From: Myxococcales bacterium
Lineage (GTDB): Bacteria; Myxococcota; UBA727; VGSZ01
Length of the DNA: 54,817 bases
Assembly (NCBI GenBank): GCA_023248635.1
Contig: JAHFED010000047.1
Coordinates: 1 to 54,817 of the forward strand
Reading direction: 5' to 3'
Both the position numbers and the translations under genes were made by a program. The notes beneath the pieces were generated by a model. That model ran no database searches. It was not told the origin of the DNA and saw nothing but the letters and a program-made list of their open reading frames with translations. How positions within the stretch are numbered: position 1 is the first letter of the stretch; each line of letters starts with the position of its first letter. Positions 1-54,817 of this stretch are shown here, piece by piece.

Positions 1-192
1 AGCGGAGTTGGGTGGGGCCCCACCGTCCGGCTTCGCCGGCGTGGGGAGGGTCTGCATCAGACCCTCCAGGAAGAACATCCCCGACCTCGGTGAACGAAGT
101 TCAGCGAGATCGGGGATCAGACCTCCCAGAAGAGCATCCCCGACGGAGCTGAACGAGACCGCTCCGCGGTCGAAGTTCAGCGAGATCGGGGA

Positions 193-195
<3 letters not shown>
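1..195 (-). repeat. Composite multi-hairpin 3'-end element, copy A (longest)
   Basis: Read on the minus strand this element follows the MBL-fold gene directly and its first bases contain that gene's TGA (193-195). It holds four hairpins: 138-191 (CCCCGA/TCGGGG outer stem, CTGAAC/GTTCAG, GACCGC/GCGGTC inner stem, TCC loop); 79-115 (CCCCGA/TCGGGG, CTCG/CGAG, TGAAC/GTTCA, GAA loop); 45-67 (10-bp perfect stem GGAGGGTCTG/CAGACCCTCC, CAT loop); 18-46 (CCCCAC/GTGGGG and CCGGC/GCCGG). The first hairpin type is present twice here. Related copies lie near 7.1, 29.5, 46.2 and 54.3 kb. It may act as a terminator or RNA-stabilising element (inference). The left end may continue outside the window. Confidence 0.85.
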
Positions 196-1077
<882 letters not shown>

Positions 1078-1111
1078 CCAGGGCACCGGCGTGCTCTGCG
1101 GGCCACGCTTT

Positions 1112-1504
1112 TCATGACATCGCCCGACCTTCGTGAAACACAAAGAGAATCGAGCCGAGCTGGATCGAATCGCCGTCGTGCAAAACTGCAGAATGAATCT
1201 TGACGCCGTTGACGTAGGCGCCGTTTCGACTCTCGAGATCTTGTAGGGAATACTGTCCCGAGGGAGCGCGTTTCAAGAGTACATGCCGGCGCGACAAGTC
1301 GGTAGAATTGATCGGAACGTCGGCGTCGATGGCCCGACCCACCACCATCTCGGCCCGGAAAAGCTCGTAGTTTCGCGGCGCCCCAGGGCCTTGCACCATT
1401 TCCAGCACCGAAGGCGTCTGCTCCGTCGACAACGGCAACAAGGTCACCGAGATCTCGCTGGTGCTCTCGTCGTTCCAGTCGTTCTTCGTCTTCTGCGACG
1501 CCAT
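1112..1504 (-). CDS. FHA domain protein
   Basis: Small cytoplasmic protein of 130 residues consisting of a short acidic N-terminal arm and one forkhead-associated domain (about 50-125). The diagnostic phosphothreonine-binding residues are visible: GR at 56-57, SRRH at 71-74 and SRNGAYVNG at 92-100. FHA domains bind phosphothreonine peptides and usually serve Ser/Thr kinase signalling; this window also holds a pseudokinase-PP2C protein, but no direct link can be shown. The ATG at 1504 (MASQKTKNDW) is chosen because residues upstream look non-coding. It precedes the MBL gene in an apparent two-gene operon. Confidence 0.9.
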   Translation of the reverse strand: MASQKTKNDWNDESTSEISVTLLPLSTEQTPSVLEMVQGPGAPRNYELFRAEMVVGRAIDADVPINSTDLSRRHVLLKRAPSGQYSLQDLESRNGAYVNGVKIHSAVLHDGDSIQLGSILFVFHEGRAMS

Positions 1505-1653
1505 CGCCAGCGAGACCTCAACACGGCCGATGGGGGAGCGGCCGTCGCATTGCACTCTCTCCGATCTTCGTCGGAATAGCCAAAACCTAGCGCAAAGCGC
1601 CCGACGTGGCCTTGGGGCGCAGTTGATCGTCTCCACGTCGACACGTGGCCTGT

Positions 1654-2142
1654 GAGAACGCGCTTCGCGCGGAGAACGCCTCCGGCGGGGCCAAAGGGGT
1701 TACCTGGTGGTGGCGAAGCGCTCCAGGGCAAACCCCTTTGGAATCCCTGCCCTTTGTGTTGACGCGTTCCCTCGAGCTGTTGCTGGCGCCTTGACGTCGT
1801 TATGAGTGCCCGGCGGCGAGTGGGTGAGCGCTTCGGCGCCAGCAGAGCTCGAGGGAAACGAGCTCTTCGATGGTCACGGCCCGCTTCGCGTCGCTTGGCG
1901 AGGCTTCACGAAGCGCCAACTGGCGTGTCTGCCGTCTGCCTTTTTCCGTTCCCCAAACGCAAGACGATGGGCAATCGACGCCAGCTCCCTCGAGCACTTG
2001 CCACGAGGCGCCCGCACCACGACCCTCTTCGGGGGCAACTGCTCGAGGGTGCGCGAGCCCAAAGGGCAGGGAGTCCAGAGGGGCTTGCCCTGCAGCCCCT
2101 TTGGACCCGCCGGAGGCGTTCTCCGCGCGAAGCGCGTTCTCC
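1654..2142. repeat. Non-coding, strongly palindromic 490-bp block
   Basis: No convincing gene lies between 1505 and 2230; reading frames here show no recognisable protein. The block is instead built of inverted repeats. The outer pair is 1654-1755 against 2061-2142, nearly complementary with about 20 nt extra in the left arm, and each arm can fold on itself (CCAAAGGGGTT/AACCCCTTTGG on the left; GTCCAGAGGGGC/GCCCCTTTGGAC on the right). Inside are 1764-1790 against 1835-1860 and 1987-2002 against 2034-2049, both using a CCCTCGAGC core. It lies in the divergent gap between the FHA and acyltransferase genes, so it could also hold their promoters. Confidence 0.75.
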
Positions 2143-2230
2143 TGCGCGACGCGGTCGCAGCGCGTTGGAGCGAGATGAATCAGCGTGTAAGCCGTTGGAT
2201 GACAAGGGCGTTTGCGTTAGGGAGCCACCC

Positions 2231-3076
2231 ATGTCGCTCCTCGCCCGCATCAAGGACGTCGTCGACGGCCTGCTGGACCCTGCGGTGCGGGCCCGCATCG
2301 ACGCCCTGCCCCGCAAGAACCTGAACGAGTTCGGCGTCGACCCCTTCGGCTTCGATCCCGAGATGATCAAGCTGGTGGCGCCCTTTCTGATGCTGTTGAA
2401 GCAGCGCTATTTCCGGGTCGAGACCCACGGCGCCGAGCACATCCCCAGTGACGGCCGTTTCCTGCTCATTGGCAACCACTCCGGCCAGCTCCCCTTCGAC
2501 GCCGCCATGGTGGGAACGACCGTGCTCACCGAAGCCCCCAAGCCCCGGCTGGTGCGCAGCATGGTCGAGCGTTGGAGCGCCGAGCTGCCCTTCATCTCCC
2601 AGCTTTTCGCCCGCACCGGGCAAATTGTGGGTGATCCTGCCACCTGCGCTCGCCTGTTGGCCGCCGAAGAAGCCGTGCTGGTCTTTCCCGAGGGGGCCAA
2701 GGGCATCTCGAAGATGTTCTCCCAGCGCTACCAGTTGGGCGATTTCGGCCAGGGCTTCATGCGCCTCGCCTTGGCCACCCGCTCGCCCATCGTGCCGTTC
2801 GCGGTGATCGGCGCCGAAGAGCAAGCCCCCGCCATCGCCGACATCCGACCCCTGGCCCGCTTATTGGGTCTGCCCGCGGCGCCGGTCATTTTCCCGCAGT
2901 TTCTGCCCATTCCGTTGCCGACCCACTATCGCATCTGGTTCGGAGAACCTCTCGAATTCAAGGGCAGCGCCGACGAAGACGACGACGTCGTAGCTGCGCA
3001 GGTCAAGAAGGTCAAAAATACCGTGCAACGGATGATCGATGTTGGCTTGAAGAAGCGCACGTCGGTGTTCTTCTAG
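2231..3076 (+). CDS. Lysophospholipid acyltransferase family protein (PlsC-like)
   Basis: Protein of 281 residues predicted to acylate a lysophospholipid or glycerol-phosphate acceptor at the inner membrane. The acyltransferase block is NHSGQLPFD (H83, D90), a HX6D spacing rather than the classical HX4D but known in bacterial members of the superfamily, followed by FPEG at 152-155. The start ATG has a GGAG site 7 nt upstream; in-frame sequence further upstream belongs to the palindromic block. Its TAG overlaps the GTG of the next gene by 1 nt. With that gene and the following acyltransferase it forms a tight three-gene operon suggesting a dedicated lipid-modification function (inference). Confidence 0.88.
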   Translation: MSLLARIKDVVDGLLDPAVRARIDALPRKNLNEFGVDPFGFDPEMIKLVAPFLMLLKQRYFRVETHGAEHIPSDGRFLLIGNHSGQLPFDAAMVGTTVLTEAPKPRLVRSMVERWSAELPFISQLFARTGQIVGDPATCARLLAAEEAVLVFPEGAKGISKMFSQRYQLGDFGQGFMRLALATRSPIVPFAVIGAEEQAPAIADIRPLARLLGLPAAPVIFPQFLPIPLPTHYRIWFGEPLEFKGSADEDDDVVAAQVKKVKNTVQRMIDVGLKKRTSVFF

Positions 3077-4044
3077 TGGCGACCAAGAAACGACAAACCA
3101 AGAGCAGTGAAAGGCGCAGCGAGGCCCGGCTGCAGCGTCCCCGGGTGTTGGTGACGGGGGCGTCGTCGTCGTTGGGGCGGGTGCTCTGTCGACGTCTGCA
3201 CCGCAGCTACGATGTCATCGGCCTTGATGTGCGGCCTTTTGCCGATCGTCCCAAAGACGTCGAGCACCACGAGGTCGATCTGCGCCGCAAGGCCGCCCAG
3301 ACCTTGATCAAGAAGAAGAAGCCCGAGCTGATCGTGCACTTGGGGCCTCTGCACGACGAGCGTCGCTCAGCAGGCGGGGCGACGACGTTGGAGACGACGG
3401 CGACGCTGCTCAAGCTGGTGGAGCAGATCGGCGCGCAGAAGCTCGTGGTGCTGTCAGGGGCGCAGCTTTACGGGCCGTCGGCGACGTCGGGGGCCTTCTT
3501 GAGCGAGGATGCGCCCTTGCTCGGCGGACAGAGCGATCGCCGCCTCGCCGACGCCATCGCCGTCGACATGATGGTGCAGAGCTTCTTTTGGAAGTCTCCC
3601 GAGACCCAGACCGTGATCTTGCGGCCGGTGCACGTGATCGGCGCCCATCTGCAAAATGCGCCCTCGCGTTTCTTGCGCCAACGCCGCGTGCCTTTGCTGA
3701 TGGGCTTCGATCCCATGGTGCAGCTGGTGCACGAAGACGACCTCGTCGACGCGGTGGCCTTGGCTTTGACGCCCGGGCCGCGCGGGGTTTTCAACATCAC
3801 GGGGCCGACGCAGGCGCCGCTGTCTCGCTTGTTGGCCGCCCGTGGCATTCAGGGTGTGCCCTTGCCTTCGATGTTGCTCGGCGCGGCGCTCACGCGGGCC
3901 CGGGCGCTGCGGCTGACGCGCCTCGATCAGCACGATCTGGTGCACCTGAAATACTCCTGCGTCGTCGACGGCGGCCGCGCTTTACAGGAATTGCACTACA
4001 CGCCGAAGCGCTCACTTTCACAGGCCCTCGCCGATCTCGGATGA
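3076..4044 (+). CDS. NAD(P)-binding epimerase / extended SDR
   Basis: Extended short-chain dehydrogenase/epimerase fold of 322 residues starting with GTG. A Lys/Arg-rich N-terminal arm (1-22) precedes the Rossmann nucleotide-binding motif TGASSSLG (27-34), and an acidic residue after the second strand (GLDVRPF) suggests NAD preference. The canonical YxxxK active-site pair is not evident at the expected place (SGAQLYG, then RRLADAIAVDM), so it may be non-catalytic or bind another substrate. It is translationally coupled on both sides: 1-nt overlap with the upstream acyltransferase and 4-nt ATGA overlap with the downstream one. The substrate is unknown; a lipid or sugar-lipid is suggested only by context. 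Confidence 0.82.
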   Translation: MATKKRQTKSSERRSEARLQRPRVLVTGASSSLGRVLCRRLHRSYDVIGLDVRPFADRPKDVEHHEVDLRRKAAQTLIKKKKPELIVHLGPLHDERRSAGGATTLETTATLLKLVEQIGAQKLVVLSGAQLYGPSATSGAFLSEDAPLLGGQSDRRLADAIAVDMMVQSFFWKSPETQTVILRPVHVIGAHLQNAPSRFLRQRRVPLLMGFDPMVQLVHEDDLVDAVALALTPGPRGVFNITGPTQAPLSRLLAARGIQGVPLPSMLLGAALTRARALRLTRLDQHDLVHLKYSCVVDGGRALQELHYTPKRSLSQALADLG

Positions 4045-5480
4045 GGCTTTTTCTCTACGACGTGCTGGTGTCTTTTCTGCGTCTGGTGACGCGGGTGTTC
4101 TTTCGCTCCATCGAGGTCTCGGGCCTCGAGAACGTGCCGAAGGAGGGCGCCGTCGTCCTCGTCGGCAACCATCCCAACTCCCTACTCGATCCCGTGCTCA
4201 TCTCGACGACCTGTCGGCGACGGGTGCACTTCGCGGCCAAGGAACCCCTCTTTCACGGACCTCTGCGCCCCTTCTTGTGGATCGCGGGCTCGGTGCCGGT
4301 GAAGCGTCGCCAAGATCAGGTCGAAGGAGCAGCCGAAGACGCCGCCGTCGCTGGTGCACCCACCCGCGTCGACAACAGCGCCGCCTTCGACGCGCTGACT
4401 GCGGTGCTGAAGCAGGGCGAGGCCTTTGGGATTTTTCCCGAAGGGATCAGCCACACGCGTCCTGAGCTCGCGCCGCTGAAGTCAGGTGCGGCGCGCATCG
4501 TGTTGTCGGCGGGCTGCCCCGTGCAGATCGTGCCCTGCGGTCTCAGCTATCGACAACGCGATCGCATGCGCAGCCGCGTGCTCGTGCAGTTCGGCTCCCC
4601 GATCACCGTCGGCGGTCCTGACGATCCTTGGCCCAAGGCCGCAGAAACGGACCCGCTGGCGGCGTCGAAGGGCCTCACCGCCTCCATCGCCATCGCCCTG
4701 CGCGCTCAGACCATCAACGCGGCCGACTTCGACACCCTGCGCGTGCTCGAGGCCTGCCGTCGCCTCTACCGCCCGCCCGGTGTGGAGCTCACGCTTGCCG
4801 AGCAGGCCGAGCTCATGCGCCGTTTCATCGACGGCTGGGAGCGCCTCCACGACGACGACGACGTCAAAGGCTTGTACCGGGATGTTGCGGGCTATCTGCA
4901 GGAGCTGCGCGCTTTGTCGATCAGCGATGGCGAGCTGCGCGGCGCGCTCTCGTGGTGGGAGAAGGCCCTGCGTCTCGTCGACCACATCCTCTTTCTCGCG
5001 GTGTTGGTGCCTCTGGCCTTGCCCGGCGTTGTGATTCACTTGCCCGTGTTGGCCGCCGCGGTGGTGGCCTCGCGCACCCTGACCACCCGTGGCGACGTGC
5101 GGGCCACCATTCAGATGGTCGCAGTGACCTCCTTGACCTTCGTTGCCTACGGGCTGGCTGCGGGCCTGGCCTACGCGGCAGCGACGACGTGGGAAGGCGG
5201 CGTGTTGGCGGCGACGTCGACGTTGGGGCTGCTGCTGCTCTCTGGTGCTGCCACCCTGCGGGTGCTTGATGGGCAGGGGCAAATTCGACGGGGCTTGCGG
5301 ACCTTCTTGACGCTGCTGCATTTCGATCGCGAGCTCATCGCTTTGCGCGCACGTCGCGATGCGCTGCGGGCCCGTCTGTTGGCGGTGGTCGACAAGCACC
5401 TGGGAGATCTCGAGCGCATCATCCCCGAAGCGCTGCACGACGACGCCGCCCCCTGGCTGGACGACGACGACGCCCATTGA
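4041..5480 (+). CDS. GPAT-like 1-acyltransferase with C-terminal membrane domain
   Basis: Protein of 479 residues resembling glycerol-3-phosphate/dihydroxyacetone-phosphate acyltransferases of the Gpt2/Sct1 type. NHPNSLLDP has H44 and D50, and FPEGISHTRPEL begins at 132; this extended FPEG motif with SH.RPEL is also seen in fungal-type enzymes. An N-terminal hydrophobic helix (about 3-22) and several strong hydrophobic segments (about 313-345 and 350-410) indicate an integral membrane protein; the C-terminus is acidic. It probably forms lysophosphatidate or a related lipid. It overlaps the SDR gene by ATGA. A possible weak hairpin (5488-5510) follows the stop. Confidence 0.86.
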   Translation: MRLFLYDVLVSFLRLVTRVFFRSIEVSGLENVPKEGAVVLVGNHPNSLLDPVLISTTCRRRVHFAAKEPLFHGPLRPFLWIAGSVPVKRRQDQVEGAAEDAAVAGAPTRVDNSAAFDALTAVLKQGEAFGIFPEGISHTRPELAPLKSGAARIVLSAGCPVQIVPCGLSYRQRDRMRSRVLVQFGSPITVGGPDDPWPKAAETDPLAASKGLTASIAIALRAQTINAADFDTLRVLEACRRLYRPPGVELTLAEQAELMRRFIDGWERLHDDDDVKGLYRDVAGYLQELRALSISDGELRGALSWWEKALRLVDHILFLAVLVPLALPGVVIHLPVLAAAVVASRTLTTRGDVRATIQMVAVTSLTFVAYGLAAGLAYAAATTWEGGVLAATSTLGLLLLSGAATLRVLDGQGQIRRGLRTFLTLLHFDRELIALRARRDALRARLLAVVDKHLGDLERIIPEALHDDAAPWLDDDDAH

Positions 5481-5571
5481 TCGCTCGTGCTCGGACGGGC
5501 CCGCCGAGCAGCGACGACCGTCGCATCCTTTCCAGCATTGAGGCGGGGCACGCGACCGGTTAGGCGGGGGC

Positions 5572-6828
5572 GTGGCCCGACGCGTGTTGCAGCTCTTCGC
5601 CGACAAAAGGATCCAACGGGGTCTGTTGTTGGTGGCGCTGTGGCTGCCCGCCGTCATCGCGCTCTTGATTGTGCGCGAGGTGCTGCTGCCCTTCTTGCTG
5701 GCCTTTGCGCTCGCCTACGTGATCGCTCCACCTGTGCGCTGGCTCTCAGCCGTGCAGGTGAAGGGTCGTTCGTTGCCGCGCTGGGGCAGCGTGTTGGTGC
5801 TCTACGCCGTCACCGCCGTCGTCCTCTTCATCGGCGGCCGCATCTTTGTGCCCCAGCTCTACAAGGAGGTCACGCGCCTGGCCAAGGAGTCGAGCGAGAT
5901 CTTCAACCAGCTGTCCGACGACAACATCGCCATCAAGGCCCGGGAGCTCGGTGCTTTCATCGAAGAGCACGACCTGCCCATTCACATCACCACCGCCGAA
6001 GACGAGCTCGAAGATCCTGCGCGCACCCCCCGCGACAACGTCCTCATCGACATCGACATCGTCGCTGAGGCCCAGGATCTCATTCGCAATGCCAAGAGGG
6101 TGGCCCGCGAAGAAGCCCTCAAAGCCGTGGGACAGGTGCAATCCGTCGTCGCCTCCGCTTTCCGTTTCTTGTTTTCGACTTTTCTGGTGTTGATGCTCAC
6201 GGCCTTCATCGTCGCCGACACCGAGAGGCTGACCTCCTTCATCTTCACCATCACGCCGGTGCGTGATCGACAGACCCTGCAAGAGTTGATCGGACGCATC
6301 GATCGCGGGCTCTCCGGCGTCGTCCGCGGTCAGCTCACCATCTGCATCATCAACGGGGTGCTCACGCTGGTGGGGCTCTTGTTGCTCAAGGTGAAGTTCG
6401 CCTTCTTGCTGGCCACCGTCGCCGCCTTGTTCTCGCTGATCCCGGTCTTTGGCAGCATCCTGTCGACCATCCCCATCGTCCTCGTCGGCCTTTCATCGGG
6501 GCTGTCGACGGCGGTGCTCGCGGTGCTGTGGATCGTTTGTATTCACGCCCTCGAAGCCAACGTGCTCAATCCGAAGATCATGGGCGAGGCCGCCAAGATT
6601 CACCCGGTGTTGATCGTGCTCGCCCTCGTCGTCGGCGAACACTTCTACGGTCTGGCTGGTGCTTTGTTCGCGGTGCCGCTGATGAGCGTGTTCGTCACCA
6701 TTTGGAAAGCCGTGCGCCAGCGCGCCATGAGCCTCGACGCCGACATCGATCGCACAGGCCACGTCGTCGTCGTCGCCGCCGAGCCCCACCCCAGGATGCG
6801 ACGTTTGCGGCGGAGCGACGGCGGCTGA
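5572..6828 (+). CDS. AI-2E family permease (PerM/YdiK type)
   Basis: Integral membrane protein of 418 residues with the family layout: two N-terminal membrane helices (about 18-60), a long helical soluble domain carrying an acidic stretch (about 95-185), then helices including FLFSTFLVLMLTAFI and a terminal bundle with GSILSTIP, LNPKIMGEAAKIHPV and the end motif LAGALFAVPL. The PKIMGxxxxxHPV block is characteristic of the family. Members include AI-2 exporters, ion/proton antiporters and uncharacterised permeases, so the substrate cannot be assigned. The start is GTG at 5572 with a G-rich site just upstream; 91 nt separate it from the acyltransferase operon. Confidence 0.92.
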   Translation: MARRVLQLFADKRIQRGLLLVALWLPAVIALLIVREVLLPFLLAFALAYVIAPPVRWLSAVQVKGRSLPRWGSVLVLYAVTAVVLFIGGRIFVPQLYKEVTRLAKESSEIFNQLSDDNIAIKARELGAFIEEHDLPIHITTAEDELEDPARTPRDNVLIDIDIVAEAQDLIRNAKRVAREEALKAVGQVQSVVASAFRFLFSTFLVLMLTAFIVADTERLTSFIFTITPVRDRQTLQELIGRIDRGLSGVVRGQLTICIINGVLTLVGLLLLKVKFAFLLATVAALFSLIPVFGSILSTIPIVLVGLSSGLSTAVLAVLWIVCIHALEANVLNPKIMGEAAKIHPVLIVLALVVGEHFYGLAGALFAVPLMSVFVTIWKAVRQRAMSLDADIDRTGHVVVVAAEPHPRMRRLRRSDGG

Positions 6829-6931
6829 CGACCCAGAGCCACGGGCAGCTCAGAACGGTCAAGACTTGGAGGTCTCTGCCCTCAGGGCCGGCCAAGTGCT
6901 GCGCCTCCGGTCGAGCGCATGTCGTCGCCCG

Positions 6932-7080
6932 TCAGCCGATCATGACCTCGATGCTGAAGCCGCTCGTGATGAGGTCGAGCTTGCCGTCGTTGTTGAGGTC
7001 GGTGCTCAGCACAAATTGCGGCGGGTCATCCCGCGTCCGCTTGATGTTCGACCGGAAAGACGCGGGATGATGCGCGTGAA
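6932..7080 (-). pseudogene. C-terminal fragment of an FG-GAP/VCBS-repeat protein
   Basis: About 49 codons in one frame end at TGA (6932-6934) and include STDLNNDGKLDL, the calcium-binding core of an FG-GAP/VCBS repeat, followed by ITSGFSIEVMIG. Upstream in the same frame the coding signal stops where repeat element B begins (about 7083), so the N-terminal part of the gene is missing. Similar FG-GAP cores occur in the lipoprotein at 34.9-36.7 kb. I infer loss of the 5' part by rearrangement or insertion at the repeat. A natural short gene is less likely because there is no start with a ribosome-binding site. Confidence 0.6.
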
Positions 7081-7082
7081 GC

Positions 7083-7230
7083 GCGCCCGCGGAACGCGGA
7101 GTTGGTGGGGGGCCCCGCGTCCGGCTCCGCGGGCGCGGGGGGAGGTCTGCACCAGACCTCCCAGAGGAGCATCCCGACGGAGATGAACGAGACCGCTCCG
7201 CGGTCGAAGTTCAGCGAGATCGGGGGTCAG
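7083..7230 (-). repeat. Composite multi-hairpin 3'-end element, copy B
   Basis: Lies 53 nt after the stop of the LPMO-like gene, in the same orientation. Hairpins: 7113-7140 (CCCCGCG/CGCGGGG), 7140-7162 (GGGAGGTCTG/CAGACCTCCC, CAC loop), and the long stem with GACCGC/GCGGTC (about 7173-7225). Against copy A, the 10-bp stem carries two paired substitutions that preserve pairing. Nearly identical to copy E at 54.3 kb. The FG-GAP fragment abuts its far end. Confidence 0.88.
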
Positions 7231-7283
7231 TTGTCGCGAACTTGCCCGGCAAGTCAAGCGCACGGTCTGCTCGTGGGCAGGCC

Positions 7284-7943
7284 TCAGGTCTTCGGCGCGC
7301 GCCGACTTCGCCTCAACCAAGGCAGGACGATCCACGGCAACCCGGTGCCGACGGCGCCGCAGCCCCGGGGTTGTTCTTCGCCTTCGCCTTCGCATTCGCC
7401 TTCGCCTTCGCCTTCGGCTGCGTCGCCGGTGATGACGATGTCGGCACATTGGAAGTAGGTGGCGGCCCCCGTGGGATCGGCGACGTCGTCGACGGTGTTG
7501 CCGTTCATCACCTGCAGCAGCTGCAGCGTGCAGTTGGTGCAGGGCTGGTCGGGGAGCGTGACCTCGACGGCCCAGCGGTTGCCTGCGACGTTGCCGACGT
7601 TGCCGGCTGGATCGGCGATGTCGCTCAAGATGTTGGCGTTGAAGTCATCGAGGTCGGCGCCGTCGTCGTCGAAGGCCACGCGGAAACGTCCGTCGTGGCC
7701 GATGGTCTCGAGCCAGGTCACGGTGACCGTCTCGCCAGCGCCAAAGGTGGTGACGGCGTCGACGTTGCGGTTGGCATCCGACGTCGTGGCGTTGGTGCAG
7801 GTCTGGTTGCCGTTGCCCGCGCCGCAGGGACACGACTTGTTCTGCTCGTCGGGCGTGTTCGTGTAGCGAGGAGCCGGGGCTTCGAGCTCGATGTGAGCGG
7901 CCGCCGGGAGGGCGAGAAGGAAAAGGATCAGCGGGGAACGCAT
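7284..7943 (-). CDS. Secreted LPMO-like protein (SCE4755-type) with MYXO-CTERM-like anchor
   Basis: Protein of 219 residues with signal peptide MRSPLILFLLALPAAA; cleavage would expose His17 (HIELEAPAPRY). An N-terminal His is the copper 'histidine brace' ligand of lytic polysaccharide monooxygenases, and this look is typical of the myxobacterial LPMO-like family. Four conserved Cys occur in the CPCG, TC and CTNC segments. An EGEGEGECEGEGEE linker leads to GCG, a hydrophobic run and RRSRR, resembling a MYXO-CTERM sorting signal. The ATG at 7943 has AAGG upstream; an earlier in-frame ATG would break the signal peptide. Activity on a polysaccharide is inference. Confidence 0.82.
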   Translation of the reverse strand: MRSPLILFLLALPAAAHIELEAPAPRYTNTPDEQNKSCPCGAGNGNQTCTNATTSDANRNVDAVTTFGAGETVTVTWLETIGHDGRFRVAFDDDGADLDDFNANILSDIADPAGNVGNVAGNRWAVEVTLPDQPCTNCTLQLLQVMNGNTVDDVADPTGAATYFQCADIVITGDAAEGEGEGECEGEGEEQPRGCGAVGTGLPWIVLPWLRRSRRAPKT

Positions 7944-8009
7944 GCGGTGCCTTTCGGAGCAGGTCATCGAGCCAGGCTGTTGGCGGCGTCGAGCCGCACC
8001 GTCACGACG

Positions 8010-8489
8010 TCACCGCTTGGTCTGCTTGCGCGTCTTGGCTGCGCTGGCGCTCTTCGTCACCTTCTTCGCACCTGGCACCGACGCGCTCTTTGCGGTCTTC
8101 GCCCCTTTGGTGTCCTTGGGCTTGGCGACGAGCTTGGTCGCTTTCTTCTTGGCGCCACTTTTGGCGGCACGGGCGAGCGCGGCGCTCTGCTTGGCCCACA
8201 TCAAGAGCTCTTTGACGTCGTCGAAGGCGCTCTCGGGCGGTGAGCAGTAGGACATCTCGACGCTGCCCTTCTGCTTGTGCTCGTAGGTGAAAGGCCTGCC
8301 ACCGGCGGCTTTGAGGGTGGCCTTGAGGGCGGGGTCGGTCTTCAAGAACAAGGTGCCGTCGTCGACGACCGCAAAGGCCGCGCCATCGATGAAGAGGCAG
8401 GAGGCGCCAAACATGCGTCGCGCGCTCACCCCGCCGAGAGGCTCGAGCTGGTGCAGGAAGTGGTTTTCGAGCGAATCGGAAACAGCCAT
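8010..8489 (-). CDS. TfoX N-terminal-domain protein with lysine-rich tail
   Basis: Protein of 159 residues. Residues 1-105 match the TfoX/Sxy N-terminal domain: HFLHQLEPLGGVSARRMFG, FIDGAAFAVVDDGTLFLKTD, a Phe-Thr-Tyr strand and YCSPPESAFDD. The last 50 residues are a Lys/Ala/Ser/Thr-rich histone-H1-like tail, which suggests nucleic-acid binding. The C-terminal TfoX domain is absent. In gamma-proteobacteria TfoX/Sxy controls competence; stand-alone N-domains such as this have no settled role. Its start codon is only 27 nt from that of the divergent M1 aminopeptidase gene, so each promoter must lie partly inside the other gene. Confidence 0.87.
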   Translation of the reverse strand: MAVSDSLENHFLHQLEPLGGVSARRMFGASCLFIDGAAFAVVDDGTLFLKTDPALKATLKAAGGRPFTYEHKQKGSVEMSYCSPPESAFDDVKELLMWAKQSAALARAAKSGAKKKATKLVAKPKDTKGAKTAKSASVPGAKKVTKSASAAKTRKQTKR

Positions 8490-8516
8490 GCCTTCGCCAT
8501 ACCGCCGAGGTTTGCG

Positions 8517-11330
8517 ATGGAAAAGCGCGCGCTTCCGTTCTTTTTGCCCAAGTCCGCTCTGCTGACCTTGCTGCTCAGCAGCAACGTGCTGGCGGGTGCT
8601 GCGTCCACGTCGACATCGACCTCGCTGCCCGCCAAGACGGGCTCGCTGCCGGCGTCGTCAGCGGGGGGCACCGGGCCGTCGAAGGAGGGCGGACCGCAGG
8701 CCGGCCGATTGCCCGTCGATGTGACGCCCAAGCACCAGCGCATCGAGCTCCACATCGACCCCAAGCGCGAGAGCTACTCCGGCGTCGTCGTCATCGACGT
8801 CGAGCTGGCCCAACCCCGTCGCACCCTGTGGCTGCACGCCCGGGGGATCGAAGTGCAGAGCGCCAAGGTCTTGAGCTGTTACAAGGAACAGACCGCGACC
8901 TTCGCCATCGTTGACGACGTCGACGGCGTGGCGTCGCTGACAGTGCCCGGCGTCCTCCCGGCGGGATCCGCCACCCTGACGCTGGCTTTCACGGCAAAAT
9001 TCCACGACGACCTCGACGCCATCTACCGGGTGAAGGCCGGCGACGACTGGTATGTGTTCACGCAGTTCGAGCCCCTGGCGGCGCGCGAAGCCTTTCCCTG
9101 TTTCGACGAGCCGGGCTTCAAGATCCCCTTCGACGTGCAGATCGCGCATCCCGACGACGTGAAGGCCATCGCCAATACCGACCTCACGCCCGAGTCCAAG
9201 CGTCCGCACCCACAGCTCGCGGGTGCGCCCAACCACGAGACCTGGGTGACGAACTTCAACACGACGAAGCCGTTGCCGACCTACTTGCTGGCTTGGGTGG
9301 TGGGTCCGGTCGACGTCGTCGACGGCGCCGTCTTGCCGCCCTCTCTCGATCGCGCGGCTCCCTTGGCCCTGCGGGGCATCGCCGTGAAAGGCAAGGGCGC
9401 GCTGCTGGCCCAGAGTCTCAAGAACGCCGGCGCCGTCATCGCCTTGCAGGAGAAGATGTTCGGCATCGGCTATCCCTACGACAAGCTCGACATCGTCGCT
9501 GTGCCCGACTTCTCGGCGGGAGCCATGGAAAACGCTGGGCTCGTCACCTACCGAGACACCCTGCTCTTCGTCGACGACAAGAGCCCCATCGGCGCCCAGA
9601 AGAGTTCGCTCAGCGTCATCGCCCACGAGCTCGCCCACCAGTGGTTCGGCAACCTGGTGACCATGGCCTGGTGGGACGACCTCTGGCTCAACGAGGCTTT
9701 CGCGACCTGGTTCGCCGCCCGCACGGTTCAGGTGCTGCGGCCCGACTTCGACGGCAACCTCGACCTGCGAGAGACCGCGTCGTCGGCCATGAGCGAAGAC
9801 ACCCTGGTGTCGGCGCGCCAGATCCGTGAGCCCATCCTCTCGCGGGGTGACATCAACAACGCCTTCGATGGCATCACCTACTCCAAAGGGGCCGGCGTCA
9901 TTGCAATGTTTGAAGAATACATTGATAGAGCCAAGGGAAAGGGCACCTTCATGAAAGGGGTGTCGGCCTACCTCGGCGGCCACCGCTTTGGCTCGGGCAC
10001 GACCCCGGACTTCCTGGCGTCGATTTCGGCGGCGGCGACCATTGACATCGCTCCCGCATTCTCGACGTTCTTGGACCAGCCCGGCGTGCCTCTCGTGCAG
10101 GCGAGCTGCGCGCTCGACGGCAAGAGCAAGGCGTTGCCAGTGATGACCTTCAGCGCCCAGCGCTTTCTCCCGGTGGGCAGCACGGGTGATCGAAACAAGA
10201 AATGGGACATCCCGGTCTGCGTCAGTTTTCAGGACAAGAAAGCGCAGGTGCAGTGCGCGTTGCTCAAAGACGGCGCCGGCACCCTGTCCTTGCCCGGCAA
10301 GCAGTGTCCCAAGGCCGTGCACCCCAACGCCGACGGCGCCGGCTACTACCGCTTCGCCATGCCGGGGCCCCAACTCAAGGCCCTGTCGACGACGCTTGGG
10401 AGCATGAGCTCGGGTGAACGTCTGTCGCTGGCCCAGGCGCTGCGCGCAGGATTTTCTTCGGCCATGGTCTCGTTCAAAGACACCCTCGATGCGGCCACGC
10501 CCCTCGCCAACGACGTCGAATCCTCCATTGCCTTCACGCCTTTGAGCTTTCTGGACTTCGCCAAGGACGAAGTGCTGCAGGCACCGGCCGACACCAAAGC
10601 ACGCGCGGCCGTGGATCAGCGCGTCGTCGGCCTCTACCAGCCGCAGCTCAGCAAGCTGGGCCTGGTCGATCGCAAGAAGGACACGCCGCGCGACAAGGAG
10701 ACGCGAGCAGCCTTGTTCGGCGCCGTCGTCGACGCCGAAGGCCCGCCGCTCTCCATTGCCATCGCCGCTGGCAAGGAGCTCTTTCAAACGGGTACGACAC
10801 AAAAGCTCGCCAACGATCTCTGGCCCGCGGCCCTCGGGGCCGCCGTCGAGCACGGCAAGATCGATGCGACGGTGTGGAATGCGTGGTTGAAGACGACGAA
10901 GGCGCAGCCCGATCCCCGCCTGCGCCGCTGGATGCTGGGGGCTCTGTGCTCGACCAAAGATCCGGCATTGTCGAAGAAGGCGCTGGAGTTGGTGTTCGAC
11001 ACGGACCTGCGCGTGAACGAGGCGGCGGCCGGGCTGTGGGGACAGGCCGACGACCACGCAACCCTCGAGGGCGCCTTCGTCTTCGTGACCAGCCGCTGGG
11101 ACGAGGTCATCAAGCGCTTGCCCGAGGATTGGCGACCCGGATTGGCCAGCTCCTTTTCGGGCTTCTGTTCCGAAGAGGGCGCGAAGAAAGTGGAGGCCTT
11201 CTTTGCTCCCAAGGTGGCCGCGACGCCGGGGTTGCAACGCGCCCTCGCCCAAACGCTCGAGGAGAATCGCTTGTGCGCCGCCCGCAAGGCCGCTCACGCC
11301 GAAGGGGTGCGCGCGCTCTTTCCCAACTGA
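8517..11330 (+). CDS. M1 family aminopeptidase, exported
   Basis: Zinc aminopeptidase of 937 residues. A hydrophobic signal segment (about 5-30) and a Ser/Thr/Gly-rich stretch precede the PepN-like beta domain. The exopeptidase motif GAMEN is at about 335, the zinc site HELAH at 370-374 and the third ligand Glu at 393 in WLNEAF (HEXXH-X18-E). A long C-terminal helical ERAP1-like region (about 600-937) follows. It should release N-terminal amino acids from peptides, probably in periplasm or outside the cell; Myxococcota secrete many peptidases. ATG 8517 follows GAGG by 6 nt. Confidence 0.95.
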   Translation: MEKRALPFFLPKSALLTLLLSSNVLAGAASTSTSTSLPAKTGSLPASSAGGTGPSKEGGPQAGRLPVDVTPKHQRIELHIDPKRESYSGVVVIDVELAQPRRTLWLHARGIEVQSAKVLSCYKEQTATFAIVDDVDGVASLTVPGVLPAGSATLTLAFTAKFHDDLDAIYRVKAGDDWYVFTQFEPLAAREAFPCFDEPGFKIPFDVQIAHPDDVKAIANTDLTPESKRPHPQLAGAPNHETWVTNFNTTKPLPTYLLAWVVGPVDVVDGAVLPPSLDRAAPLALRGIAVKGKGALLAQSLKNAGAVIALQEKMFGIGYPYDKLDIVAVPDFSAGAMENAGLVTYRDTLLFVDDKSPIGAQKSSLSVIAHELAHQWFGNLVTMAWWDDLWLNEAFATWFAARTVQVLRPDFDGNLDLRETASSAMSEDTLVSARQIREPILSRGDINNAFDGITYSKGAGVIAMFEEYIDRAKGKGTFMKGVSAYLGGHRFGSGTTPDFLASISAAATIDIAPAFSTFLDQPGVPLVQASCALDGKSKALPVMTFSAQRFLPVGSTGDRNKKWDIPVCVSFQDKKAQVQCALLKDGAGTLSLPGKQCPKAVHPNADGAGYYRFAMPGPQLKALSTTLGSMSSGERLSLAQALRAGFSSAMVSFKDTLDAATPLANDVESSIAFTPLSFLDFAKDEVLQAPADTKARAAVDQRVVGLYQPQLSKLGLVDRKKDTPRDKETRAALFGAVVDAEGPPLSIAIAAGKELFQTGTTQKLANDLWPAALGAAVEHGKIDATVWNAWLKTTKAQPDPRLRRWMLGALCSTKDPALSKKALELVFDTDLRVNEAAAGLWGQADDHATLEGAFVFVTSRWDEVIKRLPEDWRPGLASSFSGFCSEEGAKKVEAFFAPKVAATPGLQRALAQTLEENRLCAARKAAHAEGVRALFPN

Positions 11331-11390
11331 CCCGACGACGCCGACCGGTTGTTTCGTTGCATGGGCGTCGCTCGTGGCTAGGTCGGAGGT

Positions 11391-12524
11391 ATGGACAGCT
11401 CAGCCCACACCCTCAGCGCGATCATCGACAAGCACCGACGTGACATCGAGGAGCGCTGGTTGGAGCGGGTCCTCAGCGGGATAGCCCCCGCCGACGGTCC
11501 AGAGGCGGCGCCGTCGTTCACCGCGTTGCGCGATGGCATCGCCGATTACCTCGACAATCTCGTCGATCTGCTGCGCGACGGCGCCGACGTCCCGGCCGAC
11601 CGGCGCATGGCCTGGGCCGACGTCGCCCGCGAGCATGGTGTGACGCGCGTGGCCCTGGGCTTCGACATCAGCCAGCTCATCCGCGAGTTCATCGCCCTGC
11701 GGCACGTCATCCTCGACGTGGCCCACGCCGAAGGGGTGGCGGTGGACGGGCCCGAAGCCCTGCTCTCGGACATCTTCGAGGCAGCGATCGCCGAAGCCGT
11801 CAGCGCCTACGTCGATGCCCGCGACTATGAGGCCCGTCAGAAGCAGGCCGAGAACATCGGTTTCATGATCCACGAGCTGCGCAGCCCCTTGTCGGCGGCC
11901 GCACTCACCGCCCAGCGCCTGCGACGGAGCGTCCCCCCAGAGCTCTTGCCCTTGTGCGACCGCCTCGATCGCAACCACCACCGGGTGGGCGCGCTCATCG
12001 ACAATCTGTTGCTGAGCCACAAGCTCGCCTCTGGAAAGATGGAGGTGACTCTTGCCGAGGTCCGGCTGGGCGACGTTCTCGAGAGCGCCACCGCCACAGG
12101 GCGAGCGGTGGCGGAGGAAAAAGGGATCGAGTTTCATTTGTCCTATGATCCCGGCATCGCCCTGAGGGTCGATCGAGCGCTCACCGAGTCCGCCCTGGTG
12201 AACGTCGTCGACAACGCGGCCAAATTCACCGACGTCGGCCACATCGACGTCAGCGTCGACGACGTCGGCGATGAGATCGTGGTGCACGTGCGGGACTCTT
12301 GCGACGGCCTGTCGGCGGCCGAGCTTCGCACCATCTTCGAGCCCTTTCGGCGGGGCTCCTCGCGCAAGCCAGGAACGGGCCTCGGTCTCGCCATCGCCAA
12401 GCGCGCCGTCGAAGCGCAGGGCGGATCGATCCACGCCGAATCCGACGGCGTCGCCGGCTGCCATTTTTGGATCACGCTGCCGAAGCATCTGCCTCGACAC
12501 GAAGAAGCGACCCCTCCGCCCTGA
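11391..12524 (+). CDS. Soluble sensor histidine kinase (RsbRD-like input)
   Basis: Cytoplasmic kinase of 377 residues with no membrane segment. Residues 1-150 are all-helical and resemble the RsbRD-type sensor domain (WLERVL..., GFDISQLIREFIALR). The dimerisation box FMIHELRSPL carries phosphoaccepting His161, the N box is NVVDNAAKF (N275), the G1 box is modified (VRDSCDGL instead of DxGxG) and the G2 box is GTGLGLAIAKRA. It has no adjacent response regulator, so its partner is encoded elsewhere. A GGAGG lies just 2 nt before the ATG, unusually close. Confidence 0.93.
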   Translation: MDSSAHTLSAIIDKHRRDIEERWLERVLSGIAPADGPEAAPSFTALRDGIADYLDNLVDLLRDGADVPADRRMAWADVAREHGVTRVALGFDISQLIREFIALRHVILDVAHAEGVAVDGPEALLSDIFEAAIAEAVSAYVDARDYEARQKQAENIGFMIHELRSPLSAAALTAQRLRRSVPPELLPLCDRLDRNHHRVGALIDNLLLSHKLASGKMEVTLAEVRLGDVLESATATGRAVAEEKGIEFHLSYDPGIALRVDRALTESALVNVVDNAAKFTDVGHIDVSVDDVGDEIVVHVRDSCDGLSAAELRTIFEPFRRGSSRKPGTGLGLAIAKRAVEAQGGSIHAESDGVAGCHFWITLPKHLPRHEEATPPP

Positions 12525-12530
12525 GGGCGC

Positions 12531-13136
12531 TCAGCGTGGCGCCGAGCGCCGCTGGAAGGTGAGCAGCAGGGCCCGGCGCAGCTCCTGGATGAGCTTGGCC
12601 TCGGGCGTCTGCGCGGCGCCGGTCTGATCGCCGTGGAAGTAGCGATCAACGACATCCAACGCCTCACGAGCCTGCTGAGATTGTTGAACCACTGTGTCTT
12701 TATTCTTTTGTTCGTTGGCGCGCTCGACGGCTTCCAATGCTTCGCGAAAGGCCCGTTCGGCCGGCGTCTCACGCAGAGGATCTGCATCGCGCCAACGTGG
12801 GCGCGCCGAGGACTCCGGGGGCGTCGACGACGTCGACTTCCCCGGCGGCGGCGGCGTGGTGGAGGGCGGCGGCGTCGACGCGGCGGTCTTGGATCGGGCG
12901 GCGGCGTCGCGAGCGCTGTCTTTTTCCTTGGCCACCAGCTCTTCAATTTGATCGAGGATGGCGTTGAGAGGTCCGAGGATTCGAGCACCCTCGGTACCCA
13001 TACTCTCGGACTGATAGGTGTATGCGAGGCAGGAGCGGGCATAGCGCAGCGCCTTCTTGCCGACCGGCGCCGCGAGCTTCAAACCCTCGGGCAAGTGGGA
13101 ATTCACCTCGTGGAGGAGCTGCTCCAGCTTGCTCAC
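12531..13136 (-). CDS. Hypothetical protein with Pro-rich hinge
   Basis: Not recognised. A protein of 201 residues starting with GTG; an in-frame TGA shortly upstream excludes a much earlier start. It has two helical parts: residues 1-70, with Cys36 in an ARSCLAYTYQ segment, and 120-195, Ala/Glu/Arg/Gln-rich and possibly coiled-coil. They are joined by a Pro/Ser/Thr-rich linker (about 80-110). No signal peptide or membrane segment is evident. It converges with the histidine kinase gene, the two stops lying 6 nt apart. A strong hairpin sits 12 nt before its start. Confidence 0.7.
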   Translation of the reverse strand: MSKLEQLLHEVNSHLPEGLKLAAPVGKKALRYARSCLAYTYQSESMGTEGARILGPLNAILDQIEELVAKEKDSARDAAARSKTAASTPPPSTTPPPPGKSTSSTPPESSARPRWRDADPLRETPAERAFREALEAVERANEQKNKDTVVQQSQQAREALDVVDRYFHGDQTGAAQTPEAKLIQELRRALLLTFQRRSAPR

Positions 13137-13147
13137 CGCCTTGGCCC

Positions 13148-13208
13148 CCTTGTCTGTGCGCCCGTCATGAAGCCGTGATTGTCATCGACGACTGGCGCAC
13201 AGACAAGG
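13148..13208 (-). terminator. Strong 14-bp hairpin between lipoprotein and hypothetical gene
   Basis: A perfect 14-bp inverted repeat, CCTTGTCTGTGCGC at 13148-13161 and GCGCACAGACAAGG at 13195-13208, separated by 33 nt. On the minus strand it lies between the stop of the BNR-propeller lipoprotein gene (13272) and the GTG of the hypothetical gene (13136). It could be the terminator of the DUF1592/DUF1552/propeller operon, though no T-tract follows. It is close enough to the GTG to affect ribosome access. Confidence 0.5.
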
Positions 13209-13271
13209 CAACCCCCAAACCCCAATAAACCCGGGGGCTGGGAGGGCCGAGCTACGCTGCGTTCGCTCAGG

Positions 13272-14408
13272 TCAGGGCGGGGGATCGCCGCCGAAGACCA
13301 GGGCGGCCAGCGCGTTGCCGTCGTCGCTGCCCACCTCGCTCCAGCCCACGAGATCGTTGGAGGCGCGGCGGCGGTTGCTCCAGGTTGCTCCGACGTAGAC
13401 GCCCCTGCCGTAGGCGACGAGCTCTTGGCCCGGTCCCGGTTGTTGTTGCCAGGCGACGCCGTCGCTCGAGGTCTGCACGCCGAAACCTCCGACGGACACG
13501 AAGCGTTCGCCATCGAAGACGACGTCCCGTCCTCCGCCTCCTTCGAAGGTCCAGTGGACCCCATCGGTGGACCGTCCGCGCGATCCATCGCCCAAGGCGA
13601 TCCAGATGCCCCTGCCAAAGGCCACGTGCTCCATGGAAGGGCCGGTGGGCGTCGACCAGGCGACGCCGTCGATGCTGGTGGAAAGGCCGTGATCTCCAGC
13701 AGCGACGAAGCGCCCTGCGCCAAAGGCGAGATCCCGCGCCTGCCAATTGAGACCGCCCACGCGTTGGGTGGTGGGATCGGTCCAGGTGACGCCGTCGTCG
13801 AGAGAGCGGATCGACCGATCCGATCCGACAGCGACGAACATCCCGTTGCCAAAGGCGCACCCCCCCAACCAGCCGCGGTCGTCGGTGAATTGGCTGTAGT
13901 CCACGCCGTCGGTGGTGGTGAGCATGCGGCCCACGCGGGATCCACCGACGGCCAGGTACACGCCGTGGCCGAAGCAGGCATCCCGCAGCAGGTCGTCGTC
14001 GTCGCCGCCGTGGGCCACGTCGGAGTGATCGTTTTGCCAAACATGGCCATCGAGCGAGGTCAGGCGCCGCCCTCCATAGCCGACCGCGAAGAAGAAGGCC
14101 GGCGCCTCCATCTCGCCCTCGCCCTCAGCGATGTCACCTTCGCCTTCGCCCTCGCCGAGGACATCGCCTTCGCCTTCGCCCTCGCCTTCGCCCTCGCCGA
14201 CGACGTCGCCTTCCCCTTCGCCTTCGCCGAGGACATCGCCTTCGCCTTCGCCGACGACGTCGCCTTCGCCTTCGCCTGCGGGATCGAGGCGGGCAGCTCC
14301 TTCGCCCTCTCCGCCCTCGGGCTCGACGTCGACGCGCGCTCCACGGTCCACGAGCGTGCACGCGGCCAGCGTGAGGGCAGCGATCAGGACGAGATCGAGC
14401 CCTCTCAC
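13272..14408 (-). CDS. BNR/Asp-box beta-propeller lipoprotein
   Basis: Lipoprotein of 378 residues starting with GTG; lipobox LAAC gives Cys17. After it comes an acidic low-complexity linker (about 25-105) of GEGEGD repeats, then a propeller built of repeated SxDGxxW motifs (SLDGHVW, SLDDGVTW, SIDGVAW, STDGVHW, SSDGVAW), the Asp-box seen in sialidase-like folds. Catalytic sialidase residues are not evident. It is likely displayed on the outer membrane. Its GTG overlaps the TGA of the DUF1552 gene (GTGA), so it is the third gene of that operon. The linker DNA at about 14118-14290 is a CCTTCG-type hexamer repeat. Confidence 0.85.
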   Translation of the reverse strand: MRGLDLVLIAALTLAACTLVDRGARVDVEPEGGEGEGAARLDPAGEGEGDVVGEGEGDVLGEGEGEGDVVGEGEGEGEGEGDVLGEGEGEGDIAEGEGEMEAPAFFFAVGYGGRRLTSLDGHVWQNDHSDVAHGGDDDDLLRDACFGHGVYLAVGGSRVGRMLTTTDGVDYSQFTDDRGWLGGCAFGNGMFVAVGSDRSIRSLDDGVTWTDPTTQRVGGLNWQARDLAFGAGRFVAAGDHGLSTSIDGVAWSTPTGPSMEHVAFGRGIWIALGDGSRGRSTDGVHWTFEGGGGRDVVFDGERFVSVGGFGVQTSSDGVAWQQQPGPGQELVAYGRGVYVGATWSNRRRASNDLVGWSEVGSDDGNALAALVFGGDPPP

Positions 14409-15793
14409 GCCAGCGCCTCGAGCGGGCCCGAGCAATCGATGCGCGTGCCATTGGGGGTGAAGACCTCGGTGACGCCGACCGACGAGAGATCGGCGCCCAC
14501 GGCCCGTCCGACGCTCACCCACAACTTGTTGTGCGCCGGTCCGATGGTCGGCGTGAAGTTGGGGAAGTTCGTCGCCCGCGAGGGGTTCGGGACGTCGGCT
14601 TTCAGGTAGATGTAGCGCCCGGGACGAACGAGGCCGCCGCCGATGACGACGGGCCAGGGTCGATAATTGTGAATGCCGTCGGCGAGCTCGCTGACCCACA
14701 GCACCGCACAAGAATCCAGCAGCGTGCCTTCGCCTTCGGGTACCGCATCGAGCCTCTCGAGCAGCGACGCGAACTGTCGTGCATGACAGGCCCCGTAGTT
14801 GGTCATCATCTGCCGCGCGAAGGCGTCGTTCTCCTGCTGGTGCGCGAAGTCGGCGTGCACGTCGCCAGGGGGTGCGCCGATCTGCTCGTTGTTGAGTTGG
14901 TCCATCTGGATGGTCACGACCCGCGTGAGGTCGCAAGCGAGGGCAGCGGTGGTCAGGCCGAACATCGCCTCCGCCCGCGACTCGTAAAACGACGCGTCGT
15001 CAGAACCGTTGAGCTGCGGCGACGAGGGACGGGAGCATTGGTTCATCGGCGCCGGACTCTGCAGTCGCGTCTCGATGTCGAAAACCAGATCGCGGTGCAG
15101 CTCGAGCTTTTGGCGATCGGCTCCCGAAAGGCGGGGCGCGACGGCGTCGTATTCGCGTTTCACGAGGTCCAGCACCGAGCCCTGGGCGGCTGCGACGCGG
15201 TCGGCGTTGGTCGGCGTCGAGCCAACGAACGAGGTGGGAAAGAGCCGGTCGTAGACGTTGTTGGGATTGCGATCCGGCGAGATCGATTGCCCGACGTCGC
15301 GCCACACCGCGCCACCATTTCTGGTTCCGACCACGGCCAGCTCGAGGGAGTCCAGCCGTCCCTGCGCGCGGATCTGTCGAGCGACGATTTGATCGATGGA
15401 AGGGCCGCCGGCGTTGCCGTTGACGAGCTGGGCACAGGTGAGCGCGCCCCGCGTGCCCAGATCGTGACCATTGCCGATCACGTCGGCCTCCACCGAGGTC
15501 ATCGCCAAGCCATCGACGACGACGAGCTTGCGCCTCAGGGCATGCAAGGGCTGCAGCACCTCACTGAACTCACCCAGAGTCAGGGACGTCAGATCGGCGG
15601 AAAAGTCGGCCGTATCGCCGACGCCGCCGGGGCGCATGCGCCAGTTTCCATACACGGTGCCGTGCTGGGTGAAGAAGATGACCAAGCGCTTGGGAGCTCG
15701 GGGCAGCCCGGCGCGAACACGCGAGGGGAGAAAGAGGCTTCCGCCGAGCAGACCAGCAGCAGCGAGAAGTCGTCGGCGATTGGAGCGCATCAT
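14405..15793 (-). CDS. DUF1552 family protein, Tat-type export signal
   Basis: Protein of 462 residues of the DUF1552 family. The N-terminus RSNRRRLLAAAGLLGG resembles a Tat signal with a twin/triple Arg followed by a hydrophobic stretch. Recognisable family pieces include FTQHGTVYGNWRMRPGG, VVDGLAM, NGHDLGTRGALT, VFDIETRLQ and FAHQQEND. The family resembles sulfatase/alkaline-phosphatase-fold DUF1501-like proteins but has no established reaction. It is nearly always paired with DUF1592-type proteins in Myxococcota and Planctomycetes, as here. Start chosen at the first ATG of an ATGATG pair because it gives an ATGA overlap with the upstream gene. Confidence 0.9.
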   Translation of the reverse strand: MMRSNRRRLLAAAGLLGGSLFLPSRVRAGLPRAPKRLVIFFTQHGTVYGNWRMRPGGVGDTADFSADLTSLTLGEFSEVLQPLHALRRKLVVVDGLAMTSVEADVIGNGHDLGTRGALTCAQLVNGNAGGPSIDQIVARQIRAQGRLDSLELAVVGTRNGGAVWRDVGQSISPDRNPNNVYDRLFPTSFVGSTPTNADRVAAAQGSVLDLVKREYDAVAPRLSGADRQKLELHRDLVFDIETRLQSPAPMNQCSRPSSPQLNGSDDASFYESRAEAMFGLTTAALACDLTRVVTIQMDQLNNEQIGAPPGDVHADFAHQQENDAFARQMMTNYGACHARQFASLLERLDAVPEGEGTLLDSCAVLWVSELADGIHNYRPWPVVIGGGLVRPGRYIYLKADVPNPSRATNFPNFTPTIGPAHNKLWVSVGRAVGADLSSVGVTEVFTPNGTRIDCSGPLEALA

Positions 15794-17577
15794 GGGTTCA
15801 CCTGTCGGGGCAAGAAGCGGAAAGAAGAGCTCTTCACGATGGCCACCAAGAGCTCGCGAAGGTCGCCGTCGGCGGCGCGGAATTGAGCGGTGACGTCGTC
15901 GATGGCGGGCCAGTCGACGTCGTCTTCGGTGCGGCCGCGCGTGTAGGTCAGCCATTGCCGGGCCACGCACTCGTTCACGATGTCGCTGCCGGCCAAGAGC
16001 GTGGCCAGCCCGGGTCCGCCGCGGAAGCTGCCGCCGATGCCGCTGTCTTCGAGGCTGCCGCTGTCGTCGACCGGAAAGCCGTTGTCGACGGTGCGAAAGC
16101 GTCCTGTGGCGTCATAGCCCTCGAGGCCCATACCGATGCCGTCGATGCCCGCGTGACAGGCCTGACAGAAGGGATCGGCGCTGTGTCGGGCATAGCGCTG
16201 CCGGTTCGTCGTCGGCGCCGGCACATCGGCCTCAACCGGCGGCGTGGTGTTCACCGCGCTCGAAGGGGTCGGCGGCGCTGCGCACAAAAAGCGATCGAGC
16301 ACATACACGCCGCGCAAGACGGGAGAGGGAAAGACCGCATGGGAGCGGCTGGCGAGGAAGGCCGCCTGGGTGATGACGCCGGCGCGCTCTTGCGTCGGCA
16401 GCTGCACCAGGTCCCAGTCGTTTGCCGGCGGGGGCACGCCATAGAGCTCGGCCAGGCTGCGGTTCACCCGCGTCGTCGTCGTCGTCAGCAGCGAACGCAG
16501 CCTGCCGTCGCCACTGCCAAAGACGGCCTCGGCGATGAGCTTGTCGGCCTCGGTGCGGATCGATTGGCGCAGCTCCTCGGTCCACGCAGGATAGGTGGCC
16601 GCATCTCGACTGGCGGTGAGGACGTCGTCGTAGTCGAGCCATTGGCGGTGAAAGGAGAGCACGGCATCTTGGGCGCGCGGATCGGCGAGCAGGCGACGGG
16701 CCTGGGCCTCGATCTCCGGGGGCGTGCCCAGGGCGTTGGCGTCGGCGGCGGCGAAGAGATCCTCGTCGGGCATCGAGGCCCACAGCAGATAAGAGAGGCG
16801 ATTCGCCATCTCATAGGACCCGAGCGCGGTGCGATCGTCGTCGACGGGATCGGCGCCGAGCTCGATGCGATACAGGAAGGAGGGCGATTGCAGCAGCGCG
16901 GCGATGGTGAGTTGCAGGGCGACGTCGAAGTTGTCGGCGGCGAGTCGGGCGTCGAAAAACGCGCCGTAGGCGTCGAGCTCCCGCTCTTGCAGAGGACGCC
17001 GCAACGCGCGGGGGCCCAAGGTGGCGATGAGCTCGTGTCCCAGCGCGCGCTGGTCTTCCCGATCGGCAGAGGGCAAGCGAGGCAAGAGCAGGTCCTGGTG
17101 GGCGACGACGGCGGCAGCGACGGCGACGGCGGCGACGCGCACTTGTTCGACGGCGAGATCCGAGGGCGTTTGGCGAACGACGTCGCCCTCGTACCCTTTG
17201 CCGTCGCCGTCGCTCACCACCACGGGCGCCAAGGCGATGCCACTGAAGAGATCGCGCAAGGTGTGGTTGAGCTCCTCTTGCGTCAGCCGGCGCAGGGGAG
17301 CGCTGGGTGCACCCAGGCTGGTGGTCGGCGGCGGCGGCGGCGGATCCTCAGGCGGATCCCCGGGCGGATCGCCGGGTGGAGGGTCGGGCGAATCCCCGGG
17401 TGGTTCAGCGGGCGGGTCGCCGGGTCCGATGGGCAGCCAGGGCAGCAGCGGCGGACGCTTCTCCCCGTTTGGTGTTTTTGAGCGCGGGTCAGACGATGCG
17501 GTCGATGAGGGAGGGCAGGCGGTTGAAAAGACGACGACCGTCAGCGCGGCCGCCACGAGGGCTGTTGTGGTTCTCAT
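15790..17577 (-). CDS. DUF1587/1595/1592/1588/1585 lipoprotein
   Basis: Lipoprotein of 595 residues (lipobox VFSTAC, Cys21) with a Pro/Asp/Glu-rich spacer (about 35-85). Domains in order: DUF1587 (RRLTQEELNHTLRDLF), DUF1595 (ALRRPLQERELDAY), DUF1592 (YEMANRLSYLLWASMPDE to FHRQWLDYDD), DUF1588 (ERAGVITQAAFLASRSH) and DUF1585 (CQACHAGIDGIGMGLE). CQACH is a c-type heme attachment motif, so the protein may bind heme. Such multidomain proteins are frequent in Planctomycetes and Myxococcota without a defined function; redox chemistry with the coupled DUF1552 protein is plausible. First gene of the operon; the ATG at 17577 begins the signal peptide. Confidence 0.9.
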   Translation of the reverse strand: MRTTTALVAAALTVVVFSTACPPSSTASSDPRSKTPNGEKRPPLLPWLPIGPGDPPAEPPGDSPDPPPGDPPGDPPEDPPPPPPTTSLGAPSAPLRRLTQEELNHTLRDLFSGIALAPVVVSDGDGKGYEGDVVRQTPSDLAVEQVRVAAVAVAAAVVAHQDLLLPRLPSADREDQRALGHELIATLGPRALRRPLQERELDAYGAFFDARLAADNFDVALQLTIAALLQSPSFLYRIELGADPVDDDRTALGSYEMANRLSYLLWASMPDEDLFAAADANALGTPPEIEAQARRLLADPRAQDAVLSFHRQWLDYDDVLTASRDAATYPAWTEELRQSIRTEADKLIAEAVFGSGDGRLRSLLTTTTTRVNRSLAELYGVPPPANDWDLVQLPTQERAGVITQAAFLASRSHAVFPSPVLRGVYVLDRFLCAAPPTPSSAVNTTPPVEADVPAPTTNRQRYARHSADPFCQACHAGIDGIGMGLEGYDATGRFRTVDNGFPVDDSGSLEDSGIGGSFRGGPGLATLLAGSDIVNECVARQWLTYTRGRTEDDVDWPAIDDVTAQFRAADGDLRELLVAIVKSSSFRFLPRQVNP

Positions 17578-17921
17578 GATCTGTGCGGACCCTAAAGACC
17601 GAGAATTTTCAGCGCACTCTTGACACATCCCACATGCGCGCACTTGCATCCTGACGACGTCGACAGTGGCGGCGGAGCGCCTCGTGCACGCGCACCACGC
17701 CCAACGAAATCGCCCCAATCCAGATCGTCATCCGACTCGAGCGATCCAGAGCGGGCGCGCCGAGCTCGGCCGATGTCTGCGCCGTGCAGCGTCGATGTTT
17801 GCGCCGTTGGCAGGGCCCAAAGAGCAGCGAGCTCCGCGCCGAACCGGCGGGCCGATGGTGGCGCGTCGACTGCACAAGAGAGCCAGCGATCGAAACAGCG
17901 CGCAAAAAGGCGGGGTGCACC
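17578..17921. other. Divergent intergenic region, 344 bp
   Basis: Separates the divergent DUF1592-type lipoprotein and metallophosphoesterase/deacetylase genes and should hold both promoters. I see no clear -35/-10 pair, operator or long hairpin. Open frames crossing it have no recognisable protein content. Confidence 0.4.
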
Positions 17922-19916
17922 GTGCAGCTGGCTTTTCTCTCCGACATCCACGCGAACCTCGAAGCTCTCGATGCTGTGCTCGACGCCATCGATCGACGCG
18001 CCCCGGGCGCCCGCATCGTCTGCGCCGGCGACGTCGTCGGCGGCGGCCCCGATCCTGAGGCCTGCCTGCAGCGCCTGCTCGAGCGCGAGGCCCTCATCGT
18101 GCGCGGCAACCACGAAGAGCTGGTGCTGGGGTGGCGCGAAGAAGCAAAACGCCTGCTGGCCGTCCACCCTTTGGTGCCGTGGACCAGAGGGCGCCTCTCG
18201 TTGCGGGCGCTGACCCAACTCGCGGCGCTGCCCCCCGTCGCCGACGCTGGTCATGGCGTCATCGTCTGCCACGGCGACCTCGACGACACCGGCACCTCCG
18301 TCGTCGACGCTCCTGGTGCGGCGCACGCTCTCGCACGCTTGGGAACCTGCCACCCCGCGGCCCGCATGTTGGTGTGCGGTCACGCGCACCGAGCGATGTA
18401 CTTCTCCTTCGGCAGCGGTTTGCGACCTGTGTATGGCGGCGTCGACGTCGACGTTGGGGCCGATGGAATGTGCTTGGTCAACCCTGGCGCCGTCGGACAA
18501 GCTCGCGAGCGCGCGCCCCTGGCCTCCTACGCTGTCTACGACGTCGATCAGGAGGTGCTGTCCTTCTGGTCCGTGCGTTACGACCACGAGACGACGCTGG
18601 CGAAGCTCGCTGGGCTCCGACCCGGCGGCGGGCTCCTTTCCCCCAGGCCGGGCGGCCCCTTCTCAGCCCCCAGGCCGGGCGGCCCCGTCCCTGCCCTTCG
18701 GCCGGGCGGCCCATGGGCCAGCGTGGCCTTGATGGCGCAGGTGGTGTTGTCCCCGCCCAGGGGAGGGACCGGCAAAGTCGCGCGTTTGTGGAGACGGTCG
18801 GGGGGCCGGGTCAGCGCAGCGGAGCGCCCCGCGCTCGTGGTCGACGGCGACACCTCGGGAGCAGGGGCGCCGGTGTTTCCCATCCCTCAGCTCAAACGAC
18901 GACTGCTCGCCAAGGCGCAGGGGGCGCTGCACGCGACAGGCGTGAGCAGTGCCTTCTTGCGCTTGCGTGCCTTGCAGGGGAACGCGGTCGGTGCGCTGAT
19001 TCTCACCTACCACAGCATCACCTCGAGCGCGGAGGTGCCCTTCATCGATCCCCGCTACGCCGTGCCGCTGGCCGTCTTCGAGCGGCAGATGCAGTTCCTG
19101 GCCGCCCACCGGCGGGTCCTGGCCATGTCGGACCTCGTCGATCGGCTGACCCGAGGGGCGAGCGTGCCAGCGGGCAGCGTGGTGATCACCTTCGACGACG
19201 GCTACCTCGACACGCTGCGGGTGGCGGCGCCGGTGCTCGACCGCTTGGGTCTCGAGGCCCTCGTCTACCTCCCGACGGGGCAGATCTCGCGGGCGCAGTC
19301 CCAGTTCATCGACGTCTTGCACGGCGCCTTTGCCCTGCGCACCCGTCATGTCCTCGACGTTCCCCAGGCCGGCATCGCCGGGGCACAGCTGCTCGGACGT
19401 GAGGAGGTGCAAAGGGTCTACGCCGCTCTGGGCGATCGCTTGAGCACCATGACGTTGGTGGAGCGCAGCGAGGTCCTCGCCGTTGTCGTCGACCAGCTCC
19501 GTCCCTCGCGGCCCTTGCCGCGCTTGACCATGAACTGGGACGATGTGCTCAAGCTGCGGGATCGCCACGGCTTCGACATCGGCGTTCACACGCGCAACCA
19601 CCTCGACCTCACGGCCTGCGGCCCCGAACAAGTGCGCCAAGAGCTCAGCTCGTGCATCGCCGATGTGCACACATCGACGGGGCGGGCGCCGGAGCACTTC
19701 GCCTACCCCTACGGTCGCTGCTCGCCCCAGGTGCGCGACGACGTCGCTGCGCTGCCGCTGCGCTCGGCGGTGATCACCGAGCCGGGTCTGGCGTCGCCGG
19801 GCGCCGACATGTTCACGCTGCCGCGCCTGACAGCACCCCGCAGCATGGAGTTGTTCCCCTTCTTCACCAGCGGGGCCTATCCCGACCTCTCCCGGACCCT
19901 GCTGCAGCGAATTTGA
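17922..19916 (+). CDS. Metallophosphoesterase / polysaccharide deacetylase fusion
   Basis: A single open frame of 664 residues joins two enzymes. Residues 1-225 form a YfcE-like calcineurin-type phosphoesterase: LSDIHANLEAL, GDVVGGGP, RGNHEELV, VCHGDL, VCGHAHRAMY. Residues about 345-660 form a NodB-like deacetylase: LTYHSI, TFDDGYLDT with the metal Asp, HTRNH as the His pair, and FAYPYGR. The linker contains three RPGGP-type repeats encoded by GC-rich DNA repeats (about 18635-18722). Fusion of these families is unusual and may have come from loss of the intervening stop. The GTG start follows AAAGGCGGGG. The downstream acyl/aminoacyltransferase-like gene is 12 nt away, suggesting a polysaccharide-modifying operon. 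Confidence 0.82.
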   Translation: MQLAFLSDIHANLEALDAVLDAIDRRAPGARIVCAGDVVGGGPDPEACLQRLLEREALIVRGNHEELVLGWREEAKRLLAVHPLVPWTRGRLSLRALTQLAALPPVADAGHGVIVCHGDLDDTGTSVVDAPGAAHALARLGTCHPAARMLVCGHAHRAMYFSFGSGLRPVYGGVDVDVGADGMCLVNPGAVGQARERAPLASYAVYDVDQEVLSFWSVRYDHETTLAKLAGLRPGGGLLSPRPGGPFSAPRPGGPVPALRPGGPWASVALMAQVVLSPPRGGTGKVARLWRRSGGRVSAAERPALVVDGDTSGAGAPVFPIPQLKRRLLAKAQGALHATGVSSAFLRLRALQGNAVGALILTYHSITSSAEVPFIDPRYAVPLAVFERQMQFLAAHRRVLAMSDLVDRLTRGASVPAGSVVITFDDGYLDTLRVAAPVLDRLGLEALVYLPTGQISRAQSQFIDVLHGAFALRTRHVLDVPQAGIAGAQLLGREEVQRVYAALGDRLSTMTLVERSEVLAVVVDQLRPSRPLPRLTMNWDDVLKLRDRHGFDIGVHTRNHLDLTACGPEQVRQELSSCIADVHTSTGRAPEHFAYPYGRCSPQVRDDVAALPLRSAVITEPGLASPGADMFTLPRLTAPRSMELFPFFTSGAYPDLSRTLLQRI

Positions 19917-19928
19917 GGGAGGCGCTCG

Positions 19929-20981
19929 ATGAAGATCTCCCTGATCAGCCCCGCCGAGCTCGACGACAAAGAGCGATCACGGTGGCGCGCGCTGCAGCTG
20001 AGCAATCCGGCGCTGGTGAGCCCTTACTTCTGCGTGGAGTTCACCCGCGCCGTTGCCCAAGTGCGCTCCGACGTCCGCGTCGCCGTCCTCGAAGAAGGCG
20101 CTAACGTCGTCGGCTACTTTCCCCACCAGGGTCGTTTTGGGGCGGGTCAGCCGGTGGGCGGTTCTCTCTCCGATCATCATGGGGTGATCATGGGGCCCAA
20201 CCAGAGCGTGAGCTGGCCACAGCTCCTGCGGGCCTGCGGGCTGTCGTGGTGGCAGTTCGATCACCTGGTGGCCGCTCAGTCACCGGGCGCAGAAGTGACG
20301 CCTGCATCGTCGCCGGCGCTCGATCTGGGCGGTGGCTTTCTCGCCTACAGAAACACGCGCATCGCTGCGGGGTGCCGGCGCATCGCCGAGCTCGATCGCA
20401 AAGCGCGGAAGCTCGCCCGCGAAGTGGGGCCGCTGCGCTTTGAAGCACACGTCGACGATCGTGCTGTCTTCTCCAGCGTGTTGCGTCGAAAGAGCGAGCA
20501 ATGCCTGCGCACGCGGGTGCGCGATGTGTTTGCCCCGTCGTGGACCCGGCATCTCGTCGACGAAATCCGCTGCAGCGAGTCTGCTTCTTTCGCCGGCCGC
20601 CTCTCGGCTCTCTATGCCGGCGACGCGCTGGTGGCAGCCCATCTGGGCATGCGCTCCGACCGCGCCTGGCATTGGTGGTTCCCCGTCTACGACCACGACT
20701 TTGCCAAACACTCACCGGGCGCGCTGCTCTTGCTGCACGTCGCCCAAGCAGCCGCCGCCGTCGACGGGGTCGAGATGCTCGATCTCGGCAAGGGCGACGA
20801 CGTCTACAAAGAGAGCTTCGCGAACTGCAGCTTCCCCCTGGTCGAAGGCTGTGTGCAGCGACCCTCGGTGTTGAGCGCGGCGCGCGAAGTGGAGCAGCGC
20901 ACGAAGCGCTGGTTGCGGACGTCGACGACGCTGGAGGCGCTGCGTCCGCTGGTGCGCGCCCTGCGTCGTGCCAACGCCTGA
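19929..20981 (+). CDS. GNAT/FemAB-like (BioF2, CelD-like) protein
   Basis: Protein of 350 residues of the BioF2/Acetyltransf_6 group found in exopolysaccharide loci. Typical elements are NPALVSPYFCVEFTRAVA near the N-terminus, GYFPHQG, GGSLSDHHGVIMGP, a conserved KARKLAREVGPLRFEAH block and, in the GNAT core, DALVAAHLGMRS, FPVYDHDFAKHSPGALLLLH and DLGKGDDVYKESF. The reaction is probably transfer of an acyl or aminoacyl group to a polysaccharide or wall precursor (inference). It starts 12 nt after the deacetylase fusion gene with GGAGG upstream, so the two are very likely one operon. Confidence 0.88.
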   Translation: MKISLISPAELDDKERSRWRALQLSNPALVSPYFCVEFTRAVAQVRSDVRVAVLEEGANVVGYFPHQGRFGAGQPVGGSLSDHHGVIMGPNQSVSWPQLLRACGLSWWQFDHLVAAQSPGAEVTPASSPALDLGGGFLAYRNTRIAAGCRRIAELDRKARKLAREVGPLRFEAHVDDRAVFSSVLRRKSEQCLRTRVRDVFAPSWTRHLVDEIRCSESASFAGRLSALYAGDALVAAHLGMRSDRAWHWWFPVYDHDFAKHSPGALLLLHVAQAAAAVDGVEMLDLGKGDDVYKESFANCSFPLVEGCVQRPSVLSAAREVEQRTKRWLRTSTTLEALRPLVRALRRANA

Positions 20982-21099
20982 TCCCCCATCCCCTCGATGC
21001 CCGATCGCAGCGTCGGCGTTTGCGTCGTCATTGGAGTTCACTCGAAGGCTCGCGCCGAGCGGGGTTGCGCGATGGCGGTGACGACGACACAGGGCGCTC

Positions 21100-22167
21100 A
21101 TGAGCACCACGGCAGTGAAAAAGGTCGGCATCCTCACCGGCGGCGGCGACTGTCCGGGCTTGAACGCCGTCATTCGCGCCGTGGTCACGCGGGCCGAGCA
21201 ACTCGAGGTCGAAGTGCTCGGCATCCGCGGAGGCTGGCGGGGCTTTCTCCTCGGCGACACCGAGCCCCTGACGCGCGTGCGCACCCGCGGCATCCTGCAC
21301 GAAGGCGGCACCATCCTCGGCACCTCGCGCCAGAACCCCTTTTTGGAAAAGGGCGGACCTGAGCGCGTCGAAGCCGCCTTTCGGGCTTGGAAGCTCGACG
21401 GCCTCATCGCGGTGGGCGGCGAAGGCACCTTGTCGTTGGCGTCGAAGTTCCACGAGCGTGGCCTGCGCGTCGTCGGAGTACCCAAGACCATCGACAACGA
21501 TCTCTCCGGCACCGAAGTCACCTTCGGCTTCGACACCGCCGTCGAAGTCGCCACCAGCCTCATCGATCGTCTGCGCACCACCGCAGAGGCTCACGAGCGC
21601 GTGATGGTGGTCGAGCTCATGGGCCGCCACGCGGGCTGGATCGCGCTGCACGCAGGCCTGGCCGGCGGCGCCGACGTCGTCGTCGTTCCCGAACGTCCCA
21701 CCACCATCGAGGACATCATCAAGGTGGTGCTGCTGCGTCGGGCCGAGGGCAAGCTCTTCTCCCTGGTCGTCATGGCGGAGGGCGCGCTCATCCAGGAGCG
21801 CGACGCCAAGGAGGCCCACTTGGTGTTGCAGAACCAGGTGCCCGACGCCTTCGGTCGTCCCCGCCTCGGCGGCATCGGCGCTCACGTCGCCCATTGCATC
21901 GAAGACGCGACGGGCATTGAATCTCGGGTGACCGTGCTCGGACACGTGCAGCGCGGGGGGACGCCCACAGCCCGCGATCGGGTGCTGGCCCTGCGTTTTG
22001 GCGTGCGCGCCATGGAGGCCCTGCACCAGGGCCGCAGCGGCGTCATGGTGGCCCTGCAGGCCGACCACATCGTCGAGCTCCCCCTCGACGAGGCCACCCG
22101 CAGAAAGACCGTCGACGACGCCTGGCTCGCCCTTGCCGACGTCTTTTGCGAGGGCCCGGGACGCTGA
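21100..22167 (+). CDS. pfkA: 6-phosphofructokinase, Gly104/Lys124 class
   Basis: Phosphofructokinase of 355 residues catalysing phosphorylation of fructose 6-phosphate in glycolysis. Family motifs: GGGDCPGLNAVIR at 14-26, GGEGT at 106-110, PKTIDND at 128-134, MGRHAGWIA, and GHVQRGG near the C-terminus. At the two positions that separate donors, Gly follows Glu (Gly104-type, associated with ATP) while PKTIDND has Lys (Lys124-type, seen in PPi enzymes); this combination is the mixed group, generally ATP-dependent. No ribosome-binding site is obvious, but ATG 21100 is the start that keeps the family N-terminus. Monocistronic in appearance. Confidence 0.93.
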   Translation: MSTTAVKKVGILTGGGDCPGLNAVIRAVVTRAEQLEVEVLGIRGGWRGFLLGDTEPLTRVRTRGILHEGGTILGTSRQNPFLEKGGPERVEAAFRAWKLDGLIAVGGEGTLSLASKFHERGLRVVGVPKTIDNDLSGTEVTFGFDTAVEVATSLIDRLRTTAEAHERVMVVELMGRHAGWIALHAGLAGGADVVVVPERPTTIEDIIKVVLLRRAEGKLFSLVVMAEGALIQERDAKEAHLVLQNQVPDAFGRPRLGGIGAHVAHCIEDATGIESRVTVLGHVQRGGTPTARDRVLALRFGVRAMEALHQGRSGVMVALQADHIVELPLDEATRRKTVDDAWLALADVFCEGPGR

Positions 22168-22393
22168 TTCCGGATCCGGATGACTTGCCGGCTGCGCCGA
22201 CTGCCTCACCCGGCTCCGGAATGTTCTTTGCCCTTGCGGGCGCACTTCTTCCGCTGCGCGCTCGCGATGAAGCCACGAATCGGCACCGCCCCAGCCGCAT
22301 GCAGCAGCAGAAAGAGAGGCGCGCTTCGACGTCAAAAAGAACAATCAAAAGGCGCAGGCTGACGCAGATGATCGAACAATCAAAGGCGCACGC
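22168..22393. other. Convergent intergenic region with short direct repeat
   Basis: Between the convergent pfkA and lgt genes. A GC-rich imperfect dyad lies at about 22170-22220 (CCGG-rich) and may end pfkA transcription. Two near-identical 25-nt segments beginning GAACAATCAAA occur near 22340 and 22374. The 22280-22393 part is more A-rich than its surroundings. No gene is seen. Confidence 0.45.
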
Positions 22394-23479
22394 TCAGGTC
22401 GGGGCGACGACCTGTGTGCGAGCCAGGGTTCGACGTCGAATCAGGAAGATCGCGATCAACGACGCCAACGCCACGCACAGAGAAATGAACTGGCTGGTCG
22501 AGAGCAACCCCGGGATCAAATATCCGCGCTCGCCGTCGCCACGGAACATCTCCAAAGTGGTGCGCCAGATGGGATACAAAAGACCATAAGTCAGCAAGAC
22601 CTGGCCGTGAAACCACTTGCGCGAACGCACGAACATCAGCGCGAAAAAGATACCAATCTCACCAACGGAGTCGATGAGCTGAATCGGCACCAGCGGGGCC
22701 GTGTGACCCGCGGCCTTCATGGCGGCAGCGACGTCGCTGTCGACGGTGCCCACCAAGGATTGGTAGGCCAGCGCGCCCTTGGGGAACTCCAGCGCGAAGG
22801 GAATGGTGGAGTGAAAGTGGCCGGCGTCGTCGAGGGTGAACGCGCCATCGCCCCAGCAGCAGCCGGCGGCGACGCAGCCCAGGCGACCAAAGGCCGCAGC
22901 CAGGGGCAGGCCGACGATGCACATGTCGGCGAGCTTCAGCATGTCGGGGCCGCGGATGTTGCGGCGACGGGCGAAGATCAAAAACGCGATGAACCCGCCC
23001 AGGGCCGCTCCGTAAAACACGAGGCCGCCCTTCCAGACGACGAGGACGGCGGGCACGTTGATGGGTCCGATCTGCGTGTCGCCGAGCACGAACTTGCCCA
23101 GGATCATCAGCACCGCGCCGACGCCGACGAAGGCCTTGGCTCGGTTGCCTTCGCTGCCCAGGCCCAACACACCGATCAGCAAGATCACCAGTCCGACCCC
23201 CATGCCAAGCACCGAGGCCGGGAGGGGACCCAGCGCGTCCCACGGCGCCGTCACGAAATACTGCTTCCAGTTCACAGCGATGAAGACGACGCGGGCGCCG
23301 GCCATGCCGCCCAACAGGGCCCAAAAGGCGAAGTCGAGGACGTCGTCGACGTAGGCTTGCTGCCGCTTGGCTTCGCTCCAGGCCACGAACATGGCGGCAA
23401 TGAAGCCCATGACGATCAGCACCCCGTAGGTGTGCAGAGGCCAGTCGACGCCGGGGATCTTGAAGAGAACGGGATGCAC
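22394..23479 (-). CDS. lgt: Prolipoprotein diacylglyceryl transferase
   Basis: Inner-membrane enzyme (361 residues) that transfers diacylglyceryl from phosphatidylglycerol to the lipobox Cys of prolipoproteins, needed for the many lipoproteins encoded in this window. Visible signatures: HPVLFKIPG with the HTYGVLI segment, GGLVFYGA, the Lgt core GRLGCVAAGCCWG, and FRGDGERG near the C-terminus with the conserved Arg. Multiple hydrophobic helices span the protein. It is about 70 residues longer than the E. coli enzyme, with an extra hydrophobic insertion at about 85-150. A degenerate hairpin repeat pair lies 45-100 nt upstream of the start. Confidence 0.95.
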   Translation of the reverse strand: MHPVLFKIPGVDWPLHTYGVLIVMGFIAAMFVAWSEAKRQQAYVDDVLDFAFWALLGGMAGARVVFIAVNWKQYFVTAPWDALGPLPASVLGMGVGLVILLIGVLGLGSEGNRAKAFVGVGAVLMILGKFVLGDTQIGPINVPAVLVVWKGGLVFYGAALGGFIAFLIFARRRNIRGPDMLKLADMCIVGLPLAAAFGRLGCVAAGCCWGDGAFTLDDAGHFHSTIPFALEFPKGALAYQSLVGTVDSDVAAAMKAAGHTAPLVPIQLIDSVGEIGIFFALMFVRSRKWFHGQVLLTYGLLYPIWRTTLEMFRGDGERGYLIPGLLSTSQFISLCVALASLIAIFLIRRRTLARTQVVAPT

Positions 23480-23523
23480 GACGGGGACTCCTTGGGGCCG
23501 ACTTGGCCTTTGGCGGCGCAGGC

Positions 23524-23580
23524 TTCGAGACGCGCAAGCGTCTTGAACGTCTAGACCTCAAAACGCGCCAGCGTCTCGAA
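23524..23580. repeat. Two degenerate copies of the 24-bp hairpin repeat, 33-bp spacing
   Basis: TTCGAGACGC-GCAA-GCGTCTTGAA at 23524-23547 and CTCAAAACGC-GCCA-GCGTCTCGAA at 23557-23580. Each matches the 10-bp stem and 4-nt loop plan of the consensus TTCAAGACGC-TGGC-GCGTCTTGAA, with mismatches, and the copies are spaced exactly 33 bp as in the array at 44.1 kb. Position: between the divergent lgt and pseudokinase-PP2C genes. Confidence 0.75.
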
Positions 23581-23749
23581 CCATCAGAACTTCAGGCTTC
23601 AGGCATTCATTGCCTAGCGACCCGCTTGCGCCGCGTCGACCGGGGGTGAGAAAACAAGGGCTGCGTCCGGCGCTGCTGCGTCGGAACCCTGGCCAACCCA
23701 AGGAAGGCCGTCGTCGATCGATTCCCGTCGCGCCGCCCTGACGTCCAAT

Positions 23750-26179
23750 GTGACTCTGCAAGAAGGCCGCTTGAAGCCCACCGACGACGACGTTCTGCCG
23801 ACTGCTGCGCGCCCCGCCCCGGCGCTGGCCTCGCGTGCAGATGCCGACACGCCCCCGACGATCCCGCCCGATCTCACCGAGCACACCGTCGAAAGGCACA
23901 CCCTCGGCCTCGGCGCCCTGGAGGCCCCGGCTGGACCCGACCTCCCCCTGAGCCTGGGCAGCGCCAGCGTTCCCTCGCTGGTCGGTGCGGCGCCATGGTC
24001 GAGTGGGACAGCGGGTGAGACAGCATCTGAAGCCCGCAGCGAGACGCCGCGATCGATGCCGATGACGCCGAGCGGCATCCCCGCTCCCTGGCTTGCCCCC
24101 GGCGTCGCCCCCCTTGCCGTCGCCCCCGTCGTCGTCGCCGACGAGGAATACGACGACCTGAAGACCACCAAGCTCGCGGCCCACGGCATCCCGCCCCCCA
24201 TCAGCCTCGGACCGCGCGCCCCCACCATCGGCCGCGGCCTCGACGCCGTCGCCCTCGCCTTGTCGCCCGCCATGCCGACTCTGCCCGTCGAGCCGCCGCC
24301 CCAGCTCGCCTACGACGACAACCCGCAGCCCGAAGCGCAGGCTGCCCTGGAGGAAAAGACCGCTGACATCGTCGTCCCCCGGCTCGGCCCGCGCGCCGCC
24401 ACCTTCGAAGGCAGCCACGACAGCTCCAAGCTTCCCACCGACGAAGGAGCCACGGTGGAGGGGGCTCCCGTCGACGACCACGGCCAGCGCACCGACATCG
24501 GGCCCACGCCGCCCGTCGGGGGAGAGGTGATGACCGCCGACGACGGCAGCACGGTCAAGCTCGAGGATTCTCTCGGCGAACAAGCAGGCATGGTCTTTTA
24601 CCGGGCTCGCATCAGCGTCGAAGGCGTCGATCTGGGCCAGCCTTTCACCGCGGTGTGGATGCCCCAGGCGCCGCCGGAACCTCCTTGGGGTCACCTGCCG
24701 GATGCGCGCTTGGTTCGTCCGCGTTGCCGCGTCAGCCTCGAGCGCGCCGCTGTGCGGGTCTTCGAGCGGCCCAAAGGCAACACCGTCGTCGACTACCTAT
24801 CCGACGACGAACGCTTGTTGCCGGCCATGGCCACCATCGAGCTCGGGCTCGAATTGGCCGAGCTGTTGGAAAGCCTGCACGGCGCCAGCTGCTGTCTTTA
24901 CGATCTCGATCCGAGCCAGATCGTCATCGAGAAGGGCGGGCGGGTTCGCCTTTATGCGGTCAGTGGCCTCTACGCCGCCGGCCAGCTGCCTCCGGGCGCT
25001 TTGGGCACCTTCTGCGCCCCCGAGGTGCGTCGACGCATGAGCTACCGCGTCGGCACCACCAGCGACGTCTACGCCGCGGCCTTGCTCGTCTATGCGCTGC
25101 TCGCCAAGCGCGCGCCCCTCGACGTCGAAACCGATCCCGCCTTGCTGGCCACACCCCGGGTGTTTCGTCCGGAGTGTCCGCTGGGGATCTGGCCCTATCT
25201 GAAGCCCTGCCTCGATCCCAACCCAGCGCGGCGCATCGGTCATGCCCGCGGCTTGCGCCAGCAGCTCGAGCTCGCCCGTGCGCGCCTCATCGCCGAGGCC
25301 CGAGCCACCGAAGAGCAGGTGCCGGTGATGCTCGAGGGTTGGGCCGAGCAGCACGCCGGCCTCGCCAAAGCACGACGGGGCAGCGGCCAACAAGACCGCG
25401 CGCTCAGCGTCACCGACGAAGCCGGCAAAACGGGTCTCTACGTCATCTCCGACGGCGTCTCGCGCTCGCGCTTTGGCGACGGGGGCTTCGCCGCGGAGCA
25501 GGTGGAGTGGGCGGCCCTGCAGCGTTGGAGCGGCCTGGAGAAGGCCGGGCCGCAGGCGCTCGAGCTCGAGCACCCCCAGCGCGCCGACATCCTCAAGCAG
25601 ATCACGCGATCGGCGGGGAAGAAGATTGCGGCCGAGATCAACGCGAAGTTCGCGCCCATCCCCAACGAGCCCAACCAGGTGATGTCGGCGACCTTCGTGG
25701 CGGCCTTCGTCGTCAACGGCGACGCCACCCTCGGCAACTTGGGCGACAGCCGCGCCTACCTGGTGCGCGACAACGTCATCGAGCAAGTCAGCGTCGACCA
25801 CGACCGCTGCACCGACGCCCTGCGCCTGGGCTTGTCCTTTCGCGAAGCCGCGCATGTGCAGATGGGAACAGCGCTCACCCGCGTGGTCGGCCGCGTGCTC
25901 ATCGACGAAGACGGCACCTGCCGCCCCGATCCCTTCGAGCCCGAGCTCTTTCGATTGCGTCTGTTGCCCGGCGATCGCCTGGTCTTGTGCAGCGACGGCG
26001 TGGCCGACTTCGCAGCCGGTGCGGGTGCTCCTCCAGCTGAGCAAGACGCCAAGATCAAAGAGACGGTGCTCACCTGGGAAGATCCCGGACGCGCGGCCTT
26101 CGAGCTGGTGGTGCTGGCCAACCGCGCCGGCGGCTACGACAACATCTCTTGCGTCGTCATCGCGGTGCACCCGGGTTGA
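23750..26179 (+). CDS. Pseudokinase / PP2C-type phosphatase fusion
   Basis: Cytoplasmic protein of 809 residues starting with GTG. Residues 1-260 are Pro/Ala-rich and probably disordered. Residues about 265-505 look like a Ser/Thr kinase fold without its catalytic residues: the HRDLKPxN loop reads YDLDPSQIVI (383-392), the DFG position reads AVSG, but PGALGTFCAPEV and SDVYAAALLVYALL of the C-lobe are preserved. Residues about 525-805 are a PPM/PP2C phosphatase: SDGVSRSRFGDGG, GNLGDSRAYLV, LCSDGVADF and GGYDNISCV retain metal-binding Asp residues. It probably dephosphorylates Ser/Thr phosphoproteins under control of the pseudokinase part (inference). Confidence 0.85.
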   Translation: MTLQEGRLKPTDDDVLPTAARPAPALASRADADTPPTIPPDLTEHTVERHTLGLGALEAPAGPDLPLSLGSASVPSLVGAAPWSSGTAGETASEARSETPRSMPMTPSGIPAPWLAPGVAPLAVAPVVVADEEYDDLKTTKLAAHGIPPPISLGPRAPTIGRGLDAVALALSPAMPTLPVEPPPQLAYDDNPQPEAQAALEEKTADIVVPRLGPRAATFEGSHDSSKLPTDEGATVEGAPVDDHGQRTDIGPTPPVGGEVMTADDGSTVKLEDSLGEQAGMVFYRARISVEGVDLGQPFTAVWMPQAPPEPPWGHLPDARLVRPRCRVSLERAAVRVFERPKGNTVVDYLSDDERLLPAMATIELGLELAELLESLHGASCCLYDLDPSQIVIEKGGRVRLYAVSGLYAAGQLPPGALGTFCAPEVRRRMSYRVGTTSDVYAAALLVYALLAKRAPLDVETDPALLATPRVFRPECPLGIWPYLKPCLDPNPARRIGHARGLRQQLELARARLIAEARATEEQVPVMLEGWAEQHAGLAKARRGSGQQDRALSVTDEAGKTGLYVISDGVSRSRFGDGGFAAEQVEWAALQRWSGLEKAGPQALELEHPQRADILKQITRSAGKKIAAEINAKFAPIPNEPNQVMSATFVAAFVVNGDATLGNLGDSRAYLVRDNVIEQVSVDHDRCTDALRLGLSFREAAHVQMGTALTRVVGRVLIDEDGTCRPDPFEPELFRLRLLPGDRLVLCSDGVADFAAGAGAPPAEQDAKIKETVLTWEDPGRAAFELVVLANRAGGYDNISCVVIAVHPG

Positions 26180-26207
26180 GCGACGCAGAACGTCGACGGA
26201 CGCTGTA

Positions 26208-26237
26208 GACAGTTCACCGACACGCGAAGCGCTGTCG
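26208..26237 (+). repeat. 30-bp dispersed hairpin repeat, copy 1
   Basis: Shares GACAnTTCACCGACACGCG and AAGCGCTGTCG with 38097-38126 (one difference in 30). The core CGACACGCG-AAG-CGCTGTCG folds into a hairpin with one bulged base. It lies 28 nt after the pseudokinase-PP2C stop. Confidence 0.7.
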
Positions 26238-26357
26238 TGGAAACCGGCACAAGCGCACGCTCGTTCACGCGGTCGATCTGCGCCAACCCGATCCAGGCGA
26301 GCCAGGCAATCGTAGGCAAAAGGCAGCACGCCTATTTTTGCTCTGCGGAGGACATTC

Positions 26358-27497
26358 ATGAACGGCTGGACCATCACACCTCGTGCAGACGTTGGCGCAG
26401 CGACGGTGACCCTGAAGCCTCATCGGGGGACCGGCGCCATCGGGCTCATCACGGCGGGTTTGCTCGCCATCGCACCCGGTGCGCATGCAGCCGGCTCAAG
26501 CTCGTGGTCGCTGGAGACTCCCCTGACCCACGGCGATGCCCCCAGCGGGAGCAACCACCCGGCAGTGGAGGTCGACTCCGTTCAGATCGCGGCGAACGGC
26601 CAGACAGGCGCGGTGCAGCTCACGGTGTGCTGCGGCGGCGAGTCGCTGGGTTTCTGCTCGTCGGGCACGGCCACCTACAGCTTGGGCTGGAATTTCGCCC
26701 AGGATCCTTCGGTCATCCACAAGGGCGACACGCTGGCCTACAGCTTTTTTGCCAACCAGCTGAGTGGCGCCGAGTGCTTCGCCAATCCTTACATCGTCCC
26801 CGGCGGCAGCCAGGATCTGGTGACGCTGCCCCCCGCTGGGTTTGACCCCTTCGACGGCGTGGCCAGCGGCGAATTCGACGCCCCGCCGACCAGCAGCTTC
26901 CACAACCCGAGTTCCCGCGAGATCGTCGTGAAGAACCTCGACAACATGCCCCCCAACGGCCTCTTCAACTTCAATTTCTCGCAGCGGTGGGGATTGCAGT
27001 ACGAAGTCGTGTTCGTCTTTCACGACAGCAGCGCCCCAGCGGTGGGAGATGGTGACGACCCCGTTGGCGACGGCAGCGAGGGCGAGGCGCCCGACGATGG
27101 CGGAGGAGGAACCGATGATGGCGTCGGCGACGGCAGCGGCGTCGGCGACGACCCAGACGTCGGCAACGGCGAAGAAGGAACCGACGGCGGCGACGACGAC
27201 CCAGACGTCGGCGAAGGCGAAGAAGGAACCGACGACGACGGCGGTGGCATCGACGACGACGACGACGACGACGGCGATGACGACGGCGATGACGGCGATG
27301 ACGACCGCCCCGACCGTGGCGGGCGCGGAGGGGACTGCCAGGGCGAAGTAGCTGCGGCCAATTGCCAAGGGGGAGCCATTCCACCGCTGCAGCTGAGCTG
27401 CTCCTCCGTGGCGGGTGGCAGCGGCCTCGGCGCGGGCGTCGCGAGTCTCACGATCGCCGCTGCCTTGTCGCGTCGTCGCTGGCGAGGCTCTCGCTGA
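26358..27497 (+). CDS. Secreted protein with Asp-rich linker and MYXO-CTERM-like tail
   Basis: Function not recognised. A protein of 379 residues: an N-terminal extension, then a signal segment (about 26-45, AIGLITAGLLAIAPGAHAA), a globular part (46-225) with a CC pair and FCSSG, a very acidic linker (about 226-335) rich in Asp, Gly and Glu with DDPDVG.GEEGT repeats, and a C-terminal LQLSCSSVAGGSGLGAG stretch followed by a hydrophobic helix and RRRWR. That last part is a Cys-hydrophobic-basic sorting signal resembling MYXO-CTERM. The Asp runs could bind calcium. ATG 26358 follows CGGAGG by 6 nt. Confidence 0.8.
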   Translation: MNGWTITPRADVGAATVTLKPHRGTGAIGLITAGLLAIAPGAHAAGSSSWSLETPLTHGDAPSGSNHPAVEVDSVQIAANGQTGAVQLTVCCGGESLGFCSSGTATYSLGWNFAQDPSVIHKGDTLAYSFFANQLSGAECFANPYIVPGGSQDLVTLPPAGFDPFDGVASGEFDAPPTSSFHNPSSREIVVKNLDNMPPNGLFNFNFSQRWGLQYEVVFVFHDSSAPAVGDGDDPVGDGSEGEAPDDGGGGTDDGVGDGSGVGDDPDVGNGEEGTDGGDDDPDVGEGEEGTDDDGGGIDDDDDDDGDDDGDDGDDDRPDRGGRGGDCQGEVAAANCQGGAIPPLQLSCSSVAGGSGLGAGVASLTIAAALSRRRWRGSR

Positions 27498-27547
27498 GCC
27501 GGGCTTTCAGGGCTCGGCCTCGACGAGCGCTGTGCTAAGCCGTCCCG

Positions 27548-29497
27548 GTGAACGACGCCAAGAATGCTTTTCGAGCTGGCCTGGTCATCCTCATCGGCGC
27601 GGGCGTTGCGCTCTACTTCTTCGCGTCGTCGCAAAAGACCACCCTCGATGGGGCCAACAGCGTCAGCTACTACGCCTACCTGACCGACGCCTCCGGCGTG
27701 AACGCGAAGTCGATGATCACCATCGCCGGACTGCAGGTTGGAGAGATTCAGGAGATCAAGCTGGTGCCGGTGACGGTGCAAGAGCTGGTCGTCGACTTCG
27801 ACGATCGGGTGCAGCTGGTGCTCGATCCCACCGGGCCGGCCAGCAAGACGATCGTCGTCGAGAAGAATGAAGAATTCGACGCCATCCTCAAGAAGCTGAT
27901 CGAAAAGACCGGCATCAAGACGCCCGCCGACGCCGCCGGCTACAAAAGCGAGCCCTTGCGCGTCGCGCGCTTGCAAATGCGCGTGACCCAACTCGACAAG
28001 GACAAGCGCCGCCTCGACCTGCCCAAAGACACCTGGGTGCGCAAAGAGTCCCTCGGCGTGCTCGGGGCGAAGGCCCTCTTTCTCGAGCTGGGTCGTTCGC
28101 CGACGATGCTCAAAGACGGCGAGCGCATCGTGAACGTGCGCAGCATGACCGGCACCGATGCGCTCTTGGCCCAGGCCGAGGGGATCATCTCCGACGTCCG
28201 CAGCATCACGAAGAAGATCGACAACGACGTCGGCGCCATCACCGCCGACATCCGTGGCATCACCGGCCAGCTCAACAAGTTCATCAACGGCGACGGCGAC
28301 ACGCCCCCGCTCAATGAGCTCTACAAGCTGGTGATGACCGACCTCAAGCGCCTGACGGGAACCATCAACGACGTGCTGCGTGATGCCCAGAAGCTGATCA
28401 GGAACAACGACGAGCAATTCGCCCTGCTTGTGGGCAACGTGCAGCGCATCACCAAGGACATCGCCGAGCTGACCTCCGCGGGAGGCGGCCCCGATGGCAG
28501 TGGCAAGGGCAAGATGGTGCAGAAGCTCGATGTCGCGGGAAAGCCCGTAGTCGACGACAAAGGACAGCCCGTCATGATCGCCGACGAGGGCGACCTGCGG
28601 GCCACCATGCGCAGCGTGCGTCAGATCTCCGAAGACCTCACCACGGTCACGGCCCAGTTGAAGGGGTTGCTCGGCGACAACGGCACCAAGGTTGCCGACG
28701 GCGTGGTGCAGCTGCAAGAGACGGTCACCGAGCTCAACCGCACCTTGATGTCGCTCTCGGAGGTCGCTGGCCGCGTCGAGCGGGGCGAGGGCACCGTGGG
28801 ACGTCTGCTCACCGACGAGAAGATGGCCGCCAAGGTCGAGTCCGCTGTATCTGGGGCGGCGGACTTCGTCTCGGGGCTGACCTCGCTCGAGACCCACGTC
28901 GACGTCGGCAGCTGGTACAATTTCAACCGCGAACGCACGACGACGACGCTGTCGCTGAAGCTCCAGCCCAAACCCGACAAGTTCTACCTCGTCGAAGTCG
29001 TCGAAGACGGCGGCAACCTCGAGCGCTTCGTGCGTCAAGACACCACGGGCGACGTCACGCGCTCCTCCACCCGCGAGGAGGACAATCAGGTGCGCATCAC
29101 CGCCATGTTCGCCAAGCGCTTCTTCGATTTCCTGGTGCTGCGGGCCGGCCTCATCGAAACCACCGGCGGCGTCGGCGCAAACATCTTCTTGTTCAACGAT
29201 CAGTTCGAGCTGCGCACCGACCTGTTCGGCTCCCGCGGACCCCGCGATGCGCTGGTCACCGACGACGTTGGCTTTTATCTGCCCCGCTGGCGCACCGTGA
29301 TCAAAGGCCAGCCCATCCCCCACCTCTACCTCTCCGCCGGCGTCGACGACGTCTTGAACTCGTTCGATCCCGTGGCCGGACAGTTTCGCCCCTACAACGT
29401 CGACGACGGCTACGGCTTCGACTGGTTCGTCGGCGTCGGCTTGACCTTCAAGGACGACGACCTCCGCACCATCTTGCCCTTCATCCCCGGCGGCTGA
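27548..29497 (+). CDS. MCE/MlaD-domain protein with C-terminal beta-rich domain
   Basis: Protein of 649 residues starting with GTG. A single N-terminal membrane helix (about 8-26) anchors it, followed by an MCE domain (about 35-190; SYYAYLTDASGVNAKSMITIAGLQVGEIQEI). A long helical region (about 200-410) carries amphipathic heptads, and the last 230 residues are strand-rich (YLVEVVEDGG, FFDFLVLRAGLIE, YGFDWFVGVGLTF) and end like an outer-membrane barrel. MCE proteins carry lipids between membranes. Here a lone protein seems to join the inner-membrane anchor and an outer-membrane-like part; no mlaE or mlaF gene is adjacent. The TGA lies in repeat element C. Confidence 0.88.
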   Translation: MNDAKNAFRAGLVILIGAGVALYFFASSQKTTLDGANSVSYYAYLTDASGVNAKSMITIAGLQVGEIQEIKLVPVTVQELVVDFDDRVQLVLDPTGPASKTIVVEKNEEFDAILKKLIEKTGIKTPADAAGYKSEPLRVARLQMRVTQLDKDKRRLDLPKDTWVRKESLGVLGAKALFLELGRSPTMLKDGERIVNVRSMTGTDALLAQAEGIISDVRSITKKIDNDVGAITADIRGITGQLNKFINGDGDTPPLNELYKLVMTDLKRLTGTINDVLRDAQKLIRNNDEQFALLVGNVQRITKDIAELTSAGGGPDGSGKGKMVQKLDVAGKPVVDDKGQPVMIADEGDLRATMRSVRQISEDLTTVTAQLKGLLGDNGTKVADGVVQLQETVTELNRTLMSLSEVAGRVERGEGTVGRLLTDEKMAAKVESAVSGAADFVSGLTSLETHVDVGSWYNFNRERTTTTLSLKLQPKPDKFYLVEVVEDGGNLERFVRQDTTGDVTRSSTREEDNQVRITAMFAKRFFDFLVLRAGLIETTGGVGANIFLFNDQFELRTDLFGSRGPRDALVTDDVGFYLPRWRTVIKGQPIPHLYLSAGVDDVLNSFDPVAGQFRPYNVDDGYGFDWFVGVGLTFKDDDLRTILPFIPGG

Positions 29498-29626
29498 TCC
29501 CCGATCTCGCTGAACTTCGTTCACCGAGGTCAGGGATGTTCTTCCTGGAGGGTCTGTTGCAGACCCTCCCCACGCCGGCGGAGCCGGACGGTGGGGCCGC
29601 ACCCAACTCCGCTTTGCGCGCGCTCC
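29495..29626 (+). repeat. Composite multi-hairpin 3'-end element, copy C
   Basis: Begins with the TGA of the MCE gene and runs in the gene's direction. It contains the CCCCGATCTCG... long hairpin (about 29498-29535), the 10-bp stem 29547-29569 (GGAGGGTCTG/CAGACCCTCC, TTG loop, like copy A) and a CCCCAC/GTGGGG stem (about 29568-29598). It fills the convergent gap before the DCC gene, where a terminator is expected. Confidence 0.85.
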
Positions 29627-29666
29627 CCGCGCCTGAGCGAACTTCAACTGGACTTGGGATGAGACA

Positions 29667-30038
29667 TCACGTCGCCACGGGCAAGGCTGGGCCCACGCCC
29701 GGCAAACGGTGGCGGATCCGGGCGACCAGGGCGTAGGCGAGGGCGGCGAAGGGGGCCATTGGCGGGCGCACCAAGAGGCGACCCAGGCCGCGCCAGGGGG
29801 CGCCGCACGTCGTCAGCGCCAGAGCGATGGCTCGATGACCGGCGAAACAGGTGCCGTGCTCGGTGACCCACCACGCCGTCGACGCCGCTTCGTCGGCGCC
29901 GAAGCCGTACTCCCCGGGGCTGAGCAGCTGGTAGGGAACCAAGCGAATCACGCGCTTCGTGCGACGGGCAATGAAGCGCGCCGCCCAGGTGCAGAAGCGG
30001 CACCGCCCATCAAAGACCAAGGCGGCCAACCCACTCAT
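29667..30038 (-). CDS. DCC-family thiol-disulfide oxidoreductase-like protein (DUF393)
   Basis: Small protein of 123 residues with the family-defining motif FDGRCRFC close to the N-terminus (DGxCxxC), a thioredoxin-like redox Cys pair, followed by HGTCFAGHRAIALAL and a C-terminal LYxLVARIRHRLPG-like helix. Members are presumed to exchange thiols/disulfides, often at membranes; substrate unknown. The start ATG 30038 has AGGA 8 nt upstream; a second in-frame ATG at 30068 would add ten Arg-rich residues. It converges with the MCE gene. Confidence 0.88.
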   Translation of the reverse strand: MSGLAALVFDGRCRFCTWAARFIARRTKRVIRLVPYQLLSPGEYGFGADEAASTAWWVTEHGTCFAGHRAIALALTTCGAPWRGLGRLLVRPPMAPFAALAYALVARIRHRLPGVGPALPVAT

Positions 30039-30176
30039 CGTCGCCGTCCTGCCTCGAATCCGCCTCATCTTTGGTCATGAGATCAGCGCCGCCGTCGACC
30101 CCGGCACCAGGCCCGGATCAGTCGCGCAGGGTCGCTCTGTGTTGCGCGGCGGCGGCAGGGCCTGCGTGAAGCCCAC

Positions 30177-31646
30177 TCAGCGCGGCTTTTCGGGCGCACC
30201 TGGGGCCACGCGCAGCTTGTTGTCGACGCGGAAGGCACCGGCCTGCAGCGCGTACTCCTCGGCCTTTTCCTTTTCGAACCAGCTGTCGACGTCGCCGGTC
30301 AGCACCGCCACACCATCGGCGACGGAGACCGAGACGTCGTCGGCGTCGACGTAGGGAGACCAGACGAGCTGTTGGTGGATGTCTTTGGCCAACTGGACGT
30401 CGCTCTTCTTCGCGGCGGCCATCCGCTCGATCTCGATGCTGTCGTCGACGGCGACGACGCCGGCCACGGCGCTGGCGGCGTCGATGGCGCGACGTCGCTC
30501 GTCGTAGGAATCCACGCGGCCCCGCAGGGTCACCCGGCCCTTTGCGACGTCGACGTTCACTTCACCCGCCTGCAGGCCGCGCTCGCGGAGAATGGCCCGG
30601 CCGATGGCCTCTTTGAGCACCGCGTCGCTGACGGTGCGCGGGGCCACGTTGATGTGGTCGATGGTCTCGCTGATGCCGGCGATGGCCCGCGCGTCATCGA
30701 GAGCAGCCAGCTTGGCTGGGAGGTTGTCGACGATGCCGCTCAGGGTGGCCGTGCCGTCTTTCACGTCAACGTCGATCTGGTGCCCCTTCACGCGCGGGTC
30801 CGCGATCAAGGCCGCTTTGATGGCGGCGCCGACGACGTCGGCTTTCAGGTTGCCGACCTGGCCGCCGGGACCGACGGCAAAGTGCTTCGGAGTCGACGGT
30901 GCCTGGGCTCTCTTGCTGTGCTCGACGTGCAGTCCGTCGGAGTCGACGACCCGGGCTCCGGCTGCGAAGGCATGGGCGATGGCGGCACCTTTGTCGAAGA
31001 GGCTGTTCACCTCGCCCCACAACACGACCTTGCCAGCGGCGGCACCGACTTTGATGCGGTCGTCGTCGAGGCGGGCGTCCATGCGCAAGCGCTGCTGCAC
31101 GTCAGCCGACAACGCGGCATCGTTGCGATCGACGGGGGGGCGGATCTGGAGCTGGTTGTCGACGTCGCGGACGCCTTCGACCCGACCAGCGATGCGCTGG
31201 GCCAAGATCTTCTCCTGAAAGGAGTCGACGCGACCAGACAGGCGAGCCACACCGTTTTGGGCCATGACGGTCACCTGGTACTCGTCGGTCGCCGGGTCGT
31301 TTTTCAGCGCCCGCTCGACGCTGGCGCGCAGCGCGTCATCCGAGATTCTTGGCGCGGCGACGACGAGCTGGTTGCTGACGGCGGTGACGCCGCGGATGCG
31401 AGAGACGGCTTCTTCGGCGCGCTCACGTTCCGCGTAGGAAGGCACCTGACCCGTCAATGTGACGCGTCCTTGTTCGATGCGCGCCGTAACATTGTCGATG
31501 GACACCCCGTTGGCGCTGATCACGGCGCGGAGCCCACGGGCGTCGATGCGCTCCGGCTGGGGGGCATCAAGGGAGGGCGGTGCCTGCGTCGCCGCCGGAA
31601 GGGCGCAGAGCAGACCGACGACGAAGACGACTCGATGAAAGCTCAT
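30177..31646 (-). CDS. Periplasmic protein with six BON domains
   Basis: Exported protein of 489 residues with signal peptide MSFHRVVFVVGLLCALPA, then six consecutive BON domains of about 70 residues. Each shows the pattern of a helix, V.V..G.V.L.G.V.S and V..V...L: for example RVTLTGQVPSY, VARLSGRVDSF, KVVLWGEVNSL, TATLSGIVDNL, RVTLRGRVDSY and VAVLTGDVDSW. BON domains occur in OsmY and secretins and are thought to contact phospholipid or outer-membrane surfaces. Six in one chain is more than the usual one or two (OsmY). Likely an envelope-stress or membrane-binding protein. It is divergent from the aminotransferase gene. Confidence 0.9.
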   Translation of the reverse strand: MSFHRVVFVVGLLCALPAATQAPPSLDAPQPERIDARGLRAVISANGVSIDNVTARIEQGRVTLTGQVPSYAERERAEEAVSRIRGVTAVSNQLVVAAPRISDDALRASVERALKNDPATDEYQVTVMAQNGVARLSGRVDSFQEKILAQRIAGRVEGVRDVDNQLQIRPPVDRNDAALSADVQQRLRMDARLDDDRIKVGAAAGKVVLWGEVNSLFDKGAAIAHAFAAGARVVDSDGLHVEHSKRAQAPSTPKHFAVGPGGQVGNLKADVVGAAIKAALIADPRVKGHQIDVDVKDGTATLSGIVDNLPAKLAALDDARAIAGISETIDHINVAPRTVSDAVLKEAIGRAILRERGLQAGEVNVDVAKGRVTLRGRVDSYDERRRAIDAASAVAGVVAVDDSIEIERMAAAKKSDVQLAKDIHQQLVWSPYVDADDVSVSVADGVAVLTGDVDSWFEKEKAEEYALQAGAFRVDNKLRVAPGAPEKPR

Positions 31647-31668
31647 GGCTGCTCCTGAAGTACCGATC

Positions 31669-31692
31669 CTCAAGACGCTGGCGCGTCTTGAC
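31669..31692. repeat. Single copy of the 24-bp hairpin repeat
   Basis: CTCAAGACGC-TGGC-GCGTCTTGAC, matching the consensus of the 44.1-kb array except at the outer bases. It lies between the divergent BON and aminotransferase genes. A further CCTCAAACGCGCC near 31721 recalls the degenerate copy at 23557. The remainder of 31693-31840 has no other visible feature. Confidence 0.75.
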
Positions 31693-31840
31693 GTGTCGAA
31701 GGTTGGGTGCCGTCGCTACGCCTCAAACGCGCCCGGGAAGGGGCTGCTGCCAACATTGCAGCGCCCGTGCCTTCGCCCCGTCCGCGCCGCAGCTTCTGTC
31801 TGTGGTTGCCGAGGTGACTCGCGAGTGAAAAGCGGCAGGA

Positions 31841-33115
31841 ATGGCAGCTCCAACGACGACGACGACCGCTGGTTCCACGGCTTTTCGGGCGGTCCCAAAG
31901 ACTGGCGTCATCTTTGTCACCAGCGAGGCCGAGAAGCAGGGCTACCGCGCCGCCGACGCCAGCTGGTGCAACCTGGGCCAGGGTCAGCCCGAGACGGGCG
32001 CGTTGCCCGGGGCCCCCGCGCGCCTGGGCAACCTCACCATCGCCGACGACGCCTACGAATACGCCCCCGTGGCCGGCCTGCGCGATCTGCGGGCCGCCGT
32101 CGCCGACATGGTCAACCGCACCTTTCGCAAGGGCATGGGTTCGCAATACTCCGCCGAAAACGTCGCCATCTGCGGTGGAGGACGCCTCGCCCTTGCTCGA
32201 GCAGCGACGGCCTTGGGCGAGGTGAACCTCGGCCACTTCCTGCCCGACTACACGGCCTATGAAGAGCTGCTCGGGGTCTTTCGCCTCTTCAATCCCATCC
32301 CGATCCTTTTGGAGAGCGAGCGTCGCTACCACTTCTCCGTCGACGAGCTGCGCAAAGAGGTGCTGGGGCGCGGATTGTCGGCGCTGCTTTTGTCAAACCC
32401 CTGCAACCCCACCGGCCGCACCATCGCCGGCTCGGAGCTCGCAGCCTGGGTGGCGACGTGCCGAGCCCTCGACTGCTGCATGCTCGTCGACGAATTCTAT
32501 TCGCACTACATCTGGAGCGAGCCCGACGGCAAACAGCAGCCCATCGTCTCCGCCGCCGCCCACGTCGAGGACGTCGACAAAGACCCGGTGGTCATCTTCG
32601 ATGGGCTCACCAAGAACTGGCGCTACCCCGGCCTGCGCATCTCGTGGACCATCGGGCCCAAGCACGTCATCGAGGCCGTCGCTTCTGCGGGTTCCTTCCT
32701 CGACGGCGGCGGATCGAGACCCGCCCAACAAGCAGCCATTGCGCTGCTCGAAGACGACGTCGTGCATCGAGAGACGGCCGCCATCCACAAGGCTTTCTCC
32801 AAGAAGCGCACCTTTCTGACCGGTGCCCTCGAAGGCCTCGGCGTCCGCGTCGACCTCCCACCCCAAGGCGGCTTCTACGTCTGGGGCTCGGTGGAGAATC
32901 TGCCCGAGTCCATCGACGACGGCATGAAGCTCTTTCGCCGCGCCCTCGAGGAGAAGGTCATCGTCGTTCCCGGCGCCTTTTTCGACATCAACCCCGGCAA
33001 CCGGCGTTCGAACCGCGCCAGCCGTTTCGAGCGCCACGTGCGCTTTTCCTTCGGGCCCGCGTTGCCCACTTTGCAGACCGCCGTCGACCGCCTGACGCAC
33101 CTCGTGCGCGGCTAA
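31841..33115 (+). CDS. PLP-dependent aminotransferase, class I/II
   Basis: Fold-type I aminotransferase of 424 residues. Features include LGQGQPETGALPG near the N-terminus, CGGGRLALARA, the substrate/PLP region SNPCNPTGRT, the Asp of VDEFYSHY, and the Schiff-base lysine in GLTKNWRYPGLR, followed by WTIG. The C-terminal domain has PQGGFYVWG and NRASRFERHVRFSFG (the substrate-carboxylate Arg). It moves amino groups between amino and keto acids; the precise substrates cannot be told. A GCAGGA lies just before ATG 31841. Flanked by a divergent BON gene and a downstream hemerythrin-like gene 116 nt away. Confidence 0.92.
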   Translation: MAAPTTTTTAGSTAFRAVPKTGVIFVTSEAEKQGYRAADASWCNLGQGQPETGALPGAPARLGNLTIADDAYEYAPVAGLRDLRAAVADMVNRTFRKGMGSQYSAENVAICGGGRLALARAATALGEVNLGHFLPDYTAYEELLGVFRLFNPIPILLESERRYHFSVDELRKEVLGRGLSALLLSNPCNPTGRTIAGSELAAWVATCRALDCCMLVDEFYSHYIWSEPDGKQQPIVSAAAHVEDVDKDPVVIFDGLTKNWRYPGLRISWTIGPKHVIEAVASAGSFLDGGGSRPAQQAAIALLEDDVVHRETAAIHKAFSKKRTFLTGALEGLGVRVDLPPQGGFYVWGSVENLPESIDDGMKLFRRALEEKVIVVPGAFFDINPGNRRSNRASRFERHVRFSFGPALPTLQTAVDRLTHLVRG

Positions 33116-33231
33116 CGCCGCCCTTGGTACCGCGTGGGGGGATGCGCTCTCCCGATCGAGGAGCGACCCGACGCGGCCGTTGGATCGCGCGGGCATCGAG
33201 ATTGCTCGACGCCTGAGACCGAGGGGGCGAC

Positions 33232-33795
33232 ATGAATGTCTATGAGGTGCTCCACGAGGAGCATGTGCAGATCCTTGCGCTCTTGCGTCAGGCCCTTCGG
33301 GCGTCGTTTTCCGAGCGCCGTCGCGTTCTCGACCTCCTCATCGACGAGCTCAGCGCGTACACCGCAGCCGAGCGCGACGTCGTCGGCGCCCACGCCATGG
33401 TCGAGGGAACGCAAGACGCCCATCTGGCCATGACGCAGTTGATGGCCGAGCTCTGGGTGATTGACGTCGAAGCGCCCAGCTGCGCCGCCCTCATCACCTT
33501 GCTGACCCAATGTCTGGCCGACCACGTCGCCAAAGAAGAGTGCGCGCTCTTCTTTTGGGACCTGGCCTCCGGCGAAGGCGGCCTCGTCGGTGCCCCGCGC
33601 GCTTTTCACAGCGCCAAGGCCGCCGCGCAAACCACGGCCATCGAGGATCGGCTCATCGAAGCCCTGGCGGTGCACTACCTCGACGACGACGGCGGCCAGT
33701 TCCTCGTGCTCAGTCCCGATCTCGATGAGACACGTTTGATCATCGGCGAGGTTCTGCCTGCGAAACCAGCTCCGGGCTGGGCCGTTCGCGGCTGA
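33232..33795 (+). CDS. Diverged hemerythrin-like protein
   Basis: All-helical protein of 187 residues with the layout of a hemerythrin HHE domain: HEEH at 8-11, AAERD around 45-49, H64 in HLAMTQLMAEL, and HVAKEE (H98, E102). These would supply His and Glu ligands for a di-iron site. The usual His before the second motif is replaced by Tyr43, so iron binding may be weakened. The last 60 residues are not typical of the family. Possible roles are oxygen or NO sensing, or iron handling (inference). A GAGGGGG lies 6 nt before the ATG. Confidence 0.7.
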   Translation: MNVYEVLHEEHVQILALLRQALRASFSERRRVLDLLIDELSAYTAAERDVVGAHAMVEGTQDAHLAMTQLMAELWVIDVEAPSCAALITLLTQCLADHVAKEECALFFWDLASGEGGLVGAPRAFHSAKAAAQTTAIEDRLIEALAVHYLDDDGGQFLVLSPDLDETRLIIGEVLPAKPAPGWAVRG

Positions 33796-33957
33796 ACCCC
33801 TGCAGCAGCTCGTCGGTGTGGCGGTCTTGCTGTGGCGCCGCTGCTCAGCTGGTGACGGAAATGACGAGGCGCCGATGCGAGAGCAGTTGTGCCCTCGGGC
33901 CTCGGCGGCCCATCTTTCGCCGAGGCGGCGATCAGACTTCGCCGTCGAGGAGCCGAA

Positions 33958-34821
33958 ATGTCCCAGGTGTTGGCGGAGCTGGTCGAGCTCTTGTCGTTGG
34001 AGCGCATCGAGGAGAATCTGTTTCGCGGTCAAAGCCAGGACCTCGGTTGGGGCCAGGTCTTTGGGGGTCAGGTGCTCGGCCAGGCCTTGAGCGCGGCGAC
34101 GCAGACGGTGCCCGTCGATCGCGCTGTGCATTCATTGCAGGCCTATTTCCTACGCCCCGGCGCCGTCGACACGCCCATCGTCTATGACGTCGATCGTTCT
34201 CGGGACGGGCAGAGCTTCGCCACCCGCCACGTGGTGGCCATTCAAAAGGGCAAGCCCATTTTTCACCTCTCGGCGAGCTTTCACGTCGAAGAAGAGGGCT
34301 TCGATCACGCAGCCGCCATGCCGCCGGTGCCGCCGCCCGAGCGCCTCGCCAGCGAAAGCGATCTCTGGCGCCGCTACGAGTCACGCATCCCGCCGCCGAT
34401 GCGCGCGCGCGTCTTGAACGACCGGCCCATCGAGCTGCGGCCCGTCGACCCCGTCGATGTCTTTACGCCCGACCAGAAACCGCCGGAGCACGCCCTGTGG
34501 ATGAAGGCCGCCGCACCCATCGGCGACGACGCAGCCCTGCACCGCTACCTTTTGGCCTACTGCTCCGACTTCGGCTTCATGACGACGTCGCTCCGCCCCC
34601 ACGGCGCTTCGTGGATCGATGGCAGCCTCCAGACCGCCAGCATCGATCACGTGATGTGGTTTCACCGCTCCTTTCGCATCGATGACTGGTTGCTGCACGT
34701 GATGGAGAGCCCAACCGCGGCGGGGGGTCGGGGCTTCGTGCGCGGCTCCTTCTTCGATCGCCAGGGCCGCCTCGTGGCATCGACAGCCCAAGAAGGACTG
34801 ATCCGCCGTCGCCCGCGTTGA
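33958..34821 (+). CDS. tesB: Acyl-CoA thioesterase II
   Basis: Double-hotdog thioesterase of 287 residues that hydrolyses acyl-CoA to free acid and CoA. The family signature is clear: LFRGQSQDLGWGQVFGGQVLGQAL, spanning about 21-43, HSLQAYFLRPG, VDRSRDGQSFATRHV, and in the second hotdog ASIDHVMWFHRSFRIDDWLL with the conserved Asp. C-terminal GRGFVRGSFFDRQGRLVAST is also typical. ATG 33958 is chosen for its GAGGAG site and family N-terminus; an upstream in-frame ATG adds Arg-rich sequence. The gap before it (33796-33957) shows no feature. Confidence 0.95.
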   Translation: MSQVLAELVELLSLERIEENLFRGQSQDLGWGQVFGGQVLGQALSAATQTVPVDRAVHSLQAYFLRPGAVDTPIVYDVDRSRDGQSFATRHVVAIQKGKPIFHLSASFHVEEEGFDHAAAMPPVPPPERLASESDLWRRYESRIPPPMRARVLNDRPIELRPVDPVDVFTPDQKPPEHALWMKAAAPIGDDAALHRYLLAYCSDFGFMTTSLRPHGASWIDGSLQTASIDHVMWFHRSFRIDDWLLHVMESPTAAGGRGFVRGSFFDRQGRLVASTAQEGLIRRRPR

Positions 34822-34920
34822 GGTTGTGATCGATCATGCACGAGGCGCGCGCGTCTTGACGTCGACGACCTGGCGCTCTTGATGTTCGGTTGCCCGTGCC
34901 CAGCTGACAAGCAATGCGCT

Positions 34921-36717
<1,797 letters not shown>

Positions 36718-36791
36718 TGGCCGAACCCTAGCAGGCGGTGGGGGCGCACGCCCTGTCGACGGCGCCATCCATGAGCGCGACCGCGCAACCC

Positions 36792-37865
36792 TCACATTGG
36801 GAAAGCGCAGGCCCGGGTCAGCTCGAGCTTCAAACGGGCACCAGCGGGTGGGGCCGTCGTCGTCGAAGGCAGGCGCAGGGTCAAGCGCCAGCCGCCCACC
36901 AGCGTCTCCACCGCGAGCTCGTGCTCTCGCCCCAAGAACAAGCGCTGCACGACGACGACGTCGACGCCGGCGTCTGCTGGGACCAGCCACTCGGGCCGCA
37001 CGCCGAGCTGCAGCTGCTCGCCACCGGCCAGGGCGGGCCCGTGCAGGCGCGTGCGCGACATGGCCCAACCCGCGACGACGACGTCTGGGCCGGCGGATTG
37101 AGCCGGCAAGAAGGCCATGGGTCCTCCAAAGGACCCGACGAAGGGCGACAGCGGCTGCAGATAGATCTCTTCTGGCGTCCCGCGCTGCGCCAGGCGACCC
37201 CGTTCGAGGACGACGACGGCATCGGCGAGGGCGAAGGCCTCCTGCTGATCATGGGTAACGGCGACGACGGTGGCGCCGGAGCTGCGGGCGATGGCGGCGA
37301 GCTCGGCGCGCATGTCCTCCCGCAGGCGAGCATCAAGGTTGGCCAGGGGTTCGTCGAGCAGCAGCACCGGCGGAGCATGCTCGCCGTCGCCGACCAGGGC
37401 CCGGGCCACGGCCACCCGCTGTTGTTGTCCGCCCGAGAGCTGGTGGGGGGCGCGCTGAGCCAAGTCTTGCAGCCGCACCCGTTGTAAGGCTCTGAAGGCC
37501 TGCTCGACGACGACGGCCTTGCTCTTGCCTCGGCTGCGGCCGCGCAGGGTGAGCGGATAGGCCACGTTTTCGAGCACGGTCTTGTGTGGCCACAGGGCGT
37601 AACTTTGAAAGACCATCCCCAGCCCGCGCTCCTCGGGAGGCACGAAGACGCCGGCGCCAGCGTCGTCGACGACGCGGTTGCCGAGGCTGATGGCGCCCGC
37701 GCTGCAGCGTTCGAGACCAGCGATCATGCGCAGGGTCGTCGTCTTGCCGCAGCCCGACGGACCCAGCAGGGCAGTGACCTGACCGGCGGGCAAGACCAAG
37801 GACAAGTCAACGACGACGTCGACGTCGCCGTAGCGCTTGTGCACGGAGCGCAATTCGATCTGCAT
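36792..37865 (-). CDS. ABC transporter ATP-binding protein, PotA/FbpC type
   Basis: Import-type ABC ATPase of 357 residues. Walker A GPSGCGKTT at 35-43, Q-loop FQSYALWPH, signature LSGGQQQR at 143-150, Walker B LLLDEP with DEP at 171-173, D-loop LANLD, H-loop VTHDQQEA. The tail (about 240-357) has TOBE-like sequence (LGVRPEWL). This class drives uptake of sugars, polyamines or iron via permease and binding-protein partners; none is adjacent, so it is an orphan that must pair with a system encoded elsewhere. It is separated by 74 nt from the FG-GAP lipoprotein gene downstream. Confidence 0.94.
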   Translation of the reverse strand: MQIELRSVHKRYGDVDVVVDLSLVLPAGQVTALLGPSGCGKTTTLRMIAGLERCSAGAISLGNRVVDDAGAGVFVPPEERGLGMVFQSYALWPHKTVLENVAYPLTLRGRSRGKSKAVVVEQAFRALQRVRLQDLAQRAPHQLSGGQQQRVAVARALVGDGEHAPPVLLLDEPLANLDARLREDMRAELAAIARSSGATVVAVTHDQQEAFALADAVVVLERGRLAQRGTPEEIYLQPLSPFVGSFGGPMAFLPAQSAGPDVVVAGWAMSRTRLHGPALAGGEQLQLGVRPEWLVPADAGVDVVVVQRLFLGREHELAVETLVGGWRLTLRLPSTTTAPPAGARLKLELTRACAFPM

Positions 37866-37998
37866 CGCGGAGGACTAGCGGTTTTTGCGAGCGCGCGCGG
37901 CGGGGTGGCAGGTGGGGTCAGTGCCTCACCTCATCGACGACGTCGCCGCCGCCGTCGAAGGCGACGAGTCGTTGCCGACCATGTCGCCCGAGGCTTCA

Positions 37999-38067
37999 TT
38001 TGCGCCGTGCCAACGGCGCAAAGCAGGAAGCCCTTTGCGCCGTGCCAACGGCGCAAAGCAGGAAGCA
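37999..38067. repeat. Tandem pair of palindromic 35-bp-spaced units
   Basis: Two near-identical units, 37999-38032 and 38034-38067, each holding TTTGCGCCG-TGCCAA-CGGCGCAAA (9-bp perfect stem) followed by GCAGGAAGC. Non-coding, in the divergent gap. Confidence 0.85.
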
Positions 38068-38096
38068 CTTCATCGCCGCCAGGCGATGAACCTGTG

Positions 38097-38126
38097 GACA
38101 ATTCACCGACACGCGAAGCGCTGTCG
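38097..38126 (+). repeat. 30-bp dispersed hairpin repeat, copy 2
   Basis: Second copy of the 26208-26237 repeat with one difference; hairpin core CGACACGCG-AAG-CGCTGTCG. Lies about 180 nt before the cytochrome c start. Confidence 0.7.
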
Positions 38127-38305
38127 CTGAATTCGCTGCGCGAGCCTGTCTGGATTGGGCCTCTGCTTTTCGGCACCTGTGGCACCCTTGCGCCTCGCGT
38201 GATGCTGAACGGAAGGGCTCGAGGGCCGGGCGGAACGCGCGATGGCGCCCCGCCGGCAGAGAACACCACGACGACGACGGCACAGGCGGTGCAGATGCAC
38301 TCGCC

Positions 38306-38731
38306 ATGATCCTTCGGAAGGTTGCCTCCCTCATCGCGCCCACCGCCGCGTTGATCGCCGTGGGTGCGCTGGCCAACGTGCCGCCGCGCAGGGTCCCGCC
38401 GGTGCCCAAGGAGTTCCGCCTGCACGGTGACGCCAGCAAGGGGCAAGCTGTCTACGTCTCCAGCTGCGCCTCCTGTCACGGAAAAAAAGGCGACGGTCGC
38501 GGCGTCGCCGGACTCGCTCTCGTGCCACCACCAGCGGCCTTCGACGACGCGAAGCGCATGGCCGGCGTCACCGACTGGGAGCTCTTCCTCGCGGTCTTCT
38601 CCGGCGGCCCGAGCGTGGGCCTCGCAGCCACCATGCCGCCGTGGGCGGGCACGCTCACCGAGCAGCAAATCCACGACGTCGTCGCCTTCGTGAAGACGAT
38701 GATGATGAAGCCCAAGCCGAAGGCCCCATGA
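38306..38731 (+). CDS. Exported monoheme cytochrome c
   Basis: Class I c-type cytochrome of 141 residues. A hydrophobic N-terminal segment (about 5-24) acts as signal peptide or anchor. Heme attachment motif CASCH is at 54-58, the likely sixth ligand is Met110 in ATMPPW, and the terminal helix ends in a Lys/Pro-rich tail. It shuttles electrons in the periplasm. It overlaps the next gene by ATGA, and that protein also has a heme motif, so the pair may form a transport route toward the outer membrane (inference). Confidence 0.93.
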   Translation: MILRKVASLIAPTAALIAVGALANVPPRRVPPVPKEFRLHGDASKGQAVYVSSCASCHGKKGDGRGVAGLALVPPPAAFDDAKRMAGVTDWELFLAVFSGGPSVGLAATMPPWAGTLTEQQIHDVVAFVKTMMMKPKPKAP

Positions 38732-39894
38732 AGCTCTCACCCGCCGTTGGCATCGCTGTTTTCGCCTGCACGCTCTGCAACTCCGCGCGCGCGATCCCTG
38801 CGTTTGCCCGCAAATTCAACTTGCCCTGCTCGACGTGCCACATCGCGCCGCCCTATTTGAACCCGACCGGCCGGGCCTTCCTCGAGGCGGGCTACCGGCT
38901 GCCCGACGAAGACGGCAACGTCGACGAAGCGATGCAGCACCACCAGGTGATCAACGACAATCTCGTGCTGGAAAAGATGTTGCCCTGGGCAGCACGGGTG
39001 CGTTCGGTGGCCATCGACAAACAGACCGACAGTGCCGCGCAGATCCAGCCCCTGGCAGAGCTCGAGTTTTCGACGATGGGAAATTTCTACCGGACCGGCT
39101 CCTTCCACCTCGCGGCCGGTGGCGAATTCGACGAGGGCTTCGCCTTCGGCGGCGACGGCTTCATTGGCATCCACCCCTCGCGCTGGTTCAACGTCGTCGG
39201 CGGCTTTGGCTCGGCGATGTCGGCTGACCCCTACAACACCTTTCGCACCGAGGACCACGGCCTCACGGTCAAGACCAAAGCCGCCTTTACCGAGGGACAT
39301 CAGTCCGCCGTCGCCGTCGTCGACGATGCCAGCTTCGTCACCGCCTACGGTCGCGCCGGCATCCTCTTTTACAGCGGTGGCATCGCGCTGACGCCGGGTG
39401 AGCTGGACCCCGAGCACCCCGGCGTCGTGATGGCACGGGTCGCTGTCGACGCCGTCGACGGCTTGACCATCGGAGCCTTCGGCCTGGGAGGGCGCCGCGC
39501 CGCCGCCGCCGACGGCGAGGGGCCGGCGGAGGACGCCAGCCTGTGGCGGGCCGGAGCCGACCTGAACGCGACCCTTTTCGACGTCACAGCCAACGTCGTG
39601 TTCGTCGTCTCCGGTGACCAGCTCGAGGGGTCTGCACACGAGATCACCTTCGGCGGCTTCGTTGAGGCGCTCTACGCTTGGCGGTTGGATGGGCGCCCAG
39701 CACTCTTGCCTGTGGCCCGACTCGACTGGGTACAGCGCGACGGCGACAACGTCCTGGGTGGGGTCGTCGACCTATCGAGCTACGTCTTTGAGAACGCGCG
39801 CGTCGGCGCCGAGCTGTCGTACGAGCAGGTGCTGACGACGAGCGACGACGCGGGCGTGGGCCGCGGCTCGGTTTTCCTCGATCTCGTGTTTTGA
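38728..39894 (+). CDS. Outer-membrane barrel-like protein with N-terminal heme motif
   Basis: Protein of 388 residues with a signal peptide (about 1-22), then FNLPCSTCHIAPPYLNP carrying a c-heme motif (C34, C37, H38), and some 300 residues of alternating strands rich in Gly and aromatics (RWFNVVGGFGSAM, GRAGILFYSGG, ENARVGAELSYEQVL) ending in FLDLVF. The terminal Phe is the usual signal for outer-membrane barrel insertion. A small heme-bearing head on a barrel suggests transfer of electrons across or at the outer membrane (inference). It is translationally coupled to the cytochrome c gene. Confidence 0.85.
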   Translation: MKLSPAVGIAVFACTLCNSARAIPAFARKFNLPCSTCHIAPPYLNPTGRAFLEAGYRLPDEDGNVDEAMQHHQVINDNLVLEKMLPWAARVRSVAIDKQTDSAAQIQPLAELEFSTMGNFYRTGSFHLAAGGEFDEGFAFGGDGFIGIHPSRWFNVVGGFGSAMSADPYNTFRTEDHGLTVKTKAAFTEGHQSAVAVVDDASFVTAYGRAGILFYSGGIALTPGELDPEHPGVVMARVAVDAVDGLTIGAFGLGGRRAAAADGEGPAEDASLWRAGADLNATLFDVTANVVFVVSGDQLEGSAHEITFGGFVEALYAWRLDGRPALLPVARLDWVQRDGDNVLGGVVDLSSYVFENARVGAELSYEQVLTTSDDAGVGRGSVFLDLVF

Positions 39895-40030
39895 TCTCTC
39901 GATGCTCAAGATGCGAGCGCGTCGCCAAGTCCTGTGTGGCCTGGTGTCGGCTGGAATTTGGACGCTGGCCGACCCATATGTTAGAGAGAATCACGCCGGT
40001 TTTACTTGATATTTCAAGGAGTTGACTACG

Positions 40031-43000
40031 GTGTCCTCTGCAGGCGCCCGAGTGTTGTTGCTCTCGCGGCGCGAGGCTTTTCGCGCGCCGTTGCAGCAGG
40101 CCTTCGAGCTCGCGGGCATCGCCGTCGTCGTGGCTGTGGACGTCGACACCGCTGGGCCCGTGTTTGCCGATCTCAAAAGGCCCGTGCCGGTGGGGGTCGT
40201 CGTCGACCTGCTGAGCATCGACAGCGACGCCGCCGGTCTTTGTCTCACGGTGCACGCGCGGCCCGAGGCTGCCAGCACCCCGGTCCTCTTCATCGGCACC
40301 GGACACGAGAGCATTCGTTCGACGGCCGATGCCCTGAGCATGGGCGGTGACGGTTTTTTTTCGCTGCCCGTCGATGCCTCTCGCGTCGTCGCCAAGGTCG
40401 CCAGCTATCTGGGCATCCCCGTGCCTTCTTTGCCCTCGCTCTTGCTGACGGCGAATCCCAAAGGCCCAAACGACGACGACGCTCCTACGCTGAGTCTCAC
40501 GGCCCCCTTGCGCGTGCGCAGCCCGCCGCCGCTGCCGCCCGATGATTTCGCCGACACCACGCCCTATCCCTTCGTGGCCACCACGCCGAGCGCTCTGCCG
40601 TCGTTGTCGGGACCGCTGAGCTCCCTCGGCTCGCGCGAGTCATTTCCGGTGCGATCGACCGAGGCCCCGCCGACGCAGGCCTATCGCTTCGACCCGCGCC
40701 AGCTCGAGGAGGTGCGCACCGACGACGAAAACCGCGCGTTGCTCGAAGTGGAGCAAGAAGCCCGCGAGCGCGAAGCCAAAGCCGAGACGCGCAAGCTGCA
40801 GGCCTTCGACGAGCTGCGCCGCCGACAGGAGGCCAGCCGTGCCACCGCTCTTGCCGCCGAGCGCATTGCCGACGAAGAGCTGCAGGAGCAGCAACGCGCC
40901 CAAAGCGCCGAGGCCGACGAAAGCCGCTTGGAGCGGCTCTTCGCTGCCCGTGCTCCAGAGGGTGCTGCGCCGACAGCCCCCACGCCGGATCGGACCGAGA
41001 TCCTTCGCCGCCCGACCCCACCCACGCCCGCCAGCAGCGAGGACCACCAGGCGGCGCTGCGCCAGTTGGCCGCCAATCTCGAACGCCGCCGCCGTGCCGA
41101 CGAAGCCATCTTTGACGCCGATGCCCAGGATGTGGAGCGCCAGGCCGACGCAGAGCGGCGGGTCGAGGACGAACGCCGTCGTCGGGAAGAGCTGCAGGCC
41201 CACAACCACGCTCTGGCCGAGCGCGAGCGAAATGCCGCCGTCGAGCGGCAGGTCGAGGAAGCCGCAGCCCGTCATCGCGAGGAGCTGGCCGCGACAAAAG
41301 AGCGCCAACGCCAAGCGGCGGCGGAGGAGCAAGCAGCCGAAGCCGAACGTCGTCGAGCGGAGCTGCAGGCTCTGCAACACGCCATCGATGAGCGGGAGCG
41401 CCGCGCCCAGGCCGAGCAGCGGGAGCAGGAGCGTCACGCCGAAGAAGCCAGGCAGACCGAGGAGCTCGAACGTCGTCGTCGCGCCACCCAGGCCGCCGCC
41501 CTCGAGGAGGCCGCGCGCCAGGCCGAAGAGGCCCGGGTGCAAGAGCTCGAAGCCCGTCGTCGCCAATTGGAGGAGGAAGGCGAACGCTTCGTTGTCGAGC
41601 AGCAGGCGCAGCGGGCCAGCGAAGAGGCCCGGCTGCAGGAAGTCCGCCGACGACGGGAGGAGGCCGAGCTTGAGGCCCGCCTCTTCAACGAGCAGCGCGA
41701 CCAGCGCTTGGCCGAGGAAGCCGCCGAGCTCGAATTCCTCAGCCTCCGTCGTGCCGAGCAGGAAGCCGAGCTGCGCCGCGTACAGGAGGTGCAAGCCCAG
41801 CGACAGGCGGAGGAAGAGCGCGCGCTCCAAGAAGCCCAAGAGCGCCGTCGGATCGTCGCCGAGCAGGAGGCGCGCGAGGACGAGGAGCGTCGCGCGCGCA
41901 TCGCTGCCGAAGAAGCACGGCTGCGCAGCCTCGCTTTGGAGCGCGAGCGTTTGGCCGCCGAGCGCGATCAGGTGACGTCGACGTTGCAGGCCCATGAGGG
42001 GCAAGAGCGCCTGCGTTTGGCGGAGCTCGAGATCGCGCGCCGCCACTCCGAAGAGGCCTTCGCCCAGGCCCGGGCGGCGACGGCTGCGCTCATCGACAGT
42101 GAAGAGAGCCGACTGCAGGCTCTGCGCAAAGAGCGCACCGACAAAGAGAGGGACGCGCAAGCCCTCATCGACGAACAACGGCGCCGGGGGCAAGAAGAGC
42201 AGCAACGGCTCGAGGAGCTGATCCGCGAAAAGCGGCAACTCGAGCAACGCGCCGTCGAGTTGGCCAAGCAAAACGCCGACCGCGAAATGCTGGCGCGCGC
42301 GCGTCTCGCCGAGCTCGAGATCAGCCGCTTGCGCGCCGAAGAAGACTTCGCCCGCGTACAACAGGAGCAGCAGCGAAGAGAGGCCGCCGCCGCCGCCGCC
42401 GTCGCCCACGCCGCCGAGGAGCAACGCCAGCTCGAAACGCAGCTGCAGGCGCGCAGCCTGGCCCTGGCCGAGGCCGTCGCCGCCGAAGAGGCACGCCTGC
42501 GCGCGCTGGTGTTCGAGCGCCAACGTCGCGACGAAGAAGGCCGGCGCGCGGAGATCGAAAGCCAGCGACGCTTGCAGCAGGAAGAAGAGCGACTGCAGCG
42601 ACTGGTCGAACGCTCTGAAGCCGAACGCCGCGCCGCCGCCATCGACGCCGTCCGACTCGAGCAAGAGCGCGCCGACCGCGCAGCCGAAGCTGAGGCCCGC
42701 CTGCAAGAGTTGGCAGAACAAGCGCGGCGCGAGGCCGAGCAATTGGCCAGCCTTCGGGCCGACGAAGAAGTCGCGCGGGCGGCCCTGCAGGAGAGCCGCT
42801 CCCGCGCACGCTTGGCCTTCGTCTCGGGGCGCTTCGATGCCGTGCCCGGGGGCATCGCGCTTCTCGCCGACGATGTGGGCAGCGAACCCCGGGCGGTCGG
42901 TGACGGTGTGGGAATGCCCTTGGGCGGGCCCTTGCGCGACGTCGACGTCGAACCCGCCGAGGCACCTCCTCCGCTCCCCTTTGTCGCGCTGGAGCCCGCA

Positions 43001-44059
43001 GAGGGGCGCTTCGACGACGGCGAGCTGCCGGCCTTGCTGTGGTCGGCGTCTTTGCTGGGCGTCACGGGCGCCATCGACCTGAGCGATGAGAGCGGCGGCG
43101 TGCGCCGTCTCTTTCTCGAGGAGGGCGAGCCGGTGTTCATGACGTCGTCGATGGCGGCCGACCGGCCAGAGGAGATCCTCTTGCGCGGCGGGTTGGTGAC
43201 CGCCGCTCGTCATGCCCGGTTGCGCGCGGCGCCGTCGACGTCGGGTCGGCGGATGTGTGCCCAGCTCGTCGACGACGGTGTGCTCAAGCTCGACGAGCTC
43301 TTCGCCGCCGTGCGCGGGGTGCTGACCGAGCAGGTGTTGGCGCTGCTGGAGTGGAGCCGGGGCACCTTCCGTTTCGTTCAGGAGCGCGCCTTTGCCGCCG
43401 ATCGGGTGCGCTTGTCTCACGCGCTGCCGGCCCTCATCGCCGAGGGCGTGCGCCGCAAATTCGACGAGGAGCGCCTGTGGGCTGTGCTGGGGGGACCGCA
43501 GACCCTGCTCGGTCCGCAGACCCGGGCGCCGGGGGGCGTGTTGCCGCCGCTGTCGGCGGAGGAGACGCTGGCTTTGGCTCGCCTCGATGGCACGCGGGCC
43601 CTTGACGACGTCATCCTCGAGAGCGGGCTGCATCCCCACGTGGTGCTGCGGGCGGCCCTGATCGGTGTGACGACGGGGGCGGTGCGGGTGCTGGCGCGCG
43701 GCCTGCCCCGTGGCCCGGCGGAGATCGTGGCCCGTCGAGAGCGCAGCGTGTCCATCGACCGGGCCCGGGTCGTTGACCGGCTCGCGCTGGGGCGGCACGG
43801 CGATTACTTCACTTTCCTGGGCGTCGACGTCGAGGCCACTCCCTTCGAGGTGCACCGCGCGGCCCAGCGCCTGCGCGAGCGGTTCGCGCCCGCCCGCTAC
43901 AACGACAGCGCCTTTGCCGACCTGCGGGCGGCCTTGCAGGAGATCATCGACGTCGTCGGCGACGCCGAAGCGGTGCTGGCCGAACCTGGGCTGCGCGATT
44001 CCTATCGCCAGAACCTGCGGCAGTCGGCGACCGTGCTGCCCCTGCGCCAGCGCGGGTGA
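40031..44059 (+). CDS. AglZ-like giant: pseudo-receiver, coiled coil, PATAN region, J-like end
   Basis: Protein of 1342 residues. Residues 2-125 form a receiver-like domain: the Asp position is kept (VVVDLL) and TPVLFIGTG fits the switch strand, but the conserved Lys is replaced (FFSLPVD), so it is probably a pseudo-receiver. A Pro-rich spacer leads to a huge Glu/Arg/Ala/Gln coiled coil (about 226-923). Next is a DUF4388/PATAN-type region (about 995-1230; LPALLWSASLLGVTG, RRLFLEEGEPVF). The end (about 1256-1330) resembles a J-domain (YFTFLGVDVEATPFEVHRAA) without an HPD. AAGGAG lies 9 nt before GTG 40031, preferred over TTG 40022. Receiver plus coiled coil recalls AglZ/FrzS motility scaffolds. 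Confidence 0.85.
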   Translation: MSSAGARVLLLSRREAFRAPLQQAFELAGIAVVVAVDVDTAGPVFADLKRPVPVGVVVDLLSIDSDAAGLCLTVHARPEAASTPVLFIGTGHESIRSTADALSMGGDGFFSLPVDASRVVAKVASYLGIPVPSLPSLLLTANPKGPNDDDAPTLSLTAPLRVRSPPPLPPDDFADTTPYPFVATTPSALPSLSGPLSSLGSRESFPVRSTEAPPTQAYRFDPRQLEEVRTDDENRALLEVEQEAREREAKAETRKLQAFDELRRRQEASRATALAAERIADEELQEQQRAQSAEADESRLERLFAARAPEGAAPTAPTPDRTEILRRPTPPTPASSEDHQAALRQLAANLERRRRADEAIFDADAQDVERQADAERRVEDERRRREELQAHNHALAERERNAAVERQVEEAAARHREELAATKERQRQAAAEEQAAEAERRRAELQALQHAIDERERRAQAEQREQERHAEEARQTEELERRRRATQAAALEEAARQAEEARVQELEARRRQLEEEGERFVVEQQAQRASEEARLQEVRRRREEAELEARLFNEQRDQRLAEEAAELEFLSLRRAEQEAELRRVQEVQAQRQAEEERALQEAQERRRIVAEQEAREDEERRARIAAEEARLRSLALERERLAAERDQVTSTLQAHEGQERLRLAELEIARRHSEEAFAQARAATAALIDSEESRLQALRKERTDKERDAQALIDEQRRRGQEEQQRLEELIREKRQLEQRAVELAKQNADREMLARARLAELEISRLRAEEDFARVQQEQQRREAAAAAAVAHAAEEQRQLETQLQARSLALAEAVAAEEARLRALVFERQRRDEEGRRAEIESQRRLQQEEERLQRLVERSEAERRAAAIDAVRLEQERADRAAEAEARLQELAEQARREAEQLASLRADEEVARAALQESRSRARLAFVSGRFDAVPGGIALLADDVGSEPRAVGDGVGMPLGGPLRDVDVEPAEAPPPLPFVALEPAEGRFDDGELPALLWSASLLGVTGAIDLSDESGGVRRLFLEEGEPVFMTSSMAADRPEEILLRGGLVTAARHARLRAAPSTSGRRMCAQLVDDGVLKLDELFAAVRGVLTEQVLALLEWSRGTFRFVQERAFAADRVRLSHALPALIAEGVRRKFDEERLWAVLGGPQTLLGPQTRAPGGVLPPLSAEETLALARLDGTRALDDVILESGLHPHVVLRAALIGVTTGAVRVLARGLPRGPAEIVARRERSVSIDRARVVDRLALGRHGDYFTFLGVDVEATPFEVHRAAQRLRERFAPARYNDSAFADLRAALQEIIDVVGDAEAVLAEPGLRDSYRQNLRQSATVLPLRQRG

Positions 44060-44065
44060 GGTTCA

Positions 44066-44230
44066 GATGTTCAAGACGCTGGCGCGTCGTGAAGGTCAGA
44101 TGTTCAAGACGCTGGCGCGTCTTGAAGGTCAGATGTTCAAGACGCTGGCGCGTCTTGAAGGTCAGATGTTCAAGACGCTGGCGCGTCTTGAAGGTCAGAT
44201 GTTCAAGACGCTGGCGCGTCTTGAAGGTCA
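44066..44230. repeat. Array of five 33-bp units with a perfect hairpin
   Basis: Five head-to-tail copies, each with TTCAAGACGC-TGGC-GCGTCTTGAA (10-bp stem, 4-nt loop) starting at 44070, 44103, 44136, 44169 and 44202. Units are identical apart from one base in copy 1 (GTCGTGAA). It starts 7 nt after the AglZ-like stop and ends in the stop region of the convergent lipoprotein gene. No spacers, so not CRISPR; it may terminate both transcripts. Related copies are at 23.5 and 31.7 kb. Confidence 0.95.
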
Positions 44231-45313
44231 GTCAACCTCTGGACACTGGTCGGGGCTGCCGACGTGGAATTGCTGATCCTTGTTGATCGGACAGTTGGCG
44301 CCGTTGAGGGGTTCGGGGGGCAAGAAGGAGGAGCAGAACAGCGTTCCTGTGACCCGACCGGAGCCGCAGTGGTCGCCCTCTTGGAAATAGACCGAGGAGC
44401 TTCCGCTGGTGTTGGCCACACAGCCGCGGTCGTCGCCGCCTTGCAGGTGGATGTCGCAGCCGACCGGGAAAGGGGCTGAGGCGGGACAGCTCGCCGTGAC
44501 GCAGTCGCCGTCGACCAAGAGGTTCAAGGTGATGGGATCGCAGCTGTTGTCGATGCCATCGCAGTTTTCGTCGACGCCGTTTTCGCAGACTTCGGCTCTG
44601 GGGGTGCAGGCTGGCGGCGGCTCCTCGGGTGGCGGCGGCGGCTCCTCGGGCGGCGGCTCCTCGGGCGGCGGCTCCTCGGGCGGCGGGACCGGCGGCGGGA
44701 CCGGCGGCACCTCGGGGAGCTCGCAGGTGAGCGACGCCGGGACGAAGGTGGTTTGTCCGGTGGTGACGATCAGCGCGAAGTCTCGGGCGAAGGCGCTGCT
44801 GCGCACCTCGAGCACGCGCTCGCCCGCCGGCACGTCGCTCAAGCGGAACGTGCCATCGGCGTTCGTGCGGCCTTGGCGTGCCGTCTCGGTGCCATCGGCG
44901 TTGTCGACAAAGACCGAGACCAGAGCGTCGTTCAATGGAGCGCCGTCGAGGCCGCACAGCTGACCCTCGATGGTGCCGACCGCGGCCGGCACCAGACGAC
45001 AGGCTTCGTCGACGACGACGGTGCTGACGCCGCTCTCCACCACGGCTGGGAAACGACGGGCAGCGGCAGCTACGCCCACCACCACAACGTCATCGCCGGG
45101 GCTTACGACGCCAAAGGTGTAGCGCCCTTCGCCGTCGGTGCCGACGACCGCGCCGTCGTTTTCCAAGCGCACTGCAACGTTGGCCAGTGGGGCGCCAGTC
45201 ACTGCATCGCAGACCTGGCCGTCGATGCGTCCTGGGACCACGCCCAGCGGGTCGTCACATTGGCAGGCCGAAAGGAGCGACAAGACGGCAGAGACGACGA
45301 AGAAGCAGCGCAT
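44228..45313 (-). CDS. Lipoprotein with carboxypeptidase-regulatory-like domains
   Basis: Lipoprotein of 361 residues; lipobox LLSAC gives Cys17. Two CarboxypepD_reg-like beta-sandwich modules follow (about 30-110 with GQVCDAVTGAPLANVAV and TDGEGRYTF; about 113-195 with GQLCGLDGAPLNDALV and TNADGTFRLSDVPAG). A Pro-Glu-Glu linker (about 200-238) leads to a Cys-rich end including ENGVDENCDGIDNSCD, an acidic metal-binding motif often seen in myxobacterial surface proteins. Likely anchored in the outer membrane; no enzymatic role is apparent. The stop overlaps the edge of the 33-bp array, which separates it from the convergent AglZ-like gene. Confidence 0.86.
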   Translation of the reverse strand: MRCFFVVSAVLSLLSACQCDDPLGVVPGRIDGQVCDAVTGAPLANVAVRLENDGAVVGTDGEGRYTFGVVSPGDDVVVVGVAAAARRFPAVVESGVSTVVVDEACRLVPAAVGTIEGQLCGLDGAPLNDALVSVFVDNADGTETARQGRTNADGTFRLSDVPAGERVLEVRSSAFARDFALIVTTGQTTFVPASLTCELPEVPPVPPPVPPPEEPPPEEPPPEEPPPPPEEPPPACTPRAEVCENGVDENCDGIDNSCDPITLNLLVDGDCVTASCPASAPFPVGCDIHLQGGDDRGCVANTSGSSSVYFQEGDHCGSGRVTGTLFCSSFLPPEPLNGANCPINKDQQFHVGSPDQCPEVD

Positions 45314-45532
45314 GACCCTTGTTTCGGTCCGATCCCGTCATCGGCCGCGCTTTGGTCGCCGGCTCCGTCGTTTGGGGGACGGACCTGCGTCCGCAACTCG
45401 CTCGTGGTGGTGGCTGATCCCCGCGGCACCGGCGCTCGGGCAAAGGGTCGACGTCGTCGCCGAAAACGGCCCTGACCCCGGTCCGATACTCCCAGTGCTC
45501 GCAAGATCCACCATCCTGAATTGGAGTGCCCC
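45314..45532. promoter_or_regulatory. Divergent gap between lipoprotein and EF-hand genes
   Basis: The 219-nt region must hold promoters for both divergent genes. A GGAG at 45523-45526 serves the EF-hand start. No clear -10/-35 pair or operator is seen, and no gene. Confidence 0.3.
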
Positions 45533-46168
45533 ATGCCGATGACGACTTCTGCTGCGTCCCCCTCGGTCTCTCTGCGTCAGCTCTTCGATGGCGTCGACAA
45601 GAACAAGGACCAGCTGCTCGACAAGGCCGAGGTCAAGTTGTCGACGGAGCAAGCCGGCGTGGGCTCGGGCTTTTTCGGCGGCCGCAAGGTCAACGCCGCC
45701 ACCGATGCATTGATGGACGCCGTCGACGGCAACCACGACGGCAACGTCAGCTGGGCCGAGTACCAGCAGGGCGGCCACAAGCTCGTTCCCGCAGGCATGA
45801 AGCTCGACCCGGTGCGCGCCCAGAGCGACCCCGCCCACATCGACGCCGCCGTGGCCGCCCTCTACGCCGACGCTGACACCGACGGCGACGGCACCCTTTC
45901 GCGCGCCGAGTTGACCGCCCACCAGACAGCGCAGGCCGAGCAGGCCGGGCAGAGCCACGCCTCGACCCGCGGGGAGATCGCGGCGGCGCTGGCGCTCGAC
46001 AAGCTCGACGCCAACAAAGACGGCGGCCTGCAGCAGCCCGAGCTCGCCGGCTTCTTGAAGGACGTCGCCCGCGAGCAGCGCAGCGCACCGGCAGCACCTG
46101 CACCAGACCCCGCACCGGCGGCGTCGAAGCCGGTCACTGCCCCTGCGGTCCGCGAGCGTTCGCGCTGA
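45533..46168 (+). CDS. Four-EF-hand calcium-binding protein
   Basis: Protein of 211 residues with four canonical 12-residue EF-hand loops: DKNKDQLLDKAE (22-33), DGNHDGNVSWAE (65-76), DTDGDGTLSRAE (115-126) and DANKDGGLQQPE (159-170). All have Asp at position 1 and Glu at 12, so all four can bind Ca2+. Calmodulin-like pairing 1-2 and 3-4 is plausible. There is no signal peptide, suggesting a cytoplasmic Ca2+ sensor or buffer, and a Pro/Ala tail of about 35 residues. ATG 45533 is preferred to an in-frame TTG at 45521 because GGAG sits 6 nt upstream. Confidence 0.92.
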   Translation: MPMTTSAASPSVSLRQLFDGVDKNKDQLLDKAEVKLSTEQAGVGSGFFGGRKVNAATDALMDAVDGNHDGNVSWAEYQQGGHKLVPAGMKLDPVRAQSDPAHIDAAVAALYADADTDGDGTLSRAELTAHQTAQAEQAGQSHASTRGEIAAALALDKLDANKDGGLQQPELAGFLKDVAREQRSAPAAPAPDPAPAASKPVTAPAVRERSR

Positions 46169-46213
46169 GGCGCACGAGGTCCACCGGTCAAAGTCGGAGC
46201 GGCACCCAGACGC

Positions 46214-46292
46214 CTGATCTCCGATCTCGCTGAGCTTCGAGCGCGAAGCGGTCTCGTTCAGCTCCGTCGGGGATGCTCTTCTGGGAGGTCCC
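46214..46292 (+). repeat. Composite multi-hairpin 3'-end element, copy D (partial)
   Basis: Begins 45 nt after the EF-hand stop, in the gene's direction. It keeps the long hairpin (CTGATCTCCGATCTCGCTGAG with GCTCCGTCGGGGAT) but ends within the second hairpin at GGGAGGTCCC. It is followed after 1 nt by the 55-bp direct repeat, which appears to have replaced the rest. Confidence 0.8.
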
Positions 46293-46293
46293 A

Positions 46294-46348
46294 TTGATGA
46301 TCGAGCGCGAGCGAGGCTAGGAGCCGGCGAGGAGCGGAACGAGCGTAC
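46294..46348 (+). repeat. 55-bp direct repeat, left copy
   Basis: Matches 47351-47405 in the same orientation with one mismatch (46319 A, C in the other copy). Begins TTGATGATCGAGCGCGAGCG and ends GGAACGAGCGTAC. The two copies bracket the gene at 46371-47222. Confidence 0.95.
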
Positions 46349-46370
46349 GCCGCGTCTCCATATACGGCGC

Positions 46371-47222
46371 TCAGCGGATCGATCGATAGGCGCAGGACTC
46401 CGCCACCAGGCGCGAGCCCAACAGCCCCCACACCGGCATCAAATCGGCCCCCGTGGCGACGACGCCGGCCACTTTGTCGGCGGAGCCGAGCACGCCGGGG
46501 ATGTGCTGCTTGACTTGCTCGGTCACGGGTCCGACGAACTGCGCCAACTTGCTGGTGAGCTCGTTCAACTGGGTCGTGATCTGCGTGAGCACGCTGGCCG
46601 CTTGTTCGGCACCCGCCGCACCCGCCAGCGTGAGCATCTTGCTCGAGCTCTCCTTACCGTACTTGGACATGAGGTCCTGCATCAGGTGCCCACCGCCTGA
46701 GAGTACATTGTCGGTAAAGGGAACAGCCAGCTCCATTATCGCATAGTACGTCAGCAAATGTTTGCCAGCCGGAACCAGATTGAACATCGCCACCTTCTCG
46801 GCAACGGTGCCTGGAAAAAGCTTGGCGATCGCGTAGGCAAGACCGAGACCTTTGAGGGCGGCGTCGGTGGCCTGCTGGGGATCGGACTCGAAGCGATTCG
46901 GGTTGGTCTTTGACGAGCCGAAAAAGAGGCTGAACGCGCTCTTCAGACCCGTGTACATGGCGATGCCTTTGTCGCCGGTGTCGAGAGCATCGAGCACCCA
47001 CAGGGCTTCTTGGGGATCTTCCTCCTGCGTCAGCTTGTAGGCCTTGTCGACCTGCTCCGCCGTCGATGAAGGCACCACGGTCCGCACGGCATCGCCAAAG
47101 GTGGAGTAGAAGCCCATGGGCTCGACCCCGGGCACCGCGGAGAAGATCGCGTTGCACAACTTCATGCTGTAGTCGTCGTTCTTGAAACGGCCCATCAAGT
47201 TGTCGAGATTTTCACGTGGCAT
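46371..47222 (-). CDS. Unknown protein bracketed by 55-bp direct repeats
   Basis: Not recognised. A protein of 283 residues with a polar N-terminal part (1-95), then an Ala/Gly/Leu-rich, moderately hydrophobic part. Helix-like stretches include GLGLAYAIAKLFPGTVAEKVAM, at about 130-151, LLTYYAIMELAVPF and TLAGAAGAEQAASVLTQI. It may associate with membranes or oligomerise; there is no signal peptide. GAGGAAG 7 nt before ATG 47222 fixes the start; earlier ATGs in frame lie in repeat-bearing upstream DNA. An imperfect CGCCG/CGGCG hairpin (about 46347-46366) follows the stop. Confidence 0.75.
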   Translation of the reverse strand: MPRENLDNLMGRFKNDDYSMKLCNAIFSAVPGVEPMGFYSTFGDAVRTVVPSSTAEQVDKAYKLTQEEDPQEALWVLDALDTGDKGIAMYTGLKSAFSLFFGSSKTNPNRFESDPQQATDAALKGLGLAYAIAKLFPGTVAEKVAMFNLVPAGKHLLTYYAIMELAVPFTDNVLSGGGHLMQDLMSKYGKESSSKMLTLAGAAGAEQAASVLTQITTQLNELTSKLAQFVGPVTEQVKQHIPGVLGSADKVAGVVATGADLMPVWGLLGSRLVAESCAYRSIR

Positions 47223-47500
47223 GGGTTTCTTCCTCTTGTTTGGATGCGGCAGCATCGCGCATTTGCAACGGCGCACGGCGGAGCGATCGGCCGAGCACCG
47301 GCCGACCCTCCACCGCACGGCAGCTCGGTGTCCACTGATCCCGCGTCCTTTTGATGATCGAGCGCGAGCGAGGCTCGGAGCCGGCGAGGAGCGGAACGAG
47401 CGTACACGTGAGTGAGCACCGCAGGTGGCGACAACGCCGCAACCGCGATCGGACATCAAGGGGATGCGGGCTGACAACCGGTCGTTGCACCAACGTCTGC
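47223..47500. other. Intergenic region with right copy of 55-bp repeat
   Basis: 278 nt between the unknown gene and the NUDIX gene stop. It contains the 55-bp repeat at 47351-47405. The part nearest the unknown gene is A-rich and Gln/Lys-like in its 5' UTR sense (CTTCCTCTTGTTTGG on plus). No gene is seen. Confidence 0.6.
47351..47405 (+). repeat. 55-bp direct repeat, right copy
   Basis: 54 of 55 bases match 46294-46348 in the same orientation. Unlike the left copy, it is not preceded by a multi-hairpin element. Confidence 0.95.
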
Positions 47501-48211
47501 TCAACCGAGAAGCACGGCCCGAAAGACCATCGCCGGCCTCTTGCTGGTGACGCGCTTGCCCTCGACGCGCTCAACCTTGCGTTCCTCGAGCAGGCGATCG
47601 AAGCGCTTGCGGAAGGGACCGGCACCGCCGGACTTGGCCCCCGGTGAGTGCAGCAGCGCCTCGTGCACTTCCTGCAGCTCGCGAATGGTGAAGGGGTCAG
47701 GGGCCAAATGAAAAGCCACGGGCGCCCCGCGTTTGACGTCGTCGCGCAGCCTCTCGAGCGCGGCCTGCAAAATGACATCGTGATCGAAAGCCAGTCCCCG
47801 GGCGTCGTCGACGCAGACGAAGGCGGCGGCGGCAGCGTCGGTCCCGCTCTTCACGAAGGCGGCCAACTCCGGCCGCACCAGAGCAAAGAAAGCAACGGTG
47901 ATGGTGCGCCCCCGCGGATCCCGCCCGGGAGCACCGAAGACGCCGAACTGCTCGAGCAAGACACTCTCCGGCGTCAGACCCGTTTCTTCGACCAGCTCGC
48001 GGGCGGCTGCTTCGTCCAGAGACTCCCCGCCCCGATTGCCCTCGCCGACATGCAGAAAACCGCCCGGCAAAGCCCACTGTCCCAAAAAGGGTGGGGCTCC
48101 GCGTTCAATCAAGAGCACATGCAAACGCGCAGCCCGCAGCGTGAGCACAACGACGTCGACGGAGACAGCAGGTCGAGGCCCATCGACAATTGGGGTCCTC
48201 GAATCGATCAT
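47501..48211 (-). CDS. NUDIX hydrolase with C-terminal winged-helix-like domain
   Basis: Protein of 236 residues. The Nudix box runs from about Gly57 to Leu79 (GGESLDEAAARELVEETGL end), preceded by PGGFLHVGEG. The N-terminal strand VSVDVVVLTLRAARLHVLLIERG and the second half (FTIRELQEVHEALL, FRKRFDRLLEE) match the NrtR/ADP-ribose-pyrophosphatase-like group with a winged helix, whose members either cleave ADP-ribose or repress NAD genes. The box is complete, so hydrolysis of a nucleoside diphosphate derivative is likely. It starts 37 nt after the LeuA-like gene and may be the last gene of that operon. Confidence 0.9.
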   Translation of the reverse strand: MIDSRTPIVDGPRPAVSVDVVVLTLRAARLHVLLIERGAPPFLGQWALPGGFLHVGEGNRGGESLDEAAARELVEETGLTPESVLLEQFGVFGAPGRDPRGRTITVAFFALVRPELAAFVKSGTDAAAAAFVCVDDARGLAFDHDVILQAALERLRDDVKRGAPVAFHLAPDPFTIRELQEVHEALLHSPGAKSGGAGPFRKRFDRLLEERKVERVEGKRVTSKRPAMVFRAVLLG

Positions 48212-48248
48212 CGCGCCTGAGCTTCCACGCTAAAGGCACATGAAACCA

Positions 48249-49532
48249 TCAAGCACCTTGTCGTTTCACAATATCCCAGATCTCATCATCCCGAAGCGTC
48301 CGATTGCTCCCCTTCGCCTTGGAGAAAATCGCCTGCACCAAGACGTCGTCGACGACGACGCGCCTCTTCTCCAGCCAATAGCGCACGTTGCTGAGGCCGC
48401 TCATGGGCCCCACTTCGATCTCCTGCTCCCGCCCGAACCACCCGGCAGGAACACCCGAATAAATGACGTCACCGAGCAAGGCGTCGCCGAAGCGATCGCC
48501 CTTCTTCTCGGCTTTGATCACGGCCGCGGCGTGCACCCCCGTCGCCGTCCTGAAAGCATCGCGACCCACCAGCGGATAGTTCACGGGGATGTCGACCTTG
48601 GTCGCCTCGGCCACCAGCCGGCAGTACTGCACAAGATGGGTGACGTCGTGGTCGTAGGCCCCCATCAGCTTCAGGTTGACGATGACTTGATCGATGGAGG
48701 CGTTGCCCACGCGCTCGCCGACGCCCAGAGCCGTGCCGTGCACCCGGTTCGCGCCATGCTCGAGAGCAAAGAGGGCGTTGACGACGCCGAGTCCGCGATC
48801 GTTGTGGCCGTGCCAGTCGATCTTCACGTCCTCGCCGGTGGCCACGATCAGGTCGCGGGTCCAGTCGATCAGGTTCCGCACGCCATCGGGAGTAACATGA
48901 CCAACTGTATCACAAAGAACCAGACGTCGGCAGCCAATTGAAATCACATGCCGAAACAGGCGATCGAGCGTCTTCGGCGGCGTCCGCGTCGTGTCTTCGG
49001 TGACGAACGCGCATTCGAGGTTGTTTTTGACTGCAAATGAAATCGCTTCGTCGGCGGATTTCATGAGGCGGTCCATGTCCCAGTCTTCGGCAAGCAGGCG
49101 CACCGGGCTCGTGCCCAGAAAACAGTAGGCGATGATCGGGATGCCGACGTCGTCTCGCACTCTGACGATGGGCTCGATGTCCTTGATGACCGTGCGAGCG
49201 GCGCAGTTGGGCAGCACCTTGAGCTTGAGATCGCGGATGTGGGTGGCCAGGGCTTTGACGTCGTCGACGGCGCGGGGACCGGCTCCTGGCAGGCCGATGT
49301 CGGCGGTGAAGATGCCGATCTTGTCCATGAGCTCGATGAGCTCTTTCTTGGTCTCGATGGGCGGATCGACGACGGAGGGGGATTGGATGCCGTCGCGCAA
49401 GGTCTCGTCGCACAGCTCGACGTGAGCTGGAAAGACGCGACCGCGGCGCTTGACCTCGTTCCAGTCGTAGATCAGCTCCGCAGCTGGCGGGGGAGAAGCG
49501 CTCGTCGTCGGCGGGTTGTCGGCGGCACTCAT
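48249..49532 (-). CDS. LeuA-like DRE-TIM acyltransferase/lyase without regulatory domain
   Basis: TIM-barrel enzyme of 427 residues in the 2-isopropylmalate synthase / HMG-CoA lyase superfamily. The diagnostic DETLRDG is at 42-48 (catalytic Arg46, metal Asp42), and the metal-binding HGHND at 241-245, with LPGAGP, VTEDTTRTPP and TGVHAAAVIKAEKKGD also present. It lacks the C-terminal LeuA dimer domain that senses leucine. It may condense acetyl-CoA with a 2-oxo acid or do the reverse (inference). The ATG overlaps the stop of the small membrane protein gene (ATGA). Together with thiolase it lies in a CoA-related operon. Confidence 0.88.
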   Translation of the reverse strand: MSAADNPPTTSASPPPAAELIYDWNEVKRRGRVFPAHVELCDETLRDGIQSPSVVDPPIETKKELIELMDKIGIFTADIGLPGAGPRAVDDVKALATHIRDLKLKVLPNCAARTVIKDIEPIVRVRDDVGIPIIAYCFLGTSPVRLLAEDWDMDRLMKSADEAISFAVKNNLECAFVTEDTTRTPPKTLDRLFRHVISIGCRRLVLCDTVGHVTPDGVRNLIDWTRDLIVATGEDVKIDWHGHNDRGLGVVNALFALEHGANRVHGTALGVGERVGNASIDQVIVNLKLMGAYDHDVTHLVQYCRLVAEATKVDIPVNYPLVGRDAFRTATGVHAAAVIKAEKKGDRFGDALLGDVIYSGVPAGWFGREQEIEVGPMSGLSNVRYWLEKRRVVVDDVLVQAIFSKAKGSNRTLRDDEIWDIVKRQGA

Positions 49533-49807
49533 GGCGCCATCCCCCGCGCCCCGGGTCCATTGGCGCTCCGGCCTCCGGCCCCACCGCTGCGTCCTGCGTC
49601 CTGCGCGCCGGGTCCTTCCCGCAGCCTACGTCGCACGAGGGTGACCCCGCCGAGCGCACCGCAGCACACCGCGAAGCTGAGCAAGAGGCGCTGCGGCGTC
49701 GCACTCTCGTTGCCAAAGAAGAACAGACCGATGTGCACCAGGGCAAAGAGCAGGGCGCTGTTGAGCAAGCGCAAGCGGTCGTCCTTGTGGGCGAGCGGAT
49801 TGATCAT
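49529..49807 (-). CDS. Small membrane protein
   Basis: Protein of 92 residues with two hydrophobic helices (LLNSALLFALVHIGLFFFG at about 14-32 and RLLLSFAVCCGALGGVTLV at about 39-57), then an Arg/Gly/Ala-rich tail. No family recognised. It overlaps the upstream 168-residue gene (ATGA) and the downstream LeuA-like gene (ATGA), so it is certainly translated as part of that operon if they are. Reality of the gene rests mainly on this double coupling and the membrane helices. Confidence 0.72.
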   Translation of the reverse strand: MINPLAHKDDRLRLLNSALLFALVHIGLFFFGNESATPQRLLLSFAVCCGALGGVTLVRRRLREGPGAQDAGRSGGAGGRSANGPGARGMAP

Positions 49808-50310
49808 GGTGCCGTGCCTTTGGCCATCAGGGTGACGAGGCGCAGACCGCCGTCGCCGTATTGGAAATGCACGCTGCCGTCGTCGCCATCGTAACGATCC
49901 CAACCCGGGCCCGAGCGCGAAGGCGCCCCGCGTGCCCTGCGCACCAGCGCCGGCGTCGACGAAAAGCTCAGCCCATCGCCGAGGTCGCCCGCCCACACAT
50001 GAAAGCGCTCGTGCCCCTCGCTGTGCAGAAAAATGGTCCCGATGATGCGCGCCGACGGCGCCACCGCTTCGATGCCTAGCGCCCGCGAAGACGACCGCAC
50101 CCCGCCGAGGGGGCTCTTCTGTTCGCTCAGGCCGAGGTCCTTCACGCGCTCATCGTCGAGGGAGGCCCCCAACATGGCCAGCAGCCCCGGCAACGTGGGC
50201 AGGCCCTTGGGGGCTCGGCTGGCCGCCTGCAAGCGCTTGAGGTCAACGGGCGCGATGCGCACGGTGGTCAGCGCCGAGGCGGCGTCGTCGGGTGGACGCC
50301 TGGTGCTCAC
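49804..50310 (-). CDS. Hypothetical 168-residue protein
   Basis: Not recognised. It starts at GTG 50310, which overlaps the TGA of the thiolase gene (GTGA); sequence further upstream in frame is Arg-rich and lies within the thiolase gene. The protein is mixed alpha/beta, with a Pro-rich turn (LPTLPGLLAMLGA) and a strand-rich end (IIGTIFLHSEGHERFHVWAGD, about 98-118, and GSVHFQYGDGGLRLVTL). No signal peptide. It stops inside the ATG of the small membrane gene. Confidence 0.7.
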   Translation of the reverse strand: MSTRRPPDDAASALTTVRIAPVDLKRLQAASRAPKGLPTLPGLLAMLGASLDDERVKDLGLSEQKSPLGGVRSSSRALGIEAVAPSARIIGTIFLHSEGHERFHVWAGDLGDGLSFSSTPALVRRARGAPSRSGPGWDRYDGDDGSVHFQYGDGGLRLVTLMAKGTAP

Positions 50311-51536
50311 AGGCTCTCGACGAGCACAGCGATGCCCTGGCCGCCGCCAATGCAGGCCGAGCCCACGCCCAACTTGCGGCCCGACGTCGACCGACGCCGC
50401 AGTGCGTGCACGAGATGAGCGGTGATGCGCGCACCCGAAGCGCCCAGAGGATGACCCAGAGCGATGGCGCCGCCGTCGACGTTGAGCCTGCTCTTGGGTC
50501 CCAGCGCATCGATGTCCAGCTGCTGTGCGCAAGCCAAGACCTGCGGCGCGAAGGCCTCGTTGATCTCAATCAAGTCGATGTTTTCTAGGCCGACTTCTGC
50601 CTTTTTCATTAACTTCTGTATTGCGGAAACTGGGCCGATCCCCATGATGGTCGGATCACAGCCGGCGACGGACCAACCCACCAGCCGGGCCAGCGGTTTG
50701 AGGCCCTTGGTTTTGGCATGACTCGCCGTCGTGAGGACGAGAGCTGCCGCACCGTCGCAGATGCCAGAGGCGGCGCCGGCGTGAATTACACCCTCTTTTT
50801 TGAAGATTTTCGGGAGCTTCTTCAATCCTTCGATCGTCGTCTCCGGCCGATTGTGTTCATCCTTCGAAAACGCGACGGTCTCCTTGCCTTTCTTCACCTC
50901 GACAGGGGTGAGCTCGGCGGCGAAGGCGCCGCTGTCCTGCGCTTCCTTGGTCAAGCGTTGGGAGCGCAGCGCGAAGGCGTCGACGTCGCCTTGGGAGATC
51001 TGGTGCTGCTCGGCGAGTTTCTCGGCGGTCATGGCCATGGGCATGCCGGTGAAGGTGTCGGTGAGGGAAGACCACAGCGTGTCCTCGAGAGCGGGGATCT
51101 TGCCGAAGGGAACGCCCCAGCGCGCATCGCGCATCGCAAAGGGAGCCTGCGACATCGACTCGGTGCCGCCGACGAGGACGACCTTGGCCTCGCCCAGCAT
51201 CAGCTGCTCCGCGCCGCTGACGACGGCCTGAAAGCCCGAACCGCACAGCCGGTTGACGGTCAGCGCCGGCACGTGATGGGGAAGCTCGCAGCGCAGGCCC
51301 ACGTGACGAGCCAGGTAGATGGCGTCGGCGGAGGTCTGGGCGACGTTGCCAAAAATCACCTGGTCGACGTCGTCGGGCGCGACGCCGGCAGCCACCAGCG
51401 CGGCGCGGGCGGCGATGACGCCGAGATCGGTAGCGCTGTGGTTTTTCAGAGCGCCGCCAAAGGTGCCAAAGGCGGTGCGCTGGGCTGACAGAACGACGAC
51501 GTCGTCGCCGGAAAAGGATGCAGTCGGAGTCTTCAT
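50307..51536 (-). CDS. Thiolase (acetyl-CoA C-acetyltransferase family)
   Basis: Thiolase of 409 residues that breaks or makes beta-ketoacyl-CoA. The nucleophile is Cys98 in NRLCGSGFQA; other conserved parts are GGTESMSQAP, GICDGAAALVL, NEAFAPQ, GGAIALGHPLGASGAR and the second Cys in ACIGGGQG. The whole family length is present. Biosynthetic (AtoB/PhaA) or degradative (FadA) use cannot be decided. It heads an operon whose next genes (168-residue protein, membrane protein, LeuA-like enzyme) all overlap by 4 nt, suggesting a shared CoA-dependent pathway. Confidence 0.95.
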   Translation of the reverse strand: MKTPTASFSGDDVVVLSAQRTAFGTFGGALKNHSATDLGVIAARAALVAAGVAPDDVDQVIFGNVAQTSADAIYLARHVGLRCELPHHVPALTVNRLCGSGFQAVVSGAEQLMLGEAKVVLVGGTESMSQAPFAMRDARWGVPFGKIPALEDTLWSSLTDTFTGMPMAMTAEKLAEQHQISQGDVDAFALRSQRLTKEAQDSGAFAAELTPVEVKKGKETVAFSKDEHNRPETTIEGLKKLPKIFKKEGVIHAGAASGICDGAAALVLTTASHAKTKGLKPLARLVGWSVAGCDPTIMGIGPVSAIQKLMKKAEVGLENIDLIEINEAFAPQVLACAQQLDIDALGPKSRLNVDGGAIALGHPLGASGARITAHLVHALRRRSTSGRKLGVGSACIGGGQGIAVLVESL

Positions 51537-51619
51537 GGCGTCCTTGCAGCAATGCCGATGGCCAAGCTCCTATCGGCTCTCCGCCGGGGGGACAACGAGG
51601 CCTGGCGATGGGGAGAAGC

Positions 51620-52684
51620 TCAATTGACCCGAGCGACGTCCAAGAGCTGGTAGCGCTCGGCCGGACACTCTTGCATTGCCCCGTCGATGAAGATCATCAC
51701 CGCCGCATCGGCAGCAACTTCGGCGCGCGGCGGCGGCAATCCATGCCGATACACGACGTCGTCACCGCGAGCGATCAAGTGCCGCACGACCCCGACAGCG
51801 TGTTGCTTGGGCTCGCTCCAACTCTTCAGGGCCGCCACGCAGCGCCGATCCCGCACGTGTCCCACGACCTGCCACAGCCCGCGCGGCAGGCGCCGGGGAT
51901 CGAAACGCCGCGGCTCGAGCCAGACGTCGTCGTCGACAAAGGTGGGCCGGTGGTAGAGCACGCCATCGCCTTCCCCGATGCCGTCTGCCGGGCGGTGCAA
52001 GCCCGGCAGCGCGAGGGGCACGGGCTTGGGGATGCGCAGGCAGGCATCGACGGCGTCGTCGAGAGCGCGGTTCAAGGTGGTCGCGATGAGCTCGGGCGAG
52101 CTGCTGTCGTCGACGCCCAAGCGCATCAAGGCCTTGCGGGTGACGCCGGCGTGGGTGAACAAGAGGCCGTGTTCAGCATGGGCCAAGCGCAAGCGACGCT
52201 CCAGGAGCAAGCGCTTCACCAAGAGCTGCTGCGAGGCGCGGTAGGCCGACAAGTCCCGGGCCAAGATCTCGGTGGAGGGGAGAAAAGCGCAGGCCCGAAA
52301 AAAGGCGGCTTCGTCGTCTTCGTGCTTCGCTCCCCAGTAGTGGCGATCGGCCAGTACCTGCAGCCGGGCAAATTCCACGTCGTCGACGCCGACGAGCTCG
52401 CCCACCCGCGCTAGATCGTGGTTGCCCCCCAGCAACACCACTTGCTCTGCATCGTGGGACGCGAGCCAAGACAGCAGGGCTTCGCCGGCGTCGGCAGCGT
52501 TTTGACGATCGGCCACCGATCCCCAGTCGAAATGATCACCAATGGACAAAAGGCGCGCGCCCGCCCGCAGAGGCCCAGCCTCGCCGTCAACGAGCCCGTG
52601 GTGGGCCAACACGGCACGCACTTTCGACAGCGACGCCTGCGGGTCACCCATCGCCAGCAGAGGCGTCGTCGTCGAAGGCGTCAC
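51620..52684 (-). CDS. Calcineurin-like metallophosphoesterase
   Basis: Protein of 354 residues with the metal-binding series of the metallophosphoesterase fold: GDPQ near residue 13, GDHFDWG around 49-55, GGNHD around 86-90, FTHAG in the middle and GHVRDRR near the C-terminus. It resembles bacterial PPP/Shelphs-like phosphatases in the layout around GNHD. The first motif GDPQ instead of GDxH is a variant. Substrate unknown. It stops 83 nt before the thiolase start, with an own transcription unit likely. No signal peptide, so cytoplasmic. Confidence 0.9.
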   Translation of the reverse strand: MTPSTTTPLLAMGDPQASLSKVRAVLAHHGLVDGEAGPLRAGARLLSIGDHFDWGSVADRQNAADAGEALLSWLASHDAEQVVLLGGNHDLARVGELVGVDDVEFARLQVLADRHYWGAKHEDDEAAFFRACAFLPSTEILARDLSAYRASQQLLVKRLLLERRLRLAHAEHGLLFTHAGVTRKALMRLGVDDSSSPELIATTLNRALDDAVDACLRIPKPVPLALPGLHRPADGIGEGDGVLYHRPTFVDDDVWLEPRRFDPRRLPRGLWQVVGHVRDRRCVAALKSWSEPKQHAVGVVRHLIARGDDVVYRHGLPPPRAEVAADAAVMIFIDGAMQECPAERYQLLDVARVN

Positions 52685-52732
52685 GCAGTCATCCCCTGCG
52701 AGCAGCCTGCTGGCGAAGAAGTCAGCACCGGG

Positions 52733-53347
52733 TCATTTCGGGGCGGGCACCGGCGGTGCGGGCACCGGCTCGGGCGGCGGGTTCACGGTCACCGTCATCT
52801 CGGCCTTGAGCTCTTTGACCTCGGCGGTGAGCAGGGTCGAGCCCGCGGCAACGCCAGTGACGACGCCGGCGTCGCTGACGGTGGCGATGGCTGGGTCGGC
52901 GGTTTTCCACGTCACCTTGGGGGCGTCGGGGACGATGGGCTCGCCACGCTCGTTCATGTAGTTCAAAGCGAGGGGCTCCGAGGGCGTGCCCGCAGTGACG
53001 ACCATCGCCGGCGACTGAAGCTGGATGCGCTTGAGCAACACGACGGTGACCGGGATGCTGGCGGACTGTTCGTCGATGGTGGCGCTGATGGTGGTGGTGC
53101 CCGAGCCGGCCGGCTTGATCTTGCCCGTGCTGTCGACGGTGGCGACGGCAGGATCGGCGGACTTCCAGGTGATGGAGCGCTCACCCTCGATGGCGTTGCC
53201 TTCGGCGTCTTTGGCGGTCGCTGCGACCAGCGTGGTCTGGGTGTCAGACTTGAGCTGTACCTTTTGAGGCGCAATCTCGACGGAGGCCACCTTCGCGGGA
53301 CAACCGGCAACAGCAACGACGACGACGGAGAGGGCAAACAGGCGCAT
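52733..53347 (-). CDS. Lipoprotein with two Big_2 Ig-like domains
   Basis: Lipoprotein of 204 residues (lipobox AVAGC, Cys16) with two bacterial Ig-like group 2 modules. Each has the ITWKSADPAVATVDSTG-like core (about 58-74; second copy VTWKTADPAIATVSDAG at about 144-160) followed by a G..TTI.A strand. A Pro-Ala-Pro tail ends the protein. Likely an outer-membrane structural or adhesion part. The transposase fragment lies immediately upstream; sequence between 53348 and 53460 shows no gene. Confidence 0.9.
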   Translation of the reverse strand: MRLFALSVVVVAVAGCPAKVASVEIAPQKVQLKSDTQTTLVAATAKDAEGNAIEGERSITWKSADPAVATVDSTGKIKPAGSGTTTISATIDEQSASIPVTVVLLKRIQLQSPAMVVTAGTPSEPLALNYMNERGEPIVPDAPKVTWKTADPAIATVSDAGVVTGVAAGSTLLTAEVKELKAEMTVTVNPPPEPVPAPPVPAPK

Positions 53348-53459
53348 GCGGGATCCTCACGGCTGGATGCGACTTCGTGTCAGTGAAGCGGGATCGTGTC
53401 AAGCGCAGCGGGATGAGTGCGAGACGGCGGCACATGCCGATCGTCGTCGCTGTGGTGCT

Positions 53460-53816
53460 GGCCGACCCGGCCGCCAGTGCCTGGTCGCCGCTCTCGACGC
53501 CCTTCTCGCGGGCGAGACCGACGATCGCGCGGTTGATCATCTCCCATGTCTCCGGACTGATCCGTTTGATGTTCGCCCCCAGCGTCGACGACGAGGGGTT
53601 CCAGCCGAGAGGCAAGCGCGAGAAGGTGCGAGCGACACGGGAGTCGACGAGGACGAAAGCAAGGTCCTCGTACGAAATCTGATTGATCCGCTTGAGCACG
53701 GCGAGACGCAGTGTCTGCTCGCCGGACAGCCCAGTGCAGCCAACGGCGGCGAGGTGCTTCCCGACGAGGTCCGCGTGCACGCGCGCGACGACGTCGGGGA
53801 GCTGATCGAGAAGCAA
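53460..53816 (-). pseudogene. N-terminal fragment of an IS transposase (DUF772-like)
   Basis: About 115 codons encode VVARVHADLVGKHLAAVG, then GLSGEQTLRLAVLKRINQ, ISYEDLAFVLVDSRV, FSRLPLGW and ISPETWEMINRAIVGLAREKG, which follow the layout of the DUF772 N-terminal region of IS5/ISNCY/IS1182-like transposases. After about 53480 the similarity fails and no DDE catalytic region is visible in any frame before the lipoprotein gene, so the gene is truncated. Terminal inverted repeats were not found. The true N-terminus is uncertain. Confidence 0.75.
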
Positions 53817-53879
53817 GGAGATCTCACGCAGCTCTCAGGCCTGCGGGTGATTGCCCCACGGCTCGGCAAGCGGTAGCTG

Positions 53880-54125
53880 TGGGATGCGGATTTGGCGCAT
53901 TGATTTCCAGTTGTTCTGTAGTCTTAAAGTGTGTGGCTGCTGGTGTGGTAACCGCAATCATAGACTTTATATGGGACAGACAACGCGAGATCCGCGCCAA
54001 TTCCGCGCTTTGATATTCTGCCATCACTGTACTTTTCGGGTGAGAACTAGCTAGCTAGCTAGAAATCCAGCCCTACGCATACGACTCTCAATGACCGAGC
54101 GATTTCGGTGCCAGAATCGGCTGAT
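53880..54125. other. AT-richer patch without genes
   Basis: About 245 nt with visibly lower GC than the rest of the window. It includes four tandem CTAG units (about 54047-54062) and several T-rich stretches. No coding sequence is convincing. It sits between a transposase fragment and element E and probably derives from foreign DNA. Confidence 0.55.
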
Positions 54126-54260
54126 TCAGTGCACTGTAAATGACGCAGAGGCGCCGGCAGCCGCGGCGCGCTGGTAGATGCCATCACCGAAGATGTGTTT
54201 GCCGTCCACCCAAGCCATCATTGCAGCTGAAGTGCAGAGTGTGCGTGAACCCCGCCTGTG
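54126..54260 (-). pseudogene. Possible short C-terminal coding remnant
   Basis: On the minus strand a frame ending at TGA (54126-54128) reads MMAWVDGKHIFGDGIYQ followed by an Ala-rich end. Its upstream part is cut off by element E, as the FG-GAP fragment is by element B. No family recognised; low confidence that it was ever a gene. Confidence 0.3.
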
Positions 54261-54410
54261 CGCGCCCGCGGAACGCGGAGTTGGTGGGGGGCCCCGCGTC
54301 CGGCTCCGCCGGCGCGGGGGGAGGTCTGCACCAGACCTCCCAGAGGAGCATCCCCGAAGGAGATGAACGAGACCGCTCCGCGGTCGAAGTTCAGCGAGAT
54401 CGGGGATCAG
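54261..54410 (-). repeat. Composite multi-hairpin 3'-end element, copy E
   Basis: About 150 bp and nearly identical to copy B. Hairpins: CCCCGCG-t-CCGGC-tcc-GCCGG-CGCGGGG (perfect apart from one unpaired base), GGGAGGTCTG/CAGACCTCCC, and the long GACCGC/GCGGTC stem with CCCCGA/TCGGGG ends. It follows the frameshifted minus-strand gene in the same orientation, and its first bases supply a TGA in two of the frames. Confidence 0.9.
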
Positions 54411-54817
54411 GCCGAAACGCGCGCAGGCGAAGAGTGACGACGTCCGACAGCAAGTAATCCTGCAGCGCAGCGACGCCGGCGGCACCAGCGTGGCGACGCA
54501 GCTGGTCATCGAAAAAAAGGTTGTGAGCGCGGCAGACAGGTCGTCGAGGCTGCGCGTTGGCACGTCGGAATAGCCCGACGTCGAGTCGACCCGCCTCTCC
54601 TTCTTCGTCCAGCTGTCATCGAGGTTGGTGCGAACGAAGAACGACCTCGCCATGTGTCACGCGGCCTTGCGGCTCCAGCGGGGCTTCATCTCGTGATCGA
54701 CGAAGTACCCGCGTGCTCCGCCGTCGCATGCAGAAAATTTCCAGAGTGCGGTTTCCATCGACGAAGCCTACGACGCCGGCCAGGCCGTCGCCATGGCGAA
54801 GCAGGATGCCCGGTAAG
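54391..54817 (-). pseudogene. Frameshifted gene of unknown function at window edge
   Basis: Unknown protein. From ATG 54653 a good-codon-bias frame reads ARSFFVRTNLDDSWTKKERR and on to DDLSAALTTFF, then meets a run of seven T (54512-54518 on the minus strand) and loses coding character. Shifting by one base restores a plausible frame: DDQLRRHAGAAGVAALQDYL, ending at a TGA in element E. Beyond 54653 fragments (GILLRHGDGLAGVVGFVDG; GYFVDHEMKPRWSRKAA with a stop) occur in different frames. Either a decaying gene or sequencing errors in homopolymers. It runs off the window. Confidence 0.45.

Follow-up and report, generated by a model that had tools for sequence, protein, structure and literature searches.

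The 1342-residue protein encoded on the + strand at 40031-44059 of the window (the whole stretch of 54,817 nucleotides of Myxococcales DNA that was analysed) is kept by most of the sampled Myxococcota, including the model family, and is probably an undescribed scaffold. From the N to the C terminus it consists of a pseudo-receiver, a helical rod, a DUF4388/PATAN domain, a winged-helix-like segment and a J-fold. We hold this anatomy and the assignment to a family with high confidence. A role in motility, which is drawn by analogy, is much more tentative, and we place it slightly short of an even chance.

Concerning the gene itself, the uninterrupted frame spans 40022-44059 on the + strand, and the GTG at 40031 is the likely start. 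A 1071-aa antisense frame (40640-43855) was rejected as a by-product of high GC content, the conserved frame being that on the + strand. Clusters of apparently "conserved" frames without function proved for the most part to be spurious antisense frames over conserved genes, and were set aside. The features of the region are as follows.

40016..40021, + strand: Shine-Dalgarno-like AAGGAG with a 9 nt spacing to the GTG start (read from the sequence)
40031..44059, + strand: gene for the 1342-aa protein (open frame; + frame conserved in orthologs)
40043..40420, + strand: pseudo-receiver head, residues 5-130 (Pfam/NCBIfam, orthologs, AlphaFold2, Foldseek, site table)
40706..42805, + strand: long charged helical rod, residues 226-925, ~700 residues (composition, hydrophobic periodicity)
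41471..42814, + strand: ~14 degenerate 32-residue repeats, residues 481-928 (autocorrelation)
43001..43459, + strand: DUF4388/PATAN, residues 991-1143 (Pfam, E=1.2e-10; orthologs; model)
43556..43696, + strand: winged-helix-like segment, residues ~1176-1222 (AlphaFold2 secondary structure)
43802..44017, + strand: J-fold, residues 1258-1329 (Foldseek; DnaJ in orthologs; motif table)
44063..44231, no strand assigned: five tandem 33-bp units with palindromes (tandem repeat finder, sequence)

The head and the tail were analysed separately, because low-complexity matches to the rod had distorted the first tail boundaries (L064, L066 and others). Response_reg matched the window head weakly when the head slice was searched alone in Pfam (E=0.002), and was found in 13 of the 16 orthologous heads with a best E of 1.6e-17. 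Foldseek matched the AlphaFold2 model of the head (pLDDT 88, pTM 0.85) to receivers at probability 1.00, with FrzS (2i6f) at rank 8. A receiver-like head in which the Lys is replaced had been predicted for this protein, and both points were borne out by these results and by the site table. Among the residues of the canonical receiver site (acidic pair, Asp, Thr/Ser, Lys), D59 alone remains in the window protein. The Lys position is occupied by L112, and in addition the acidic pair is lost (S12-R13) and the Thr/Ser position is G89; the aromatic position is kept as F109. A complete active site was found in 0 of the 16 heads in the site table. Gly occupied the Thr/Ser position in 15 of the 16, and Ser, Asn or Gln was present at the Asp position in many orthologs. 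Sequence and model show the head to be a receiver fold that is unable to run the usual phosphorylation cycle.

In the tail, PF14332 (DUF4388) scored 41.9 bits in the window protein against a cut-off of 25 and was detected in 24 of 24 orthologs, which agrees with the DUF4388/PATAN-type domain that had been expected. The AlphaFold2 model of the tail had a pLDDT of 93.6. When this model was searched with Foldseek, the first 31 PDB matches were J domains with a probability of 1.00 and E-values of only 0.04-0.4, which are weak because the match covers one domain of a 366-residue query. Nothing in this whole-tail search fell below E = 0.001, and it therefore gave no structural match for the PATAN or the winged-helix-like part. 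In NCBIfam, the J-like end of the window protein gave weak matches only (ActJ, 7e-4; DnaJ, 8.5e-3). DnaJ was detected in 18 of the 24 ortholog tails, with a best E of 2.3e-9. Work on J proteins has established that the HPD motif is needed for stimulation of Hsp70. The corresponding position in the window protein is A1286-P1287-A1288, as foreseen in the original prediction of a J-like end without HPD. The motif was present in 0 of the 24 family tails, one whole clade having D-P-H. Sequence and model thus show the C terminus to be a J-fold without the motif that activates Hsp70. As neither a complete receiver site nor an HPD motif occurs in any of the heads and tails compared, both losses are family-wide and extend beyond this one gene.

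The winged-helix-like segment lies between the PATAN and J parts of the model and is formed by helix-helix-helix-strand. It is the best-conserved stretch between the window protein and its same-genus ortholog L063 (76%), and no family was named for it in the libraries searched, including Pfam.

The rod corresponds to the coiled coil of about 700 residues that had been anticipated (residues about 226-925). Its 32-residue repeat gave an autocorrelation z of 8.1 against 1000 shuffles, and its hydrophobic period was 3.556, i.e. 32 residues per nine turns, which is most simply read as a mixed heptad-hendecad coiled coil. The repeat is shared by L063 (period 3.555; power 37.6 versus a shuffle maximum of 7.6) and by L065, from the window's own family, and is absent from the rod of L064. 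Heptad repeats of 14/28 residues were found in the rods of L055 and L058, 8-residue repeats without a clear hydrophobic period in those of L049, L051 and L052, and L053 has hardly any rod. Between the window protein and L063, identity was 54-76% in the ends and 33% in the rod, and dN was ~0.45 in the head, 0.28 in the tail and 0.78 in the rod, with dS above 1. By these values, both ends are under constraint and the rod between them evolves freely.

Outside the protein, a hairpin array begins 3 bases past the stop codon. The palindrome in each 33-bp unit is TTCAAGACGC-TGGC-GCGTCTTGAA, with a mismatch in one copy, and the fold of the array had a z of -11. The repeat is dispersed and occurs at 435 places in the genome. 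This array, the winged-helix-like segment and the 32-residue rod repeat were all absent from the original prediction.

A named scan for the protein gave 24 loci, all in Myxococcota or in metagenome bins labelled "Deltaproteobacteria" or unclassified. A profile of the tail matched 168 of 195 sampled Myxococcota genomes at a threshold of E < 1e-22, a count that includes some paralogs. Tail identity to the window protein was 66% within the genus, 62% within the family, 55% within the order, and 33-40% for families elsewhere in the phylum. The complete named orthologs keep an identical order of parts, beginning with the receiver-like head. The chain had been thought to be new as a one-off, and this did not stand, the order of parts being conserved through Myxococcota. 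Frames of about 1450-2400 aa were present in genomes that carry FrzS at 83-98% identity and are therefore genomes of the Myxococcus family. The window protein displays the order of parts, the tail homology and the two degenerate motifs of a Myxococcota pseudo-receiver-PATAN-J family. The architecture was not found described in the open-licence papers searched, though Makarova 2006, where PATAN was first reported, may contain such fusions.

The same genome carries a separate FrzS (G000:C27:17919, a 536-aa frame), which shows 42% identity to the FrzS receiver of M. xanthus, and, at C9:176520, a FrzS/AglZ-type protein with a 1184-aa frame. The PATAN-J tail had no match in either of these, nor in L107 and L108, which were called AglZ from their architecture and conserved His/Tyr and not from the M. 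xanthus sequence. In a tree of the heads, in which support is modest at deep forks and L064 and L053 have long branches, the FrzS/AglZ heads grouped together (93/90) and the window head grouped with the PATAN-J family (92/83 and 100/99). Descent from AglZ was rejected on the basis of the separate tail-less genes and the different head group, and the description of the protein as AglZ-like with added domains had to be abandoned for the same reasons, the tree giving moderate support. The protein has in common with the FrzS/AglZ group a non-phosphorylatable N-terminal receiver fold followed by a coiled coil, but its head lies outside their clade and it possesses the PATAN-J tail. Among the FrzS-type features (PMC1974792), the aromatic residue is retained (F109), and the residue at the position of FrzS His92 is not His.

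As for the genomic context, no window neighbour of the gene was conserved in relatives in the synteny comparison, and an operon with these neighbours was rejected for lack of conserved synteny. In relatives, at least 12 distinct loci from different families have priA immediately upstream and in the same orientation; they range from a member of the window's family (L065) to Myxococcaceae-like genomes (L055, L058). The linkage is absent in the window and in the same-genus ortholog, and was not seen in several other relatives. Where it is shared, it argues for vertical descent of the gene. An rpe gene and an unrelated lipoprotein-like gene are likewise conserved nearby. Neither in the window nor in any relative does a motility gene adjoin the gene studied here. 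PilB (771 bits) is encoded in the genome within a pilus cluster, where a different PATAN-receiver protein sits ~3 kb from pilB. PilB-type ATPases are present in nearly all sampled genomes, including those without the gene, so that their distribution was discarded as an uninformative discriminator. We also compared the gene with the FrzS-type receiver in 195 genomes of the phylum: both were present in 160 and both absent in 16, the gene alone was absent in 11 and the FrzS-type receiver alone in 8. The co-absence is a hint and not independent evidence, because most of the 16 genomes belong to a small number of reduced lineages.

Our proposal, to which we give somewhat less than half of the probability, is that the protein is a cytoplasmic scaffold working independently of phosphorylation, that its PATAN domain docks a partner, plausibly a PilB-type ATPase, and that it places or regulates a surface-motility machine. 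The rod would make the protein a dimer or oligomer and set a distance, while the head and the J-like surface would act as passive docking faces. PATAN would bind the operative partner, for which a PilB-family ATPase (the type IV pilus extension motor) is the most plausible candidate, and the protein would thereby position or regulate the surface-motility machine in the cell, like FrzS by other contacts. Synechocystis PATAN regulators bind the pilus motor PilB, according to a passage of PMC10519157 that cites Han 2022, and the PATAN regulator PixE of Synechocystis also binds PilB (PMC7690835). PATAN genes have been found near MglA/MglB genes (PMC4316618), and SgmX, a pilus activator, co-occurs with two PATAN proteins in M. 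xanthus (PMC11580455). With 21 PATAN matches, the domain is widespread in the window's genome, and PilB binding therefore cannot be assumed. The docking scaffold put forward in the original prediction is judged to be right at the level of deduced function, and a role in polarity or motility is, by analogy, possible.

The ancestral place right after priA, in those 12 or more distinct loci across families, would also fit a tie to replication or the cell cycle, for example as a tether that keeps the replication-restart or chromosome machinery at one site in the cell. We regard this as unlikely, taking into account that the linkage has been lost in the window and is not seen in several relatives, that the rpe and lipoprotein-like genes conserved nearby fit a housekeeping stretch and not a pathway, and that no link between replication and either PATAN or pseudo-receivers is known. 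A further possibility is that the J-like end, although HPD is gone, recruits a DnaK and delivers it to a pilus motor. The J fold is kept, and the arrangement resembles the cyanobacterial DnaK1/DnaJ3 system, in which Nostoc DnaK1 is located at leading poles, requires DnaJ3 for motility and shows a two-hybrid interaction with PilB (PMC9239167); however, with HPD absent from 24 of 24 family tails, we consider such an adaptor improbable. The probability is also low that the protein is a long structural filament, a cytoskeletal coiled-coil protein whose end domains only anchor or cap. A filament would be in keeping with the long rod and its regular 32-residue repeat, and with frames that reach about 2400 aa in Myxococcus-like genomes, but many orthologs have a short or missing rod (L053 has none) and keep the ends, and the rod is thus not the conserved function.

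That the protein is an ordinary response regulator, switched when D59 is phosphorylated, is very hard to reconcile with the site: the window protein and its nearest relatives do keep D59, but nothing remains of the acidic pair, Thr/Ser or Lys, and in many orthologs the Asp itself is replaced by Ser, Asn or Gln. We give equally little credence to an AglZ or FrzS ortholog that has gained domains. The general plan of pseudo-receiver and coiled coil is shared and FrzS is among the PDB matches of the head, but FrzS and FrzS/AglZ-type genes exist separately in the same genome without the tail, their heads form another group (93/90), and the residue at FrzS His92 is not retained. The docking scaffold proposed above could be extended to a phylum-wide one that uses its receiver and J parts as passive docking faces and a lineage-specific rod built by differing repeat expansions (32, 14/28 and 8 residues), steers the site of a PilB-type motor, and is tied to the replication cycle through an ancestral priA operon. 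This is speculative, and in its entirety we think it improbable.

The protein appears to be nameless and, in the libraries searched, without description as a family. Pseudo-receivers are common yet poorly understood (PMC12632262). This protein would be the third pseudo-receiver scaffold, next to FrzS and AglZ, and the first with both classical switch modules dead family-wide. With it, one can test directly if pilus motors are acted on by PATAN domains outside cyanobacteria, and the series of orthologs, with constant ends and rods varying in length and repeat, provides natural material on the purpose of such rods.

FrzS from Myxococcus xanthus is a pseudo-receiver scaffold that works without Asp phosphorylation (PMC1974792). 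Like the window protein, it is cytoplasmic and begins with a pseudo-receiver in which Gly takes the Thr/Ser position, a coiled coil coming next. In the FrzS receiver Lys105 is retained and Ala replaces the Asp (PMC1974792), whereas the window head has Leu and Asp, respectively, and FrzS lacks the PATAN, winged-helix-like and J-like parts, all three of which are present here. AglZ from the same species also combines a pseudo-receiver with a very long coiled coil and is comparable in overall length. The AglZ-type proteins L107 and L108, from Myxococcaceae-like genomes, differ in that they lack PATAN and J and end in a disordered Pro/Ala tail, and their heads fall in a different group. The cyanobacterial PixE, PixG, LsiR and PatA share the combination of PATAN and receiver, and some of them bind PilB, but they are short, with PATAN first, an active receiver and neither rod nor J-like end. 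The order of parts is shared by the REC-PATAN-winged helix-J-TPR proteins L054, L056 and L057 of the same phylum, in which head, PATAN, winged-helix-like and J parts follow one another as in the window protein and whose tails match in BLAST (E 1e-11 to 1e-19). They have no rod and carry a C-terminal TPR-like extension, and unlike the window protein they have a largely intact receiver site (acidic residues, Asp, Lys) and an intact HPD. Because these distant proteins keep the receiver residues and HPD, the receiver and J modules were likely both active in an ancestor.

Directly 3' of the stop codon of the putative scaffold gene (40031-44059, +), we found a tandem array.

window 44063-44231, five tandem 33-bp units

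Each of the five units contains the palindrome TTCAAGACGC-TGGC-GCGTCTTGAA, with the first being the only copy that bears a mismatch. On the genome of this bacterium, the palindrome was present at 435 places, frequently arrayed at 33-34 bp steps, whereas its reversed control was found at none. It also occurs next to the FrzS/AglZ-type gene of the same genome (C9:176059-176431). The 33-bp palindromic unit is a REP-like dispersed element.

The gene upstream of the scaffold gene encodes a secreted protein.

window 38641-39894, +, secreted-protein gene

Its product, which may be an outer-membrane haem protein, contains a single CxxCH motif, and its body is repetitive and rich in beta structure.

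DUF4388, the PATAN domain of the putative scaffold, gave 21 matches on this genome, spread over about 19 frames. Among these, a 956-aa frame carries DUF4388 next to a region that matches the N-terminal portion of PilB-family proteins (C45:2726-4000), and two frames, on C132 and C113, have DUF4388 matches that are split. A PATAN-receiver gene is also found near pilus genes.

L112 (G000:C102:112000-131500), 3536-16135, type IV pilus cluster and the genes that follow

The gene order here is pilR, pilS, pilC, pilT and pilB, followed by aroE-like, ribF-like and kinase genes and the PATAN-receiver gene (L112 14222-16135), about 3 kb from pilB.

In a relative of the same genus, locus L053 (G002:C26) is a 593-aa open frame (identity, 37%) in which the head, PATAN, winged-helix-like and J-like parts are present and the rod is almost absent. 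L053 is either a fast-evolving ortholog after rod loss or a paralog.

Taking into account that the genomes examined from the order of this bacterium (G004, G006-G015) include families of only 0.3-2.8 Mb alongside 6-8 Mb members, and that neither the scaffold gene nor a FrzS-type receiver was found in these small-genome families, strong genome reduction has taken place inside this order.
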